A stretch of DNA of 64,000 nucleotides from Candidatus Zixiibacteriota bacterium (GCA_024280835.1 JAJRPJ010000012.1:62001-126000); one strand, 5' to 3'; positions 1-64,000 are shown, counted from the stretch's first letter. Translations and numbers: made by a program. Notes: generated by a model not told the origin, from the letters alone.

Positions 1-516
1 CCGCCTGTCCAAAGTCATGCTTAGTCTTTTTGTATTGGAATCCGTAAGTTTGAGAGTCGAATTCTTATTGCTATACTCTGAACCTTTGGTTTTCGAATTC
101 CCCATACGATTTATCATCTTGAGCGTTTCCGAAACCAAATACCGAGACTTTTCAATCAAAAACGAATTGCGCTGGCGGCCTTCCTCAATTTTTTCATTGA
201 TATCTAATATTGTGTCTCTCATGAGGTTTAATTGGGCGCCTTGTTCATCGCTAACTGATTCTAGCAAGCGTGTAACAGTGATATCTCCATCAATGTCGTT
301 CTGTCGTGCTATTTTCTCAACAAGATTGCGCCTGCGTAAATCCAGAATATGGCTATGAGCAAACTTCTCTCGTTGCTCTATAGTCACTTGATTCAAGCCG
401 TCTATATTATTGCTTACCAGCATATCTCGCTGACGATCGAGCAAATCAAGGAACGACGAAAACAATTCCGCCTCTTGATTAAGCACTGCTATTAATTCAC
501 TCACATCTGTCGCCAT
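1..516 (-). CDS. flgN: FlgN-like flagellar export chaperone (3' end outside window)
   Basis: An open minus-strand frame starts at ATG 514-516 and runs without a stop to base 1, giving about 172 residues. A GGAG ribosome site lies 8 bases before the ATG. The product starts MATDVSELIAVLNQEAELF and is almost wholly charged helix with heptad-like spacing, as in the FlgN family, whose members hold the hook-filament junction proteins FlgK and FlgL before export. Its place just downstream of flgJ, where many bacteria keep flgN before flgK, supports the call. The Ser/Thr/Lys-rich C-terminal stretch (about residue 140 on) is longer than usual for FlgN. The call rests on composition and position, not on a sharp motif. 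Confidence 0.72.
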   Translation of the reverse strand, partial: MATDVSELIAVLNQEAELFSSFLDLLDRQRDMLVSNNIDGLNQVTIEQREKFAHSHILDLRRRNLVEKIARQNDIDGDITVTRLLESVSDEQGAQLNLMRDTILDINEKIEEGRQRNSFLIEKSRYLVSETLKMINRMGNSKTKGSEYSNKNSTLKLTDSNTKRLSMTLDRR

Positions 517-659
517 TGTTTATGCTCCGTTATCTCTACGATCGTTATCAGATTTCTCTTGGTCTCTCAGACCGTTTAACGCCTCGTTGGTATGGGAATC
601 ATCCTATATGGGAAGTTTCCCCTACTTCTTGTGTCGGTAATTGATTAACTTCCTTTAGA

Positions 660-1070
660 CTACTGCTTATCCTTCATGATCTTAAGCGTCTGCTGGTTAG
701 ATTCTGCCCCTTTGACCTCGTTGGGGTACTTCGCCTCGATTCGTTTGACTAGATTTTTGTACATAATATCCCCTAGTCCTCCAGTGGATCCAGTTGCCAT
801 CTTTTGTGCCAATTCTTCATCAAACATTGACTGGTAAATGTCTTTTCCGAGTCCAGACCCACCCATTGCTCCATTTTCTTCACCCTTAGGAATCGTCTGA
901 CGCATAGATTTCAGCATTGACGACATGAAAAATGATTCAAATTCATGTGTAGCCTTTTTTAATTTGACTTTGTCACGCTCTAAATCGCTCATAGCTCGCT
1001 TTTGAGGATTGAGCTTTTCAGGCTTGGCAGACTTTATTTCAATCGGAATTGATAAACTTATCGGTTTCAT
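660..1070 (-). CDS. flgJ: FlgJ-type rod-binding protein (N-terminal domain only)
   Basis: 136 residues. The core from about residue 38 (ATHEFESFFMSSMLKSMRQT) to 110 matches the rod-binding domain of FlgJ, including the GGSGLGKDIYQSMFDEELA segment, which acts as a scaffold or cap for rod assembly in the periplasm. The peptidoglycan hydrolase domain of enterobacterial FlgJ is absent; single-domain forms are common outside gamma- and betaproteobacteria, where a separate lytic enzyme does the cutting. It lies 33 bases downstream of flgI in the same operon. The ribosome site is weak (GAAAG about 9 bases before the ATG), which suggests translation coupled to flgI. Confidence 0.88.
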   Translation of the reverse strand: MKPISLSIPIEIKSAKPEKLNPQKRAMSDLERDKVKLKKATHEFESFFMSSMLKSMRQTIPKGEENGAMGGSGLGKDIYQSMFDEELAQKMATGSTGGLGDIMYKNLVKRIEAKYPNEVKGAESNQQTLKIMKDKQ

Positions 1071-1103
1071 TGGTTAACTTTCAGATAATTGATGTTATTC
1101 CGA

Positions 1104-2267
1104 TTAGAGAATTATCAATTCCGCTCTCAATGCGCCAGCCTGTTTCAGCGCCTGAAAAATTGCAATAATATCGCGAGGAGCTGCGCCGATTGTGTTAAGC
1201 GCTTGGGCAACATCGGCGATTGAGACAGCTTCATCCATAAACATGACACGCGCGGTTTCATCCTGAACCGAAATTTGTGACTCAGAAGTCACTACAGTCT
1301 CACCAAGAGAAAATGCCTCTGGCTGTGAGATTACTGGTGTGACGCTAATGTTGATCGTTATAGTTCCATGAGCAATCGCTACAGGAGCGATTGAGACATG
1401 TTCGCCAGCCACAATCGTTCCTGTTTTCTCATTGATCACGACACGAGCGGCAACATCTGGATTGACTTTCAATTGACCTATCGTCGAAATGAACTTTATT
1501 CGTTCAATTGGAGAGCGCAGTGAATCAGGGAGATCGATTTTTATATTTGCGTCATCCAGTGGATAGGCAATTTCGCCATAGATAATATTGATTTTTTGGG
1601 CAACTCGTGACGAAGTGGTAAAGTCTGGCGCATTCAAAGTAAGTTCAATCTCTTTCGCAGTTTCGACACCTTCAATTGGTTGCGGCAATTTCGCAGTGAT
1701 ACGCGCTCCATTGGGCACGCGTCCAACTAGCGTATAGTTATTGACAATCCGATTACCATCATCCACTTGAACATTAAAGCCACCGATTGACACAGGCCCT
1801 TGGGCAACACCATATGACTTGCCCGTAATATCCGACAAAGGTGTCATCAACAAAGTTCCGCCTTGAAGTGATTGGGCGTCACCTATCGAACTAACTGTCA
1901 CATCCACCAAAGTTCCAGGCTTAGTTGTATTGCTGACTCTCGCTGTAACAATTACAGAGGCGACGTTTTTGACCTTAATGATATTGGCATTGACGGTCAG
2001 ACCCATACGTTCAATCATATTGGCCAATGATTGTGCTGTGAAGGTCGCCTTTTTCCCATCTCCAGTGCCGTCTAGTCCGATTATCAGTCCATATCCAATC
2101 AAATCAACCGATTGTTGATTTTTGATTGAAACAATGTCCTTTATCCGTACAGAGGCGAAAAGTGACGAATGCAATAGTAATACCGCACACATAATCACCA
2201 ATGAACGATTGAAAGTGTTATTGCTTGTCCTATATCTCTTGCTTGTTGGCATATATTTTTCTTCCAT
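1104..2267 (-). CDS. flgI: Flagellar P-ring protein FlgI
   Basis: 387 residues with an N-terminal signal peptide (hydrophobic stretch about residues 22-38, cleavage near LFAS) followed by the conserved FlgI start VRIKDIVSIKNQQSVDLIGY and GLDGTGD. FlgI forms the periplasmic P-ring bushing around the rod in peptidoglycan. The family pattern is intact to the C-terminus (SIADVAQALNTIGAAPRDII, ending AELIIL). The protein lacks the conserved cysteine pair used by the E. coli protein for disulphide stability. An alternative ATG five codons downstream (2252) has a better spaced GGAAG and could be the true start. It follows flgH by 24 bases. Confidence 0.95.
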   Translation of the reverse strand: MEEKYMPTSKRYRTSNNTFNRSLVIMCAVLLLHSSLFASVRIKDIVSIKNQQSVDLIGYGLIIGLDGTGDGKKATFTAQSLANMIERMGLTVNANIIKVKNVASVIVTARVSNTTKPGTLVDVTVSSIGDAQSLQGGTLLMTPLSDITGKSYGVAQGPVSIGGFNVQVDDGNRIVNNYTLVGRVPNGARITAKLPQPIEGVETAKEIELTLNAPDFTTSSRVAQKINIIYGEIAYPLDDANIKIDLPDSLRSPIERIKFISTIGQLKVNPDVAARVVINEKTGTIVAGEHVSIAPVAIAHGTITINISVTPVISQPEAFSLGETVVTSESQISVQDETARVMFMDEAVSIADVAQALNTIGAAPRDIIAIFQALKQAGALRAELIIL

Positions 2268-2291
2268 GATTCATATATCCGTCGTTCAATC

Positions 2292-2879
2292 CTAGAACAA
2301 CCAACCCAGTAAACGAGTTACTATACCTGGGCGACTTGAGTTTTGGCTTGGGCCTTCTCCGTCATAAGTAATAGCTGCATCGGCTATCAAGTACGAGTCG
2401 ACCGTATTTTCTGGTGTTACGTCACGCGTACGAACAACACCTTCAAGTGTCATGTTTTCAGTATTTGGCCCAACGCCAACGCTACGGCTTCCCTTTATGA
2501 TCAAGTCTCCGTTGGTCTTGACACCAACTACAGTCACTGTCATTTTTGCGCGTAATGACTGATTTTTCCGGACTTCCCCCTTACCGTTATAAGAATTATC
2601 ACTTGTTGTGCTGACTCCGAAAAGTGGAATAAAGTCAAGTACACCACTTCCAGGACTACCACTTACTGACGCTTCAACTGTTTCTTCATTCTTGGTTAAT
2701 GAACGATTTGTAGCATTAGTTAGTTCAAAAATCAGAACCGTTAGGTTATCACCAACAGCATTGGCTTTGATATCAGTAAACAAGGATTGGCTTTGTCCGA
2801 ATCCTGCTCCAAAGACTTTTAACGTGTAAGGCAACAGTATAAAGACAGCCACCAGAAATACAATTTTCTTAAGTTTCAT
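2292..2879 (-). CDS. flgH: Flagellar L-ring protein FlgH, no lipobox
   Basis: 195 residues from ATG 2877-2879, which has AGGTGA five bases upstream; an in-frame GTG at 2886-2888 would add three residues and abuts the flgA stop. The protein has a signal peptide (MKLKKIVFLVAVFILLPYTL) and the FlgH core: SLFTDIKANAVGDNLTVLIF, LRAKMTVTVVGVKTNGDLII, then the DVTPENTVDSYLIADAAITY segment near the C-terminus. FlgH forms the L-ring in the outer membrane and is normally a lipoprotein. Here no cysteine occurs anywhere in the protein, so lipid anchoring is not possible. It sits between flgA and flgI in the usual order. Confidence 0.93.
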   Translation of the reverse strand: MKLKKIVFLVAVFILLPYTLKVFGAGFGQSQSLFTDIKANAVGDNLTVLIFELTNATNRSLTKNEETVEASVSGSPGSGVLDFIPLFGVSTTSDNSYNGKGEVRKNQSLRAKMTVTVVGVKTNGDLIIKGSRSVGVGPNTENMTLEGVVRTRDVTPENTVDSYLIADAAITYDGEGPSQNSSRPGIVTRLLGWLF

Positions 2880-2888
2880 GCTTCTCAC

Positions 2889-3692
2889 CTATCTTCTTGC
2901 GCTGTGCGCTCGTATTGTGACAACTCCAACCCCAGAAATCGTGGCGGCTATTATCTTCTTTGATGACAAATTTCTAACTCTGACAATTTCTCCGATTACA
3001 CCCTTGCCAAGAGCTTTACCTAGTGCATTCAATACCAACGCTCCGCGTTCGTATTTTATGAGAACCTCGTCGCCAGGCTCAATATCAGGTACCTGTTCGA
3101 GCATTTCAGCTGTTACAACCTCCCCAGCGCGTGCATTACGCCTAAATTGCATCCCAGCCATTTCATTAATCGACAATAGAGGCTCTTCGACAATTTTGGT
3201 TACATCACGAAATTCAATTTCTGTAATCGCTAGCGTTGAAGACGCACCGCGTCTTGTCGTTTTCTTGAGAGTCAAAACAGAATCAAACCTTTGTGCGTAC
3301 AATGTCACCTGGCCATGACGTTCTCGGCCGTCGCTTTGATAAAGATAGACGACCACGGGATACAGCCCCTTAGGTTCAGTTGTCAACAAGAGACGGACGC
3401 GCAGGGAGTCGATTGATGCTTTTGTAATATCACCGTCCACAAAGGTATTGCGCCGAATGCTGAAGAGACAATGCACTTTGTCCAGCTTTGAACTGTCAGA
3501 CACCGCTTCCATTACTAACTTTTCAAAATCATCCATCGCAAGAGCGCTTTGGGCTCTGGTTGGCGCCATCATCAACACAACTTGTAAGAACGCAATCAAT
3601 GTCAGTAATACTCTAATAGATGCTGAGACTGTTTTGGTTCGTATTTTGTTGCTACAAATTACGTTTTGTTTTTCTTTACTTAACTGTATCAT
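2889..3692 (-). CDS. flgA: FlgA, periplasmic chaperone for P-ring assembly
   Basis: 267 residues. A signal peptide or membrane anchor spans about residues 25-47. The C-terminal half contains an SAF-type fold: the segment MAGMQFRRNARAGEVVTAEM at about residues 179-198, followed by DIEPGDEVLIKYERGALVL and GVIGEIVRVRNLSSKKII. This matches FlgA, which binds FlgI in the periplasm and promotes P-ring closure. The N-terminal half is less conserved, as in the family. The stop codon abuts the flgH coding start, so the pair is probably translationally coupled, and the order flgF-flgG-flgA-flgH-flgI is a common one. Confidence 0.92.
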   Translation of the reverse strand: MIQLSKEKQNVICSNKIRTKTVSASIRVLLTLIAFLQVVLMMAPTRAQSALAMDDFEKLVMEAVSDSSKLDKVHCLFSIRRNTFVDGDITKASIDSLRVRLLLTTEPKGLYPVVVYLYQSDGRERHGQVTLYAQRFDSVLTLKKTTRRGASSTLAITEIEFRDVTKIVEEPLLSINEMAGMQFRRNARAGEVVTAEMLEQVPDIEPGDEVLIKYERGALVLNALGKALGKGVIGEIVRVRNLSSKKIIAATISGVGVVTIRAHSARR

Positions 3693-3713
3693 ACAAATTA
3701 TCTCATTCTTGTA

Positions 3714-4502
3714 TTATCGTTTGAGATTATTGGCTATTTGCGTCATGTCTTCGCTTGTTTGAATCGCCTTGGAGTTGATTTCATAGGCGCGTTGAGCGAT
3801 AATCATGTTGACCATCTCATCGACAACTTCAACATTTGACACTTCAAGCGCCCCTTGATCTAATCTGCCAAGACCGTCCTGCGTTGGTGTACCTGTAATG
3901 GCTAGGCCTGATGCGGGAGTGACTGTAAAAAGGTTATGCCCAACGGCGCTAAGTCCAGCAGGATTAACAAACCGCGCCAATTGAATTTGACCTAATGACT
4001 GCGGATCTGAGTTCCCGGGTATCAGCACAGTAACTTCACCATCTAAACCGATTGAAATCGAGGTCGCGTTTTCTGGTATTGTGATATCCGGATCCAAGAA
4101 AAACCCATCACTCGTAACCAGTTGCCCAGTAGAGCTAATTTTGAAGGCTCCATCTCGCGTGTAAGCATTGGTGCCATCAGGCATTCTGATTTGGAAAAAT
4201 CCATTTCCTGAAATCGCCAAGTCTAATGGATTTCCTGTCGTGGTCAAATCGCCTGGAGAATAGTCACGAACTGTGGCCACAGCACGAGCTCCATAGCCGA
4301 CCGCCAGGTCAGTCGGAGCTTGCGATCCGACCGCTGTGGTGCTACCTGCTCTACGGTAATTCTGGTAGAGCACGTCCTGAAACTCAACCTTAGAACGCTT
4401 GAATCCAGTAGTGTTTACGTTCGCGAGATTGTTCGCGATATTGTCGACGTTTAATTGCTGGGCCACCATGCCCGAAGCCGCTGTACGCATTGCTTTAATC
4501 AT
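3714..4502 (-). CDS. flgG: Flagellar distal rod protein FlgG
   Basis: 262 residues from ATG 4500-4502, chosen because AGGAG lies 6 bases upstream and because FlgG proteins begin MIKAMRTAASGM; a longer in-frame start at 4532 is disfavoured. The protein has the N-terminal rod motif NIANNLANVNTTGFKRSKVE, the central FLGWRING-type region (ISGNGFFQI, YTRDGAF) and the C-terminal coiled region EMVNMIIAQRAYEINSKAIQ. FlgG builds the distal rod that crosses the P and L rings. It lies 54 bases downstream of flgF. Confidence 0.96.
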   Translation of the reverse strand: MIKAMRTAASGMVAQQLNVDNIANNLANVNTTGFKRSKVEFQDVLYQNYRRAGSTTAVGSQAPTDLAVGYGARAVATVRDYSPGDLTTTGNPLDLAISGNGFFQIRMPDGTNAYTRDGAFKISSTGQLVTSDGFFLDPDITIPENATSISIGLDGEVTVLIPGNSDPQSLGQIQLARFVNPAGLSAVGHNLFTVTPASGLAITGTPTQDGLGRLDQGALEVSNVEVVDEMVNMIIAQRAYEINSKAIQTSEDMTQIANNLKR

Positions 4503-4556
4503 ATTATCTCCTATTCCATTCTCCGCACTCAACGAGGAGCGCTTTGATCATGGGAA

Positions 4557-5288
4557 TTACTGTGTTCTTCCTACTTCACTTATGAGACGTCCAAGTGATT
4601 CGTCTTGAGTCTGTAATGCTTTTGAATCGGCCTCATAATTTCGATAACTTGAAATCATCTCTACCATTTGCATAACGACATCTACATTTGAACCTTCAAC
4701 AAATCCTTGCCGCACAGCAAAATTCACTGCTGCAGTTAATTCAACACCTTCAGGGATTTGATATTTGCCGGGACGCACTTTTTCTAGAGTCGTAGGATCT
4801 TCGACTGTCACAACATTCAGGCGACTAATTTCTGCACCGTCAACTGAGACAACACCATCGTCAGAGACACTGACATCACCAGGGGGCAGCAAAATCGGCC
4901 CACTGTCACTAAGGACCATGTCGCCATCGGTAGTCACCATGAAACCCAAAACATCACGCGTAAAGACACCATCACGTGTCAGGGCTGAATCTCCTGACGA
5001 ATCCTGTGTGACAAAAAAGCCTGGCCCGTCTATCGCTATATCTAGCGGGTTGCCTGTTTGATCCAATGAACCTTGTCCGTAATCTGTGTAGACTTGATCA
5101 AGCATTGGTCTCTCCCAATCAGATTTGCCAGGTAGGTTATTAGCCTGCGCTTTGCTAAGCTCGGACATGAACACAGAATCCTTCTTGAATCCTGGTGTAG
5201 AAGCGTTGGCAATATTATTAGCAATCACTTCTTGCTGACGAATTCTCGGTATCATTGCCGAGGCGCTATTGTAGATTCCTTTTATCAT
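4557..5288 (-). CDS. flgF: Flagellar proximal rod protein FlgF (FlgG paralogue)
   Basis: 243 residues, starting MIKGIYNSASAMIPRIRQQE, with ANNIANASTPGFKKDS at the N-terminus, AIDGPGFFV and LTRDGVFTRD in the middle and EMISSYRNYEADSKALQ at the C-terminus. These are the hallmarks of the FlgF/FlgG rod family, and position before flgG supports the FlgF role in the proximal rod. A GGAGGAG ribosome site lies 7 bases before the ATG. This is the first gene of the flgFGAHIJN operon: a -24/-12 promoter lies about 25 bases upstream. Confidence 0.93.
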   Translation of the reverse strand: MIKGIYNSASAMIPRIRQQEVIANNIANASTPGFKKDSVFMSELSKAQANNLPGKSDWERPMLDQVYTDYGQGSLDQTGNPLDIAIDGPGFFVTQDSSGDSALTRDGVFTRDVLGFMVTTDGDMVLSDSGPILLPPGDVSVSDDGVVSVDGAEISRLNVVTVEDPTTLEKVRPGKYQIPEGVELTAAVNFAVRQGFVEGSNVDVVMQMVEMISSYRNYEADSKALQTQDESLGRLISEVGRTQ

Positions 5289-5310
5289 ATTCTGACTCCT
5301 CCAGCGACGT

Positions 5311-5331
5311 GTATTGCAAGAGTAGCGCCGA
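5311..5331 (-). promoter_or_regulatory. Sigma54 (-24/-12) promoter of the flgF operon
   Basis: On the minus strand the element reads TCGGCGC, five bases, TTGCAATAC: GG at 5329-5328 and GC at 5317-5316 separated by exactly ten bases, the invariant sigma54 spacing. The -12 half is a full TTGC. Transcription would start near 5305, leaving about 17 untranslated bases that contain the GGAGGAG ribosome site. A second element at 14762-14782 matches it at 17 of 21 positions. A sigma54 activator gene lies at 16770-18146. Confidence 0.72.
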
Positions 5332-5543
5332 CATAGGGCGACTCTTCCCTATCGCGCTGTCAGAGTTGACGTTATGAGATTCTTCCTGTATGAGAGATAG
5401 GTTGTGAGAAGCTGATAACGGAAAGATTTTCAGACACAAGCGGAAATCTCTGCCGAATATCGGCGATAAGGCCTATTGGGATGCCAGTAATTGTGTAGCT
5501 AGAAAAATGATTTGTAACGCGGATGTGAGACAAATAGGTTGGG

Positions 5544-5777
5544 CTATTTCAAATCAAGGTTTTGATCTTCGGCGCGAACTTTATCTATCAGTGAGTTCAT
5601 GGCTCTATCAAAATCTGGCCCAGAAAGGCCTTGATTATTGGAGCGCAAATACAATGCGCAGTCAGCCTTGAATCCATAGCAGTTGAGTGCATCTGCTAAG
5701 TAGCAACAACGAATATACGCGCAGCGCTCGTGGCGCTTGGCAAGAGTTGGAGTTATTTTGGTCCGTTCCATATTCAT
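5544..5777 (-). CDS. Small Cys-rich hypothetical protein
   Basis: I do not recognise this gene. From the first good ATG (5775-5777) it encodes 77 residues; a second ATG follows two codons later, and an in-frame TTG at 5871-5873 would give 109. No convincing ribosome site precedes any of them. The product is soluble with no signal peptide, and has the striking run C-x4-CC-x7-C-x5-C (RCAYIRCCYLADALNCYGF, then KADC), which could bind a metal or iron-sulfur cluster. It lies upstream of flgF on the same strand, 255 bases away, and is separated from flgF by the sigma54 promoter, so it is probably not part of that operon. Confidence 0.5.
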   Translation of the reverse strand: MNMERTKITPTLAKRHERCAYIRCCYLADALNCYGFKADCALYLRSNNQGLSGPDFDRAMNSLIDKVRAEDQNLDLK

Positions 5778-6191
5778 TCTATCGGTCTGACTGATTATCA
5801 GTTGAGTCAGAATTTTGAAGACCCTAGATGAAGATGGAAGCGCATGAAATTGCATAGTTTGGCCGCTATACAAAATCTAGGTGCTTTGATACTGTGGACT
5901 ACCAATTAAAACAAAAAATCGCACGACCGTAACACGTTACACCACAACTCATTACATGGGGCAGTCAACATATTTCCCAACTGCACAGCGAAATCTCTCA
6001 TAATAGCGCTATCTTTGCTTTGAAGGTCTCCGAAGTCCGTCGCATTGGCTATAGTGAATTAGTTATATGCGTAGCGCCTTATCACAAAAGTATTATCACA
6101 AAAATACTTACATTTAGATGGAGCCGTAAAACACCCCAAGAGATGGGAACAGAAGGAAGTAACATCGGAGAACAGTGAGGATTTCATTGAT
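5778..6191. other. Intergenic region upstream of the cohesin-like gene
   Basis: About 410 bases with no convincing gene. It is AT-rich. Positions 6088-6109 hold an inverted repeat (AAGTATT, eight bases, AATACTT), and TATCACAAAA occurs twice (6080-6089 and 6094-6103) 14 bases apart. These could bind a regulator of the gene starting at 6192, but I see no clear -35/-10 pair. Confidence 0.4.
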
Positions 6192-7577
6192 ATGAGACAT
6201 TCAATAAGACTATATTCGCACCCTGACATTGTCAGCGAAGTTGCCCATAGATTCAAATTCATGGCAGCTCTACTGGTTTTCGTTTTGGCGCTTTTTAGCT
6301 TCCCAGGTGAGGCCTTTGGCGTTGGTCAGGTTGGCATTGACCCAGGCATTCGTGACACTGTGAGCATTGAGGCTGTCGAAGGTCTTCGTGGCGGCTCTAT
6401 AGTAGTCCCAGTGAATATGTTCGCCGACGAAACTCTAGGTGGCGTGACTCTAGTTTTCAACTACGACCCCGTGGCGCTCAACCTAGACTCCCTCTCTTTC
6501 GCTGGGACGCGCGGCGAGCCACTATCCAGCAGATTTGTTAATATTGATTCTTCGCTTGGGACTGTTAACGCCGCGGCGTTTAGTTTCACCAACGTCATCA
6601 CTCCAGGCTCGGGAGTAATAGTCAATATGCACTTTACGATAGCTGACTCAGCTGTTGCTGGTATCTATACTGTTGACACTACGACAATAGTTCCGCAAGG
6701 AGGCCCCGGCATCTTACAGACATCGTTTAGCAGTGTCCAAACCGACACTATTGGCGCTGCGACAATATTTCCCGAATTCATAGCGGGCGCTATTACAATA
6801 GTTGAACGCGCGGCGACTTTTGATTCGATTTGGGTGGACACTGTCACAGCCATTCAAGGAGAGACAATCACTGTAGATGTCTTTTTGCACAATGAACTAT
6901 CGTTAACAGTAATCAAAATCCCTCTACATTATGCTTCATCGAAATTGATTTTTGACACTGTTCTTTTTGCTGGCACTCGTGGAATATTAGCTGGGCAATT
7001 GCGTCAGAGCCAAAACAATACCGATTCACAGGCTGTTTTGATTACTCTTGAATATTTGGACAGTTCTCCACTGACGCCAGGCGACGGCCCTATCGCACGC
7101 CTGCGTTTCACTGTTGACAATACCACGCCAATTGGAACTATCTCGATTGATACATCAGCCTTCTTGGGCTTTGTGCCACTTGAATTGATTACAACAGTCG
7201 CCGACGGTTCGTTCCGCTTCACGCCGATATTTCATGCTGGAGCCATCGTTGTCGACATTCAAACAGGCGTTGACGACGATGAGCAATCGACATTGCCGAC
7301 AGAGTTTCGACTCGAACAAAACTATCCGAATCCATTCAATCCGACAACCAAAATACCTTTTGCATTACCCAAAGGTAGTGATGTCACGTTGGAGGTTTTT
7401 AACATCTTAGGTCAAAGAGTTCGCACTCTTTGTGATGGCTATCGCTCACCAGGAGAGCATGTAATTGAATTTGATGGTCTAAATGACAATGGGACTAGCA
7501 TTGCATCGGGGTTGTACTTCTATCGACTGAATGCGGGGGACGTTACAACAACTCGCAAGATGACATTGTTGAAATAA
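6192..7577 (+). CDS. Secreted protein with two cohesin-like domains and a FlgD-like/T9SS sorting domain
   Basis: 461 residues. After a 23-residue N-terminal stretch comes a signal peptide (about 24-44). Two repeated beta-sandwich units follow (about 55-205 and 210-350); each has a strand resembling GGVTLVFNYDPVAL or KIPLHYASSKLIF and then a shared FAGTRG, as in cohesin-type domains that bind dockerins. The C-terminal 90 residues start FRLEQNYPNPFNPTT and contain VFNILGQRVRTL and SGLYFYRL, the FlgD-like immunoglobulin fold used as a type IX-type sorting signal in FCB bacteria. It is probably a surface or secreted protein. It is the only plus-strand gene in the flagellar region and converges on fliJ, 26 bases from its stop. 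GAGG 11 bases upstream may serve as ribosome site. Confidence 0.8.
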   Translation: MRHSIRLYSHPDIVSEVAHRFKFMAALLVFVLALFSFPGEAFGVGQVGIDPGIRDTVSIEAVEGLRGGSIVVPVNMFADETLGGVTLVFNYDPVALNLDSLSFAGTRGEPLSSRFVNIDSSLGTVNAAAFSFTNVITPGSGVIVNMHFTIADSAVAGIYTVDTTTIVPQGGPGILQTSFSSVQTDTIGAATIFPEFIAGAITIVERAATFDSIWVDTVTAIQGETITVDVFLHNELSLTVIKIPLHYASSKLIFDTVLFAGTRGILAGQLRQSQNNTDSQAVLITLEYLDSSPLTPGDGPIARLRFTVDNTTPIGTISIDTSAFLGFVPLELITTVADGSFRFTPIFHAGAIVVDIQTGVDDDEQSTLPTEFRLEQNYPNPFNPTTKIPFALPKGSDVTLEVFNILGQRVRTLCDGYRSPGEHVIEFDGLNDNGTSIASGLYFYRLNAGDVTTTRKMTLLK

Positions 7578-7603
7578 TATTTGGCGTCTCAAGTCCCGCC
7601 AAC

Positions 7604-8068
7604 TTACGAATCAGTACGCCTACTCGCATTACGAACATATTGCACTGCTCCAAGCTCATCTAATTCTTGTTGCTCGGCTTTGTCCATTTCCTGCAAGTGA
7701 ACCGATTCCAACTTTTCTTTGTAGCGCTCTAAGGTCTTCTTCTCTCTCGAAGAGACAATAAGTTCTTGACGTTTCACTTCAGCGTCCTTTTCTAGTGCTC
7801 GCATGATTTCAGTCGTCACTTTCACTTCACCACGTAGACGATTGAAATAGCGTGAATATGCGCGCAATCGCACAACATTCAGACCTGTACCAACTAAGAA
7901 TTCATTTTCTTCGGCCGCGCAACGGTCGCGTTCTATATCTAATCCATCCAATGCCCGTTGACGATCATCGACTAGCTTGACTGCATCGCCATATTCGCCT
8001 CGCTTAAGCGATTCCATACGTTCTTTGAGCTTGAGAACTTTCTCAAGACGAAATGAAAACTTCTTCAT
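7604..8068 (-). CDS. fliJ: Flagellar export chaperone/stalk protein FliJ
   Basis: 154 residues, starting MKKFSFRLEKVLKLKERMES and almost entirely charged alpha-helix. FliJ forms an antiparallel coiled coil that sits in the centre of the FliI hexamer and links it to the export gate. The start overlaps the fliI stop by one base (TAATG), so translation is coupled. The FxF-LxKVLxLK opening is the most recognisable feature of this weakly conserved family. Confidence 0.88.
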   Translation of the reverse strand: MKKFSFRLEKVLKLKERMESLKRGEYGDAVKLVDDRQRALDGLDIERDRCAAEENEFLVGTGLNVVRLRAYSRYFNRLRGEVKVTTEIMRALEKDAEVKRQELIVSSREKKTLERYKEKLESVHLQEMDKAEQQELDELGAVQYVRNASRRTDS

Positions 8069-9456
8069 TATGATTTGCTATCTAGTGACGTTTGTTGCTC
8101 AATAGCGGTAGCATTTGTATCCTGCGAATCTTCCTGTGAGACAGGGCCAAGAATTATTTCCTTGAGTTCCAGAAATACTTCTTCATAAGGTTGTTGCTCT
8201 TCTATCCCCTGCCTGAAAAACACGTTGAGCTTGTCTATTGTGTCAATAGCATGATCAATCTTCTCTGACGATCCTGCTGTGTAAGCGCCAACATTGATTA
8301 AATCCTCGGCCTCACTGTACACGGCGTAGATTTCTCTAACTGCTCCAGCAAGTTCCTGTAGCTGTGGATCGGCGACTCTTTTCATTAGGCGACTAATTGA
8401 CTGCAGAATATCTACAGCAGGATATTGGTTACGAGCAGCCAAACGGCGTGTTAGAGTCACATGACCGTCAAGAATCGAGCGCGCCAAATCTGACACAGGC
8501 TCATTCATATCATCACCTTCAACAAGAACCGTATAGAACCCTGTAATCGCTCCTTTCTCTGTCGTACCCGCTCTCTCAAGTAAACGTGGCAATAACGTAT
8601 AAACCGATGGAGTGTATCCCTTGGTTGCAGGTGGCTCACCAATTGCAAGGCCAATTTCACGTTGAGCCATCGCTACACGTGTCAACGAGTCCATCATCAA
8701 GAGAACACTTCGACCTTGATCACGAAAATACTCAGCAATTGTCGTAGCGACCATTGCACCTTTTAATCGTAATAACGGCGCCTGATCAGAAGTAACAGCT
8801 ATTACAACAGAGCGCTTGAGTCCCTCTTCTCCCAAAGCGTCAACAATAAACTCTTGGACTTCACGGCCACGTTCACCTATCAACGCAATGACATTAATAT
8901 CTGCAGTTGAGTTACGCGCCATCATGCCTAGCATGACTGACTTACCTACACCTGAACCAGCAAAAACACCGACTCGCTGACCTTCGCCGCAAGCGCAAGT
9001 CATATCGATACACTTTATTCCGGTGTATAGTGTCTTATCAATTGGAGGCCTAGCTAGTGGTGATGGCGGGACAGCATTGACACCCCGCATTTGTAGAGAC
9101 ACCAATGGCCCTTTGCCATCAATCGGCTTGCCGAGTCCATCAACCACACGCCCAATTAGCTCATCACCTACATTAACACGCAATTGATCTCCAGTTGAGG
9201 TCACAATTGCGCCAGCGGTTACACCTCGCAAATCTCCAAGGGGCATGAGCAAAAGACGATGATCTCGAAAACCAACAACTTCCGCTTCAGTTTTTTCCCT
9301 TGATTCAGGATGTTCGATATGGCAAAGATCGCCAATCGACACCACTGGACCTTCGGATTCAACGGTCAAGCCAATAACTCTACACACACGGCCCGTTTGG
9401 AGAATCGTCTGTGTATTCTCGATATTCGCTACAACATTGTCAAAATCTATTGCCAT
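8068..9456 (-). CDS. fliI: Flagellum-specific ATPase FliI
   Basis: 462 residues with the F1-beta-like fold: Walker A AGSGVGKS (residues 166-173), IGERGREVQEF, and Walker B-type SVLLMMDSLTRVAMAQREIG. FliI forms the hexameric ATPase of the flagellar type III export apparatus on the cytoplasmic face. The conserved GEPPATKGYTPSVYTLLPRL segment is intact. About 25 residues at the C-terminus (after the ILGPVSQ segment) extend beyond the usual end. It lies between fliH and fliJ and overlaps fliJ by one base. Confidence 0.97.
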   Translation of the reverse strand: MAIDFDNVVANIENTQTILQTGRVCRVIGLTVESEGPVVSIGDLCHIEHPESREKTEAEVVGFRDHRLLLMPLGDLRGVTAGAIVTSTGDQLRVNVGDELIGRVVDGLGKPIDGKGPLVSLQMRGVNAVPPSPLARPPIDKTLYTGIKCIDMTCACGEGQRVGVFAGSGVGKSVMLGMMARNSTADINVIALIGERGREVQEFIVDALGEEGLKRSVVIAVTSDQAPLLRLKGAMVATTIAEYFRDQGRSVLLMMDSLTRVAMAQREIGLAIGEPPATKGYTPSVYTLLPRLLERAGTTEKGAITGFYTVLVEGDDMNEPVSDLARSILDGHVTLTRRLAARNQYPAVDILQSISRLMKRVADPQLQELAGAVREIYAVYSEAEDLINVGAYTAGSSEKIDHAIDTIDKLNVFFRQGIEEQQPYEEVFLELKEIILGPVSQEDSQDTNATAIEQQTSLDSKS

Positions 9457-9491
9457 AAGTCTACATCACTCTCTGCATTACCACAGGAGCA

Positions 9492-10205
9492 TCATGTCGT
9501 TTCGCTATTTAGTTTTTCTTCTATGATAGAAAGTTGGGACTCCAACCGCGCATCTATATCACCAGAAGGAGTGTGAATAAAGCAACCACCGAATTCGATT
9601 CTTGCATCAGGTTCTATCTTCAATTGTCTTATGTCCGTCGAAAGAGCTTCGAATTCAGCGAGTCGAATCTTTATTTGTTCATAGTGTTCAGGATTTACCT
9701 TCACACAGATATCACGCTTATCCACTAACTCTCCAATAGCGCCTTTGATAATTGAAGCTGTGATTTCGACATCCACTTTAGCGGCATTGCAAGTAACTTT
9801 ACTAGCAACTTTCAAAATAATCTCTAAGGCGCTAGCTTCAGCGTTGCGCAAAATACTTTCGCGTTGGTTCACTGTAGCATCAATCGCAGTCTTGAATGTA
9901 TCAAATACCTTTTTTGCTTCCACCTGTCCCATTTGAAGACCAGCTGCATTCCCTGAGTCGTAACCTGCCTTGCGAGACTCTTCCTCTCTAACACGACAGG
10001 CTTCTATAATCTCACAGATTCCCTCCAAAGGTATGTAACGAGTACCATCCAGAGCTGTTTGACAGCGAACATTCGGAAAATGCTCTTCCAAAAGTCGCGC
10101 TCCACGCTCATTATCCTCAATTCCAGACTTTCCAATTCCAATTTTGCGTACATCATCAATCAATGAAGTACGAATTACCTTTGCGGCTGCGTTAGACAAT
10201 GACAT
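9492..10205 (-). CDS. fliH: Flagellar export regulator FliH
   Basis: 237 residues from ATG 10203-10205, next to an equivalent ATG at 10206-10208; GGAAAGG just upstream fits either. A much longer frame into fliG exists but is unlikely. The start overlaps the end of fliG by about 14 bases. The C-terminal half carries the FliH/V-ATPase E-subunit-like pattern: ILRNAEASALEIILKVASKV, VKVNPEHYEQIK and IEFGGCFIHTPSGDIDARLE. FliH binds FliI and targets it to the export gate. A GxxxG-like stretch (AGYDSGNAAGLQMG, about residues 101-114) is typical of the family stalk. Confidence 0.9.
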   Translation of the reverse strand: MSLSNAAAKVIRTSLIDDVRKIGIGKSGIEDNERGARLLEEHFPNVRCQTALDGTRYIPLEGICEIIEACRVREEESRKAGYDSGNAAGLQMGQVEAKKVFDTFKTAIDATVNQRESILRNAEASALEIILKVASKVTCNAAKVDVEITASIIKGAIGELVDKRDICVKVNPEHYEQIKIRLAEFEALSTDIRQLKIEPDARIEFGGCFIHTPSGDIDARLESQLSIIEEKLNSETT

Positions 10206-11217
10206 CATCCTTTCCACCGCCACGTCCACTGATGACAATCTGGCCTTCTTCTTCAAGACGTCTAACTGACTCCACAACACGTTGCTGTGCGGCTTCAACG
10301 TCCGATAAGCGCATTGGACCCATGAACTCCATCTCCTCACGTATCATCACTGCAACACGTTCAGACACATTGTTAAATATCTTGGCTTTAACTTCATCGG
10401 TGGCTGCCTTAAGAGCAATAGACAGATCCTTGGTTTCAACCTCTTTGAGCACACGTTGAATCGAGCGATCATCAAGAAGAATGAGATCATCAAAGACAAA
10501 CATCATGTTTTTGATTTCCCCAGCCAAATCAGCGTCCTCAACTTCTATAGACTGAATGATATGCTTCTCTGCGCTAGTATCCATGAGGTTGAGTATTTCT
10601 GCAATAGACTTGGCTCCACCAGAGACATCAAGTGAACTTCCCAAACCTGATGCGAAGTGATTCTGAAGTGTCATTTCAATTTCTCTTAAGACATCTGGAG
10701 CGATTTTTTCCATGGTCGCGATACGATATGACACTTCACCTTGGATTTCCGGACTTAGTTCGGCCAAGACAGACGATGCCTGCTCGGCTCTCAATTGCGT
10801 TAATATCAAGGCAATTGTCTGCGGATGTTCTTGTTGGATGTAACTGGCTAATTGTTTTGGATCAATCGTTTGTAGAAGGTTGAAACCTGTTGTTCGCAGC
10901 GAACCTTCCACACGAGACATAATTTCTCTTGCGCGTGATCCACCGACAACTTTCTGCAAGACGTCCATCGCAAAATCAACACCACCCTGCGACACGTATT
11001 TTCTGGCCATGAAGATATTGTAACAATCCTCAATGACAGCAGTTTCCACGTCTGGTGGAACATCACGCAAATTGGCAATCTCTATCGTTAGAGATTCAAG
11101 CTCGCCCTCTTTCATGCCCTTGAGAACTTCAGCTGACACTTCTGGACCAAAAGCGACCAAAGCAATTGCGGCCTTTTGCGTGGAGGTCAGGTCTTCAAAT
11201 TTTATTGCTTCATCCAT
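10192..11217 (-). CDS. fliG: Flagellar motor switch protein FliG
   Basis: 341 residues, the family's usual length. Seen are the N-terminal FliF-binding domain (LTSTQKAAIALVAFGPEVSA), the middle domain with EHPQTIALILTQL (the EHPQ motif for FliM binding) and the C-terminal torque domain with MMFVFDDLILLDDRSIQRVL, which holds the charged ridge that meets the stator. FliG forms the upper C-ring and sets rotation direction. The C-terminus ends in a short Gly/Lys/Asp tail. It is 14 bases downstream of fliF. Confidence 0.97.
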   Translation of the reverse strand: MDEAIKFEDLTSTQKAAIALVAFGPEVSAEVLKGMKEGELESLTIEIANLRDVPPDVETAVIEDCYNIFMARKYVSQGGVDFAMDVLQKVVGGSRAREIMSRVEGSLRTTGFNLLQTIDPKQLASYIQQEHPQTIALILTQLRAEQASSVLAELSPEIQGEVSYRIATMEKIAPDVLREIEMTLQNHFASGLGSSLDVSGGAKSIAEILNLMDTSAEKHIIQSIEVEDADLAGEIKNMMFVFDDLILLDDRSIQRVLKEVETKDLSIALKAATDEVKAKIFNNVSERVAVMIREEMEFMGPMRLSDVEAAQQRVVESVRRLEEEGQIVISGRGGGKDDVIV

Positions 11218-11231
11218 GACGACGACCTGTA

Positions 11232-12791
11232 CTATTCAGAGTTTCCAACCATCATTGTCTTGATAACTTTGGCCAGCTCTTCTGGTTTTTCTTTGGCTGT
11301 TTCCTGCATTTGATCAATTAGCTTGGGAGTCCTTCTTTCCATTTCAAAGCTAACTGGCTCATCAACAATCGGCCCAACATGCTCAGGCTCTACTCGTTTA
11401 GGCGCAGGCGGCGGAACAATCTTCTTGAGCGCCACAAAGAGCTTCGAGGCCTTCTTACGGAAGTACATTATCGCAAATGCTATCAATAGCCAACCACCAA
11501 AACGCTTGACAAGATCAACGTACATATAGATATCCGTGCTCTTATCCAATTCATTCTGTATATCTTTGAATGCCGAATTATCGAATGGTATATTGTAAAC
11601 TTCAATCTGATCATTACGATCGGAGTCAAATCCAATTGATGACTTTACGATTCCAGAGAGGCGATCAATTTCTTCCTGCGCTCTTGGTGTGTAGCTTTCT
11701 ACAAAATTACCATCACCATCATCTACCAATTCCGTCTTGCCATCTAACATGACCGCCACTGAAATACGCTTGATTCCACCAACATGATTAACTATATGTT
11801 CGATAGTTTTGGGAATCTCATAGTTAGTAATTGTAGATTCCACTTTCGAATCGTCTGTGCTCTCAGAATCTTTCTCAGCAGCTTGGTCTTTTGAGGTATT
11901 CGTTTGCTCGCTTCGCTCTTCACTGCGTACAACAGCCCCGTTGGCATCATATAGTTCATTAGTTCTTTCCGACTGAGTGAAATCCAATTCTGCGGAGACA
12001 CGAACTACAGACTTGCCAGCGCCTATAACACCATCAAGCATACTCTGAGCTTTTTCTTCTAGATAGGACTCGACATCTTTACGCACCTGTAGCTGTGTTG
12101 AGGATAGCCCAGCCATCGTATTTTTGCCTTTAGCATCAGACAACAAGTTACCATTGTAATCAATAATCGAGATATTTTCGGTACGCAGCCCTTCAACTGA
12201 CGACGCAACTAGGTGGTTGATACCCGCCAATTGACTACGCGAGAGGCTTCCCGAGGAAAGTTTCAGTAAAATTGAAGCCGTAGTTTCTTTCTTGTCACGA
12301 CCAAAAAGACGCTCTTTAGGCATAACAATATGAACTCGCGCAGCTTTGACTTCACGAATTTCAAGAATGGTTTTCGTTAATTCTCCTTCGAGAGCGCGGC
12401 GGAAATTTACTTTCTGTAAGAAATCGGTCATGCCGAAGTTTGTCTTATCAAAAATCGCATACCCGACACTACCACCTGTAGGAACTCCCTGCGAAGCCAT
12501 TGCCATTCTCACCCTATGTACATCGCCGTCGGGAATCATGATCGACCGACCGCCTTCCGAAACTTGATACGGGATTTTGTTAGCTTCCAAATATGCAAGC
12601 GCTTCGCCAGCAGCCTCATCGTCGAGATTGCGGTACAGTGTCGAATAATTCACTGAGGACATAAAAATAACCAAGGCCACAATCCCTGCAATAGAGCCTG
12701 CGCCAACGCCCAAGAGCATCAACGCCTGACTTGCAGACATACGTTTTGTGAAATCGAGTAATGAGGTAGAAATTCTTTTAAGATCGTCCAT
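11232..12791 (-). CDS. fliF: Flagellar MS-ring protein FliF
   Basis: 519 residues with two transmembrane segments (about 20-45 and 428-446), the YscJ-like domain (VNYSTLYRNLDDEAAGEALA, IPYQVSEGGRSIMIP) and the long periplasmic ring-building motifs. Residues after the second membrane span form the cytoplasmic tail that binds FliG. FliF assembles the MS ring on which the switch and export apparatus are built. The periplasmic part includes an Asp/Glu/Ser-rich loop (about residues 290-315) that varies in the family. Confidence 0.96.
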   Translation of the reverse strand: MDDLKRISTSLLDFTKRMSASQALMLLGVGAGSIAGIVALVIFMSSVNYSTLYRNLDDEAAGEALAYLEANKIPYQVSEGGRSIMIPDGDVHRVRMAMASQGVPTGGSVGYAIFDKTNFGMTDFLQKVNFRRALEGELTKTILEIREVKAARVHIVMPKERLFGRDKKETTASILLKLSSGSLSRSQLAGINHLVASSVEGLRTENISIIDYNGNLLSDAKGKNTMAGLSSTQLQVRKDVESYLEEKAQSMLDGVIGAGKSVVRVSAELDFTQSERTNELYDANGAVVRSEERSEQTNTSKDQAAEKDSESTDDSKVESTITNYEIPKTIEHIVNHVGGIKRISVAVMLDGKTELVDDGDGNFVESYTPRAQEEIDRLSGIVKSSIGFDSDRNDQIEVYNIPFDNSAFKDIQNELDKSTDIYMYVDLVKRFGGWLLIAFAIMYFRKKASKLFVALKKIVPPPAPKRVEPEHVGPIVDEPVSFEMERRTPKLIDQMQETAKEKPEELAKVIKTMMVGNSE

Positions 12792-12932
12792 GCTACTTCC
12801 TGTATCAGACGTTATTTGCGTTTAAGCGCTTTGTTTCTCTTTGTTAAGACCACTATCTATTGTCTTCGTTCCATGATGACTTCAAGACAGTGTTATTTTC
12901 TTCACGCGTAACTACTAAATCTACAAACCAAA

Positions 12933-13265
12933 TTAGATAGGCATTCGTATCATATCCTTATATGCCTCGATTAGTTTGTTGCGAATTTCCAGCAACAAAT
13001 CGAAGGCAATACCTGACTCTTCACCAGCTATCATCACTTCATGAAGATCAATGTCATCGCCATTGAGAAAAGCGCTCCCTGCATATTCAGCGGCATTTCC
13101 GAGTTGGTCAACATTTTCAACAAAGCTATTCAACACCGAACCAAAACTCGGTTTAGCCACTTCACCAACTCCTAAAGGCTCCACTGGAATCGGAGTCTTC
13201 GGAATCGATTCAGGAGCTTCGAGCCCTGGCAACAGCCTCAAGCCTGAAATTGGAATACCACTCAT
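12933..13265 (-). CDS. fliE: Flagellar hook-basal body protein FliE
   Basis: 110 residues. The C-terminal half has the FliE pattern FGSVLNSFVENVDQLGNAAE, then DLHEVMIAGEESGIAFDLLL and EAYKDMIRMPI. FliE joins the MS ring to the proximal rod. The start codon overlaps the stop of the upstream unknown gene by four bases (ATGA), so the two are coupled. The Pro-rich N-terminal 35 residues are not conserved in the family. Confidence 0.93.
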   Translation of the reverse strand: MSGIPISGLRLLPGLEAPESIPKTPIPVEPLGVGEVAKPSFGSVLNSFVENVDQLGNAAEYAGSAFLNGDDIDLHEVMIAGEESGIAFDLLLEIRNKLIEAYKDMIRMPI

Positions 13266-13654
13266 ACTCTAAAGTCCACTCTGGCGCCCAAACGCGGCGT
13301 GTGCGATTGTTGGCCTTTGGCGCTATAACTAGCGTCAGTTGTTTTGTTTTCTGTGTACTTTGAGAAAAGAATGTCAATGGCGTCCAGTTCTTCAGGACTA
13401 AGCAATTGGGTGAAGTCGCCTTTTGCTTTTACCGCTAAAGATGAGCTAGTTTCTGCCTCACGCCGTGCAATAACTACTGACTTGTCATGTTCAACTCTTG
13501 CTGTACGATTGGCCTCGGAGTTCTTGACAGCGGCGCCATCTTGTTTCTGCGAATCGACACCGAATTGTTCTTGTGGACGCTGAGCGCTGTCCACGCCTTT
13601 GCGGGTTACATCGGCTTTGCCGTAGGCTGATATTCCAAGCGGATTGACGTTCAT
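13262..13654 (-). CDS. Unknown protein encoded between flgC and fliE
   Basis: 130 residues that I do not recognise. There is no signal peptide or membrane segment. Residues 1-75 are hydrophilic and rich in Gln, Lys and Ala, probably disordered; the C-terminal part has a short helix LLSPEELDAIDILFSKY and a terminal strand-like LGARVDFRV. The gene lies inside the flgB-flgC-fliE-fliF operon and its stop overlaps the fliE start by four bases, so it is expressed with the early basal-body genes. A disordered N-terminus would suit an exported or chaperone-like flagellar part, but that is inference. Confidence 0.7.
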   Translation of the reverse strand: MNVNPLGISAYGKADVTRKGVDSAQRPQEQFGVDSQKQDGAAVKNSEANRTARVEHDKSVVIARREAETSSSLAVKAKGDFTQLLSPEELDAIDILFSKYTENKTTDASYSAKGQQSHTPRLGARVDFRV

Positions 13655-13718
13655 GTTTTCTATCCTATCTTTAACTGCTAACTATTCTTACTCTTTTTTG
13701 TTCGAACAAAGATATCAT

Positions 13719-14213
13719 CTAGATGTCCATAGCCTCGTTGAGCATTCGTTTTGAAGTTGAGATAGTCGCGATATTGGACTCGTACGCTCGGTTAGCGGCA
13801 ATCATATCTACCATCTCATTTATCATCTCAATATCTGGCATCTGTACATAGCCGTCACTGTCAGCATCAGGATGGCTCGGATCAAAGACGAGCTTGAAAC
13901 TCGACTGTGAATCCTGAACTTGCTCTCCGCTGACTTTGTTTATCCCTTGAGAGCTATTAACTGAAGTCGACTGACCTTTGATATGTCGTGAGTTAGTTCG
14001 CGACAGCTTGTTATGAGCAGTGCGCATCTCTTTTCCAAATGAAGGTCGAGAATTAGCTTCGCTGACCACAACTCTCTGCCGACGATATGGACCGCCTTCT
14101 GGTGTGCGCGAAGTATCAATATTAGCAATGTTCTCTGAGACAACATCCATTTTTTGACGTTGGACAGTCATACCAGTTGCTGCAACGTCTATCGCTCTAA
14201 ATATTCCAGACAT
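13719..14213 (-). CDS. flgC: Flagellar proximal rod protein FlgC
   Basis: 164 residues: N-terminal IDVAATGMTVQRQKMDVVSE and NIANIDTSRTPEGGPYRRQ, then DPSHPDADSDGYVQMPDIEM and the C-terminal EMVDMIAANRAYESNIATIS. All are signature segments of FlgC, one of the four proximal rod proteins, exported across the inner membrane by the flagellar type III system. A variable loop of about 40 residues (roughly 60-100) is longer than in E. coli. It lies 45 bases after flgB. Confidence 0.95.
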   Translation of the reverse strand: MSGIFRAIDVAATGMTVQRQKMDVVSENIANIDTSRTPEGGPYRRQRVVVSEANSRPSFGKEMRTAHNKLSRTNSRHIKGQSTSVNSSQGINKVSGEQVQDSQSSFKLVFDPSHPDADSDGYVQMPDIEMINEMVDMIAANRAYESNIATISTSKRMLNEAMDI

Positions 14214-14258
14214 AATTCGTTCTTTCTCTTATCTCAATCAACCAAGTAAGCGCTATAA

Positions 14259-14678
14259 CTATTTCTGTCCTGTTATCGCTTGGCGTAAACCACTGAATTT
14301 ATTCTTCAACATTCTAGCGGCGACTGTATAGCTAATTTGATTCGTCGCCATTTCTGTCATTTCTTTATCGATATTGACACTATTGATTCCATTAGTCTTG
14401 ACGCTTTTGTCGACAATAATTTTTGGAGAACCACCTTTGCTCATGCCCAGCGGGATGTGCCGTGAATTGGTTGTGACGCCCACTAAACCACCTGAGGCAT
14501 CCTTTGAGCGTTGGAATTCTTTCTGAAAATCAATACTCTTGGCTTCGTACCCAGGAGTTAGGACATTGGCAACATTACCAGCGGTCAACTTGTGGCGCAG
14601 TGAAGTCAAATTCAGATAGTTTCTGAACTTCGGCACTCCGACCTTGTCGAGAATAAAACTTTGAATCATGTTGCTCAT
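14259..14678 (-). CDS. flgB: Flagellar proximal rod protein FlgB
   Basis: 139 residues with LRHKLTAGNVANVLTPGYEA at the N-terminal side and DKEMTEMATNQISYTVAARM towards the C-terminus, as expected for FlgB. It is the first gene of the long flgBC-fliEFGHIJ operon. A sigma54-type promoter lies about 90 bases upstream (14762-14782). Confidence 0.94.
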   Translation of the reverse strand: MSNMIQSFILDKVGVPKFRNYLNLTSLRHKLTAGNVANVLTPGYEAKSIDFQKEFQRSKDASGGLVGVTTNSRHIPLGMSKGGSPKIIVDKSVKTNGINSVNIDKEMTEMATNQISYTVAARMLKNKFSGLRQAITGQK

Positions 14679-14761
14679 AGTTTGTCTATCTAACTGTTTT
14701 GTTCTTGGTTCATTATCTATCGAACTATTAGAACTTGCGCATAGCGCTATCCCGCAATGCG

Positions 14762-14782
14762 GTATTGCAAGTAGGGCGCCGA
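14762..14782 (-). promoter_or_regulatory. Sigma54 (-24/-12) promoter of the flgB-fliJ operon
   Basis: The minus strand reads TCGGCGC, five bases, TTGCAATAC. GG at 14780-14779 and GC at 14768-14767 are ten bases apart, as sigma54 requires. It is nearly the same as the flgF element at 5311-5331 (17 of 21 positions). Transcription would start near 14755, giving a leader of about 77 bases before flgB. The neighbouring FleR/FlrC-like activator is the obvious candidate to drive it. Confidence 0.72.
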
Positions 14783-14962
14783 AACCATGCAGGCTTCTAA
14801 TGTGTTGTGATTGCAGGTGTTAGCAGATTGCGTACTGGAGGCTCAACTGCCGTCTCTGAAGATTATTCCGTACTTGCGGACAGATTTTCCGCTGACTAGA
14901 GAATGAGCTTCTCAATGGGGTTAATTAGAAAGGGGGGTATTCTTGTAAATTGTTCAAGAATT

Positions 14963-15748
14963 TTAATTAACAAACAAAGCTGAGCTTGGCTCTTTGCGTG
15001 ACAAAGAGTTGGTTAAGACAACTATATCAACGCGCCTATTTTTCGAACGATTCTCAATTGTATTATTCGGTCGAATTGGACGAAACTGCCCATAACCAAG
15101 AGCTGAAATTCGCTTTCCAGAGATTCCATGCGCATTAATAAAATAGCGAACAACTTCGGTAGCTCTAACTGACGACAATTCCCAATTGGACGGAAATCGT
15201 CCAGTCGATATAGGAGAATTATCTGTGTGGCCCTCAACTCGAATGTGATTGGGAATCGAGTCTAACTCAGATGCAACCAGATCAAGAACTTTCATCGCAC
15301 TGCCAGACAATCTTGAATCACCGGCTCTGAAAAGAGCAGACTCCATAATGTGAATGACCAGACCACGTTCTGTAATTTCCGCTTCAAATTTTTTCTTATC
15401 CAGTCCTTGTTCAAAAGCTTTCTGCTCCAAAGTCCGCAACATCACTCTCTCGTTACTAATTTTGAGTATGCCGCCACCTTCAAGCTCATCAAGTTCGGCT
15501 TCCATTAGTGGGTCTCGACCTTCACCAGTAAGAATCCCCGAGAGAGCTTTTTGTACACTACCAAAACGTGTAGCATCAAGATGAGACATCGAAAACATGA
15601 TTATGAAGAACGCCAAGAGAAGTGTAATCAGATCTGCGTAAGTTAGTAGCCACCTATCTCGGACTGGAGATGCTCCAGAGACATTTCGGCGACCTCGAAC
15701 GCTTGGGAATCTTCGTTCGCTAATACTTGATTGGTTGTCCATGGACAT
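14963..15748 (-). CDS. motB: Flagellar motor stator protein MotB
   Basis: 261 residues. One transmembrane segment near residues 31-53 contains WLLTYADLITLLLAFFIIMF with the ion-binding aspartate (Asp38 in this numbering) that drives rotation. The C-terminal OmpA-like domain has RVEGHTDNSPI and SSVRATEVVRYFI, used to clamp peptidoglycan. It is translated after motA (5 bases between). I cannot tell from sequence alone whether the stator uses protons or sodium. Confidence 0.95.
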   Translation of the reverse strand: MSMDNQSSISERRFPSVRGRRNVSGASPVRDRWLLTYADLITLLLAFFIIMFSMSHLDATRFGSVQKALSGILTGEGRDPLMEAELDELEGGGILKISNERVMLRTLEQKAFEQGLDKKKFEAEITERGLVIHIMESALFRAGDSRLSGSAMKVLDLVASELDSIPNHIRVEGHTDNSPISTGRFPSNWELSSVRATEVVRYFINAHGISGKRISALGYGQFRPIRPNNTIENRSKNRRVDIVVLTNSLSRKEPSSALFVN

Positions 15749-15753
15749 ATGCG

Positions 15754-16518
15754 TTACATCTCAGTATCACGAATTGCAGGAGAAAGAAAGGACTGCAAAC
15801 GACGACGGATAAGGCGTGGAGTCTCACCTGCATGGATCGCCATAACGCCTTCAGCGATCAATTCCATTGAAGTTACTTCATCCTCATGGCGAGCGCGAAG
15901 TTTATCAGCAATCGGAATATAGACGATATTAGCCATCCCAACTCCCCATAGAGTAGCGATGAAAGCCGAGGCAATCGCAACGGCCATTTTCTCTGGGTCG
16001 CTTACATTGCCGAGTGTATGAACCAAGGCTAGAACTGTTCCTAGAATTCCTAGTGTCGGCGAATAGGCTCCCATGCGATTGAAGAGGTCGATTCCACGCT
16101 GATGACGTAGTGTCAAGTATGAGATCTCCGTGTAAAGAACATCTCGCAAAGTATTGCCATCGACCCCATCGATTACTAACAGAGTCGCCTTGGCAAAAAA
16201 TCGATTTGAGAGGGTTTTGAGTTCTCGTTCTAAGGAGAGGACTCCCTCACGACGGGAGCGCTCAGCTATACTAACGATTTGATCAATTAGTTTTGGGTTA
16301 TTTTCTTCCGTACCGAAGAATGAAATTCGTAAGTATGCTGGAATACTGAGCGCTACATGGCCACTTGATCCAACAATAGACACACCGATAGTTCCACCAA
16401 CCACGAGTATCATTGGGGCCAAAAGAAAGACAGATTCCGCCTTTCCGCCTTCCATCCAAAACGATGAAACGACAGCGGCAACTGCTGTTAGTATTCCTAT
16501 TACTGAAGCAATATCCAT
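15754..16518 (-). CDS. motA: Flagellar motor stator protein MotA
   Basis: 254 residues from ATG 16516-16518, which has GAGAG at a good distance; an ATG four codons upstream (16530) is possible. The start MDIASVIGILTAVAAVVSSF is typical of MotA/PomA. Four hydrophobic segments and the conserved cytoplasmic loop plus MGAYSPTLGILGTVLALVHT and AIASAFIATLWGVGMANIVY are present. MotA forms the outer pentamer of the stator around the MotB dimer and its cytoplasmic charges act on FliG. It forms a two-gene unit with motB downstream of the sigma54 activator gene. Confidence 0.95.
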   Translation of the reverse strand: MDIASVIGILTAVAAVVSSFWMEGGKAESVFLLAPMILVVGGTIGVSIVGSSGHVALSIPAYLRISFFGTEENNPKLIDQIVSIAERSRREGVLSLERELKTLSNRFFAKATLLVIDGVDGNTLRDVLYTEISYLTLRHQRGIDLFNRMGAYSPTLGILGTVLALVHTLGNVSDPEKMAVAIASAFIATLWGVGMANIVYIPIADKLRARHEDEVTSMELIAEGVMAIHAGETPRLIRRRLQSFLSPAIRDTEM

Positions 16519-16769
16519 ATTTACTCTCATGATAGCCGCAAGACTGCGGCGCTGTTTGTTACCATGTAGCGAACCTAGCTTAGTCCGCGCTATGACATCC
16601 CAAAATGGAACGCCCGCTGTATCCTTGCATCGGCGCTCAATATTTGAACTTTAGCTATTTATGAGAGATATATTCCACGAGTAAGCCACTACGCGGTTTT
16701 CAGCGACGTCGAAAGTAGTAATTCTGGAGATACGAGATAAATTGAAATGGGTAGATCGCGCTTAAATTT

Positions 16770-18146
16770 CTATTCCGCGTTCGCAGAACCGTTTTCGCCA
16801 ATATCGAACCCGCTATATTCTTTGAGTTTATTGCGAATTGTCCGTGCCGATACATCCAAGCTTCTAGCTGCCTCAGATTTGCTACCACCAAATCGTTTGA
16901 CACGTTCAAGAATGTAGTGTTTTTCCAGTTCATGCAACGACATGCCTTCAAATTCAAGCTTGTTGGCCAGTGGTTTTCGGATAGTCGTGCCGTCCAGAGA
17001 AAAATCACCGACTGAAATTGAATCTCCGCAAGACATCACCACTGCGGCATGCACAGTGTTTTCCAATTCGCGAACATTACCTGGCCAAGGGTATTTCCTC
17101 AACAGTTCAAAGACCTCTCGGTCAACTGGCTTAACAGCCTTATTGTTTTCAGCGGAAAACTTCTTCATGAAGTAGTCTGTTAGTTGTGGGATGTCATCGC
17201 GACGTTCACGCAATGGCGGGACTTCCACACCTATAACATTCAAGCGAAAAAAGAGATCTTCGCGAAAGTGACCTTCTGCGATTGCCACAGGAAGATCACG
17301 ATTACTACTGGCGATAATTCTAACATCAATCTTAACAGTTTCAGCTGAGCCAACTTTCTCAATTTCTCTTTCTTGCAATGTTCTTAGCAGTTTGGCTTGA
17401 GTTTCATAGGGCATTTCAGAGATTTCATCCAACAGCAGTGTTCCGCCATTAGCCAATTCGAAGCGTCCTGAACGGGCTTGAATAGCGCCTGTAAATGCGC
17501 CCTTCTCATGACCAAACAGTTCCGACTCAATCAAGTTTTGATTGAGAGCCGCGCAATTCAGCTTAACAAAAGGCCCATCGGCTCGATCGGATTCTTCATG
17601 GATGGCGCGCGCTATTAGTTCTTTACCTGTGCCAGACTCGCCAGTTATCAGAACTGTGGCTTTTGATGGAGCCGCCAAACGAATACGATCGAAGATATGC
17701 GTCATGGGCTTGGACGACCCGACTATATCACTGTATCGTCTAGCGCTATCTAGCTTTAACGCAGTTACTTGACGCTTCAGCTTAAGGTGCTCAACTGCTT
17801 TTTGGACACGAATTTGAACACTCTCGGGAGACATGGGCTTCATGATAAAGTCAAAAGCGCCAAGTTTCATCGCCAGAACTGCCGTCTCGACAGAACCGAA
17901 ACCTGTCATCATTATGACAATCGTCTTGGGCGCTCTTTCACGAACGTGCGTCAACATCTCCATGCCATCCATTTGGCCCATGCGTATATCTGATAGAATT
18001 ATCTCAAACGATTCTGTTTTCAAACGTTCAAGAGCCGACTCTGCAGAGTGAGCGCTATGTAATTCATACTTGTCGAAATCTAGGGTTTCTCTCAAGAACT
18101 CAACTACAATCGAGTCATCGTCAACTATAAGAATTTTTACTTTCAT
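16770..18146 (-). CDS. Sigma54-dependent response regulator, FleR/FlrC-like
   Basis: 458 residues: receiver domain with phospho-acceptor Asp53 (LSDIRMGQMDG), AAA+ domain with Walker A GESGTGKE (169-176) and the sigma54-contacting GAFTGA loop (216-221), and a Fis-type helix-turn-helix near 425-447 (SKSEAARSLDVSARTIRNKL). It is therefore an intact NtrC-family activator. Position 5 bases after the kinase gene and between motAB and the chemotaxis operon suggests it is the flagellar activator equivalent to FleR/FlrC/FlgR, acting on the two -24/-12 promoters in this window. Confidence 0.93.
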   Translation of the reverse strand: MKVKILIVDDDSIVVEFLRETLDFDKYELHSAHSAESALERLKTESFEIILSDIRMGQMDGMEMLTHVRERAPKTIVIMMTGFGSVETAVLAMKLGAFDFIMKPMSPESVQIRVQKAVEHLKLKRQVTALKLDSARRYSDIVGSSKPMTHIFDRIRLAAPSKATVLITGESGTGKELIARAIHEESDRADGPFVKLNCAALNQNLIESELFGHEKGAFTGAIQARSGRFELANGGTLLLDEISEMPYETQAKLLRTLQEREIEKVGSAETVKIDVRIIASSNRDLPVAIAEGHFREDLFFRLNVIGVEVPPLRERRDDIPQLTDYFMKKFSAENNKAVKPVDREVFELLRKYPWPGNVRELENTVHAAVVMSCGDSISVGDFSLDGTTIRKPLANKLEFEGMSLHELEKHYILERVKRFGGSKSEAARSLDVSARTIRNKLKEYSGFDIGENGSANAE

Positions 18147-18151
18147 GAATC

Positions 18152-19579
18152 CTACTCCAGATTGTCAGTTATCTCGCTAGTCGAGTTGAAACGTTCAACA
18201 TCAGATAACGGTAATTTTATGTGAAAAGTCGTGCCAGCGCCAAGTGTCGAATTGACAGTAATTTCGCCGCCATGTGCAATTATCAGTTTTCTAGCCAAAG
18301 GCAAACCCAACCCAGAGCCACTCGCTTTGGTGGTGTAGAATGGCCGAAAGATGTCACGTTTGATATCATCAGTCATACCAGGGCCGTTATCTCGAATAGC
18401 AAAGTACGCGTACTTCGAACCAGCGGGTACTTCCTCAACTAATAAGTCGCAAGTAATCGGTCCTTTGGCAGCTTCGTGCGCATTGCGAATAATATTTGTA
18501 ACAGCTTCCCGAAATACTAACTGGTCAACATCCACTACCACTTTGTCTTTTGAATTACTGATAGTCACGACATTTTCAGCTTCGGCGCCCCATTCAGCGC
18601 TACCCTGTTTCAAGCGCTCATGGTAGTTAGAATCTTTGCGATTTGGATCATCTTGCTGTGATCGATTGTATTCATGCTCATCATAGAGTCTTTCATTGTA
18701 CTGCCTGACAACCTTCTTCAAATAGCGATTCAGGTTCGTCGCGCGCAGTGTCAAATCTTCGGCGCGTGAAAAACGTAGGAGCGCATCAATAACGCGTTCA
18801 AGATTCCCAACCCCGCGTAATATCATCTCTGCATGCGCTTTGTTCTTCGTGCCTTTTGATGGTTGGGTAGCAATTAGTGAAGCAAACCCTTTGACCCCGA
18901 CGAGAGGATTGCGAACTTGATGCGCAACCGTAGCCGCCATTTCGCCTATTGCCGCCAGCGACTCTAAGCGGGTCATTTTGCGTTCCATTTGCCGTGTTTC
19001 GGTAATGTCCTGAAACGCTTCAACCGAGCCGAATGACTCGCCGTTCTTATCTAGAAGCTGCGATGAACCCCACAAATATGTTCTCTCTGCTCCATCTCCC
19101 CCCACAAAGGTTCTCTCAACTCCACGCTGTGGAGCAAGCAAAGAGTTTCTTGAGGTGGGTTCTTTCAAGTCATTACTCTGGTCAACGATATTTTCGGCGG
19201 GGATGTCAAAGCTAATAATTTCACTCAAACTAGCATTAACTGATTCTGTGGCTTTCACAGAAAAGAGCGATTCGGCCGCAGGATTCAAATGTGTGATTTT
19301 GTTGTCGCGATCGACAACGATAATACCAGTGGATACGGACCTGAGGACACTATTGAGGAATTCCATCGCCGCATGATTTCGCCTAGTCAGAGCTTGTAAA
19401 GATTCATTCGCCTCTTCAAGTTCTTTGGCTTGTCTTTGACTCTCATCTTTCAAATCGAGGTATTGACGTCGCAAACGGTTTAGGACTGTCGTAAAAGTTT
19501 TGTATGACTCGACAAAGCCTTCAGTATCACTACTTTCGGTATGCAATGCAGGTTTTTGCAATAATTCTAGTTCGTCCAT
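18152..19579 (-). CDS. Cytoplasmic PAS-histidine kinase, FleS/FlrB-like
   Basis: 475 residues with no membrane segment. A coiled region (about 30-70) leads into a PAS domain (about 72-195, with VSTGIIVVDRDNKITHLNPA), the phosphorylation helix with His220 (ATVAHQVRNPLVGVKGF) and an ATPase domain with DNGPGM and ASGSGLGLPLARKL. FleS, FlrB and FlgS flagellar kinases are likewise soluble and PAS-linked and pair with a sigma54 activator. The AGAGGG site 5 bases before the ATG is strong. A charged, Asn/Asp-rich insert (about residues 290-325) interrupts the region between the His helix and the ATPase domain. Confidence 0.9.
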   Translation of the reverse strand: MDELELLQKPALHTESSDTEGFVESYKTFTTVLNRLRRQYLDLKDESQRQAKELEEANESLQALTRRNHAAMEFLNSVLRSVSTGIIVVDRDNKITHLNPAAESLFSVKATESVNASLSEIISFDIPAENIVDQSNDLKEPTSRNSLLAPQRGVERTFVGGDGAERTYLWGSSQLLDKNGESFGSVEAFQDITETRQMERKMTRLESLAAIGEMAATVAHQVRNPLVGVKGFASLIATQPSKGTKNKAHAEMILRGVGNLERVIDALLRFSRAEDLTLRATNLNRYLKKVVRQYNERLYDEHEYNRSQQDDPNRKDSNYHERLKQGSAEWGAEAENVVTISNSKDKVVVDVDQLVFREAVTNIIRNAHEAAKGPITCDLLVEEVPAGSKYAYFAIRDNGPGMTDDIKRDIFRPFYTTKASGSGLGLPLARKLIIAHGGEITVNSTLGAGTTFHIKLPLSDVERFNSTSEITDNLE

Positions 19580-19712
19580 ATAAACCCTCTACTATCCTTG
19601 CGACATCCTGGCAATGAAACGGATGACATGAAAAGTTACGAGAGGATGGACTCAACTTCAACAAATATAATCCCAAAACCCCAAAATCCCAGAACGGATT
19701 TGCAAGACATTC

Positions 19713-19749
19713 CAAAGAAAAAGCGGCCTGTTATCTCTAACCGACCGCT
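19713..19749 (-). terminator. Intrinsic terminator of the chemotaxis operon
   Basis: On the minus strand: AGCGG, three bases, GTTA, loop GAGA, TAAC, three bases, CCGCT, then TTTTTCTTT. It lies 40 bases after the cheB stop and separates the chemotaxis operon from the kinase gene. Confidence 0.8.
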
Positions 19750-19787
19750 CGTTTGACACTGTTTTTATGCTTGAGAAGGAAATTGAG

Positions 19788-20882
19788 TTAGAAATAGCTC
19801 ATGATCTCATCTGTGACATGCTCTATTGGAGCTACGATATCAGCTATGTGACCGTCGACAATTGCCCTTGGCATGCCGTAGACTACACAGGATTCTTCAT
19901 TTTGAGCAATTACCTGCCCACCGACTTTGTTTAGTTCCTTGCAGGCCGCAAATCCGTCATTCCCCATACCTGTCAGGATAACTCCCAAAGTTCTCTTGCC
20001 ATATTTCTTTACTACAGAATCCATCATGACATTGACACAGGGCTTATAGAGAGTGTCTGCTGGTGTTTGCGAGAGACGAATCATTGGTTTACTTGCTCCA
20101 TACACCAAGGTCATATGGCTATCGCCAGGAGCAATATAGACATGACCAGCCAAGGCCTCTTCTCCATTCCGAGCCTCAGTGACTGTCACTTCTGAAATCG
20201 AATTGAGTCTATCCGCTAAAGACTTTGTGAACTTCGGCGGCATGTGCTGAACAATCAAAATAGGAACAGGGAAGCTTTTCGGGAGACGCGTTATGACGGC
20301 CTGCAAAGCTGGCGGACCACCAGTGCTCGACCCAAGCGCCACAACTTTTATTGCAAATCGACGTCTGTCGACTTTCTTGCCAGCTCTGGAGGCTGGAGCT
20401 GCTTTCGCAGCAGATTTTCCACTCGTGGCTTTTTTCCAGCTTAGGCGTTGACGCGCCCTAGCCATTAGTATTGACTTACGCCTCGCAATGTTCTTAATCT
20501 TCTCAAGCAACTCTTCTTTGATTTTGACAATATCCAATGAAACAAAAGAAAGCTCCTTTGGGATAAAATCAACTGCCCCAAGATCCATTGCCTCAAGTGT
20601 AGCAGCAGCGCCTTCTGTGGTGATGCTACTAACCATCATCACAGGTGTCGGCTCTTCCTCCATTATGTGGCGAAGAGCGGTCAAACCGTCCATGCGCGGC
20701 ATTTCAACATCCATTGTCACAAGATCAGGTTTGAGCTCTTTGACCTTCTTGACTCCTTCGGCCCCATCTCGAGCCGTGGCAATGACTTCGATCTCAGGAT
20801 CAGACTCCAGCATCATCGTAATCGCTTTACGCATGAACGCTGAATCATCTACAACTATAATTCTTGTCTTTGCAGTCTTCAT
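19788..20882 (-). CDS. cheB: Chemotaxis methylesterase/glutaminase CheB
   Basis: 364 residues. The receiver domain has phospho-acceptor Asp58 (TMDVEMPRMDGL). A long Lys/Ala-rich linker (about 135-175) leads to the methylesterase domain with catalytic Ser186 (GSSTGG), His213 (VQHMPP) and Asp309 (TGMGNDG). It removes methyl groups from receptor glutamates when phosphorylated by CheA. It is the last gene of the operon, 54 bases after cheA. Confidence 0.97.
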   Translation of the reverse strand: MKTAKTRIIVVDDSAFMRKAITMMLESDPEIEVIATARDGAEGVKKVKELKPDLVTMDVEMPRMDGLTALRHIMEEEPTPVMMVSSITTEGAAATLEAMDLGAVDFIPKELSFVSLDIVKIKEELLEKIKNIARRKSILMARARQRLSWKKATSGKSAAKAAPASRAGKKVDRRRFAIKVVALGSSTGGPPALQAVITRLPKSFPVPILIVQHMPPKFTKSLADRLNSISEVTVTEARNGEEALAGHVYIAPGDSHMTLVYGASKPMIRLSQTPADTLYKPCVNVMMDSVVKKYGKRTLGVILTGMGNDGFAACKELNKVGGQVIAQNEESCVVYGMPRAIVDGHIADIVAPIEHVTDEIMSYF

Positions 20883-20936
20883 ATATATAAGCTCAATGTC
20901 ATTAAGGTATGTTCTTGTTAAGTGGGTATCTCTTGT

Positions 20937-22805
20937 TTAGTTCGCCATTTTTTGGGCCAAACCAAACAATCCAGCTACATCGACAATTAGCCGTACGCGT
21001 CCGTCTCCGAGAATTGTCGCTCCCGCCAGACCTTCTATATTGCCAAATAATTTGCCCAAAGACTTGATAACAACTTCTTCTTGGCCGATCAAATCATCAA
21101 CGACCAAACCAAGACGACTTTCTGCCAATCCAATCACAACTACATTGGCGCTTGACTCTTTTGATGGTGTCCAGCCTTTGCCGTCACGAAGTACACGTGG
21201 CAAAAACAGTAGCGGCAGAACCGAATCCCGCAATTGAATCACTTCAGTTCCATTGACATACTTAACATCGTCAAAGCCAACATTTACTATCTCATGCACA
21301 CTCGCTAATGGGATGATATAGATGTCCTTGTTAGCGCGGACAAGCAACCCCTGAATAATCGACAGAGTTAGCGGCAATTTGATAGTGATAGTTGTACCTT
21401 TCCCGCGAGTAGAAGCAATCTCAATGATGCCATTGAGTTTTTCAATATTGGAACGGACAACATCCATACCAACTCCTCTACCGGAAACATCGCTAACAAC
21501 TTTAGCAGTTGAAAAGCCTGCGCCAAAGATGAAGCGAAATATTTCACCATCGCTCATTCGCTCAACATCCGCGGCTGTCGTTAGACCACGCTCAATGGCT
21601 TTACTCTTGATAGCTTCAAGGTCAAGTCCTCGGCCATCATCGGTGATCTCGATGATAATATTTGATCCCTGGGAATATGCGCTTAACAAGACGGTACCAA
21701 CCTCGGGCTTGCCAGCGGCAATACGCTCCTCAGGTGGTTCGAGACCGTGGTCGCAAGAGTTTCGAACAAGATGCACTAAAGGATCACCGATCTCTTCAAT
21801 AACCGTCTTGTCTAACTCGGTGTCTTCACCTTGCAAAGTAAGGTTGATTTTCTTGCCAGCATTGGCTGCCAAGTCTCTTACGACACGAGGAAACCGGCTA
21901 AATACTTTCCCTATAGGAAGCATGCGTAGTTTCATAACCGAATTCTGTAACTCAGTTGTCACAAAACTAATCTGTGATGCTACACTTGTTATTCTTTCTA
22001 GAGAATCGTGTTCGGAGGTTGTGCCGTTGGCTATTTCGGCATTGACCGAAAGTAAGCTATTCCTGCCTAAGACAAGTTCACCAACGAGATTCATCAGCGA
22101 ATCCAATCTGTCAACTCCGACTCGAACAGTTTGCTCAATCTTCCGTCCACCTGATTTGTTGTCATTTTTGGCTGGAGAGGCCGCTGCTTCGGTAGATGTC
22201 TTTGGTTTATTATTTGACTCTTGAGCCAGTGATTGGGCCAAAGCGGCTTTGATTTCAGCGTCGAATGCCGCCTCATCAAACTCCCCTTCATCTTCATTGG
22301 AGTCAGGTTCAGCTTTAGGATCGCTGGTTGCGCCTGCCTTATCAGAAGCCTGGCTCTTCCCTGAATCTGCTTGAGAATTGTTTATTCTCTCAAGCTCAAC
22401 AATCAAACCAGAAACGTCACGCTTAACAATTTTCTCATTGCGAACATCATCAAGCAATAACTTTAAATTATCCAGGCCTTCGAGGAGAGCATCCATGACA
22501 TCTTTTTCGACATGGATTTCACCCTTGCGCAGACGATTGAGAACATCTTCCATCTTATGGGTGAGATCTGTAATCTGATCTAATCCAAGGAAACTTGAGT
22601 TGCCTTTGATTGTATGAGCTGCCCTAAAGATATTATCAAGTAGCTCCAAATCATCGGGAGACGATTCCAAAGCGACTAGATCATTATCTAGTGACTCAAT
22701 GATATCACCAGCTTCAACAAGGAAATCATCAACGAATTCCTTCATATCATCTGGCACTTGCAGCGCTTCAGGCGCCATTACTTCTTCTTCAACTTTTGGA
22801 CTCAT
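20937..22805 (-). CDS. cheA: Chemotaxis histidine kinase CheA
   Basis: 622 residues: Hpt domain with phosphorylatable His64 (RAAHTIKGNSSFLGL), acidic linker (about 145-215), dimerisation domain (RVGVDRLDSLMNLVGELVLG), ATPase with LVRNSCDHGLEPPEER, DDGRGL and GRGVGMDVV, and a C-terminal CheW-like domain (from about 500). The P2 CheY/CheB-binding domain seems to be missing; the linker is too short and low in complexity for it. The first ATG overlaps the end of cheZ by 17 bases; another ATG nine codons in (22778) also fits. Confidence 0.96.
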   Translation of the reverse strand: MSPKVEEEVMAPEALQVPDDMKEFVDDFLVEAGDIIESLDNDLVALESSPDDLELLDNIFRAAHTIKGNSSFLGLDQITDLTHKMEDVLNRLRKGEIHVEKDVMDALLEGLDNLKLLLDDVRNEKIVKRDVSGLIVELERINNSQADSGKSQASDKAGATSDPKAEPDSNEDEGEFDEAAFDAEIKAALAQSLAQESNNKPKTSTEAAASPAKNDNKSGGRKIEQTVRVGVDRLDSLMNLVGELVLGRNSLLSVNAEIANGTTSEHDSLERITSVASQISFVTTELQNSVMKLRMLPIGKVFSRFPRVVRDLAANAGKKINLTLQGEDTELDKTVIEEIGDPLVHLVRNSCDHGLEPPEERIAAGKPEVGTVLLSAYSQGSNIIIEITDDGRGLDLEAIKSKAIERGLTTAADVERMSDGEIFRFIFGAGFSTAKVVSDVSGRGVGMDVVRSNIEKLNGIIEIASTRGKGTTITIKLPLTLSIIQGLLVRANKDIYIIPLASVHEIVNVGFDDVKYVNGTEVIQLRDSVLPLLFLPRVLRDGKGWTPSKESSANVVVIGLAESRLGLVVDDLIGQEEVVIKSLGKLFGNIEGLAGATILGDGRVRLIVDVAGLFGLAQKMAN

Positions 22806-23466
22806 TAGATTGTCTCACGAGGTTATCAATATCAGACTGGTCTGTATGTTTGAACTCCATGTCAGCATGAGGGTCAAAGCTTCTCTCCTTACGCGCTGGA
22901 GCGTTTTTCAAAACTTTCACAGGACTGGCGCTACTACCATCATCAACTAAATCACCAATAATCAAGGCGATCTTAGCATCAACTTCCTCCAGCAAGCTAG
23001 CGGCATGGTTGATTTGTTGGGTTGTGATGTCTTGAAACTGAAGAGCGTCCATGATAGCAAAAGCATCATTCTGAGAACGGTTGGCAACCTCTTCTGCTTT
23101 TTCTAAGAGAGCATTAACCGACTTATTACCAGCTCCACTGTCAGTGAGAACATTCATGGCCTCATTCAAATGGCTGATAATATCCACTTGTTGTGCTGAA
23201 ATGTTCTCCACCATGTCCATAACTCGATGAGCCGCCTGCTCAGTCTGGGACGAAATACGATCCAAATGCGTGGTCGCTTTTGGAAGAGTATTTCTTGTGT
23301 CAGCCAAGGGGCCTTGTATTTCACGCAAGCTCGCTGATAATTCTTCAATAGTCTGCTTAAGCGCACCAAGACCACCCTTCAGAGTGGAACCTACTTGTGG
23401 GACGCTAGCCTGCTCATCCATGTTGTTTGTATCAATGCTGGTTGCATTTTTTTTCTTGTTCCCCAT
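22789..23466 (-). CDS. cheZ: CheZ-like CheY-phosphate phosphatase
   Basis: 225 residues, mostly long helices. The central helix contains IMDALQFQDITTQQI (residues 138-152), which matches the CheZ active site FQDLTGQ; Asp146 and Gln150 stand in the place of E. coli Asp143 and Gln147. The C-terminal tail TDQSDIDNLV (208-217) resembles the CheY-binding peptide of CheZ (QxDVDDLL type). Genes on both sides are cheY and cheA, which is the expected context. CheZ dephosphorylates CheY-P and so ends the motor signal. The rest of the protein is divergent. Confidence 0.82.
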   Translation of the reverse strand: MGNKKKNATSIDTNNMDEQASVPQVGSTLKGGLGALKQTIEELSASLREIQGPLADTRNTLPKATTHLDRISSQTEQAAHRVMDMVENISAQQVDIISHLNEAMNVLTDSGAGNKSVNALLEKAEEVANRSQNDAFAIMDALQFQDITTQQINHAASLLEEVDAKIALIIGDLVDDGSSASPVKVLKNAPARKERSFDPHADMEFKHTDQSDIDNLVRQSNESKS

Positions 23467-23470
23467 CTCA

Positions 23471-23848
23471 CTAGGCTCCTTTAAGAATCTCGTCGATTTT
23501 CGACTTTAGTGTGTCTGGGGTAAAGGGCTTAACAATGTAGTTATTAACCCCCGCTTTTAACGCTTCGACGATATCCTCTTTGACCGAACGTGTGGTAATC
23601 ATCAATATTGGGATATTGGCATGCTCTGGCTTGCTTCTCAAATTTGTCACAAAAGACAGACCATCCATTTCTGGCATGTTCCAGTCTGTTATAACAAAGT
23701 CAATTTTCTCAGCCTCCATTTTCGCCAAAGCGTCTTTTCCATGCTCGGCTTCCACTATATCAGTGAATCCAGCCCTTCCAAGTGTATTAATGATTATCCG
23801 ACGCATTGTCGGAGAATCATCAACGGCAAGAATTTTCATATTTGCCAT
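23471..23848 (-). CDS. cheY: Chemotaxis response regulator CheY
   Basis: 125 residues, a single receiver domain: acidic pair AVDDSPTMRR, phospho-acceptor in ITDWNMPEMDG, TTRS as the switch Thr region and the Lys of IVKPF. The DWNMP motif and RRII segment are typical of true CheY that binds FliM. It is placed between a second receiver gene and cheZ. Confidence 0.94.
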   Translation of the reverse strand: MANMKILAVDDSPTMRRIIINTLGRAGFTDIVEAEHGKDALAKMEAEKIDFVITDWNMPEMDGLSFVTNLRSKPEHANIPILMITTRSVKEDIVEALKAGVNNYIVKPFTPDTLKSKIDEILKGA

Positions 23849-23865
23849 GTTTAGGTCTCCCTACT

Positions 23866-24279
23866 TCAATCTGCATTATGATTATTATTAGCTATTATCT
23901 TATCTGGGTTCAGAAGTCTGCTGACCTCTAATAACAATGTATCCGGACGGAACGGCTTCACGAGATACGAGGTAGCGCCAACTTCTATTCCTCGCTCTTT
24001 ATCTTCGCTGCCCTCTTCTGACGACAAAATGATTATTGGAAGCTCCTTGTGAGCAACATCATTGCGCAGAGTGGCAATAAGTGTGTAGCCATCGACATTG
24101 GGCATGTTCAAATCAGTAATGACCATGTTGATCTTACCGTCTAGCGCTGAAATTTTCTCCATAGCATCCATGCCATCGCAAGCGGTGACAACCTGATAGC
24201 CCTTATTCTTTAATGCGAACGAGACGAATTTCACAACCGTCGTTGAATCATCAACAACTACTATTTTTTTCTTATCCAT
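23866..24279 (-). CDS. CheY-like stand-alone receiver protein
   Basis: 137 residues, a single receiver domain (VVDDSTTVVKFVS, phospho-acceptor in VITDLNMPNVDGY, LSSEEGSEDKERGIEVGATS, LVKPFRPD) with a short Asn-rich tail. It differs from the neighbouring CheY in the region around the phosphorylation site and probably acts as a phosphate sink, an adaptation factor or an input to a different target. It is 3 bases after cheR and 17 before cheY. Confidence 0.88.
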   Translation of the reverse strand: MDKKKIVVVDDSTTVVKFVSFALKNKGYQVVTACDGMDAMEKISALDGKINMVITDLNMPNVDGYTLIATLRNDVAHKELPIIILSSEEGSEDKERGIEVGATSYLVKPFRPDTLLLEVSRLLNPDKIIANNNHNAD

Positions 24280-24282
24280 ATA

Positions 24283-25332
24283 TCAACCGCCTACCTTACC
24301 AGCCAGAGCCTCTTGCGCTTCTCGCCTTGCCTTTATTTTCTTAAGCAACTCTAACGCTTTTGTAGCCCCACTAGGTTCACCGGCTCCTGTTTTGGATACA
24401 GCGCGTGAGCTAGCGACTCGTGGAACTTGCGTTGAAGTTCTTCTCGAAGAGCCACTTATTTTTTCCTCATCCTTGCCCCCTTCGTCCTTAACATAGACTA
24501 GGGCTCCCTTATAGTACTTGAGACTGAACGCCTTGGAGATTCCATGTAGCGTCTCAGAGTGACCGATAAGCATTTGACCACCTGAGGCCAACGCTTGATA
24601 ATACGCACGAACAATTTTGCGCTTCACGTCATCCGAAAAATAAATCATGACGTTACGACAAAATATTACATCAAGATTTTTGTACATGGATAATTTTTTT
24701 GTATCATTCAAATTAAGCTGAACAAACTTAACAAGCGCTTTAATTTCACGCTTGATAACAAACTTCTCGCCATTCTTATCAAAGTATCGCGTCAACTTAT
24801 CCGGCTTGACATAGCGCAGTGTCGTCCCCTCATACTCACCAGCTCGGGCTTTTTGAAGGACTTTATCACTGATGTCATTAGCAATTATCTCAACATTCCA
24901 ACCTGGTTCTGACTTTAGCGCTTCCTTAATGATGATGCCCAGAGTATACGGCTCTTCACCTGTTGAGCATCCAGCTGACCAAATACGTAAAGTTTTCGGT
25001 CCTCCCATTTTACGCTTGGCCTCCAGTATCTCTGGCAAGACCGCTGTGGCAAATGCATCGAGCTGCGGCTCGTTACGGAAATAATAAGTCTCGTTTGTCG
25101 TAACTAGATTCATCAGCTCGTCGAATTCACGATGTGACGTATCATATTTTACCCGATAGAAATAGTCTCTGTATGTCGCAACACCAAGATCATCCATACG
25201 CTTAGCCAGTCTGCTTTGAAGCAGATAGAGCTTATTGTCTCCGAAGTACATTCCCGACTTTTCATGAATGTATTCACGGAACGTACAAAACTCTTCGACG
25301 CTCAGTGTTCGCTGTTCACCAGTTGATGGCAT
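24283..25332 (-). CDS. cheR: Chemotaxis receptor methyltransferase CheR
   Basis: 349 residues. The N-terminal helical domain (about 10-80) is followed by the SAM-binding domain with RIWSAGCSTGEEPYTLGI, IIANDISDKVLQKARAGEY and LDVIFCRNVMIYF, which define CheR. It methylates receptor glutamates. A C-terminal Ser/Arg/Lys-rich tail of about 60 residues (from about 285) follows the catalytic domain and is not part of the family core. Confidence 0.96.
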   Translation of the reverse strand: MPSTGEQRTLSVEEFCTFREYIHEKSGMYFGDNKLYLLQSRLAKRMDDLGVATYRDYFYRVKYDTSHREFDELMNLVTTNETYYFRNEPQLDAFATAVLPEILEAKRKMGGPKTLRIWSAGCSTGEEPYTLGIIIKEALKSEPGWNVEIIANDISDKVLQKARAGEYEGTTLRYVKPDKLTRYFDKNGEKFVIKREIKALVKFVQLNLNDTKKLSMYKNLDVIFCRNVMIYFSDDVKRKIVRAYYQALASGGQMLIGHSETLHGISKAFSLKYYKGALVYVKDEGGKDEEKISGSSRRTSTQVPRVASSRAVSKTGAGEPSGATKALELLKKIKARREAQEALAGKVGG

Positions 25333-25411
25333 TACAACTTCCCTCTTAACTGTACTACATCTCTTCCCGTGTGTAGCACACTCGGACTTTATTAACGCAA
25401 ATACTCTTGCG

Positions 25412-25798
25412 CTAAACTCTGTTTACTTTTTCTTTACGTGCCGAAGCTTGTTCAACAGACTTGAAAAGCTTTGGCATATTGAACGGTTTGACTACATAAT
25501 CATCAACACGTTGCTGAAGAGCGCGAATTGCGCTCTCAACAGATGGATAACCAGTCACAACCACGATAGGTTGATCGGGCTTGGACTCTTTCATTCGATC
25601 GATCATAGTCGAACCGTCCATCTCGGGCATTTTTAAGTCTGTCAAGACAACATCGAAATCTTTCTCTTCAAATGCCAATAGCGCTGTCTCACCGCTGTTA
25701 GAAACAGTTACATCCCACTCACGTTCATTAAAAAACTCGTAGAGCAAATCTCTTATCAAAAGTTCATCATCAACAATTAGGATATTGTTCCGCTTCAT
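25412..25798 (-). CDS. Stand-alone receiver protein
   Basis: 128 residues, one receiver domain (ILIVDDELLIRDLLYEFF, phospho-acceptor in VLTDLKMPEMDG, VVTGYPSVESAIRALQQ, YVVKPFN). The VVTGYPS and ALQQRVDDYVVKPF style is nearer to NtrC-type receivers than to CheY. It has no output domain. Its ATG overlaps the HEAT-repeat gene stop by four bases, so these two are coupled and may work together. Confidence 0.88.
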   Translation of the reverse strand: MKRNNILIVDDELLIRDLLYEFFNEREWDVTVSNSGETALLAFEEKDFDVVLTDLKMPEMDGSTMIDRMKESKPDQPIVVVTGYPSVESAIRALQQRVDDYVVKPFNMPKLFKSVEQASARKEKVNRV

Positions 25799-27708
25799 CG
25801 TGTCGCCCCAGATTGCAGACTAGACATTGCAGATTCTACAGCGGCTACAATAGTTGTATCACTATCCGTTGCAATGGTTCTCAAAAACACTATCATGGAT
25901 TCATCACGCATATCTGCAATCGCATTAATAGCGGCTAATCGAAGCGCGACCTCCCCCGACTCCGCCTTTGCTTTAAGCAAATTCTTCGTCTCGGTAGAAT
26001 TGATTGTTGCTAGTGTAGTGATGACGTGAAACTGCAACCACAAATCGTCTTCATTCAAGAATGGAGTGAGCAATGAGGTAGCGTCTTGTGAATGATATTT
26101 CGCTAAGGTAGTCATTGCTACTCTTTGAACCGTTTCGTTTTCATCATTAATAAGCGCTAGTAATGAATCAACAGTGGGAGCCTCACCCATACGACACAAA
26201 GCCTCAATTGCAGCTTTACGAACTTGAGGGTCAGTGTGCGATAAAGCCCCTCGCAGTGGCTCAAGGACATTATCCTCGCCAATCCAACCTAGAGCATTGG
26301 CAGCTAATCGTTGACGTTCAGGATCCGTTGTTTGTAAGTCATTTGTAAAATGATCCACAATTCGCTGTCCACCAATAGTGACTAAGGCGCCAACACACAC
26401 TTCGCGGACATCACAATACTCATCATTAAGGCCCGTTATTATTAGCCCTGTGGCTTCCGCGTCGCCTATCCAACCTACGCCTCGATAGGCGGCCGACCTG
26501 ACATGACCAACTGGATCTTTAACCATCCTTTTCAATTCACTAAGTGAAGTTGGGCTATCTACTCTACCAAAGATAGAAGCAACTCTAATTCTAATTTCGG
26601 GATCCGAATCGGAAGCAAGAGGAATCAACTTCTCAATCGTTTCGACACGCATACAGCCCAGCAAAGCATCTAACAGAGACATTCTATCTGTCAGATTCGC
26701 GTCTTCAAATTGTTGAAGTATCATCTGATCTAGATCATGGTAAATGTGCCTACATTGGTCGACAAGTTGACACCAAGTAATTGAGTCAATTTTCCCAACC
26801 GACGCGAGCAATTCTAGAACGAGTCCCTTATCTCTCCATATATCTATGTTTCGTAACGAGAACCTACTTATACCATCATCTTCCTCTAATAACCCTTCGA
26901 TAATAAAGCTGCGAAGGCGTTCACCGGAGACATGACCGCGTATATCAACGCTAACATTCTCTGATATTCTGAGGGCGGACTTAAAAGCTTCTACTGCAAC
27001 AACAACTGAATCGCCACTGATTAGCTCAGTCAACTCCTTAAGAGCCTGGGGCGAACCAATCTCCCCCAAGGCTTCTGAAGCGGTAAATGCCAAAAGAGGA
27101 TCACCAGAAGAAAGGTTGGATAATAGAAACGGAATCGCTTCAGGACTTTTTATACGCCCAAGCGCTTCAATGGCCAAAGGACGAACATCCGCATTCTTTT
27201 CACCAACTTCAATCAACGGAGCTATAGCTTTCGGGTCACCTATTAGACCCAGAGCTTCAGCGGAGCTACAACAGACATTGATATTGTCATCCCACAAGGC
27301 TTGACACAGACAGTCCACACTACGGCTGTCTCCAATTAGACCAAGCACATCAGCAATGAATTTACGAACATCATGATCATCACTACTCATCCACTCCAGT
27401 AACGCTGGCACGGCCTCAGGACCAATGCGTACAAGTATCTCTGCTGCAAGATTACGGGTTGTAATACTTTCAGCGCCAAGGAAATCAGAAAGCAAAGCTG
27501 TTGTGGTTTCGCCTTTTACTTTAGATAGCGCATCAGCGGCCATTTCGCGAACATTAGCGCTGGCGTCCTCCAATGAGATAACCAACCCTGCAATTGCTTC
27601 ATCAGAGTCTATCGTTGATAACGCCTCGACAGCTTCCTCACGGACACTAACTTCTTCCGCTTGAAGCATGTCTAACAATTCTGAGACATCTTGTACTATC
27701 TGATCCAT
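25795..27708 (-). CDS. Large HEAT-repeat protein in the chemotaxis operon
   Basis: 637 residues made of about 18 HEAT/PBS-lyase-like helical repeats (for example VREEAVEALSTIDSDEAIAG, VREMAADALSKVKG, VRKAAIEALCRMGEAP). There is no signal peptide, membrane segment or catalytic motif, so it is likely a cytoplasmic scaffold. A less regular stretch around residues 260-350 may break the superhelix in two. It follows the STAS gene (34 bases) and overlaps the next receiver gene by four bases. HEAT proteins tied to CheR or receiver domains occur in other bacteria, but the function here is unknown. Confidence 0.9.
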   Translation of the reverse strand: MDQIVQDVSELLDMLQAEEVSVREEAVEALSTIDSDEAIAGLVISLEDASANVREMAADALSKVKGETTTALLSDFLGAESITTRNLAAEILVRIGPEAVPALLEWMSSDDHDVRKFIADVLGLIGDSRSVDCLCQALWDDNINVCCSSAEALGLIGDPKAIAPLIEVGEKNADVRPLAIEALGRIKSPEAIPFLLSNLSSGDPLLAFTASEALGEIGSPQALKELTELISGDSVVVAVEAFKSALRISENVSVDIRGHVSGERLRSFIIEGLLEEDDGISRFSLRNIDIWRDKGLVLELLASVGKIDSITWCQLVDQCRHIYHDLDQMILQQFEDANLTDRMSLLDALLGCMRVETIEKLIPLASDSDPEIRIRVASIFGRVDSPTSLSELKRMVKDPVGHVRSAAYRGVGWIGDAEATGLIITGLNDEYCDVREVCVGALVTIGGQRIVDHFTNDLQTTDPERQRLAANALGWIGEDNVLEPLRGALSHTDPQVRKAAIEALCRMGEAPTVDSLLALINDENETVQRVAMTTLAKYHSQDATSLLTPFLNEDDLWLQFHVITTLATINSTETKNLLKAKAESGEVALRLAAINAIADMRDESMIVFLRTIATDSDTTIVAAVESAMSSLQSGATR

Positions 27709-27741
27709 ACTACTTCCTCTATACTATCCGTATTAGACTGC

Positions 27742-28095
27742 TTACTGAACGGGCATCGTGCTATTGTAGGAGGCAATAGCCGCTTCCTCTGTCTCGTATA
27801 TTTCAAAAATATGAGACAGTTGAGTAATTTCGAAAATCTCTGCTACGTAGGCAGCAAGATTCGACATGGTTAATCTGCCATGCTTCAATCTGGTTTCCTT
27901 CATCAGAGAAACTAAAGCTCCAAGTCCTGAACTATTGATAAAGTCAACTTTGGCCAAATTCAAATGAATACGGACGTTGCCGGCTTCAAATTCTTGTTGA
28001 ATCTTCTCCTTGAGAGACGCTCCCGAGGCAAGATCAAGACGACCCGACATATTCAAAATCGTGACGTTTCCTGACTGATTCTTGGTAATGTTCAT
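27742..28095 (-). CDS. STAS-domain anti-sigma factor antagonist
   Basis: 117 residues from ATG 28093-28095, which has AGGAGG 4-9 bases upstream; a longer start at 28122 is unlikely. One STAS domain with VTILNMSGRLDLASGASLKE and the conserved VDFINSSGLGALVSL, in which Ser55 is the likely phosphorylation site. Proteins of this type (SpoIIAA, RsbV) are inactivated by phosphorylation by a HATPase kinase and reactivated by a PP2C phosphatase. Both partners lie immediately upstream. The start overlaps the kinase stop (ATGA). Confidence 0.92.
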   Translation of the reverse strand: MNITKNQSGNVTILNMSGRLDLASGASLKEKIQQEFEAGNVRIHLNLAKVDFINSSGLGALVSLMKETRLKHGRLTMSNLAAYVAEIFEITQLSHIFEIYETEEAAIASYNSTMPVQ

Positions 28096-28583
28096 GATTC
28101 CTCCTGCAGTTTCGAAGCCCACCCTTTGGAAACAGAGACTTCGATATCATTTGAAATGTTTCTTTTTGTTTTCTCTCGTTTGAAGACTAAGCGCAGCGAT
28201 AAGCCACCGTTTGCGGCGGTAGACAGAATGACCTCGTCTGCTCGCTCATACATTAAGTCTATTCCTCTCCCACCTTCATCAAGTGGAGCAGGTCTTTTGC
28301 GCTTTTCGATAAGCGCAATGGCGCTTTGCCCTTCGTCTGTAACATCGGCAATAAAAGCTGTCATATTAGCTGAAAGACGTAATCTAACTCGCTTGGATGT
28401 GTCAAGTCGATTGCCGTGGAGCACAGCGTTGTTAAATGCCTCCGACACACAAAGCTTGATATCTTGAACCAAGCGACCTTCAATGTCGTTATCGGCTAGG
28501 AACTTACCTAAATCGTCAAACATCAATGTCTCAGATTCAACAATTGAGGCATAGTCTTTTTCAAAGGCGCTTTCCCTATTCAT
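28092..28583 (-). CDS. RsbW-type HATPase serine kinase/anti-sigma protein
   Basis: 163 residues from ATG 28581-28583, which has GAGGAAGGG just upstream. The N-box CVSEAFNNAVLHGN and the G-box EGGRGIDLM identify a GHKL-fold kinase of the RsbW/SpoIIAB type. Such proteins phosphorylate STAS antagonists and often hold a sigma factor; no sigma gene is nearby, so the target may be a chemotaxis or other protein. The start overlaps the phosphatase gene by 8 bases. A Lys/Arg/Asp tail of about 25 residues extends past the domain. Confidence 0.88.
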   Translation of the reverse strand: MNRESAFEKDYASIVESETLMFDDLGKFLADNDIEGRLVQDIKLCVSEAFNNAVLHGNRLDTSKRVRLRLSANMTAFIADVTDEGQSAIALIEKRKRPAPLDEGGRGIDLMYERADEVILSTAANGGLSLRLVFKREKTKRNISNDIEVSVSKGWASKLQEES

Positions 28584-29976
28584 CACACCCTTCCTCATCA
28601 GACTTCTTCAACAACTGGTTTACTCGAATCTGTAACACAGTAAAATCATCTTGTGACTCTTCTCCTGAGCCAATAGCAAACGTAGTGATATCAGACTGCA
28701 AAGCATTGCAGAATTTCTGAGGAGCGTGACTTACATTCTCTAGGACGAACTTTTTAGTTCGTTCGCGCCCAAAGAGATTACCAAGCTTGTCCTCTGATTC
28801 AGTTATTCCATCACTGAATATTGTTATTGTATCTCCACTCGCTACGTCGACACATTCGTCCTTGAATTTCAAGCCCTCAAATTGACCCACGATAGTTCCA
28901 CCAATTGCTAGCTCTTCAATCTTTGAAATAGAACTCTTGTAATGCAACGCGGGTACATGCCCACCATTGCAGTAAGTCAAAGTCCCGCCTCGCATGTCGA
29001 ACTTACCAAACCAAATCGTTGCAAACATTCCGCGATCTTTGATAATGCCCTCGGACAATGTGTCATTGAGACGACCAGCCAACTCAGAAACCGACATTTC
29101 AGGCTCATAGCGAAGCAATGACTTGATTATCCCCACGCAGGCTGACATCACCAAAGCCGATCCAACGCCTTTACTGGAGACATCTCCAAGAATCACCACA
29201 AATTGATCATTGGGAAGGGGAATCACCTCATAGAAATCTCCACCAACTTCGCGCGCCGACGCATAGACAACACCGATATCAACACCCTCATGCTTCAAAG
29301 CGCCAGGAAGAATCGTTTCCTGAACCTCTCTAGCAATCAGCATATCCTGATCCATTTGCTGTTTTTGGAGCGCCTCATGTAACAGGCGTGAGTTCTCTAT
29401 GGCGATTCCTAAAAAGTGATTTAGCGACTCAAGCGTTTCCAAGTCAGTCTTGTCGAACAGTTCGCCACGCTCTTTGTTAAGAATCACAACCATTCCATGT
29501 TTTCGCTCCCCTGAGCAAATTGGAACGGCCAGCAAGCTTGTAACATGAACTCCTTTGCGGCAGGTAATTTCTCCAGAGTTGACGAGGATACTTTCTTTCG
29601 AGTCTGTGGCTTGTTTGAGTAAATGTGTTTCTGGTAGAACGTAAATCTCTTCGAGGATAGAACCGTCCATACCCCAAGCGATCTTTGTTGCCAATGCCCC
29701 GTCTTCATCAAGCAGAATCGCTCCCACTTCACCTGAGACTGCACGCAGACTCATCTCCATCATGACCGTCATGACTTTGTCAATATCTGTGATGGATGCA
29801 ATTATTGCCCCCATCGTCTCGATGTCTTTTAGACGTAATTTTTGCCGACCGAGTTCAAGGCGCACCTGAAACAAGCGCTCCTGTTCATCAATGGAACGGC
29901 CTTCCGTAGAGGTCGTCAGCGGTTCTACGGTCGAATCATGTTTTGCCAATTGCTTCATACCTAGTGAATCGGCCAC
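28576..29976 (-). CDS. GAF-PP2C (RsbU/SpoIIE-type) serine phosphatase
   Basis: 466 residues, starting at a GTG (29974-29976); an ATG six codons later is possible. A short coiled coil (about 30-50) precedes a GAF-like sensor domain (about 50-205), and a SpoIIE-type PP2C domain follows (about 235-455) with the metal-binding segments GGDFYEV, GDVSSKGVGSALVM, CNGGHVPAL, FSDGITES and DDFTVLQIR. It would remove phosphate from the STAS protein encoded downstream. The GAF domain suggests a small-molecule or redox input. It is the first gene of the chemotaxis operon; no clear promoter was seen in the 184 bases upstream. Confidence 0.92.
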   Translation of the reverse strand: MADSLGMKQLAKHDSTVEPLTTSTEGRSIDEQERLFQVRLELGRQKLRLKDIETMGAIIASITDIDKVMTVMMEMSLRAVSGEVGAILLDEDGALATKIAWGMDGSILEEIYVLPETHLLKQATDSKESILVNSGEITCRKGVHVTSLLAVPICSGERKHGMVVILNKERGELFDKTDLETLESLNHFLGIAIENSRLLHEALQKQQMDQDMLIAREVQETILPGALKHEGVDIGVVYASAREVGGDFYEVIPLPNDQFVVILGDVSSKGVGSALVMSACVGIIKSLLRYEPEMSVSELAGRLNDTLSEGIIKDRGMFATIWFGKFDMRGGTLTYCNGGHVPALHYKSSISKIEELAIGGTIVGQFEGLKFKDECVDVASGDTITIFSDGITESEDKLGNLFGRERTKKFVLENVSHAPQKFCNALQSDITTFAIGSGEESQDDFTVLQIRVNQLLKKSDEEGCDE

Positions 29977-30160
29977 AATGTATCTCGGCTTTACAAAGTA
30001 ACTAGTTCTAGAGCCACTTTTATGGACTTGGTTTGAAATAGCAATTGAAACGAAGGGAGTTGATGCAAAGATACAGTAGGACTAGGTTTCCAAAAGAAAC
30101 AGTCCAGCGACAATGATCGAGTTCAGAACTTGGCAACAGCAAGTATAAGAGATGCGGTTA

Positions 30161-31573
30161 TTACTTCTTTTTGAATTTAATCCTAAGAGGAACCCCTTCA
30201 AAATCAAAGCGCTCCCTAATACGGTTAGCCAGAAAGCGAATATAACTTTTTTGAATCTTCTCAGGACGATTGCAGAAGAACACAAAAGTTGGCGGACAGA
30301 TTTCAGGCTGGCTAACATAGGTTAGTTTGACTTCCTTGCCCTTGTCCGATGCAGGTGAACGGCGTTGTACTGAGTTTTCAAGCAAATCATTCAATTCGGA
30401 AACGGAGCATCTTCTCGAAGCTCGTTTATGCACAGCTTTGGCAACGGAAAGTGTTTTTCGCGCTCGCATTCCTTCCAATGCCGAAACGAATATCATGGGG
30501 ATATACTTTAGATCACCTAGCTCATCTATGTAGTCCTGCATCAAACGATCTGCAGTTTTTGAGTCTTTGTCGACCAAATCCCATTTGTTGACAACCAAGA
30601 CAATACCTCGCCGACAAGAATTGGCCTGTTGAAGAATACGTTTGTCCTGCGATGTGATACCTTCAGTGGCGTCAATCACAACCAGAGCTACATCACAGGC
30701 ATCCAACGCTCTTTCAGCGCGAAGATTTGTGTAGAACTCAATGTCCTCGGTAACTTTCATCTTGCGGCGCAGCCCAGCGGTATCTACCAACGTGTAACGT
30801 TGTCCCTCATAAATACAGGGTGAATCAATTGCGTCAATTGTAGTTCCAGCAACATCTGAAACAATATTTCGCTCATCATCAAGAATACAATTCACCAAAC
30901 TAGATTTACCAACATTCGGACGGCCAATAACAGCTACACGTAGAGAGTCGTCAAGAACTTCGTCTGGTGCGCTATCGGGCAATGCCTCAACGACCAAATC
31001 TAACAAGTCACCAATATTCTTACCTGCCGCGGCGCTTACCGCCATCGCCTCACCTAGGCCGAGTCGTTGCAATTCATGAACCTCAAGAGCCAGCAATTCT
31101 GTGTCTGCTTTATTGGCCGCAAGAATAGCGGGCTTTTTCGTCTTTTGTAAATACTGCGCAATACGCCTATCAACAGAAGCCACTGCAACTTGTGCATCCA
31201 CCACAAACAAGATAACGTCAGCTTCTGCAACAGCCATCTCCGCTTGTTCCATTACTTTTCTATCAAAATGATTCTCGGAATTTGGAATCATGCCCCCAGT
31301 GTCAATCATATAGAACTCGCGCCCAACCCATTCACAAACTGCATAATTGCGATCACGAGTAACACCAGGTGTATCAGCGACAACCGCAAAACGTCTTTTT
31401 AGAAAACGGTTAAAAAGTGACGATTTGCCAACATTGGGCCTACCGACAATTGCCACCAATGGCAATGACGTTCGTTTGGCGCGAACAAATCCAGCTTCAA
31501 CTATTGGCGCAAACTCGTTTTCCTCGGAAGTCTCAATTGAGCTCGATTCTTCATTTTCATCAAATGTTCTCAT
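30161..31573 (-). CDS. der: GTPase Der (EngA), ribosome biogenesis
   Basis: 470 residues with two GTPase domains in tandem, the unique feature of Der: GRPNVGKSS at 44-52 (G1) with DTGG and NKAD, and a second GRPNVGKSS near 210 with DTAG and NKWD. The C-terminal KH-like domain (about 380-465) ends in a basic tail (LRIKFKKK). Der helps 50S ribosome assembly and is essential in most bacteria. A 35-residue acidic N-terminal extension is not part of the family. Its start overlaps the DUF512 gene by four bases. Confidence 0.97.
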   Translation of the reverse strand: MRTFDENEESSSIETSEENEFAPIVEAGFVRAKRTSLPLVAIVGRPNVGKSSLFNRFLKRRFAVVADTPGVTRDRNYAVCEWVGREFYMIDTGGMIPNSENHFDRKVMEQAEMAVAEADVILFVVDAQVAVASVDRRIAQYLQKTKKPAILAANKADTELLALEVHELQRLGLGEAMAVSAAAGKNIGDLLDLVVEALPDSAPDEVLDDSLRVAVIGRPNVGKSSLVNCILDDERNIVSDVAGTTIDAIDSPCIYEGQRYTLVDTAGLRRKMKVTEDIEFYTNLRAERALDACDVALVVIDATEGITSQDKRILQQANSCRRGIVLVVNKWDLVDKDSKTADRLMQDYIDELGDLKYIPMIFVSALEGMRARKTLSVAKAVHKRASRRCSVSELNDLLENSVQRRSPASDKGKEVKLTYVSQPEICPPTFVFFCNRPEKIQKSYIRFLANRIRERFDFEGVPLRIKFKKK

Positions 31574-33162
31574 AATGCTAAACCTGCTTCCGCTAGAGCC
31601 ACTGAACGATTGCCGCGTGTGGTATTAGAATTGTTGAGTGTGCATGAGCCACTTTTTACTTCCAAAGATAGCGCCTCTTTCAATGTCTCAACAAAATCAT
31701 AACTCCCCACAACCACGGTCCTCTTGGCCTTTTTGCAAAACTCTTCTAAAGTCAAATTATCGATGAACAAATCATCATTGTTTAAACAATTCGGAGGCAA
31801 TAAAACTATATCACCTTGAACGCTATCTTTAAGAACCGCTTGCAACAAGTCTGCGCCAGAAAGTAAACCTGAAATAGTCACCGTCCCACCCCAAAACTCA
31901 TTCTTAACAGAATTGAACGACAAGTCAATTCCCATCTCTCTAACCTGTGGAACAATTTCCTCTTGAAGCCAGTCAATAGCTGACTCACCCGTAAAACCAA
32001 CTAAGCGAGGCTTCTTGGCCCTGATACTATTAGGTAATTTGTTAAAAGAGCGTTTGAAGAATTGTTTCTTACGGTTAAAAGTCGCAGCAAACAAACGACA
32101 CATTCCAATACCATTTTCAAATTGTGCGATGTCTTCATACTCTTTGAGCGCTGGAAACCTACGTTTGGCAATCGTGTAGAACTCGTCGGCTGGCCAAACA
32201 AAGCGTGTCCCAAAATCCTTCAAGAATCCTTTTTGCAATTTCTCAATTCGATTTATGAAGTCATTGGCCAATGTTTGGCTATAGATACTAATATCTGGCA
32301 AATTGTCGCGGTACTTGGTCAATCCAACAGGCGCCAACGCCAAGGTTTCGATTCCTGGATTTAGCGCGGCCAGTTCACTAATAGTCCGCTCTAGTTCAGG
32401 ACCATCATTGATACCTGGACAAAGCACAACTTGGGCATGAATAACAATTCCACCAGCAATCAGCTCTTTCAAGCGAGGTAAGATCGGAGCCAATAGTTCG
32501 TTCTTGAGCATACATCTGCGCAAAGTGTCATTGGTGGCATGCACCGAGATATACATTGGAGAAAGTCGTTGTTCAATAATCCTCGCAATATCTGCATCTG
32601 TTGTATTTGAAAGCGTCACGAAATTGCCATGCGTGAAACTATAACGATAGTCCTCATCCATTATATAGAGCGAGCGCCGCATACCTTTTGGTTGCTGCAT
32701 AACAAAACAAAATATGCACTCGTTCTTACAAGTCCGTATACCGCTTTGCTTGAGCGTCAGCCCCAACTCCTCGACTGTCACATCCTCAAACTCAAAGAGT
32801 GTCTGTTCACCATCAGCCAATTCAAAAAGCAAATCAACTTCTGGCTCAGCCATCTTAAAATGGAAATCAATAGTATCACGTACTGGCTCATCATTGATTG
32901 ACACTAGTCTGTCACCTGGACGAACATAGGCAAACAAAGGTGAATGCCTGTCGATAGCTGTCAGTTCAAGACCAGCTTTGCGTTTGAGCAAAGTTTTCTT
33001 ATTGTTTGCGTCAGAGACAGGCGCAGAACAACCCGACTCAGTCCCTAGAGAAGCTGATTCGGATACCAGTTTCATTTCTGACGAAGCTGGCAGTTCGGGA
33101 CTATAGCGCCTAGGCGAAGTCTCTTCTGGTTCGAAATAATCTTTTTGGGCCCTGCTACTCAT
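31570..33162 (-). CDS. DUF512-family PDZ/radical SAM protein
   Basis: 530 residues. After a disordered N-terminus (about 60 residues), a PDZ-like segment (RPGDRLVSINDEPVRDTIDF) precedes a radical-SAM-type cluster motif C-x3-C-x2-C at Cys145, Cys149 and Cys152, then the family segments HGNFVTLSN, ISVHATND, QVVLCPGINDG and LAPVGLTKYR. The C-terminal DUF512 domain ends with FLPPN-like LLPPNCLNNDDLFIDN. Members commonly lie beside der, as here, with overlapping genes, yet their reaction is unknown. It would act in the cytoplasm. Confidence 0.9.
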   Translation of the reverse strand: MSSRAQKDYFEPEETSPRRYSPELPASSEMKLVSESASLGTESGCSAPVSDANNKKTLLKRKAGLELTAIDRHSPLFAYVRPGDRLVSINDEPVRDTIDFHFKMAEPEVDLLFELADGEQTLFEFEDVTVEELGLTLKQSGIRTCKNECIFCFVMQQPKGMRRSLYIMDEDYRYSFTHGNFVTLSNTTDADIARIIEQRLSPMYISVHATNDTLRRCMLKNELLAPILPRLKELIAGGIVIHAQVVLCPGINDGPELERTISELAALNPGIETLALAPVGLTKYRDNLPDISIYSQTLANDFINRIEKLQKGFLKDFGTRFVWPADEFYTIAKRRFPALKEYEDIAQFENGIGMCRLFAATFNRKKQFFKRSFNKLPNSIRAKKPRLVGFTGESAIDWLQEEIVPQVREMGIDLSFNSVKNEFWGGTVTISGLLSGADLLQAVLKDSVQGDIVLLPPNCLNNDDLFIDNLTLEEFCKKAKRTVVVGSYDFVETLKEALSLEVKSGSCTLNNSNTTRGNRSVALAEAGLAL

Positions 33163-33237
33163 ATTCTAACTATTCTTTAGAAATCACTTCTCAACTAATA
33201 CTTTCAAAACAGATACTTCTTCAAGCCCTAGCCACAA

Positions 33238-33268
33238 AGCGCTAGCGCTAACGAATATTCACATTATA
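33238..33268 (-). promoter_or_regulatory. Candidate promoter and palindrome of the DUF512-der operon
   Basis: On the minus strand a TATAAT box (33268-33263) is preceded 16 bases upstream by TTACAT. Just after the expected start lies a perfect 12-bp palindrome AGCGCTAGCGCT (33238-33249), about 75 bases before the coding start. Both are weak on their own. Confidence 0.4.
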
Positions 33269-33383
33269 CACACTTTTGCGGGGAATGTAATACCTCTATT
33301 GTCGCCCCTCTACCCACACCCTATTCTAACGCCTCTCAAAACAGAGTCAGAATGAAACAGAAAACCGAAAACAAAAAATAACA

Positions 33384-33455
33384 AGCGGGCGACCAGATTC
33401 GAACTGGCGACGTCAAGCTTGGGAAGCTTGCATTCTACCCCTGAATTACGCCCGC
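33384..33455 (-). tRNA. tRNA-Gly (anticodon CCC)
   Basis: 72 bases fold as a full cloverleaf: acceptor GCGGGCG paired with CGCCCGC, an anticodon stem CAAGC/GCTTG around loop TTCCCAA (anticodon CCC, reading GGG), and a T arm GCCAG-TTCGAAT-CTGGT. The discriminator base is T and no CCA is encoded, so it must be added after transcription. The gene lies alone between tatC and the DUF512 gene. Confidence 0.93.
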
Positions 33456-33479
33456 GAGATCCTGCGAAAAAAATCAGCG

Positions 33480-33500
33480 TAAAAATCCGCTGAGGCGGAT
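33480..33500 (-). terminator. Intrinsic terminator after tatC
   Basis: On the minus strand: ATCCGC, loop CTCA, GCGGAT, then TTTTTAC. A six-pair stem with a short U-run lies about 84 bases past the tatC stop and 25 bases before the tRNA. It would separate the tatC transcript from the tRNA gene. Confidence 0.65.
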
Positions 33501-33583
33501 ACAATATAGTGGTGTAGAGTTAACTGGCAAGCTCTTTCGCTAAGTAAAAGCTATCAAAGGGTTTCTGCCTTCGCCCCAGAGCC

Positions 33584-34525
33584 TTAACCCAAGCTCTTTC
33601 CAGAGCTAGGATTTGCAATTCGGACCACAATAATCGAAATTTCAAAGAGGACATACATCGGAGCGCCAATCAGAATCTGCGTAAAAACATCAGGAGGCGT
33701 AATAATCGCTGCAAATATCAAAATCACCACCACTGCGACTCTTCGGCTCTTGGGCAACATATCGGGCTTGAGAAGATTCATCTTCGCCAAAAAGAAAGAA
33801 ACCACTGGCATATTGAATGCCGCGCCAAAAGACAAAACCATCATGCCCGCAAAAGTGAGGTAACTGTCAACAGTAATAATCGGAGTCAAAGCGCCATCGC
33901 CAAAACTCACCAAATAGGTAATCGCCACAGGCAAAACGAAGCGATAACAAAACCAAGAACCAAAAGCGAACAATAAGCTCGAAGACATAACTGCTGGCAA
34001 AATGAAAGTCTTCTCTGACTTATAGAGCCCCGGTGCAACAAAAGCCCACAGCTGATAAAAGACATACGGAATAATCGCAAACAGTCCCGCAAAAATCGAA
34101 ACAACCATATACGCATAAAATGAACCCGTTACAGTCGTCACATGCAGCTTCAAACCATCCAGTGGCTTGAGAACAAAAACAAATATCTCATCACCAAAAA
34201 ACAACGCAGCGCTTCCAGCGACAACAACTCCCAAAAGAATACGAATCAATCGCCAACGCAATTCTTCAAGATGATCCAGAAAACCAATTACTTTTTCTGA
34301 ATCCCAACTGCCGCCTCCACCAGAAGTAGCCGAAACTGGCGGAGTTCCACTTGACCCTCCCCCTGATTGTACCTTTTGAGGTTTTGACTCATTTCTTTTT
34401 GAGTCACTAGCCTCGTGACTAGCAGGAGTATCGAGAGTATTGGCGTCGGCGCTATAATAATCCGCGCGGTCTACTCTTCGCGGTATTGGTTGCGGCTTGT
34501 TTGTTTTGTCTTCTTCAGAACTCAT
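33584..34525 (-). CDS. tatC: Twin-arginine translocase subunit TatC with long N-terminal tail
   Basis: 313 residues. The TatC core starts near residue 79 with the conserved FLDHLEELRWRL (82-93; the Glu binds twin-arginine signals) and has six transmembrane segments, with the family segments FYAYMVVSIFAGLFAIIPYV, GLYKSEK and FAAIITPPDVFTQILI. The first 75 residues are a hydrophilic tail rich in Ser, Gly and Lys, which most TatC proteins lack. It exports folded proteins across the inner membrane together with TatA/B, which are not in the window. It follows nrdR by 15 bases. Confidence 0.95.
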   Translation of the reverse strand: MSSEEDKTNKPQPIPRRVDRADYYSADANTLDTPASHEASDSKRNESKPQKVQSGGGSSGTPPVSATSGGGGSWDSEKVIGFLDHLEELRWRLIRILLGVVVAGSAALFFGDEIFVFVLKPLDGLKLHVTTVTGSFYAYMVVSIFAGLFAIIPYVFYQLWAFVAPGLYKSEKTFILPAVMSSSLLFAFGSWFCYRFVLPVAITYLVSFGDGALTPIITVDSYLTFAGMMVLSFGAAFNMPVVSFFLAKMNLLKPDMLPKSRRVAVVVILIFAAIITPPDVFTQILIGAPMYVLFEISIIVVRIANPSSGKSLG

Positions 34526-34540
34526 AACACTATGCGTAAT

Positions 34541-34993
34541 CTACTTCTCAAGCATGCGCTTTATTTCATTAAGAAATTCTTCTTTATCCTGAAAACGACG
34601 ATAAACCGAGGCAAATCGCACATAGGCGATTTCATCGGTGTTCTTAAGTTTTTCCATCACCAATTTGCCAATAAATGAGCTCTCCACTTCATTGCGAGAG
34701 ATCTCAGATAACCTAGCTTCTATTTCATCAACCAGCGCTTCCTGTTTCTTAGCTGAAATCGGACGTTTGTTACAGGAAAGCTTTATACCTGTCAGGACTT
34801 TCTGTCTATCGAAGGGCTCACGGCGATTGTCCCCTTTTAGAACTGTCAGTGAAGTGTTCTCAACATATTCATAAGTAGTAAAACGGTCTTCGCATTTCAA
34901 ACACTGCCGACGACGACGCACGGCTCGGCCATCTTGCGCCGCCCGTGAATCCACAACTCTATCTTCTTCACTACCACAATGTGGACATCTCAT
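34541..34993 (-). CDS. nrdR: Transcriptional repressor NrdR
   Basis: 150 residues: a zinc ribbon with Cys3, Cys6, Cys31 and Cys34 (CPHCGSEEDRVVDSR and CLKCEDRF), then the ATP-cone domain (VLKGDNRREPFDRQKVLTGI). NrdR senses ATP/dATP and represses ribonucleotide reductase genes. All conserved residues are present. No nrd gene is in the window, so its targets lie elsewhere. It sits between the GT-C-type gene and tatC. Confidence 0.97.
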   Translation of the reverse strand: MRCPHCGSEEDRVVDSRAAQDGRAVRRRRQCLKCEDRFTTYEYVENTSLTVLKGDNRREPFDRQKVLTGIKLSCNKRPISAKKQEALVDEIEARLSEISRNEVESSFIGKLVMEKLKNTDEIAYVRFASVYRRFQDKEEFLNEIKRMLEK

Positions 34994-35032
34994 AATTCAT
35001 ACCTGCCTAATAAGTCACTCATAATCACACTA

Positions 35033-36820
35033 CTAAATCGAGGTGTCAACCTTGCCGCTATCTTCGCGGCACTGAGGGACAAGAATATGAAAAGGCCCGA
35101 CCGTGTCAACAGTTTTGAAGTTATCATAGATTGCGTGATAAAGCATATCAAACTGCGGTGTCTCTGGAATTAGATCAGGGTCTTTCAAAACAACCAAATC
35201 TGGAGGCGAACTTTCAAAAAGCTCGACGCTCTCACTGGCGAGGGCCGAATCAAATTCCAGCTTGTAATACCATTGAATCCGTCCCCAAGGCTGGCGATCT
35301 GTCAGGAAACTCAGCGATGCTGGCTCTGGAAAGGCCAGAATCTTAGCTTCAGGCGCAGAATGCTCTAGGACACGAAGAGCCAGTCCGTCAATATTGGCTA
35401 CAGTCGCCGAATCAGAGTAAATCCCTACTAGTTTCGCGGACGAAAACGGAACAGTCAACTCAGATCGCGCAGAACTCTTGTATGGAAATCGATGATGAAC
35501 CGTCAGCGCCAAAACCAGCATGACACTCGCCATCGTTGGAATCATCCAGCCACTAAACCTATCCTTGAGATTCACTCTCAAACCGCCAACGTCCCTCTTG
35601 GGGTCGCCCCAGTTAGCTGAAAACAGAATCAAAATCGGTAGGCTGATAACTGCCCCGATATAGCTAAACACCCAGCCGTTATAGTTAAATCCAGAAGCAT
35701 AGAGGACTATCAAAGCCATTCCACACAACCGAGTCTGGTGTTCAATGTGAATGCTTGCCCCTCTTCCTCGGCTCCCAATAATTGAAGTAACATAGAACCA
35801 AGAAAGAGATACAAATGAGACCAGAGTAATCATTAGCGGTAATTGTGATGCTGAATCACCAACCCAAAACCAAGCCGTCGCAAACCAAAGCACAAGAGAA
35901 ACGATTCTTACTTTCTGCTTGAGAGGCGCCACCACAATCAAGAATAAAGTCCCAGCTAAAGGCCAGACACTCATGAAAGCCGTCGGTAAATCTTGGTAGA
36001 TTAGAAATGAAAGCGGTAAGTCACTGATTCTGTTGGGTAAGCTATAAATATTATCCCAAACCTCAGACAATGGCGCCTCCAGAGCCAAGAGCGATAAGGC
36101 AACAATCCCAGCAAACCCCGCCAATAATCTGGCAGAGCTTAACAATTTTTCTGCAACTTTTAGATTAGTAAACTGATCCTCAAGGAAGTAGAAGAACAAA
36201 TACATTGGAACGATTACTATAAAGCCCTGCTTACACAAAAACGCTAGTCCAGCAAACAGCCCAGCCAATACCATACGTTTTCTAAAAGCAAACAATGCAA
36301 ACAGTGACGCGAAAAACATTCCGTCATAGGTGTACCACGGAAAGGCAAACAAAAGTGACGAATAAACGAGTGTAGCGCTAAGAACAAAAGCCAAAGAAAC
36401 AGCCGAAAACCAGCGCCGATAGATAAGCGAGAACAATACGATTGTGGAGAACAGTTGCAGAGCCCAAATGATTCTGCTCACTAACACTGTGTAGCTTTCA
36501 CCAAAGACACCAATCCAAAATGACTGAATCAGTGGCGACAACGGTGTTCGTAAATAATAGAAATCACTATAGATGTGCTGACCATCAGCGATGCGCTTAC
36601 CCAAGGCCAACAAATATGCGTCATCATAAATCGAAAACCCTTGCGGCAAATAATACCAAAAGTAAACGAGCGCAAAGCACCAAAAAACAATGTAACTGCG
36701 AAGGTGATGCGACCTCTCAACCTTGGGAACAGTAACAGAGTTAGACTCAGGTAGTAATTCACCATGAAAAAAGAGCGCCTCTCTAAGGCTTTGAATTAGC
36801 TTTAGAGATAACGCTCTCAT
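35033..36820 (-). CDS. Multi-pass membrane protein, GT-C glycosyltransferase-like
   Basis: 595 residues from ATG 36818-36820 (a TTG four codons upstream is less likely). Hydrophobic segments number about 10-12. The first periplasmic loop has an acidic YDDAYLLALGKRIADGQHIY followed by DFYYLRTPLSP, the layout of the GT-C superfamily (GT39/ArnT-like), where the DD/DE pair sits in the active site. These enzymes use polyprenol-linked sugars to modify lipids or proteins. The C-terminal soluble part (about 475-595) has SSPPDLVVLKDP and similar segments, as in many uncharacterised members. Substrate cannot be inferred. It lies between glyA and nrdR. Confidence 0.68.
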   Translation of the reverse strand: MRALSLKLIQSLREALFFHGELLPESNSVTVPKVERSHHLRSYIVFWCFALVYFWYYLPQGFSIYDDAYLLALGKRIADGQHIYSDFYYLRTPLSPLIQSFWIGVFGESYTVLVSRIIWALQLFSTIVLFSLIYRRWFSAVSLAFVLSATLVYSSLLFAFPWYTYDGMFFASLFALFAFRKRMVLAGLFAGLAFLCKQGFIVIVPMYLFFYFLEDQFTNLKVAEKLLSSARLLAGFAGIVALSLLALEAPLSEVWDNIYSLPNRISDLPLSFLIYQDLPTAFMSVWPLAGTLFLIVVAPLKQKVRIVSLVLWFATAWFWVGDSASQLPLMITLVSFVSLSWFYVTSIIGSRGRGASIHIEHQTRLCGMALIVLYASGFNYNGWVFSYIGAVISLPILILFSANWGDPKRDVGGLRVNLKDRFSGWMIPTMASVMLVLALTVHHRFPYKSSARSELTVPFSSAKLVGIYSDSATVANIDGLALRVLEHSAPEAKILAFPEPASLSFLTDRQPWGRIQWYYKLEFDSALASESVELFESSPPDLVVLKDPDLIPETPQFDMLYHAIYDNFKTVDTVGPFHILVPQCREDSGKVDTSI

Positions 36821-36845
36821 TATTGTCACCAAGGAAGTATTGAAT

Positions 36846-38138
36846 CTATTGAGCGAGTGATGCAGTCTGTGTAGTCGAAGTCAGTAAAGGAAACCGTCGG
36901 CAAAGCGCCTTGACGCGTTCAGCAACATTGGCATTGACTGCGCCATCGTTAGTCTTATCGCTACCGCTGGCTACGTCATTGACTATGTCATTGATCATCG
37001 AGGCAATCTCGCGCATTTCACCCTCGCCCATCCCTCGTGTTGTCACAGCAGGTGTTCCAAGACGTACCCCCGAAGTAACAAACGGTTTTCTAGTATCAAA
37101 CGGAACTGTGTTCTTGTTGGCAGTAATACCAGCTCTATCCAGAGCCTTTTCAATCTTCTTGCCAGAAACACTCGCGTTCAGCAGAGACAACAACATCACA
37201 TGCGTGTCAGTGCCACCAGAGACAAGTTTCTGCCCATGACCGACTAGCGCTTCGGCTAGCGCCTGCGCATTGGCTAGTATTTGCCGTTGATATTCGGCAA
37301 ACTTTGGTTCCAGAGCCTCTTTGAAAGCCACCGCCTTGGCAGCGATAATATGCATCAAAGGCCCACCCTGAATCCCCGGCATCACAGTTCTATCAATATC
37401 AGCGGCAAACTCTTCTTTGCACATAATCATCCCACCACGTGGGCCACGCAGAGTCTTATGTGTGGTAGTTGTCACGTAATCAGCATAGGGTATCGGCGAC
37501 TCATGCAAACCTACAGCGACTAATCCAGCTATGTGTGCAATATCCACCATCAAAAGAGCGCCACAGGCATCGGCTGCTTCACGAAAGCGCTTGAAGTTTA
37601 ATTTGCGAGGATATGCCGAAGCGCCAGCAACGATTAGTTTGGGCTTAACTTTACAGGCCTGTGCGATGAGTTTATCATAATCGATGACTTCATCCTCCTT
37701 TTCAACTTGATAACTAACAAAGTCAAAGAGTTTACCTGTGAAATTGATTGGATGGCCATGTGTCAAATGCCCACCATGCGAAAGGTCTAGTCCCATCACC
37801 TTGTCGCCAGTTTCAAGGCAACTGAAATAAACAGCCATATTGGCCTGCGAACCAGAGTGTGGTTGAACATTGACATGCTCACAACCAAATAACTCCTTAG
37901 CCCTATCACGCGCCAGATTTTCAGCTTCATCGACAAACTCGCAACCACCATAATAACGCTTACCAGGATACCCTTCGGCGTATTTGTTGGTCATCACTGA
38001 ACCGGCCGCTGATAACACCGCAGGCGAAACAAAGTTTTCTGAGGCGATTAATTCAATTTTGTCAGTTTGGCGCGCAGACTCACGCTGAATCATGCCAAAG
38101 ATTTCGGGATCGAACTCTTGCAGTGATTTCGTATTCAT
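36846..38138 (-). CDS. glyA: Serine hydroxymethyltransferase GlyA
   Basis: 430 residues from ATG 38136-38138; a TTG two codons upstream also lies in frame. Family motifs are intact: [41 protein letters not shown] and the PLP-lysine motif [14 protein letters not shown]. It converts serine and tetrahydrofolate to glycine and methylene-THF. About 20 residues at the C-terminus extend past the usual end. It is followed closely (25 bases) by the GT-C-like gene. Confidence 0.98.
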
Positions 38139-38238
38139 GCTCAACTCAGTTTGTTTGTTGTTTTATTCTTTCGGGCGGGAGAATCGTACTGCACAGCTAC
38201 ACAATATGCCTACCAAACACATCACATATAACTACAAC

Positions 38239-38712
38239 CTATGCCTTAACTGGCTTATCGGAGTCCTGCTCAAGCGCAGACATTTTGTCGACTCGAGTTT
38301 GATGACGACCACCATCAAATTTTGTTTCGATCCAATTATTGATGATTGATTCCAAATCAGCTTCGGGAGTGTATTTCCCCGCAAGAGTCAATACATTAGC
38401 ATTATTGTGAGCGCGCGCAAACATAGCCATCTCAGGATTCAAAACCAACGCGCCTCGTACACCTGCAAAACGATTGACAACCATATTCATACCATTGCCA
38501 GTCCCGCAAACGACAACCCCGAAATCTACAACGCCATCAACAACATCTTGCGCTACCTGAGCGCCAAAATCTGGATAATCAACAGATTCGCTGGAATTGG
38601 TTCCATGATCAACTACGTCATGCCCAAGGTCCTGCAATATCTGCTTAACCTTATCCTTCCACTCAAAACCAGCATGGTCAGAGCCAAGCGAGAATTTCAT
38701 AGTCTTACTCAT
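38239..38712 (-). CDS. rpiB: Ribose-5-phosphate isomerase B
   Basis: 157 residues with the RpiB opening SLGSDHAGFEWKDKVK, YPDFGAQVAQDV and the active-site loop CGTGNGMNMVVNR with Cys69, followed by ARAHNNANVLTLAG. It interconverts ribose-5-P and ribulose-5-P in the pentose phosphate pathway. The loop has Asn where many members have Ile (CGTGIGM). It is 94 bases upstream of glyA, an arrangement (rpiB-glyA) found in many bacteria. Confidence 0.95.
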   Translation of the reverse strand: MSKTMKFSLGSDHAGFEWKDKVKQILQDLGHDVVDHGTNSSESVDYPDFGAQVAQDVVDGVVDFGVVVCGTGNGMNMVVNRFAGVRGALVLNPEMAMFARAHNNANVLTLAGKYTPEADLESIINNWIETKFDGGRHQTRVDKMSALEQDSDKPVKA

Positions 38713-38754
38713 AAAACTTGCTCAGTATTTCTCAGTACTTCTTAAGGCCGTCTC

Positions 38755-39714
38755 TTAGGAAACATTGCTTTCAATCGCAACATCAGCGCCTACAGAAACA
38801 GGTGTCAACCAATTGAAACGGTCTGGAACTCTTCCTTCAATAATAGCGAAGAACTCATCCTGCAAACGTTTGGTAATTGGCCCACGCGACCCATCACCTA
38901 TTGAAATTCGGTCGATACTTCTAATTGGGGTAATCTCAGCGGCTGTGCCTGTGAAAAACACTTCATCAGCGATATAGAGAGATCCACGTGAAATACCCTC
39001 TTCCCGACACTCAATCCCCAAGTCCTTGGCGATCTTCATAATGCAATCACGAGTGATTCCAGGAAGAACAGAATTAGAAAGCGCAGGAGTATAGAGTACG
39101 CCCTTACGAACAAGGAAAATATTTTCGCCTGAGCCTTCGGAGACATAGCCATTGACATCCAAAGCAATACCTTCGGAGTAACCATTGACAATCGCCTCTT
39201 GCTTGATGAGCTGACTGTTCATGTAGTTAGCGCCCGCTTTAGCTACCGCTGGAAGCGTATTGGGCGCAATCCTTGTCCAAGACGACACACAAACATCAAC
39301 ACCCTCTTCAAGAGCCTCTGGGCCCAAATACTTGCCCCAGTTCCAGACAGCGATAACTACATCAATCGGACATGGTCTCGGATCAACCCCTAGTGACTCA
39401 TAGCCACGATACACAATAGGACGAATATAACAGGCTTCAAGATTATTAGCGGCTATTGTTTGGAGAGTTGCCTCGCGAATCACTTCCTTAGTGTATGGAA
39501 TATCCATACGGTAAACCTTCGCGGAGTTGAACAATCGATCGACATGCTCATCTAAACGAAAACAAGCTGACCCCGTTGCTGTTTTGTAACAGCGCTGTCC
39601 TTCAAAAACCGACGATCCATAACTGACTACGTGCGAGAGAACGTGGATTTTGGCGTCCTGCCAATCCACGAGTTTTCCGTTCTGCCAAATTTTTCCAGAT
39701 TCATCAAAAGCCAT
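38755..39714 (-). CDS. ilvE: Branched-chain amino acid aminotransferase IlvE
   Basis: 319 residues of PLP fold-type IV: the family opening [30 protein letters not shown], then [34 protein letters not shown] with the PLP-binding Lys region, [20 protein letters not shown] and [20 protein letters not shown]. It transfers the amino group between glutamate and the keto acids of Leu, Ile and Val. Downstream genes in the window for branched acyl-CoA breakdown make a role in leucine catabolism possible as well as synthesis. Confidence 0.95.
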
Positions 39715-40031
39715 AGCGGATTCCTTTCGCCTGTAATTGCGTTATATATTAAGCGGCCTCGACCCCTCCTGCCGCGGAATTGTAAAAACCGCTTCAGAGC
39801 TAATATACGCAAAACTGCCGATAAGTCAATGACTTGCGGCGATTTGCGCATTTCAAACATTGATGTTTGACTCTTCTGGAAGGATTTTTTACAGATGGAG
39901 ATTGTATCGCGGAAAGCGCCTAGAACTCTCGAATTCAGCTTGGCTTAAGACAACAGAATACAATGACTTAGAGAAATCACCTTAATAGAGCCATCATAAG
40001 CTCTCTTGCCACATATCACGACTTCTTTAGT
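39715..40031. promoter_or_regulatory. Intergenic region upstream of ilvE with promoter and palindrome
   Basis: 317 bases without a gene. On the minus strand TTGACT (39829-39824), 16 bases and TATATT (39807-39802) form a good -35/-10 pair for ilvE, with a leader of about 80 bases and AAAGGA before the start. About 24 bases upstream of the -35 lies an 18-bp inverted repeat (TCAAACAT, TG, ATGTTTGA; 39853-39870) that could bind an activator. I see nothing else in the stretch. Confidence 0.5.
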
Positions 40032-40649
40032 TTATGGTTTCCTTGAATATTTGCCTGAAATTAGAGGAATCAGCCAAAATGCCGCTGCAATTTTCAGCCC
40101 AGATCCTATCAGGAAAGGATAGAAACCCAATTGCAAAACCAAGCCTGGCTCAACAAAAAGAGAAAGTTGGCTAAGACCACAGACGAAAATCACTGCCGCA
40201 CCAATAGTCAAAGCCGATGCAGAAAGCCAGTAATTGCGATCCCAGCCTCTATCAGCTAGTGAACCAGTCGCGTATGCCGCAACCAAAAACCCTAGCAAAT
40301 AACCACCTGTTGGACCCAGCAGTACCGCGGCGCCACCTGTAGCTCCAGCAAAGACCGGAAGCCCAAGAGCGCCTTCAAACAAATAAAGTCCGATTACACC
40401 CACCGCGCGTGTCCTGCCCAGCGCCATAGCTGTCAGGAGAACACCGAATGTTTGACCTGTAATCGGCACTATTGTAAACGGAAGGGCCACAGAAATCTGC
40501 GCGGTGGCTATCAGAATAATATTGAAAGACATAACGAGCATAACCTCGCGCGCGATTGTTGAACCAAAGACACTTGTTGCGCCCATTGCACCAAATGAAT
40601 TCACAAGATATGAGTTTCTATTTCCAACTAGTTTCTCAATCGCTCTCAT
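40032..40649 (-). CDS. bioY: Biotin transporter BioY
   Basis: 205 residues with six hydrophobic segments and the BioY segments LPFTIVPITGQTFGVLLTAM, GLPVFAGATGG and LLGPTGGYLLGFLVAAY. BioY is the substrate-binding S component of an energy-coupling-factor transporter; no EcfA or EcfT gene is present here. Its position beside a biotin-dependent carboxylase region (47367-51082) makes sense of local biotin need. A 50-residue N-terminal stretch (MRAIEKLVGN...) before the first membrane span is longer than usual. Confidence 0.94.
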   Translation of the reverse strand: MRAIEKLVGNRNSYLVNSFGAMGATSVFGSTIAREVMLVMSFNIILIATAQISVALPFTIVPITGQTFGVLLTAMALGRTRAVGVIGLYLFEGALGLPVFAGATGGAAVLLGPTGGYLLGFLVAAYATGSLADRGWDRNYWLSASALTIGAAVIFVCGLSQLSLFVEPGLVLQLGFYPFLIGSGLKIAAAFWLIPLISGKYSRKP

Positions 40650-40708
40650 CTATCTTCCCTTATGACTATTGAATACTATTGTATTTTATATAACTGCTAA
40701 AGACTCAG

Positions 40709-41878
40709 CTAGGCAGACTTTTCCGTCAACTCTTCTTGATAGCGCCTTACTAAATTGCGCGAAATAACAATTCTCTGTATTTCGCTGGTGCCTTCGCCAA
40801 TTTCACAGAGCTTAACATCACGCCAAATACGCTCAGCGGCATACTCACCAACTCGTGTTCCACCAGTCTCTAGAATCGCAATAGCCTTAGCGGCGCAACG
40901 TGTGCCAACTTCGGAGGCGAACAATTTAGCATGAGCTGAATTCGGACCATAGGCCAAGCCTTCGTCTTTCATCATCGCGGCGCGATAAATCAAACCTCGC
41001 GCAGCTTGAAGTTCAGTTTCCATATCAGCCAATTGGAAAGCCACACCTTGTCGCTTCGACAAACTCAGCCCCGTAGCTTCTTGCTCGACCGCATACTTCA
41101 AGGCACAATCCAAAGCCCCTTGCCCTAACCCGAGAGCCATAGCGCCGATAGAGATTCGGCCACCGTCGAGTGTTTTCATGAACTGCTTGAATCCACCGCC
41201 TGTTTCACCAAGTTGATTCTCAAGAGGTACTTTTACATCAGAAAAATGCAAGAAAGCCGTGTCACTGCCACGTAAGCCAAGCTTGTTTTCTTTTTTACCA
41301 GAGACAAACCCATCCCAGCCTTTCTCCAAAATAAATGAAGAAATCCCGCGACTACCTGGCTCGTCGGAAGTCTTGGCTGTCACGACCGCCGCATAACATT
41401 CTGTCGCTGAAGTAATCCAACATTTTGAACCATTGATAATCCAATTATCGTCTTCGATAACGGCCCGAGTTTTTGTTCCGCCTGCATCAGATCCAGCGTC
41501 AGGTTCGGTTAAGCCAAAAGCCACCAACTCTCCAGCACAACCACGCGGTAGGTATTTGCGCTTTTGCTCTTCACTGCCGAATTCATAAATCGGCCACAAA
41601 CCAAGTGAATTATGCGCGGCGATTGTGATACCTGTTGAGCCACAAACGCGCGAGAACTCTTCGACTGCAATAGCATACTGCAATGTCTCAAATCCCGAGC
41701 CGCCGTATTTCTTAGAGACAACCATTCCCAAATAACCCTCATCAGCCAACGGCTTGATAAGTTCCTTTGGAAACCTCTGCTCTTCATCGATTGAGACAGC
41801 TAAAGGAGCAACACGCTCCAATGCGAAAGCTCGCACTTGCTGCCTGAAATCTTCGTATTTCTTATCCCAAAAGTTCAT
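40709..41878 (-). CDS. Acyl-CoA dehydrogenase (second of a pair)
   Basis: 389 residues. The FAD-binding acyl-CoA dehydrogenase signatures are present: AFGLTEPDAGSDAGGTKTRA, WITSATECYAA, and near the C-terminus GGTRVGEYAAERIWRDVKLC with the catalytic-type Glu in IGEGTSEIQRIVISR. It oxidises a short or branched acyl-CoA to the enoyl-CoA, passing electrons to ETF. The start overlaps the stop of the other acyl-CoA dehydrogenase gene by one base (TAATG), so they are coupled. Which substrate each takes cannot be read from sequence alone. Confidence 0.95.
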   Translation of the reverse strand: MNFWDKKYEDFRQQVRAFALERVAPLAVSIDEEQRFPKELIKPLADEGYLGMVVSKKYGGSGFETLQYAIAVEEFSRVCGSTGITIAAHNSLGLWPIYEFGSEEQKRKYLPRGCAGELVAFGLTEPDAGSDAGGTKTRAVIEDDNWIINGSKCWITSATECYAAVVTAKTSDEPGSRGISSFILEKGWDGFVSGKKENKLGLRGSDTAFLHFSDVKVPLENQLGETGGGFKQFMKTLDGGRISIGAMALGLGQGALDCALKYAVEQEATGLSLSKRQGVAFQLADMETELQAARGLIYRAAMMKDEGLAYGPNSAHAKLFASEVGTRCAAKAIAILETGGTRVGEYAAERIWRDVKLCEIGEGTSEIQRIVISRNLVRRYQEELTEKSA

Positions 41879-43020
41879 TAATCCCTCAACAAGTCACGGG
41901 AAATAACCATCAACTGCGCCTCGGTGGTGCCTTCATAGATTTCAGTGATACGAGCATCACGGAAATAACGCTCCACAGGATACTCTTTGATATAACCATA
42001 ACCACCATGAATCTGAAGCGCTTGATCAGCAATATAGTTGGCCGACTGACTAGCAAATAGTTTCGCCATCGAGGCTTCACGATGAATAAACTTCTCACCA
42101 GTGTCCTTGAGAGCCGCGGCACGATAAACCAACAAACGCGAAGCCTCTAAGCGTGTCGCCATATCGGCTATCTTGAATTGAATAGCCTGAAAATTGGCAA
42201 TTGGCTGATTGAATTGAACACGTTCTTTTGAATATTTGATCGCCTCATTGAGCGCCGCCATGCCGATACCAACGGCTTGAGCTCCAACACCGATGCGGCC
42301 ACCGTTGAGAATACCAACAGCGGTTTTAAAACCATCACCCTCGACACCAATCAGATTCTCCTTCGGGACTTTAACGTCCACGAGAATAACTTCACGAGTA
42401 TCAGAGCAACGAATGCCAAGCTTGTTTTCTTTCTTACCTAGTGACAAACCCTCACTCTCGGCCTCAACAACAAAGGCGCTAATTCCTTTACGGCCAGCGG
42501 CAGGATCTGTCTTGGTAAAGACGATAAACAAATTGGCAAGTCCAGCATTAGTTACCCAAAGCTTATTACCATTAAGCAAATAGTGATCACCTTTATCAAC
42601 AGCGGTACAGCCAATGCTGACGATGTCAGTACCCGCTCCAGCTTCGGACAAACAGTAAGCGCCAATCCAACCCTCGGCGACCTTCGGCAAATATTTCGCT
42701 TGTAAAGACTCTGTGGCGAATTCGTTCAGCGCCTGAACAAAGAGCGAATTATTCACCGAAACAGTAATTCCAAAACCTGCGCTAGCCGCCGACAACTCCT
42801 CGATAACCACCGAATAAGCCAGCATTGAAAGCCCAAGACCACCGTGCTTCTCAGGAATCAGCATCCCAAAGAAGCCTAAGTCCTGCGCCTCTTTGATAAT
42901 CTCCGCTGGAACTTCTCCTTTGGCATCCCACTCTTCAGCGTTCGGATAGACACGTTTCTCAGTAAACTCTCTTGCCGCTTCACGCATATCCACGGCTTCT
43001 TCTGTTAATTGATAACTCAT
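41878..43020 (-). CDS. Acyl-CoA dehydrogenase (first of a pair)
   Basis: 380 residues with GAYCLSEAGAGTDIVSIGCT, LWVTNAGLANLFIVF, GRIGVGAQAVGIGMAALNEA, YSKERVQFNQPIANFQAIQF and the C-terminal RYFRDARITEIYEGTTEAQ with the catalytic-type Glu (YEGT). The FNQPIA/FQAIQFK pattern is nearest to butyryl/short-chain and branched-chain acyl-CoA dehydrogenases. It precedes and is coupled to the second dehydrogenase gene and follows the 3-hydroxyacyl-CoA dehydrogenase and thiolase genes. Confidence 0.95.
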   Translation of the reverse strand: MSYQLTEEAVDMREAAREFTEKRVYPNAEEWDAKGEVPAEIIKEAQDLGFFGMLIPEKHGGLGLSMLAYSVVIEELSAASAGFGITVSVNNSLFVQALNEFATESLQAKYLPKVAEGWIGAYCLSEAGAGTDIVSIGCTAVDKGDHYLLNGNKLWVTNAGLANLFIVFTKTDPAAGRKGISAFVVEAESEGLSLGKKENKLGIRCSDTREVILVDVKVPKENLIGVEGDGFKTAVGILNGGRIGVGAQAVGIGMAALNEAIKYSKERVQFNQPIANFQAIQFKIADMATRLEASRLLVYRAAALKDTGEKFIHREASMAKLFASQSANYIADQALQIHGGYGYIKEYPVERYFRDARITEIYEGTTEAQLMVISRDLLRD

Positions 43021-43120
43021 TTGTAAAACCTATCGTGTTTCTATTTGTATTGTTCTTATTCTAAATCATTCACACTCGCTAGAGATAAATTGCTAACCAA
43101 GATTCTCTAGGACAATATGC

Positions 43121-43205
43121 AACTATTCTTCATAAACAACTATTCTTCATAAACAACTATTCTTCATAAACAACTATTCTTCATTAACGACTATTTTTCA
43201 TAATT
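43121..43205. repeat. Tandem repeat, 17-bp unit, five copies
   Basis: Five head-to-tail copies: 43121-43137, 43138-43154 and 43155-43171 are identical (AACTATTCTTCATAAAC), 43172-43188 has one change and 43189-43205 is more divergent. The last copy overlaps the 3' end of the 3-hydroxyacyl-CoA dehydrogenase gene (stop at 43191-43193). On the minus strand each unit reads TATGAAGAATAG, close to the TATGAAAAATAG that ends that gene. Confidence 0.92.
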
Positions 43206-44054
43206 ATGAAAACCGCGGCCTGACTTTCTGCCAAGGTATCCCGCTTGTACCATCTTACGAAGTAATGGGCACGGGCGATACTTTGAATCCCCGTAACCTT
43301 CATGCAAAGTTTCCATAATCGCCAGACAAACGTCCAATCCAATAAAGTCCGCTAAAGTCAATGGTCCCATTGGATGATTCATCCCCAGCATCATGACTTT
43401 ATCGATTTCCTCAGCCCCAGCGACACCTTCCATCATCGTATAGGCCGCTTCGTTAATCATGGGCATCAAAATACGATTAGCGACAAACCCGGGATAGTCA
43501 TTGACCTCAACTGGCTGTTTGCCAAGTTTCTCGCAAAGCGCATAAATCAAATCAAAAGTTTCATCGCTAGTCGCCAAACCACGAATCAACTCGATCAATT
43601 TCATAATCGGAACTGGATTCATGAAGTGCATGCCGATAAACTTATCAGCTCGGCCAGTAGTCGAGGCCAATTGAGTAATCGGCAATGAACTCGTATTCGA
43701 GGCCAAGACACTATCAGGACTGAGAATCTTGCCGAGCTCAGCAAAAATCGCTGACTTAACTTCAAGATTCTCAAAGACCGCTTCAACAACCAACTGACAC
43801 TCGGCGCATCCAGAAAGCTCTGTCACTGTTGTCAAATTCGCCAAAGTCGCAGACTTTTGTTCGGCGGTGATTCTCTCTTTTTTGAGCTGACGGTCAAGAT
43901 TCTTTGTGATTGTTGTTATCGCTTTCTCAAGCGAGGACTCACTTTTATCACAAAGCACAACCTTGAAACCAGACTGCGCAAAAACATGAGCTATTCCATT
44001 GCCCATAGTACCTGCGCCAATCACACCGACTGTTTTGATATCGTCTATTTTCAT
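43191..44054 (-). CDS. 3-hydroxybutyryl-CoA dehydrogenase
   Basis: 287 residues. The N-terminal NAD site is [20 protein letters not shown]; then [52 protein letters not shown] and the C-terminal domain [13 protein letters not shown] and [16 protein letters not shown]. These match the single-domain 3-hydroxyacyl-CoA dehydrogenases of the Hbd/PaaH type, which reversibly oxidise (S)-3-hydroxybutyryl-CoA. It is the middle step between the acyl-CoA dehydrogenases and the thiolase; no enoyl-CoA hydratase gene is in the window. Confidence 0.95.
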
Positions 44055-44092
44055 ATTCTATAACTCATATGTTTCCTAAAGGATATTGCTTC

Positions 44093-45304
44093 CTAAACAA
44101 TTTCGATTGACAGAGCCACAGCATTACCACCACCAAGACAAAGTGTCGCCACGCCAGTTTTCTTGCTACGGTCCTTAAGCGCATAAATCAATGTCGTCAA
44201 AATGCGAGCGCCTGAAGCTCCAATCGGATGCCCCAAAGCCACCGCGCCGCCGTTGACATTCACGCGATCCCAATCCCAGCCTAGCGCGTCACCATCAGCA
44301 ATGGCCTGAACAGCAAAAGCCTCATTGGCCTCAATCAAATCAAAATGTTCAATAGTAACTTCCATTTTCGCCATCAAATTCTGAACAGCATATATCGGAG
44401 CGAAGAACAAATCTTTTGGCTCAACACCAGCAGTGGCATAGTCAACGATCTTGGCCAAAGGTGTCAGATTCTTTTCTTTCATGAACGACTCAGAAACAAT
44501 GACCAAAGCCGAAGCTCCATCATTCAATCCAGGAGCGTTACCAGCTGTAACTGAACCACCATCACGAGTAAAGGCAGGACGTAACTTTGCAAGTTTCTCA
44601 ATTGTCGTACCAGCGCGTGGACATTCATCAGTATCGAAAACCACTGGGTCTCCCCTGCGCTGCGGAATAGTCACAGGCACAATTTCATCTTTGAACTTTC
44701 CAGCTTCAATCGCCGCCAAGGCCTTAGCATGTGAATTAGCCGAGAACTCGTCCTGACGCTCACGAGTAACATTAGCTTTGTCAGCGGTGTATTCCGCAGC
44801 GGCACCCATATGCCAATCCTCAAACGAGTCCCACAAACCGTCAAGTATCATCGAATCTTCAAGCTTCTTATGCCCGAAACGAAGTCCCTGTTTGGCTTGA
44901 TGAAGCACATAAGGTGTATTGGACATCGACTCCATGCCACCAGCCATCACACATTTATTGTCACCAGCGCGAATTGACTGCGCCGCCAACATCACCGACT
45001 TCAAACCCGAACCACAAACTTTGTTAATTGTCAAAGCTGGCACACTACCTGGCAATCCACCATGAATCGCCGCCTGACGAGCTGGCGCTTGTCCGTTACC
45101 CGCCTGAATAACATTTCCCATAATCGCTTCATCGAAATCAGAAGCGTCGACACCACTACGCTTAAGCGCCTCAGCGATAACCGCTGCGCCCATTTCGGTA
45201 GCTGTTCTGGATGACAACCCACCTTGGAAATTTCCGATTGCTGTGCGACACGCCGCTACAATATAGGCTTGTTCGCGACTAACTTGTTTTTGAGATTGTG
45301 ACAT
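44093..45304 (-). CDS. Acetyl-CoA acetyltransferase (thiolase)
   Basis: 403 residues with the nucleophilic Cys97 ([17 protein letters not shown]), the [11 protein letters not shown] segment, NEAFAVQ, the [12 protein letters not shown] active-site His and the terminal [13 protein letters not shown] (the usual GGGMG is GGGNA here). It is the degradative/biosynthetic type II acetoacetyl-CoA thiolase. The genes thiolase, 3-hydroxyacyl-CoA dehydrogenase and two acyl-CoA dehydrogenases run in one direction with short gaps and form a beta-oxidation-like set. Confidence 0.96.
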
Positions 45305-45717
45305 GCTGTAAGTGAATCCTTTCTCTGCGGAGATTCATGCAAAGAATCTAATCAGAAGAATGTGCATAAAAAGTGGGGCTTCTCTGCGATAACAATTACT
45401 GTCGGCATTCGCCTAGTGTATGGCAACCAATTGCGCCACTTACTCTTATAGCAGAGTCTCCCTCCGCTTTATTCGCCCCGATTGCGGAAGAAGCTCCAGC
45501 ATAATAGCGACAACTGAGTCAGAAATCAAGCCATCAGTCAACCTTTCCCATCCCCCATAAACCACAAGCGCACAAGAGTTTCGGGACTCGAGATTCTTTG
45601 AAGTCGGCGCCACTTAGTCTCGTTTTTTGATTGATTATCAAGAGCCAAATCAATGATGTTATCAGTTAAGAGTATGATACTCGCAAACAATAACGATACA
45701 GAAAGCTCGGCACATAT
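45305..45717. promoter_or_regulatory. Divergent intergenic region, thiolase and outer-membrane barrel
   Basis: 413 bases without a gene, between divergent starts. Upstream of the plus-strand barrel gene a 13-bp palindrome GAGTATGATACTC (45670-45682) contains the -10-like TATGAT (45673-45678), so a bound regulator could block the promoter. No strong -35 was seen, and nothing convincing for the thiolase side. Confidence 0.4.
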
Positions 45718-46425
45718 ATGAACTCTTCAACAAACAGACCTAGACCAAATTGTTACAGCAAACTGAAGCTTTACAGCTTAGCGTTGTTGCTTAGTTTAAC
45801 TGCGGTATTGACAGCCAGTCCAGTCTCCGCCCAAGGACCAGCTATACCTTTCAAGCCCAAAATCTATGTCGGAGCTGGCTATGCTCCAATCGTCAGCCCC
45901 GACACACGCTTCAAAGACATATTCAATTCAACTATTTCACTACAAGCGGCCGTAGGTATCCCACTATCATCTGGCTTTGAATTGGTTGGTAAGGTGCAAT
46001 ACCACAATTTTAGCAGTCGCTACGAGGGGTTTCCAGAATTGGGCGTTTTGGATGCTGCGTTTTTTAGCTCACTGGGCCTTGAAGATCCAGATCGAACAAT
46101 TACGACCATCGGCCTCGACGCCAAACTTCCTTTTGGCCCTTCATTGCTTCCGATTCGCCCTTATTTCCTCGTGGGCGGGGGAAGTTTCACTTTGAAACAA
46201 AATGAAGTCATCGAATCAATCACAATTGGTAATCCTCCACAAAACTTCGCTATTGGTTATACTCGCATTAATCGCACGGATGTCTATTTCAATCTTGGCT
46301 TTGGCGCCGATATAAAGATAGGGCCAACCTTGGGACTATTTATTGAGGGCAAATACACAGTTCTCAATACTCCCATGGAAAGCGCTGGCTTGACGCCAAT
46401 TATCGTCGGCCTACGACTTTTCTAA
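45718..46425 (+). CDS. Outer-membrane beta-barrel protein, first of a tandem pair
   Basis: 235 residues. A signal peptide ends near residue 39 (ASPVSAQ). The rest is alternating beta-strand with Gly/aromatic residues (KPKIYVGAGYAPIV, GFELVGKVQYHNF, RPYFLVGGGSFTL, LFIEGKYTVL) and ends in Phe (GLRLF), as outer-membrane barrels do. The pattern is that of small porin-like or OmpW/OmpX-like barrels of about 10 strands; function unknown. The next gene is a paralogue (shared KPxIYxxxG, IxxKVQYHxF, PYFLxGGG and FxEGKYT). Confidence 0.75.
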   Translation: MNSSTNRPRPNCYSKLKLYSLALLLSLTAVLTASPVSAQGPAIPFKPKIYVGAGYAPIVSPDTRFKDIFNSTISLQAAVGIPLSSGFELVGKVQYHNFSSRYEGFPELGVLDAAFFSSLGLEDPDRTITTIGLDAKLPFGPSLLPIRPYFLVGGGSFTLKQNEVIESITIGNPPQNFAIGYTRINRTDVYFNLGFGADIKIGPTLGLFIEGKYTVLNTPMESAGLTPIIVGLRLF

Positions 46426-46505
46426 AGTCGTACCTGTCAAAACAAGAAGTAGAAATTGATAACCTCGCAAACATTGGCGCACCCAGCGTCAAAGGAGAAC
46501 AACCT

Positions 46506-47129
46506 ATGCGAACAGCTCCAACTTTTCGCGCTATGCTTCTATCTGGCATAGCCGTCGCCTCACTAGTCAGTACGGCATCAACAACCAACGCTCAAGCGCC
46601 GTCACCAATACCATCAGTGAGACTCAAGCCACACATCTACCTAGCTGGTGGAACCGCTACAGTCGCAAACCCGAGCGCCACTAAAGATATTCTCAATCAA
46701 AGTTTGTCTTTGATGCTTGCCGTTGGTTTGCCATTGAATTTGGGCCTTGAGATTATCCCGAAAGTACAATATCACAAGTTCAACCTTTCAAATGACTTTA
46801 TCTTGGCCTCAAGCATCACTACCGAGTCGCCGAAAATGACAATCCTAACTCTCGGCGCTGATCTCAAAATGGGTCTCTTACCTGGACCAGTTCCAGCGAA
46901 ACCATATTTCTTGATTGGTGGAGGCACCGCCAGTATGAAATGGGACGATCTCGGAGTTTCCTTGCCAAGTGTGAGCTCAACAAAGATTTATTTGAACATT
47001 GGCGGAGGTTTGGATGTCAAAGTCGGACCATCATTTTCCTTCTTCGTTGAGGGCAAGTACACCTTTGTTAGCGCTAATGGCGCCAACCTTGGTATCGTAC
47101 CTTTGATGGCGGGCATACGCATAATGTAA
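46506..47129 (+). CDS. Outer-membrane beta-barrel protein, second of a tandem pair
   Basis: 207 residues with a signal peptide ending near residue 30 (TTNAQA), then barrel-type strands: KPHIYLAGGTATV, GLEIIPKVQYHKFNL, AKPYFLIGGGTASM, KIYLNIGGGLDV and FFVEGKYTFV. It is shorter than its upstream neighbour, having fewer residues in two loops. AGGAG lies 10 bases before the start. A strong terminator follows. The two genes are probably one transcript arising from duplication. Confidence 0.75.
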   Translation: MRTAPTFRAMLLSGIAVASLVSTASTTNAQAPSPIPSVRLKPHIYLAGGTATVANPSATKDILNQSLSLMLAVGLPLNLGLEIIPKVQYHKFNLSNDFILASSITTESPKMTILTLGADLKMGLLPGPVPAKPYFLIGGGTASMKWDDLGVSLPSVSSTKIYLNIGGGLDVKVGPSFSFFVEGKYTFVSANGANLGIVPLMAGIRIM

Positions 47130-47160
47130 CTTGCGCAGCAAAACATTATTGAATACAAGA

Positions 47161-47196
47161 AGGCCAGCTGTTAAACAACAGCTGGCCTTTTCTTTG
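47161..47196 (+). terminator. Intrinsic terminator after the barrel gene pair
   Basis: AGGCCAGCTGTT, loop AAAC, AACAGCTGGCCT (perfect 12-pair stem, 47161-47188) and TTTTCTTT. It lies 32 bases past the second barrel gene stop. Confidence 0.93.
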
Positions 47197-47235
47197 AAAC
47201 TATAAATCAACAATTCCGTAAACATCCTCACCCAA

Positions 47236-47327
47236 CAATCGTAGTGGCAGGGCTTGCCCTGCCTTGTTCGCCAGAAATCATCTACCCCGAATCAAAAAAG
47301 GCGCCCCAAGGAGCGCCACTACGATTG
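47236..47327. repeat. 92-bp REP/MITE-like element with 13-bp terminal inverted repeats
   Basis: CAATCGTAGTGGC (47236-47248) and its exact reverse complement (47315-47327) bound an element with two inner hairpins, GGCAGGGCTTGCCCTGCC (47247-47264) and GGCGCCCCAAGGAGCGCC (47300-47317). It contains no ORF and lies between two convergent transcription units. This is the layout of REP/BIME or non-autonomous transposon remnants that are repeated in genomes; I see no second copy in the window. Confidence 0.75.
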
Positions 47328-47366
47328 GTAATTTGAATTCGGACCAGCCAACAATAGTTCGCTTAG

Positions 47367-47867
47367 TCATTCCTCATCAACTTCAAGCTCAATAATCACC
47401 GTATCAGCGTCAACTTGATCTCCAGCTTCAAAGTGAACAGCTTTGACAATTCCATCTGATGGGGAAAGCAATTGGTTCTCCATTTTCATAGACTCGATAA
47501 CCACTAATGCCTGCTTGGCAGTTACAGCGACACCATTTTCGACCAAAATTTTCACAATCTTACCTGGCATAGGCGCCCGAAGCTTGTCTTTTTCACCTGA
47601 CTGACCGCCGTCAGAACCAGAAGAAACCGCATCAGCTCCTGCCAGTTCGAATTCAATCAATTGAGAATCGAGTGTGACAAAGGCGCGCGACTTACTAACA
47701 GCTGCATCACCATGAGAGTCATTGGAACCATTGGCCACGACATAACCGTCACCTTTCTTGGTGACAATTACTTCCTGCCCGTCAACAGTAACAACAAATC
47801 TGCCATCACTCTTCTTGACTGTCACAGTCAACTCAGCGTCCTGATAACGTAAACGATGCGTACCCAT
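47367..47867 (-). CDS. Biotin carboxyl carrier subunit of acyl-CoA carboxylase
   Basis: 166 residues from ATG 47865-47867; a longer frame into the upstream gene is unlikely. The C-terminal biotinyl domain has the motif ESMKMENQL with the biotin-accepting Lys128. The N-terminal half (about 1-90) is a beta-rich linker domain. It is the BCCP part that is fused to the biotin carboxylase in many MccA/PccA proteins but is separate here. Its start lies 8 bases after the biotin carboxylase stop. The final four residues are Glu/Asp rich. Confidence 0.92.
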   Translation of the reverse strand: MGTHRLRYQDAELTVTVKKSDGRFVVTVDGQEVIVTKKGDGYVVANGSNDSHGDAAVSKSRAFVTLDSQLIEFELAGADAVSSGSDGGQSGEKDKLRAPMPGKIVKILVENGVAVTAKQALVVIESMKMENQLLSPSDGIVKAVHFEAGDQVDADTVIIELEVDEE

Positions 47868-47875
47868 AGAGCTGC

Positions 47876-49393
47876 CTACTCCGCCTCTCCAATACGCCAC
47901 CCACTGCCAGACTGCCAAGGTGTCGGAACACTAAAACCGTCTTCATTAGCGCTAGTGTCTGCAAAGCGAGTTCCGCTCTCCAAGGCAACAGCCGCAAGAG
48001 CCGCAGCGCTTACTAACTTTGAGTCTGATAAATCACCAGTCTCTGTACCATTTTCAGACATGACTTCTTCAATGAACCCTGTATGTATCTCACCTGAAAT
48101 GAATTCAGATTTCTGTAGAATATCAAGCATATAATGCATTGAAGTTTTCAATCCCAATATCGTATAGCGCTCTAAGGCATCTATCATTCTCAAACGCGAC
48201 TCTTCACGATTAGCGCCAAAGGTAATCAATTTTGAGAGTATTGGATCATAGTCAATTCCAACTATGTCATTCTCGCGCACTCCGCTATCGACTCGGACCC
48301 CAGGTCCACACGGCTCAACGTAACGCATGAGAGTTCCACTAGACGGAAAGAATTTATTTTCAGCGTCTTCGGCATAAATCCGACACTCAAAGGCATGACC
48401 TCGCTGGGTCGCATTCAAAACTTCAGGCGAGAGATTCTCACCAGCGGCAATCCGTATCTGCTCAGATACAAGATCCAAACCAGTTACTAACTCAGTAATC
48501 GGATGTTCAACCTGTAAGCGTGTATTCATTTCTAGAAAATAGTATTTGTCGTCTTTATCAAGCAGGAACTCAACTGTGCCAGTCGAATAGTATCCTCCAG
48601 CCTTGGCAATTAGAATCGCAGACTCACCCATCTTTTCTCGCAATTCTTCACTCACTGCTGGAGACGGCGTCTCTTCAATAATTTTTTGATGACGTCTTTG
48701 AATAGAGCACTCTCGCTCAAACAAATGAGTTACATTGCCGCTCTTATCACCAATTATTTGAAACTCAATATGACGGGGCTGAACAATAAATTTCTCCAAG
48801 AAAACCCTGTCATCAGCAAACGCGTTACGCGCCTCACGTTGCGCGGCCTCAAGCGCATCCTCCAGCTCGGCCTCAGCATGCACCAATCGCATACCCTTGC
48901 CACCACCGCCAGCGGAAGCCTTAATCAAAACAGGATAGCCAACTTCAGACGCTAGTTTCTTAAATGCTGAAACATCTGCTCCAGCGCTATTCATCCCTGG
49001 GGCCACAGGCGCTCCCGCCTTTGTGACTATTTGACGAGCAGAGACCTTATCACCCATCAAGCGCATCGAGTCAGCCGATGGACCAATAAACACTATCCCA
49101 TTTTTCTCGCACGTTTCAGCAAATACTGGGTTCTCAGATAGAAACCCATAACCAGGATGAATCGCATCAGCGCCAGTTTCTTTAGCCGCCGCGATAATCT
49201 TGTCTATCACCAAATATGACTCAAGTGGTGACGCCTCCCCAACTGACACCGCTTCATCCGCCAGTTGCGTGTGCATTGCATTAGCATCAGGCTCAGAGTA
49301 AACAGCCACAGTCTTAATACCCAAGACACGACAAGTGCGCATAATACGCACCGCTATCTCGCCACGATTGGCTATTAGGATTTTCTTAAACAT
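47876..49393 (-). CDS. Biotin carboxylase subunit of acyl-CoA carboxylase
   Basis: 505 residues of the AccC/MccA type: MFKKILIANRGEIAVRIMRT, the ATP-grasp loop SAGGGGKGMRLV, HIEFQIIGD, ERECSIQRRHQKIIEE and EMNTRLQVEHP. It carboxylates biotin with ATP and bicarbonate. The C-terminal domain extends to about residue 445, and 60 poorly conserved residues follow. The three-subunit layout (carboxyltransferase 49475-51082, this gene, BCCP 47367-47867) differs from the fused alpha subunits of most methylcrotonyl-CoA carboxylases. Confidence 0.96.
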   Translation of the reverse strand: MFKKILIANRGEIAVRIMRTCRVLGIKTVAVYSEPDANAMHTQLADEAVSVGEASPLESYLVIDKIIAAAKETGADAIHPGYGFLSENPVFAETCEKNGIVFIGPSADSMRLMGDKVSARQIVTKAGAPVAPGMNSAGADVSAFKKLASEVGYPVLIKASAGGGGKGMRLVHAEAELEDALEAAQREARNAFADDRVFLEKFIVQPRHIEFQIIGDKSGNVTHLFERECSIQRRHQKIIEETPSPAVSEELREKMGESAILIAKAGGYYSTGTVEFLLDKDDKYYFLEMNTRLQVEHPITELVTGLDLVSEQIRIAAGENLSPEVLNATQRGHAFECRIYAEDAENKFFPSSGTLMRYVEPCGPGVRVDSGVRENDIVGIDYDPILSKLITFGANREESRLRMIDALERYTILGLKTSMHYMLDILQKSEFISGEIHTGFIEEVMSENGTETGDLSDSKLVSAAALAAVALESGTRFADTSANEDGFSVPTPWQSGSGWRIGEAE

Positions 49394-49474
49394 TCTTTTA
49401 ACAAATATCTTTTCTTAGATAACTCTGGGAGTTCTATTGGGATTTTGTCATCAATTATTATTGACAGCCAAAAT

Positions 49475-51082
49475 TTACATGCGGAAGACACCAAATTTAG
49501 CATCAGGAATCGGCTTATTAAGCGACATCGCCAAACCCAAACCCAAGGCTTGCCGAGTTTCCGTCATTCCCAAAATCCCATCATCCCAAAGTCGCGCACT
49601 AGAATAATAGGGCGACGATTCGATTTCATATTTCTTGAGAATCGGATTCTTTATAGCGTCAATTTCTTCTGGTGTCAGGTCATGGCCCTGTTTTTTGAGC
49701 TGGTTGATTTTGACGGTCGACAAAACCTCCGCTGCCTGCTCTCCGCCCATAACAGCAATCTTCGCATTTGGCCACATCCACAGCAAACGCGGGTGATACC
49801 CACGCCCACACATCGCATAATTACCAGCCCCATATGACGCGCCAACCATCACTGTAAATTTCGGGCCTGGGAAACTTGCAGTAGCGTGAACTAGCTTGGC
49901 TCCATCACGCGCAATCCCGCCATGCTCATATTGTTTGCCAACCATAAAGCCTGTGATATTCTGCAAATAAATCAATGGAATCTTACGATGCGCGCACAAT
50001 TCAATAAAATGAGCTCCCTTCTGCGCCGACTCAGCGAAGAGTATTCCATTATTGGCAACAATACCAACAGGATAACCCATGATATGGGCAAAGCCACATA
50101 CCAAAGTGATACCATAACGACTCTTGAACTCATGAAACCTCGAACCGTCTACTGTCCGCGCGATCATCTCGCGAATATCATATGGCTGACGCACATCATT
50201 AGGCACAGCGCCATACAATTCCTCTGGATCATAATACGGCTCTTCGGGATCTGTTCGTTGTAATGGAAAGTGTGTGTGACGCCCTAAGTTTTCAATCACA
50301 TTGCGGCAAATCTGCAAAGCATGTTCATCACTATCAGCAAGATGATCGGCAACACCGGAGATACGCGTATGCACATCGCCGCCACCGAGTTCCTCAGCGG
50401 AAATCTCTTCACCCGTTGCGGCCTTAACCAATGGTGGGCCACCAATAAAAATAGTGCCTTGGTTTTTGACAATAATCGCTTCGTCAGACATCGCAGGCAC
50501 ATAGGCGCCACCAGCGGTACATGAACCCATCACCACTGCAATCTGCGGAATACCTTCGGCAGACATCATTGCCTGATTGTAGAATATATTTCCAAAATGT
50601 TCTTTGTCTGGAAACACTTGATCTTGTAAGGGCAAAAACGCCCCGCCAGAATCAACCAAATAGACACAAGGCAAATTGTTCTCACGGGCAATATTCTGCG
50701 CGCGAATATGCTTGGTGACAGTTAACGGCAAATAAGAGCCGCCTTTGACGGTAGCGTCATTTGCAACAATCATCACCTCACGACCATGAACAGCCCCAAT
50801 CCCTGTCACTACCCCCGCGCTCGGAGCCGCATTATCATAAATGCCATTGGCAGCCAACGTAGAGAGTTCCATAAATGGCGAACCAGGATCAAGTAGGCGA
50901 TCGATTCTTTCCCGCGCAAAAAGTTTTCCGCGTTCAGTATGGACTTTACGCGCACGCTCGCTGCCGCCTTGCTTGGTCTGTTCAAGTCGTTCACGCAACA
51001 CTTCATGTTGCGCACGATTTAGTTCTGCGTTCTTTTTGAACTCAGCCGAGGATGTGTCAATCTTTGATTCTATGCGATACAT
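49475..51082 (-). CDS. Carboxyltransferase subunit, methylcrotonyl/geranyl-CoA carboxylase type
   Basis: 535 residues with both crotonase-like domains of an acyl-CoA carboxyltransferase: [76 protein letters not shown] and [20 protein letters not shown], then [20 protein letters not shown]. These are closest to MccB/LiuB (leucine) and AtuC (geranyl-CoA) rather than propionyl-CoA carboxylase. It carries carboxyl from biotin to 3-methylcrotonyl-CoA or a related allylic acyl-CoA. It lies 8 bases downstream of the AtuA-family gene. Confidence 0.94.
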
Positions 51083-51089
51083 AAGTAGA

Positions 51090-52952
51090 TTATTTCTTCT
51101 TACTTGATTTCTTACTACCGCTACTCTTGCTCTTAGCGCGCTTCTTCGCTGGCGTTTTCTTGACTATCGTCTTTAGCAAACTCTCTGGAGCTTTGATTTC
51201 CATTTGCAAAAGCGCTTGTGACAATGTCTTCCCTTGTGGATCAATCATCAACGACTTAGTGCCACCGCCACCCAGAGACCCATCCATCAGGAAGTTCAAC
51301 GCCAACAAATTGTCAACTCGCTTACGAGAGACTTCACCGAACGTTATTCCCTTAAAGAAGGCTTTGACCTTGCGAGCGGTGAGATGTGTAATTAACCAAT
51401 CATATATCTCAGGTGATCGCGCCAAGACTCCAACATTACACATATCGCCTTTATCGCCCGACCTAGCATAGGCCAAGTCAAGTAACGTAACTGTTACAGA
51501 CTTCCCTTTCGGTGGCTTGGCCTTCGGTCTGCGATACGGAGTTATGTCCCGAGTCTGAATTGACAAACGATATTGGAACTTCACTTGTGTCTCTGTGCGA
51601 ATCCCATCGGTGTCCAATGTTTGGACACGTCCAGTCACAGAGTTTCTACCCATCAGCGCCGGCCAATAGGCCACAACCTGCTCGGGCCGCGGACGCCCAC
51701 CTGTCACTGCCACACCAGACGGACCAGAGAGAATCATAGATGGCAGCAACACTCCAAAATCTTTGACCTTCTGCTGATCTTTGTCTCTAACTCCAAAACG
51801 TAACAATATTTCATTCGGAGCAAAGTTCTTGTCTCTTAAAGAATCAGGCCAAATCGAACCAGAACCAATCATTTCAACACGTTGGTCTTCGTACTTATGT
51901 CCCAAGCGCTTCCAAAACAACTTAGCAAACGCATCTGCCTTGGCCTTGACATTCGGTCCGCTAACCAAAATTGAACCTGACGCCTTCCAGCCATCGTCAT
52001 GTGACATGGAAACCTTAAAGAACGGCGTATGTGGTTCACCTTTGATACCGCTTATCCTAACTCTGTTAGGTCCGACCTCTTTAAGTTCGATAGTATCAAA
52101 ACGCGCTATACCATCGGGTGTGATATACAAGGCGGGGTCACCCATCTCATACAGCAATTGCTCTTTAACCGTTTTCTCAGAGACCAAACCACCTGTTCGC
52201 GCATGCTTGGTGACAGTAAAGTCACCAGATGGCTCCATTTCAATAATCGGATAGCCGATCCGATCAAATGATTTGACGTCCTGCCAATCAGTAATATTTC
52301 CACCAGTAGACTGAGCGCCACATTCAATTATGTGACCCGCAACAACACCCGCAGCAATTCTATCCCAATCAGTGTTTCCCCAACCAAATTCATACATCAT
52401 CGGCGCTAAAGTAATACCGGTGTCTGTCACACGCCCAGTAATAATAATTTGGCAACCCGCCTCCAAAGCCACGACAACTGGTTCGGCCCCCAAGTAAACA
52501 TTCGCAGAAGTAATACTAGGCCGAGCCTTAGCGAATTTGGCTCCATTTTCCATGTTTTGGAATTTCTCACCGCGCTCGACAAGATCATCAATCGATTCGA
52601 GAATATCATCGCCACAAACAACACCAACTTTGACTTTCAACTTGTGTTTTTTAGCAACCTCAAGAACCTTCTCAGCGCATCCAACAGGATTCACTCCCCC
52701 TGCGCTTGAAATAATCGTCACACCTTTTTCAATTATCAACGGCAAACATTCATCAATCTGTGTGATGAAATCATGGGCATAACCACGAGAAGGGTCTCTC
52801 TGCTTCTGCTTTTGCAGAATCGACATTGTGATTTCCGCTAGGAAATCCTGAGTAATATAATCAACTGGCCCACTGGTTAGTTGCCGCTTCATGACTGAGG
52901 TATCGTCTCCCCAGTAGCCGCCAGCATTGGCAATTCGTATTTTTTCTTTCAC
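51090..52952 (-). CDS. AtuA-family (DUF1446) protein
   Basis: 620 residues, starting at a GTG (52950-52952) with AGAAG upstream. The opening [12 protein letters not shown] and the segments [40 protein letters not shown] and [20 protein letters not shown] belong to the AtuA family, named for the acyclic terpene utilisation cluster. Its C-terminal part (about 480-600: [20 protein letters not shown]) is the AtuA-like second domain. The family's reaction is unknown. A Lys/Ser-rich tail of about 25 residues closes the protein. Next to MccB-type genes it suggests leucine or isoprenoid catabolism. Confidence 0.9.
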
Positions 52953-53347
52953 TGTCGTAACTTCTTGTCTATAAGTGGATTAGTCCGACCGAGAGCAAGC
53001 CCCTCAGCAATCGTCTAATGTCAGGAATGATAGGCTTTTACAAATGACTTAGCAAGTCCACCAATGAGCCCAAAATCCATCTCTCTCAAGCAAGCAGAAA
53101 GCCATTAGCCTGATCGTAATACTCCACTATTGATGTCTCAATCCTCATTCTGGACAAACCACGACCATCATTGCCATGAACTCGTATTCAAAGTTGAGTT
53201 CTTTCTCGACTTAGAAAGCCTCAAGTCCATCAGCGCTTAGCACAAAGCCGAAGATTGACAATTCATGAACTATTAGGTAAAGTTCGCTTGGATATTTCTA
53301 GCATGTCAACAAATCCTTCAGCCCACTACGCAGGAGAAGCAACAACG
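52953..53347. promoter_or_regulatory. Divergent intergenic region with promoter for the 53348 gene
   Basis: 395 bases without a gene. TTGACA (53255-53260), 17 bases, TAAAGT (53278-53283) is a good -35/-10 pair for the plus-strand gene, with a leader of about 58 bases. An in-frame TTG at 53255 is part of this -35 and so is unlikely to be the translation start. I see nothing in the remaining bases. Confidence 0.45.
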
Positions 53348-54514
53348 ATGAAGACACGATTATTTTGTACGACATTCGCCTTTATCCTTTGCCTCACTGC
53401 TACAAGTGAAGCGCGGACTCACAAAGGCACAGTAGTTCTTGATAGCGGTGAGCGAATAGAAAAAGCCGAATATGTTGTCAAAACAGCATTCAAAATTGTT
53501 GAGATTACAAAAATTGACCATCTCTACACCAAACGCAAGTTCAGCTTCAATCGGATCGCCGCTCTCATAGATGTCAACGGTAAGGACGTAACCAAGAAAT
53601 ATCTTGGACGTTTCGCAGTGCGTCTCGACAGCCCAAACCCGAACCCGTCTGCTTTACAAGCCGCTAAGAACACAGCCGACGTGGAACCCACTGCGTCACC
53701 TGAACCCGAGGATTCACTTGCTTCCGACTCTACTCACAACACAATTATCACGGCTGATTCAACAAAGTCACCAACTCATGCGATTATACCTTCAGTGTCT
53801 AAGAAAGTACAAACTGGCCTGCATGAATCCGAGCAAACTAGCGACACAGATGTCATAAAGAGTGCCCCAGGTGAATCATGGAGGACTAGACAACAACGCG
53901 ATAGAACACTAGCCCCTGACCATCTAAAACTATGGAACGTCGGTTTTCGTATCGGTACGAATTTTAGCGCCCCAAGCGGCGATTTCTATGACGGGATTAC
54001 CTCAGGAATTGGGTTTGGAGCAGATATCATAATTCCAGTTAGTTACAATCTGGCTATAAGAGGAACTGTTTCTCGTTCTGGAATGAAATTGGACAATAGA
54101 TTCGGATTTACATCATTCGACCCAAATCTTGTAATCCTCTCCCAAGACAATTCATTCAATGGAACGCGAATCTCTGTTACTGGCGAATACTATTCTTACG
54201 ATCGTCGAAAAGCCTTTCCACCAAAACTTGTCGGGTTCTTCTACTCTGGGCTTGGGGCCATCGCTCACAGCCTCTCTTCTTCCCTGACAGTTCTGGACAA
54301 CACCACTAGCATCGTTACAACATCAAGTTTCAGCGATTCCTTCACAGAGCTTATCTACGTGCTGGGCGCCGGGGCTGACTTTATGATTAGCCCAACTGTT
54401 GGTTTTGAAGTCACAGGAAACTTCGACTTAGTCATTCTTGGAAAAGATGGCGCAGACAGAACTCAATACGCCTACATATTTGATTTGAGATTCGGCCTAG
54501 TCGCATTCTTTTAG
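53348..54514 (+). CDS. Outer-membrane barrel protein with N-terminal small domain
   Basis: 388 residues from ATG 53348-53350, chosen because a signal peptide follows directly (MKTRLFCTTFAFILCLTATS) and GGAG lies upstream. Residues 25-90 form a small beta-rich domain (GTVVLDSGERIEKAEYVV, KFSFNRIAALIDVNGKDVTK). A Ser/Thr/Pro-rich linker (about 95-190) leads to a C-terminal barrel of 8-10 strands (GFRIGTNFSAPSGDFYDGIT, IRGTVSRSGMKL, ending FGLVAFF). I do not recognise the family. Related barrels and a lipoprotein follow on the same strand. Confidence 0.7.
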   Translation: MKTRLFCTTFAFILCLTATSEARTHKGTVVLDSGERIEKAEYVVKTAFKIVEITKIDHLYTKRKFSFNRIAALIDVNGKDVTKKYLGRFAVRLDSPNPNPSALQAAKNTADVEPTASPEPEDSLASDSTHNTIITADSTKSPTHAIIPSVSKKVQTGLHESEQTSDTDVIKSAPGESWRTRQQRDRTLAPDHLKLWNVGFRIGTNFSAPSGDFYDGITSGIGFGADIIIPVSYNLAIRGTVSRSGMKLDNRFGFTSFDPNLVILSQDNSFNGTRISVTGEYYSYDRRKAFPPKLVGFFYSGLGAIAHSLSSSLTVLDNTTSIVTTSSFSDSFTELIYVLGAGADFMISPTVGFEVTGNFDLVILGKDGADRTQYAYIFDLRFGLVAFF

Positions 54515-54586
54515 GCAATACAAGAGCCAAGCGCTTTACAAAAATAATACATACAACATTCTGGGAAATTCCATAAGGGAGCAAAA

Positions 54587-55146
54587 ATGAAAAGCAACAC
54601 AACTGGCAATTTATTCAAGACAACTATGACGCTTAGCCTCATCATGCTACTTGCTGTCGGATGCACCAAACGTTACGTAATAACTGATGAGCTCACTGCA
54701 TCTTTACCTAATGACGCTATTCTCTCAATTGGAGCAATCCTAGATGACTTGCCCATCGACACTCCTGAAGACGAAAAACCGACCAGCGAACACATTGATT
54801 TGTTCAAAACCAAACTACTCGAGCGTATCAGCAAAAGGATATCTTCGAATCTCTATCTATTGGCAATGACAGCGCCACCTATGAATTAAGCGGCTCTATT
54901 GTTGACTACAAAGAAGGCAGCGGTTTGATGCGGTTTCTAGTTGGCTTTGGCGCTGGAAATTCCAAAATTAATATCACCCTGGAGTTGCGTGAAAGAAGAA
55001 GCAGGATGTTGATTTTCGGAGGAACCTTCACTGGAACAGTCTCAAGCTGGGGCGAAAAGGGAAATAAGATGTTCGACACAATCGCCAAAGACTTCGCCAA
55101 GTCACTCGATAAAGCCCTCAAGAAGTACGCAAAAGACGAGTATTAG
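54587..55146 (+). pseudogene. Lipoprotein (DUF4410-like) broken by a -1 frameshift
   Basis: The first frame (54587-54889) encodes a signal peptide with a lipobox (LLAVGC, Cys26) and reads to LLERISK; the second, open from about 54835 to 55146, continues KDIFESLSIGNDSATYELSG and GLMRFLVGFGAGNSKINITL. Joining the frames at AAAA 54833-54836 gives one product of about 185 residues: a lipoprotein whose LVGFGAGxxxINI segment resembles DUF4410 proteins. Adding one A to this run restores the frame, so either the strain carries a one-base deletion or the read has a homopolymer error. Confidence 0.7.
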
Positions 55147-55217
55147 CGATCTGGCATTCAAATCATTTTATTGGTGTCCAATTAGAAGTAATCGCCTCTT
55201 AAGATAGTTACCGTTAT

Positions 55218-55248
55218 TTGTCCAACACTGGATATGTTCACTTATAAT
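55218..55248 (+). promoter_or_regulatory. Candidate promoter of the 55271 gene
   Basis: TATAAT (55243-55248) with TTGTCC 19 bases upstream (55218-55223). The spacer is longer than ideal. Transcription would start about 16 bases before the ATG, just before the AAGGA ribosome site. Confidence 0.35.
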
Positions 55249-55270
55249 TTTGCTGGGAAGGAATTAGTTC

Positions 55271-55858
55271 ATGAAGAACGATAAACTCATCGCCCTACTA
55301 CTGTGTGTCATAGTTGCAATACCCTCAGTTTCGCATGCTCAATCCGATGCCAGTGAATTTGCTATCAGCTTTGGCGGCGCTCTGCCCACTGGCGACTTTG
55401 ATGATGGATTCTCAGCAGGCCCTAGCCTAGGTCTCGAGTGGACGCGGAGTTCTGGCTCCTCTGTTGCCTATGGTGTTGGCTTACATCTTAACAAGTATGG
55501 AATAGACCCTGCCTTGAAAAATTTTGTCCCTGGCATAGACCTGACTAGCTATGGAGTGGAAGCAGTAGGGGTGATTAAATTTCATCTCGCCTCTCCTGAA
55601 AGCAAAACCAAATTCTACTTCAAAGGTCAAGGCGGAATTGGCACGTTATCAATCAAAGCAAGCGGTTTTGGCTCCAGCGCATCTGCGACTGAAACTAAGG
55701 GTCTTTTCGGCGGTGGGTTTGGCGTCACATTTCGCGGTGAGGGAACTACTGGCGGCCATGTTGAACTACTCTACAATGGTTTGTTGACAGAGGGCTCTAC
55801 GGCTACGTACATAACAGTGCGCGGAGGTGTGACCCTGTTCCTTGGCGAGCGCAATTAG
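55271..55858 (+). CDS. Outer-membrane beta-barrel protein
   Basis: 195 residues. A signal peptide ends near residue 24 (SVSHAQS), and then come barrel-type strands: EFAISFGGALPTGDFDDGFS, AGPSLGLEW, GVGLHLNKYG, KFYFKGQGGIGTL and GGFGVTFRG, ending VTLFLGERN. Opening words such as GGALPTGDFDDG are common in OmpA/OmpX-like FCB barrel proteins of unknown function. AAGGA lies 8 bases before the ATG. It follows the broken lipoprotein gene by 124 bases. Confidence 0.75.
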   Translation: MKNDKLIALLLCVIVAIPSVSHAQSDASEFAISFGGALPTGDFDDGFSAGPSLGLEWTRSSGSSVAYGVGLHLNKYGIDPALKNFVPGIDLTSYGVEAVGVIKFHLASPESKTKFYFKGQGGIGTLSIKASGFGSSASATETKGLFGGGFGVTFRGEGTTGGHVELLYNGLLTEGSTATYITVRGGVTLFLGERN

Positions 55859-55895
55859 TCAACTTCTGTTTTCTAACACGTCATTTGTCCTTTTC

Positions 55896-56828
55896 TCATT
55901 GCCGAACAAACGTAAATGTCCCAAGCGGTGGAACGTTTGGTCCAATGAGAAAGGGGCTAGTGGCGATGGCGCTAATTACCTCGAATGGAGACGTTACTGC
56001 GTTTGAAGATGTATAAATAATCCCGTCGTCTGTGCCCGCGTCGTAGGGAAATAGTTCGACAACCACAGTATCTAGCCATTGCCCGTTTGCGTAAAGCTCC
56101 AGTCCATTTACTCCAACAAACCAATCTGGACTAGGCGCTAGCATTGACACTAATGTCACCTTCGAATACACAGAAGTAATCTCAAAAGTATAACTCACCG
56201 AACCTGGTGAGGGGCTGATAAAGCCTCCTGACAACAAATACTCAGCGCTACCATCCTGTTGCGCAACTCCAACCTCGGTTGTCAGCGCGAACTTGCTACC
56301 AAACTCCGCCATGCTCTTAATCCCTAAACTTGCCAATGCCCCCTCTTCCCAGAACAAGACCGTACTATCATGAGTGGCACCTATTAACCCAGAGAAATGT
56401 GGATTGGGTGGGAAATTATCTGGATGAGTAATGACGCTCCAAGTTGACTCAAAAGTCACAATATATGTAGCCGAATCAACAGGTACAATTGGCACAGGAC
56501 ACATCGGAGCGGCGCCACCAGAAAATATTCTCATTATGCCAAATGTTACATCAGCGATATTAAAAGCATTATCAGCATTGGCATCCGCCTCTTCCAGACA
56601 AGTCGGAGCGGAGCCGCCCGTGAATATTCTCGCGATCCCGAATGTCACATCGGCAATATTAAATGTACCGTCACTATTGGCGTCACCACCAACAAGGCAA
56701 CATGAATTAAGCGTTGACTCACTATGGGCCTGTATTGGAAAGCCTAGATCCATGAAAACTAGAACTGCCAAAACACCCAACACGTAATGCGTTGTATTCG
56801 ACATATATTCGGATTTGCTAAAGTTCAT
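55896..56828 (-). CDS. Secreted dockerin-Spondin_N protein
   Basis: 310 residues. After a signal peptide (about 12-36) there are two dockerin-type calcium loops with following helices: GDANSDGTFNIADVTFGIAR (48-67) and ADANADNAFNIADVTFGIMR (81-100). Such pairs bind cohesin domains. From about residue 118 the sequence matches the Spondin_N fold (YIVTFESTWSVITHPDNFPP, HFSGLIGATHDSTVLFWEEG, GIKSMAEFGS, ending with DAGTDDG). It is probably exported and attached to a partner. A cohesin-like protein is encoded at 6192-7577. Confidence 0.85.
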   Translation of the reverse strand: MNFSKSEYMSNTTHYVLGVLAVLVFMDLGFPIQAHSESTLNSCCLVGGDANSDGTFNIADVTFGIARIFTGGSAPTCLEEADANADNAFNIADVTFGIMRIFSGGAAPMCPVPIVPVDSATYIVTFESTWSVITHPDNFPPNPHFSGLIGATHDSTVLFWEEGALASLGIKSMAEFGSKFALTTEVGVAQQDGSAEYLLSGGFISPSPGSVSYTFEITSVYSKVTLVSMLAPSPDWFVGVNGLELYANGQWLDTVVVELFPYDAGTDDGIIYTSSNAVTSPFEVISAIATSPFLIGPNVPPLGTFTFVRQ

Positions 56829-56852
56829 AGATTATTTTTCTCGCAGTGTTTT

Positions 56853-56892
56853 CAAAAAACAGGCGCGGCCCTGAATACATCAGGGCCGCGCC
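56853..56892 (-). terminator. Intrinsic terminator after the Cys/His-rich gene
   Basis: On the minus strand GGCGCGGCCCTGA, five bases, TCAGGGCCGCGCC (perfect 13-pair stem, 56862-56892), then TGTTTTTTG. It lies 49 bases past the stop of the 56941-57459 gene. Confidence 0.92.
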
Positions 56893-56940
56893 ATTAAACT
56901 ATCTAGTTATTCCACTTACTAATGAAGCAGAGCAATAGAA

Positions 56941-57459
56941 TTAATCGTGGCTATGCCCTGCATGTGGATCTTTTGACTTCATCTCTTCCATTGCCTTCAT
57001 CATCTGGGCCATTTCAGCGTTGGTGCGTTCGAGATGCGCATGGATTTTCTTTACTACGTCTGCATCATTGCTGGTCATCAATGTCAAATGTGCAGCATTG
57101 GACTCAACCTCTTCCATTTTAGCGCCTGACATCATCAAAGAACTGTACGACTGACAGAAACCACACAAATCCATCTTCTCGCCCTTCATCAAAAGATCGC
57201 CAGTCTCATGCATCGCTTTTTGAGCGCGCGCATAGGCTTCTTCGAATCCCTTGTTGACGGTGCAAACAGTTATCAAGCCATTCTCAATTGCGTGACTCTC
57301 CCACTGAGTATTCTCCATTAAACCCTTTTCGGCTGCCATGCCTTTGCACATTTTGCAGTTCTCCATGTCAAACCATGGCCCATCCTGCCCAGCTGATACA
57401 CTCGCCAAAGGCGCAACCAACAACCCACAAAATACAATTGCCGCTACAATTTTTTTCAT
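56941..57459 (-). CDS. Secreted Cys/His-rich protein, probable metal binding
   Basis: 172 residues from ATG 57457-57459; AGGG 9 bases upstream fits, and an ATG three codons earlier is too close to it. A signal peptide covers residues 1-23. The mature protein has Cys35-x2-Cys38 (ENCKMCKGM), Cys66, Cys99-x2-Cys102 (LCGFC), Met-rich helices (MAQMMKAMEEM) and a terminal His tail (HAGHSHD). These features suggest binding of copper, zinc or a similar ion in the periplasm. I do not recognise the family. A perfect 20-bp palindrome lies just upstream. Confidence 0.75.
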   Translation of the reverse strand: MKKIVAAIVFCGLLVAPLASVSAGQDGPWFDMENCKMCKGMAAEKGLMENTQWESHAIENGLITVCTVNKGFEEAYARAQKAMHETGDLLMKGEKMDLCGFCQSYSSLMMSGAKMEEVESNAAHLTLMTSNDADVVKKIHAHLERTNAEMAQMMKAMEEMKSKDPHAGHSHD

Positions 57460-57481
57460 CTTCAACATCCCTTTGCTCTGC

Positions 57482-57563
57482 CTAGTAGGAATTCCTACTA
57501 GCGCATTTGATACAGTTTTTCGTTTCAGATAGTTTTTTGATGCAAATCGTTTGTAGCGCTACA
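57482..57563. promoter_or_regulatory. Two perfect palindromes upstream of the Cys/His-rich gene
   Basis: CTAGTAGGAATTCCTACTAG (57482-57501) is a perfect 20-bp palindrome that ends 23 bases before the start codon. A 12-bp palindrome TGTAGCGCTACA follows at 57552-57563. Their placement over the leader and likely promoter fits binding by a dimeric regulator, perhaps metal-responsive. No clear -10 was found. Confidence 0.6.
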
Positions 57564-57661
57564 GCGACAAAAACCATCCAGTTAATACTACGATAAAATA
57601 GCCCCACTGGATTGATGTGGCAAGAAGAATAATACCAGCAATGTCACATTATCGAAGAAAA

Positions 57662-58603
57662 TTAGAACTTCTCCAGCGCCTCTTTCTGCTCATCGGTAAG
57701 TTCTTTTGGCACTTCCACTTGCACTTCGACAATCAAATCACCTTTCTTGCCACCCAAAGCCAAGCCTTGCCCTTTTAGTCTCAGCTTTGCTCCAGGCTGA
57801 GTTCCGCTGGGTATTGTAACCCGAATTTTCTTGGTCAAGGTTTCAACTGTAGCTTTGCCGCCCAAAGCGGCGACCTTAAACGAAACAACAACTTTGCTGA
57901 TAATATTTGAACCATCACGGGAAAACTTCTGATGTGAATTAACCTTAACTGTCACAATTAAATCCCCCGCTGGCCCACCAGCGCCACCAACTCCGCCGAG
58001 ACCACGCAAACGTATTTTCTCACCATCATCAATCCCTTTGGGTATCTTTACTTTGATTGTTTTTCTACCACCAAGACCATCAGTGATAATAACTTGTTTT
58101 TCAGCTCCATGAATCGCCTCAAGAAACTCAATATTCAAGTCCGCAGAAACCGAAGCGCCTTTCTGTGGTGATTGCGGTCCAGCATTGAAACCACCGCCAA
58201 ACGGACTACCGCCAGCTCTGCGGAAACCACCAGAAGCGCCGGAACCACCGCCTCCAAACATGCTTCCGAATATATCACCCAAGTCGCCAAAGCCGCCAGT
58301 ATTACCAGAAAAACCTCCACCCGAGCCGCCGTAACCACCCTGAGCGCCGAATGGTCCTCCGCCATGTTGACCACCATCGAACGCTCCGAATCTACGCAGA
58401 TTGTCATATTCGCTACGCTTCTTCTTGTCTGACAAAGTCTCATAGGCCTCAGAGATTTCTTTGAAACGCTTTTCTTTTTGCGTATCTCCTGGGTTACGGT
58501 CAGGATGAAACTCCTTCGCTAACTTGCGAAAAGATTTCTTGATATCCGCTTCCGATGCGCCTTCATCGACGCCTAATATCTTATAGTAATCAGCTTGTGC
58601 CAT
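57662..58603 (-). CDS. DnaJ-like co-chaperone without zinc finger (CbpA type)
   Basis: 313 residues from ATG 58601-58603 (GAGAG upstream); a frame-extending ATG at 58651 is rejected. J domain at 1-70 with HPD (33-35) in KEFHPDRNPGD. A long Gly/Phe-rich region (about 75-160) follows, and the C-terminal substrate domains (IKVKIPKGIDDGEKIRLRGL, GDLIVTVKVN, VTIPSGTQPGAKLRLKGQGL). The CxxCxGxG zinc repeats of type I DnaJ are absent, so this is type II (CbpA-like). It stimulates DnaK ATPase. It lies downstream of dnaK but after a likely terminator, so may have its own promoter. Confidence 0.93.
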   Translation of the reverse strand: MAQADYYKILGVDEGASEADIKKSFRKLAKEFHPDRNPGDTQKEKRFKEISEAYETLSDKKKRSEYDNLRRFGAFDGGQHGGGPFGAQGGYGGSGGGFSGNTGGFGDLGDIFGSMFGGGGSGASGGFRRAGGSPFGGGFNAGPQSPQKGASVSADLNIEFLEAIHGAEKQVIITDGLGGRKTIKVKIPKGIDDGEKIRLRGLGGVGGAGGPAGDLIVTVKVNSHQKFSRDGSNIISKVVVSFKVAALGGKATVETLTKKIRVTIPSGTQPGAKLRLKGQGLALGGKKGDLIVEVQVEVPKELTDEQKEALEKF

Positions 58604-58668
58604 TGTCTCTCTTGTTATAATAATCTTTTCATGGGTAAACAGCCATGTCATCGCTCCATCACTTTATC

Positions 58669-58725
58669 AAAAAACGAGCGCGCCCTTTAGTGTCTCAAAA
58701 CAAAACCCTAATGACGCGCCCGCAT
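58669..58725 (-). terminator. Possible terminator after dnaK
   Basis: On the minus strand GCGCG...TTAG and CTAA...CGCGC can pair around a loop rich in T, followed by CGTTTTTT. The stem is broken in the middle. It lies 45 bases past the dnaK stop. Confidence 0.35.
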
Positions 58726-58769
58726 TTAAGATAAGCGCTAAAGTCGACGAATGCTCTAAAAGACTACAA

Positions 58770-60668
58770 TCAATTGACTTCCTCGAATTCCGCCTCGCGG
58801 ACATTCTCTTCACTAGAAGAGTCTGCAGAGCCTGAAGCGCCGTTACCTGTAGAATTAGCATCCGCTCCAGTGGCCTGCGCATACATTTTCGATGAATACG
58901 ACTGCCAAAGCTGATTAAGCCCCTCGGTGGCTGATTCCAACTCACTGGTATCATCTCCCGCTATCGCCTTCTTCAAGCGTTCATCGGCCGCTTCGATTTT
59001 TGACTTGTCGTCATCATCTAGCTTATCGGCATACTCCTTCAGATTTTTCTCCGAAGTAAACAATGCCTGATCAGCGCTATTGCGCATGTCCGCATTCTTA
59101 CGACTCTCTTTGTCCTCGGCCTCGTGCGACTTGGCATCATCCACCATCCGCTGAATATCAGCTTCGGATAATCCAGAGCTAGACTCAATTTTGATATTCT
59201 GAGACTTGCCTGTAGTCTGATCTTTGGCCGTAACATTGATAATGCCATTGGCGTCAATATCAAATGTAACTTCAATCTGTGGCAAACCACGCGGCGCAGC
59301 AGGAATATCAGTCAGAGCAAACCGACCGATAGTCTTATTATCTGGCGCCATCTCACGCTCACCTTGCAAGACATGAATATCAACCTGCGTTTGATTATCG
59401 GCTGCTGTTGAAAATATCTGCGACTTCTTCGTCGGAATCGTTGTGTTACGATCAATGAGCTTGGTTGTTACGCTACCCATCGTTTCGATTCCCAGTGACA
59501 AAGGGGTCACATCCAGCAACAAGACATCAGTGACATCACCAGCAAGCACTCCACCCTGAATTGCCGCACCAAGCGCCACAACTTCATCAGGATTCACAGA
59601 GCGATTAGGCTCACGACCAAATAGCTCCTTAACAGTCTCAATTACTTTCGGCATCCGAGTCATACCGCCGACAAGAATTACCTCGGTGATATCAGACTTA
59701 GTGACCTTGGCGTCTTTGAGAGCTTTCTCCACTGGAGAGACAGTCCGCGCAATTAAGTCTTCAGTCATTGCTTCAAACTTCGCGCGTGTCAATGTCAAAT
59801 TCAAATGACGTGGCCCATTGGAATCAGCGGTCACAAACGGCAGATTAATCGACGTTTGCATTGTCGATGACAATTCAATCTTGGCCTTCTCACCCGCTTC
59901 ACGTAAACGCTGTAAAGCCAGCGGATCTTTTGAAAGATCAATACTATCAGTTTTCTTAAACTCATCAACCATCCAGTCGAGAATCCGCCTGTCAAAATCA
60001 TCACCACCAAGACGTGTGTCGCCATTGGTAGCTAAAGTCTCAAAGACACCGTCAGATAGCTCAAGCACCGAAACATCAAATGTTCCGCCCCCTAAATCAT
60101 AGACAGCAATTTTGCCAACCTTTTTCTTGTCCATACCATAGGCTAAAGCCGCAGCCGTTGGCTCATTGATAATTCGCTTGACATCCAATCCAGCGATTCG
60201 ACCAGCGTCTTTAGTTGCCTGACGTTGAGAATCATTGAAGTAAGCGGGCACAGTAATCACCGCGCCGTCAACTTTCTCGCCTAAGTACTCTTCGGCAAAA
60301 CGCTTGATGCCACCCAATACCATAGAAGATATCTCCGCAGGTGGTCTGGCGGTTCCATCGAGTACAATTTCAACATTGCCATCTTTGCTCTTCTGAGCTA
60401 TGAAGGCGTAGTTGGCCGCCTCTTCTTTGACCTCATCAAACTTGCGACCAATAAATCGTTTCGCCGACTGAATTGTATTAGTCGGATTGGTCACCGCCTG
60501 ACGTTTCGCGATCTGGCCGAAAAGCAGTTCGCCGTTCTTGTTGATAGCCACCATTGAAGGCGTTGTCCGCGCTCCTTCGGCGTTGGCGATGACTGTAGGC
60601 TCTTTGCCTTCAATCACCGCGCAACAACTGTTAGTTGTCCCTAAATCAATTCCAATTATTTTTCCCAT
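58770..60668 (-). CDS. dnaK: Molecular chaperone DnaK
   Basis: 632 residues of the Hsp70 family: [20 protein letters not shown] at the start, the ATPase segments [15 protein letters not shown] and [13 protein letters not shown], the hydrophobic linker [15 protein letters not shown], and the substrate-binding domain to about 610, then an Asp/Ser-rich tail ending EFEEVN. It folds and protects proteins in the cytoplasm. All catalytic motifs are intact. It lies 56 bases downstream of hsp20. Confidence 0.98.
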
Positions 60669-60724
60669 TTTATCCTTCTCTTTCTTTTCTTACTTACTAT
60701 TTATTGCTAACTGTTTCCGAAACG

Positions 60725-61201
60725 CTATTTCACTGTCACTTCAATACGTTTCGGCTTAGCGGCTTCTATCTTTGGGAAGACAATCTTCAACAAACCATTT
60801 TCATAGTTTGCAGCAATCTTCTCAACATCCACTGTTTTAGGCAATGTAAACGAGCGCTTGAAACTACCACGCTTGATTTCATGGCGACGATAGCCGTCGT
60901 TCTTTTCTTCTCTTACTGTTTCGCGATTGCCTGAGATAGTCAAAACCCTCTCATGCACGAGAACTTCAATCTCGTCACGTTTCATACCCGCTAAGTCAGC
61001 GACTATCGAAAGCTTGTCATCTGTTTCATCAATATCCACTGCGGGTAGCACCGCAGTAGCTTGCCTTTCCTGTGCGCTGAAAAACGCGGGCGCATTGAGC
61101 CAATCGCTCATCAATTCATCAATGACGCTATCAACATTCGCTACATTGCTCTTAGTTGGGAATGCAGTCATACAGTTATTTCGGATAATTCTCTGTGTCA
61201 T
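60725..61201 (-). CDS. Small heat-shock protein, Hsp20 family
   Basis: 158 residues from ATG 61199-61201, which has GGAGGT six bases upstream; an upstream ATG touches that site and is rejected. The alpha-crystallin domain runs from about 52 (ATAVLPAVDIDETDDKLSIV) to 150 with VHERVLTISGNRE and the YENGLLKIVFPK motif. The C-terminal IEVTVK supplies an IxV-like oligomerisation motif. It holds unfolding proteins for DnaK/DnaJ, which are encoded next. No CIRCE element was seen. Confidence 0.95.
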   Translation of the reverse strand: MTQRIIRNNCMTAFPTKSNVANVDSVIDELMSDWLNAPAFFSAQERQATAVLPAVDIDETDDKLSIVADLAGMKRDEIEVLVHERVLTISGNRETVREEKNDGYRRHEIKRGSFKRSFTLPKTVDVEKIAANYENGLLKIVFPKIEAAKPKRIEVTVK

Positions 61202-61324
61202 GGTCATACCTCCGTGGTGTTTTGGTATTGTATCTTTCATTTGTTTCGGACGATTCGCATCGCCCAGCTGTAATGGACTATTACAACTATGGCGCCAAAC
61301 TAGCCATAAATCGTATAACACCAT

Positions 61325-61353
61325 GGTATACATGCTGTTATGTCAAATATCAA
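61325..61353 (-). promoter_or_regulatory. Candidate promoter of hsp20-dnaK
   Basis: On the minus strand TTGATA (61353-61348), 17 bases, TATACC (61330-61325). It fits a housekeeping promoter; no heat-shock sigma32 pattern is clear. The leader to the hsp20 start would be about 117 bases. The rest of this 289-base gap contains a short palindrome CCGCCATTATGGCGG (61408-61422) and nothing else I can name. Confidence 0.38.
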
Positions 61354-61490
61354 GACATTTATCTCTCAACACCTATCTGCCATAAAGGCAGCCGCACCAA
61401 TGACGCTCCGCCATTATGGCGGCTACACGGACAAATTGGCAGGCAGGACTGACAAAACCACAGAGATATTGAGATTTGTGTAAAAGGGTA

Positions 61491-62756
61491 TTAGCGTCTC
61501 AAGGTGCCAAGACAATAGAGAGATTTGCGCTGAGTGGCGACAAAAATACTCTCGCCATCAGAGACTGGCGAATATTTGATAGAGGATTCAAGTAGACGTG
61601 AACTCACGATTTCACCTGTTGTCAACGAAAGAGTAAATAGCTCACCAGTCAAAAGCCCCACAACAACATAATCATCTACAATAATAGGAGAAGCCACCAG
61701 CGCGGCGCCAAGAGACACCCGCCAAACCGTTTTGGACATCTGAGGCGAATCAAAACAATAGACATGACCCGTATTATCAACGAAGACGCTATACTTGCCT
61801 TTAATAGCTGGTGAACTCCAACTCGGCGACTCCAAAGCATATTTTTTAAAAACATACTTCGCCAAGGCAAATGTGTCAGTCGGAATCTCCGCCTCAATTG
61901 CATTAACAGGTTTTAGACTATCCAGATTTGCTTCTAAGTTAGATTGCTGAGGCGTCAAAGAAAACGCATGTCCGCTTTGCGCTGAGAAATAGATTGTTCC
62001 ATCTGTATGCACTGCAGGCGCAGAAACCAAAGACCCATCTGTATCATGGCGATAGAGCTCTTTTCCACTACCAACGTCATAGGCCCCAATCCAACCATAA
62101 CTGTTGGCAATCCACAAAACATTTCCATCATCGCGAATCTCCAGCGCTGGAGCTGCAATCATTTTCCCGCCAATCTTTTTCTCCCACAACAAATCACCGC
62201 TGAATCTGTCGAAACAATAGGCAACACCGTCACCACCCAAAGCGAACAAACGCTCTTCCTCGATCACTAACGGCGCGACAATATCTAAGATAACACTACG
62301 CCAACGTACTTTGCCGTCCGCAACACCGCGGCAATCAAGATAGTTAAACGGTGGTGATGTCGAATTGTACAACAGCGAATCGATTATCACCCCTCCCGAC
62401 TGTGGTGAGCTGCGGTTCTTATATTTAGCGATGTCCTCACCGGTTTGTGTATTGAACAGAAAGACTTTTCTCTTGGAGCCTGCAACGACAACGGCGCCAT
62501 TAGTCAAGGTCAGTGGCGCTTGCGGTTTTTCTTTGATGCTTCTTTCCCAAATAACATCCAATCGTCCGCCATAGCCACCCGATACCAAAGCGCCAGAACC
62601 CCTCACTCCTCCACGAGAGAATCTCCATGGCGAAGCTTCAACACTGATAATTTCGCCTGCGCCTTTACCTGGCCCACCGCAAGCGGAAATTCCACTAATA
62701 ACAATAGCGGAGAGCATGAAGACTTTTCTTATTTTAGGAACAGACAGGATGGCCAT
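61491..62756 (-). CDS. BamB-like PQQ-propeller lipoprotein
   Basis: 421 residues. A signal peptide with lipobox (VISGISAC, Cys26) marks a lipoprotein. Residues 55-420 are PQQ-like beta-propeller repeats (DGVAYCFDRFSGDLLWEKKI, GWIGAYDVGSGKELYRHD, GHVYCFDSPQMSKTVWRVSL), as in BamB, which helps BamA insert outer-membrane proteins. The start overlaps the stop of the Omp85-like gene by one base (TAATG), which supports joint action at the outer membrane. It might also be another PQQ-propeller protein. Confidence 0.82.
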   Translation of the reverse strand: MAILSVPKIRKVFMLSAIVISGISACGGPGKGAGEIISVEASPWRFSRGGVRGSGALVSGGYGGRLDVIWERSIKEKPQAPLTLTNGAVVVAGSKRKVFLFNTQTGEDIAKYKNRSSPQSGGVIIDSLLYNSTSPPFNYLDCRGVADGKVRWRSVILDIVAPLVIEEERLFALGGDGVAYCFDRFSGDLLWEKKIGGKMIAAPALEIRDDGNVLWIANSYGWIGAYDVGSGKELYRHDTDGSLVSAPAVHTDGTIYFSAQSGHAFSLTPQQSNLEANLDSLKPVNAIEAEIPTDTFALAKYVFKKYALESPSWSSPAIKGKYSVFVDNTGHVYCFDSPQMSKTVWRVSLGAALVASPIIVDDYVVVGLLTGELFTLSLTTGEIVSSRLLESSIKYSPVSDGESIFVATQRKSLYCLGTLRR

Positions 62757-64000
62757 TAGAAGTTCCAGCCAAAGAAGAAATCGTAGAATGGTTGTTTATT
62801 GATAGTCTTGAAGTCATGGCGATATGACATATCAAAGCGAAAAGCGAACAACCCACCCAACCCCATACGCAGACCAGCGCCAAGCGACCCAATAAAACCT
62901 TGATAGTCATTTTCCCAAGCAGCGCCAGAGTCAAAAAACAACGCTCCTCGAATTGAGTTAAAACCAAGGTTACCAATTGGTAGCCCCAACAAGAGACGAT
63001 TCACTAACGGAAAACGCAATTCGTTTGAGATAAACACTACATTCGGCACATACCATTGACGACGATCAAAACCTCTAAATGACCAACTGCCACCATGATA
63101 TATTCGCCGTGGGTCAACACCACCTGACGTGTATCCGAAAACACGGGTTGCGAAAGCGCTGTGCCGCCCAAGACGTTTGTAATTTCGAAAGTCTGCCATA
63201 GCTACCACATCATTGAACTGTCCCTCATCAACTGCAGCAGTCGCGCCAATAGTAATATTGATGCGATGTCCATCAATCGGACCTGTCGCTTCCCAGAGGG
63301 AATTGTCTGAGATATACGAAACAAAATGCGAAATCAGAAAAGAACGACGACGAATCCTGCGTAAGAATTGATCCTTGTCACGATGTCGCATGAAGAGAGA
63401 AGTCTCTATACGACTATACCTTGAAAGCGGATAACGCAACTGCACAAAACCACCAATTTGCCTTTCAAAATAGTAACCATCAGCCACATTTTGAAATTCA
63501 TTAAAAGTATGAAAACCGCCAAAACCCCAATTTACGCGGCGTTCAAGATTAAAATAACTAACCCCAAGGTTAAAACTAGTAAGAATATCATCTTTGGCTC
63601 GTGCGCTGTTCGAGAGAAAGGCATAGAAAGCATGATTACCAAGCACATCTGTCATTAGCGCCTGAACGCCACCTTGTGTGCCGAACACTGGATCATATGA
63701 AACTGCCGATTGAGCAATATCAATTGAATAATCTGTTTCATAGGCTGCGTCTGATTTGACAGACTCCGCGGCAATCAAACTTGGGCGCCATGACGTTGCA
63801 TCCTTGGCGCCACTAGCAAGATGCATAGAGTTAACGCGGAATTCTTCTGTCGGAACAATTTTGGTAGTGTCATAATTGTCTATTGGTTGACGATATACAT
63901 GAAATCCAAAGTTTTGATAACCAGTGAAGATTAAGTCACCGTTAGCTGGACTAATCCGCGGATCAAACAATCCAGTCAGCAAATTGGTAACCTGTACAAA
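62756..64000 (-). CDS. Beta-propeller/Omp85-like outer-membrane protein (5' end outside window)
   Basis: The frame is open at the right edge, so the start is missing. The visible N-terminus (VTNLLTGLFDPRISPANGDL, then IFTGYQNFGFHVYR) looks like TolB/PD40-type propeller repeats. The C-terminal 300 residues are an Omp85 barrel: the lid-loop motif GGSWSFRGFDRR, ELRFPLVNRLLLGLPIGNLG, GALFFDSGAAW, GLRMGLGGLFAFRFDMSYRH and the final aromatic GWNF. It may insert or secrete proteins across the outer membrane. It is followed by and coupled to the BamB-like lipoprotein gene. Confidence 0.82.
   Translation of the reverse strand, partial: FVQVTNLLTGLFDPRISPANGDLIFTGYQNFGFHVYRQPIDNYDTTKIVPTEEFRVNSMHLASGAKDATSWRPSLIAAESVKSDAAYETDYSIDIAQSAVSYDPVFGTQGGVQALMTDVLGNHAFYAFLSNSARAKDDILTSFNLGVSYFNLERRVNWGFGGFHTFNEFQNVADGYYFERQIGGFVQLRYPLSRYSRIETSLFMRHRDKDQFLRRIRRRSFLISHFVSYISDNSLWEATGPIDGHRINITIGATAAVDEGQFNDVVAMADFRNYKRLGRHSAFATRVFGYTSGGVDPRRIYHGGSWSFRGFDRRQWYVPNVVFISNELRFPLVNRLLLGLPIGNLGFNSIRGALFFDSGAAWENDYQGFIGSLGAGLRMGLGGLFAFRFDMSYRHDFKTINKQPFYDFFFGWNF

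Follow-up and report, generated by a model that had tools for sequence, protein, structure and literature searches.

In Pseudomonas aeruginosa, HptB, HsbR, and HsbA form a partner switch with FlgM that controls flagellar motility, and the genes for this PP2C/kinase/STAS switch share their locus with cheR and genes of the flagellum (PMC5085249). The CrsR–CrsA pair of the Shewanella oneidensis che1 locus, which controls RpoS, is likewise a partner switch encoded within a chemosensory locus; CrsR is described as a single regulator with an anti-sigma domain, and no HEAT protein is mentioned (PMC9855816). In Nostoc, motility is governed by the HmpU/HmpV/HmpW switch (PMC8256260). A HEAT protein, OE2401F, is encoded in the che region of Halobacterium salinarum, between the che and motility genes; it interacts with CheD and the DUF439 protein OE2402F, which in turn partners CheY, and without it the motor no longer switches (PMC2666748).

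The locus described here resembles each of these systems in part. It lies within a stretch of 64,000 nucleotides (the window) from a Candidatus Zixiibacteriota genome of 3.3 Mb that is 96% complete and whose closest named relatives are bins of this phylum. On the minus strand, the genes for PP2C, RsbW, STAS, HEAT, and a receiver run uninterrupted into cheR-cheY-cheY-cheZ-cheA-cheB, and the region 3′ of cheB bears a hairpin with a U-run, a PAS histidine kinase, an NtrC-type sigma-54 activator, and a large flagellar cluster. The features are as follows:

28576-29976, minus strand: GAF-PP2C phosphatase of the SpoIIE/RsbU type (Pfam SpoIIE 1.3e-37, GAF_2 4.9e-10)
28092-28583 (longer alternative start 28598), minus strand: RsbW/SpoIIAB-type serine kinase (Pfam HATPase_c_2 4.4e-17)
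27742-28095, minus strand: STAS-domain antagonist (E 1e-20; TIGR00377 82.1 bits, cut-off 53.45)
25795-27708, minus strand: HEAT-repeat solenoid protein (Pfam HEAT_2 E 1e-80)
25412-25798, minus strand: single-domain receiver of the NtrC type (E 5e-28)
24283-25332, minus strand: cheR (Pfam CheR 6e-57)
23866-24279, minus strand: cheY-like receiver 1 (Pfam Response_reg; own clade in the receiver tree)
23471-23848, minus strand: cheY (best NCBIfam match CheY, 128 bits, below the 189 cut-off)
22789-23466, minus strand: cheZ (Pfam CheZ 2.4e-12)
20937-22805, minus strand: cheA with Hpt, dimerisation, ATPase, and CheW domains (Pfam)
19788-20882, minus strand: cheB (Pfam CheB_methylest 3.6e-63, plus receiver)
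19700-19760, minus strand: terminator-like hairpin and U-run past cheB (RNA fold -16.5 kcal/mol, z -1.3)
18152-19579, minus strand: PAS histidine kinase of the ntrB type, part of the flagellar locus (Pfam PAS, HisKA, HATPase_c)
16770-18146, minus strand: ntrC-type sigma-54 activator (Pfam Response_reg, Sigma54_activat 5e-71, HTH_8)
660-16530, minus strand: flagellar motA, motB, flgB, flgC, fliE, fliF, fliG, fliH, fliI, fliJ (translations)
within 660-16530, minus strand: rod/hook flgG-type genes, flgA, flgH, flgI, flgJ (translations)

Among the flagellar genes, only fliG was identified by a family search (PF01706), the others being named from translations, as were the upstream neighbours of the cassette, Der and a DUF512-type protein. 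A T9SS-type sorting signal, also read from the translations, is present in the window and fits Zixiibacteriota.

With conserved start codons, the cassette genes overlap by 8, 4, and 4 bases, the STAS–HEAT gap is 33 bases, and the receiver–cheR gap is 79 bases. The five cassette genes, with their overlaps and gaps, agree with the original prediction, and the domain matches confirm each of them; its single cheY has to be replaced by two cheY-like genes. The predicted single terminator at the end of the operon is plausible, as an 8-bp stem with a U-run behind it is found after cheB, but the folding energy is unexceptional in comparison with shuffled sequences. A promoter between 25332 and 25412, which had been named as what would separate the cassette from the che genes, was sought on the minus strand, and no sigma-70-like one was found. 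Scanning for the sigma-54 pattern gave matches at chance level, and for sigma-28, two weak matches, both outside the cassette.

The PP2C metal-binding residues D247, D265, D389, and D443/D444 are invariant in the ortholog alignment; the RsbW N-box (E53/N57), D88-x-G90, and G110-R111-G112 (numbered from the longer start) are at least 95% conserved, and the STAS phospho-serine motif NSSGLG is invariant in 19 of 19 sequences. The kinase exceeds the HATPase_c_2 cut-off and reaches neither the SpoIIAB nor the RsbW equivalog cut-off. Three elements of an RsbU–RsbV–RsbW system were found, namely a PP2C with metal-binding aspartates, a GHKL kinase with N and G boxes, and a STAS serine; judging by sequence, these conserved motifs are consistent with a working switch. 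As in RsbU/RsbV/RsbW and HmpUVW, the phosphatase, STAS protein, and kinase are separate proteins, unlike the single regulator CrsR or HsbR, a fused receiver–phosphatase–kinase fed by HptB. HmpUVW has been described without an NtrC-type receiver, NtrBC, or HEAT, all of which are present in the Zixibacteria locus. To our knowledge, HmpUVW of Nostoc is not a flagellar system. The NtrC-like receiver, the NtrB–NtrC neighbours, and the added HEAT protein likewise distinguish the locus from HptB–HsbR–HsbA, and HEAT from CrsR–CrsA as well; moreover, unlike in HptB–HsbR–HsbA, no lone Hpt gene was found among the cassette neighbours. No cognate sigma factor is encoded with the cassette among the window genes at 16770-33162. 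The combination of separate switch proteins, an NtrC-type receiver, NtrBC, and a che-tied HEAT protein was not found in the open-licence papers searched.

Phylum-wide, in nearly all flagellated genomes covered, PP2C, RsbW, STAS, and the receiver are located directly upstream of the flagellar NtrB–NtrC pair and the mot, flg, and fli genes. Within 63 complete STAS–NtrB intervals, PP2C accompanies 61, RsbW 57, and the receiver 61. The original prediction of a phosphatase–kinase–STAS switch linked to motility genes is thus borne out by a neighbourhood conserved across relatives. HEAT-bearing loci of the order show a nearly invariant arrangement, DUF512-Der-PP2C-RsbW-STAS-HEAT-receiver-che-NtrB-NtrC, while HEAT-less flagellated genomes retain PP2C-RsbW-STAS-receiver-NtrB-NtrC-MotA-MotB, the che genes of the operon being mostly or all missing alongside HEAT. 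Four further families of the class without HEAT, CheA, CheB, and CheR carry PP2C-RsbW-STAS-receiver-NtrB-NtrC, followed by MotA wherever the contig extends far enough. At none of the 17 loci checked outside the order (one with only 1 kb upstream) do Der and DUF512 adjoin the module, and this flank is missing in both HEAT-less and HEAT-bearing outer families. Since Der and DUF512 are gone while the NtrBC adjacency survives, the flagellar link is not mere inherited order.

The cassette PP2C, scored at a threshold of at least 360 bits, was compared with FliG in 110 genomes: both are present in 78, PP2C only in 6, FliG only in 6, and neither in 20 (Fisher p 8e-12, a value that ignores relatedness). 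Several of the mismatches are contig ends, the cassette being cut in G063 and G082 and the contig beginning inside HEAT in G069; G112, which has FliG and mot/fli genes without an adjoining cassette PP2C, may be a genuine exception. Some flagellated genomes negative for CheA (E <= 1e-30) and MCP (E <= 1e-10) keep the module (e.g., G025, G027, G029, G034, G044, G053, and G055), so the core is independent of chemotaxis signalling in those genomes. As PP2C, RsbW, STAS, and the receiver outlast the che genes, they are to be counted with the flagellum, to which the che block is an optional addition. The proposal that the cassette heads a chemotaxis operon is therefore not supported as stated: the cassette is physically contiguous with che, but it is not a single unit, since these four genes persist without che.

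The lone receiver was considered as a CheY-type single-domain regulator, but in the receiver tree it clusters with NtrC receivers (branch support 84%) and not with CheY; among the NCBIfam receiver models, it scores best with AtoC, NosR, FixJ, ZraR, and NtrC. The active-site residues D10, D11, D54, T82, and K104 are invariant in genomes with and without HEAT, and the helix-1 motif DDELLIRDLLY is present in all 19 aligned sequences, again with or without HEAT, which points to a constant partner other than HEAT or CheA. The NtrC-like character of the receiver makes NtrB the obvious candidate kinase. Whether the receiver evolves under weaker constraint once HEAT is lost was also considered, and no speed-up was seen; STAS and PP2C evolve somewhat faster relative to NtrC after this loss, a weak hint given by few branches. 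FliG co-occurrence, the che-less loci, and the NtrC-like receiver argue for a flagellar module rather than a chemotaxis input, and the PP2C–RsbW–STAS–receiver layer is very probably a flagellar regulator.

The AlphaFold model of HEAT is a confident solenoid (pLDDT 92) with 43 helices, which correspond to about 20-21 repeats and not to the 18 originally counted. The best conserved stretches are residues 36-156 and 400-500, approximately, while residues 220-370 in the middle vary; two such conserved arms are as expected of a bivalent scaffold with two binding sites. In the PDB, the fold of the model matches nothing more specific than generic solenoids and the designed alphaRep proteins, and the matches by sequence are mostly alphaReps. 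Full-length orthologs were found across the phylum and, within the order, in about half of 60 genomes. A single-sequence search of named genomes gave no match, while an alignment search matched Zixibacteria and bins labelled Calditrichota, GN15, or unnamed; one of the Calditrichota-labelled bins is G054, a genome of this same order. In the searches made, HEAT turned up only in Zixibacteria and in a small number of bins labelled otherwise or not at all. A paralog was sought in the source genome, where, besides HEAT itself, only a cyclophilin that carries HEAT repeats was matched.

Of the 63 genomes whose STAS-to-NtrB interval is complete, 29 have both HEAT and CheR, 2 have only HEAT, none has only CheR, and 32 lack both; for HEAT and CheA, the counts are 28, 3, 1, and 31. 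On a tree built from STAS, NtrB, and NtrC, on which gain and loss are indistinguishable, HEAT requires at least 10 changes and CheR at least 11; of 10 independent contrasts, 8 show HEAT moving with CheR and none shows it moving the opposite way (sign test p 0.008). HEAT as the element tied to chemotaxis is upheld by these counts and contrasts. Being gained or lost together with the che genes, HEAT resembles a chemotaxis adaptor, and it probably acts with chemotaxis. Some HEAT-less genomes carry another CheA class elsewhere (about 800 aa, 37% identity), so HEAT tracks this chemotaxis class and not all chemosensory systems. A few genomes keep HEAT at a reduced locus: without any che genes in G022, which has a different CheA class elsewhere; without CheA or CheB in G028; without CheR, CheA, and CheB in G080; and with a reduced CheA-like gene but without CheZ and CheB in G015. 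This retention suggests that HEAT is useful, or slow to decay, without this chemotaxis system.

Drawing on the gene content, catalytic motifs, flagellar co-occurrence, joint change of HEAT and che, receiver type, and predicted solenoid, all of them results of the sequence analysis, we favour a two-layer explanation, a flagellar switch with a HEAT adaptor of one chemotaxis class, to which we give a probability of about 0.58. The first layer (PP2C, RsbW, STAS, and receiver) would be a phylum-wide flagellar companion: a GAF-sensed signal would set the activity of PP2C, which would oppose the RsbW kinase on a single STAS serine, and the state of STAS would pass to flagellar regulators. The NtrC-type receiver would most likely be phosphorylated by the adjacent NtrB and act beside NtrC. 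In the second layer, the two-armed HEAT scaffold would bind Che proteins and join the first layer to CheR-CheY-CheZ-CheA-CheB where these are present. That HEAT physically bridges both layers is a possibility we put a little below even odds; more tentatively still, HEAT may be a chemotaxis component not described before, one through which the chemotaxis signalling complex is physically coupled to the partner-switch/NtrC-type flagellar module.

The output of the switch might instead be sigma-28, with STAS or RsbW binding FlgM or FliA to set the late flagellar genes and HEAT merely tuning the process. Of 60 relatives, 55 have a FliA that scores above the cut-off and 50 a FlgM-like protein; the source genome has both, its FliA sitting on another contig beside a flhG-like gene, so an output like that of HsbA on FlgM, known from the cheR/flgM locus of P. 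aeruginosa (PMC5085249), is possible. However, fliA and flgM both lie outside the module, whose conserved neighbours NtrB and NtrC belong to the sigma-54 tier, and we regard sigma-28 control as unlikely. RsbW as a replacement for FlgM was rejected: the Pfam FlgM model finds only 3 of 60 relatives, but a model made from those three finds the 50, so that RsbW is unneeded as a substitute anti-sigma factor. A SigB/F/G-type target was rejected as well, the second sigma factor found by TIGR02479 being a 281-aa RpoD-like protein.

As for HEAT, the original prediction that it has no known role overlooks the halobacterial HEAT_PBS protein required for motor switching (PMC2666748). By analogy, HEAT could act downstream of CheY at the motor and be unrelated to the switch, its place being due to history. 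The disappearance of HEAT along with the che genes and the interactions and deletion phenotype of OE2401F speak for this, but the HEAT gene always abuts the NtrC-type receiver and not cheY, the junction being -32 to +7 bases in 44 of 44 measured loci, far beyond chance, and G022 retains HEAT without CheY, CheZ, or CheA at the locus. The likeness to the haloarchaeal protein is one of repeats; OE2401F serves an archaeal motor with DUF439 (CheF) partners, and no partner switch or abutting receiver has been described for it, whereas the neighbours of HEAT are STAS and the receiver, not DUF439/CheF, in a locus that encodes a bacterial flagellum. We therefore doubt an exclusive role at the motor. 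Operon inertia, that is, neighbouring genes without a common function, would account for the collinearity of the entire stretch within the order, housekeeping Der and DUF512 included; yet in other orders, the module still touches NtrBC with Der and DUF512 gone from its flank, and HEAT and CheR have been jointly gained or lost repeatedly, which makes inertia very improbable.

The earlier interpretation was thus half right: the switch goes with the flagellar control region and HEAT with chemotaxis, a physical link between them being plausible. Partner switching in flagellar and chemotaxis loci is already known, and the two-layer explanation is best read as a new variation on it, with HEAT as the probable adaptor of a single chemotaxis class. 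In Zixibacteria, a partner switch belongs permanently to the region of flagellar control across a phylum and is retained upon chemotaxis loss, and the presence of one HEAT protein tracks chemotaxis genes through about ten tree changes. If true, the HEAT coupling would set chemotaxis and flagellar gene expression together, and the locus offers a concrete, testable case in which a scaffold may connect chemotaxis with the control of flagellar genes in bacteria not yet grown.

In many relatives, the lone NtrC-type receiver and cheR are separated by a further receiver gene, which has the following position in one of the loci taken from the compared genomes:

L045:9279-9647, second receiver gene (equivalent position in L149, L150, and L156)

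The window's genus lacks this second receiver gene. A long branch (1.51) leads to this genus (the window and locus L032) in the STAS+NtrB+NtrC tree.

Within the flagellar cluster of the window, a gene at 6192-7577 (+) lies on the strand opposite to the cluster, and its product is secreted-looking, with a T9SS-type sorting motif at the C-terminal end. FliA of the same genome, encoded on another contig (L190:4816-6039), bears a Lys/Arg/Thr-rich N-terminal extension and comprises 407 aa, versus open frames of ~295 aa in most relatives.

In the relative G046, cheA is present as two frames (L044:11861-13617), due to either a frameshift or an assembly error. The HEAT-repeat protein is retained in flagellated G022 (L060), G028 (L047), and G015 (L058), where all che genes of the locus are lost, CheA is lost, or only a reduced CheA remains, respectively. 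These three genomes are the most suitable for studying a role of the HEAT protein without chemotaxis.
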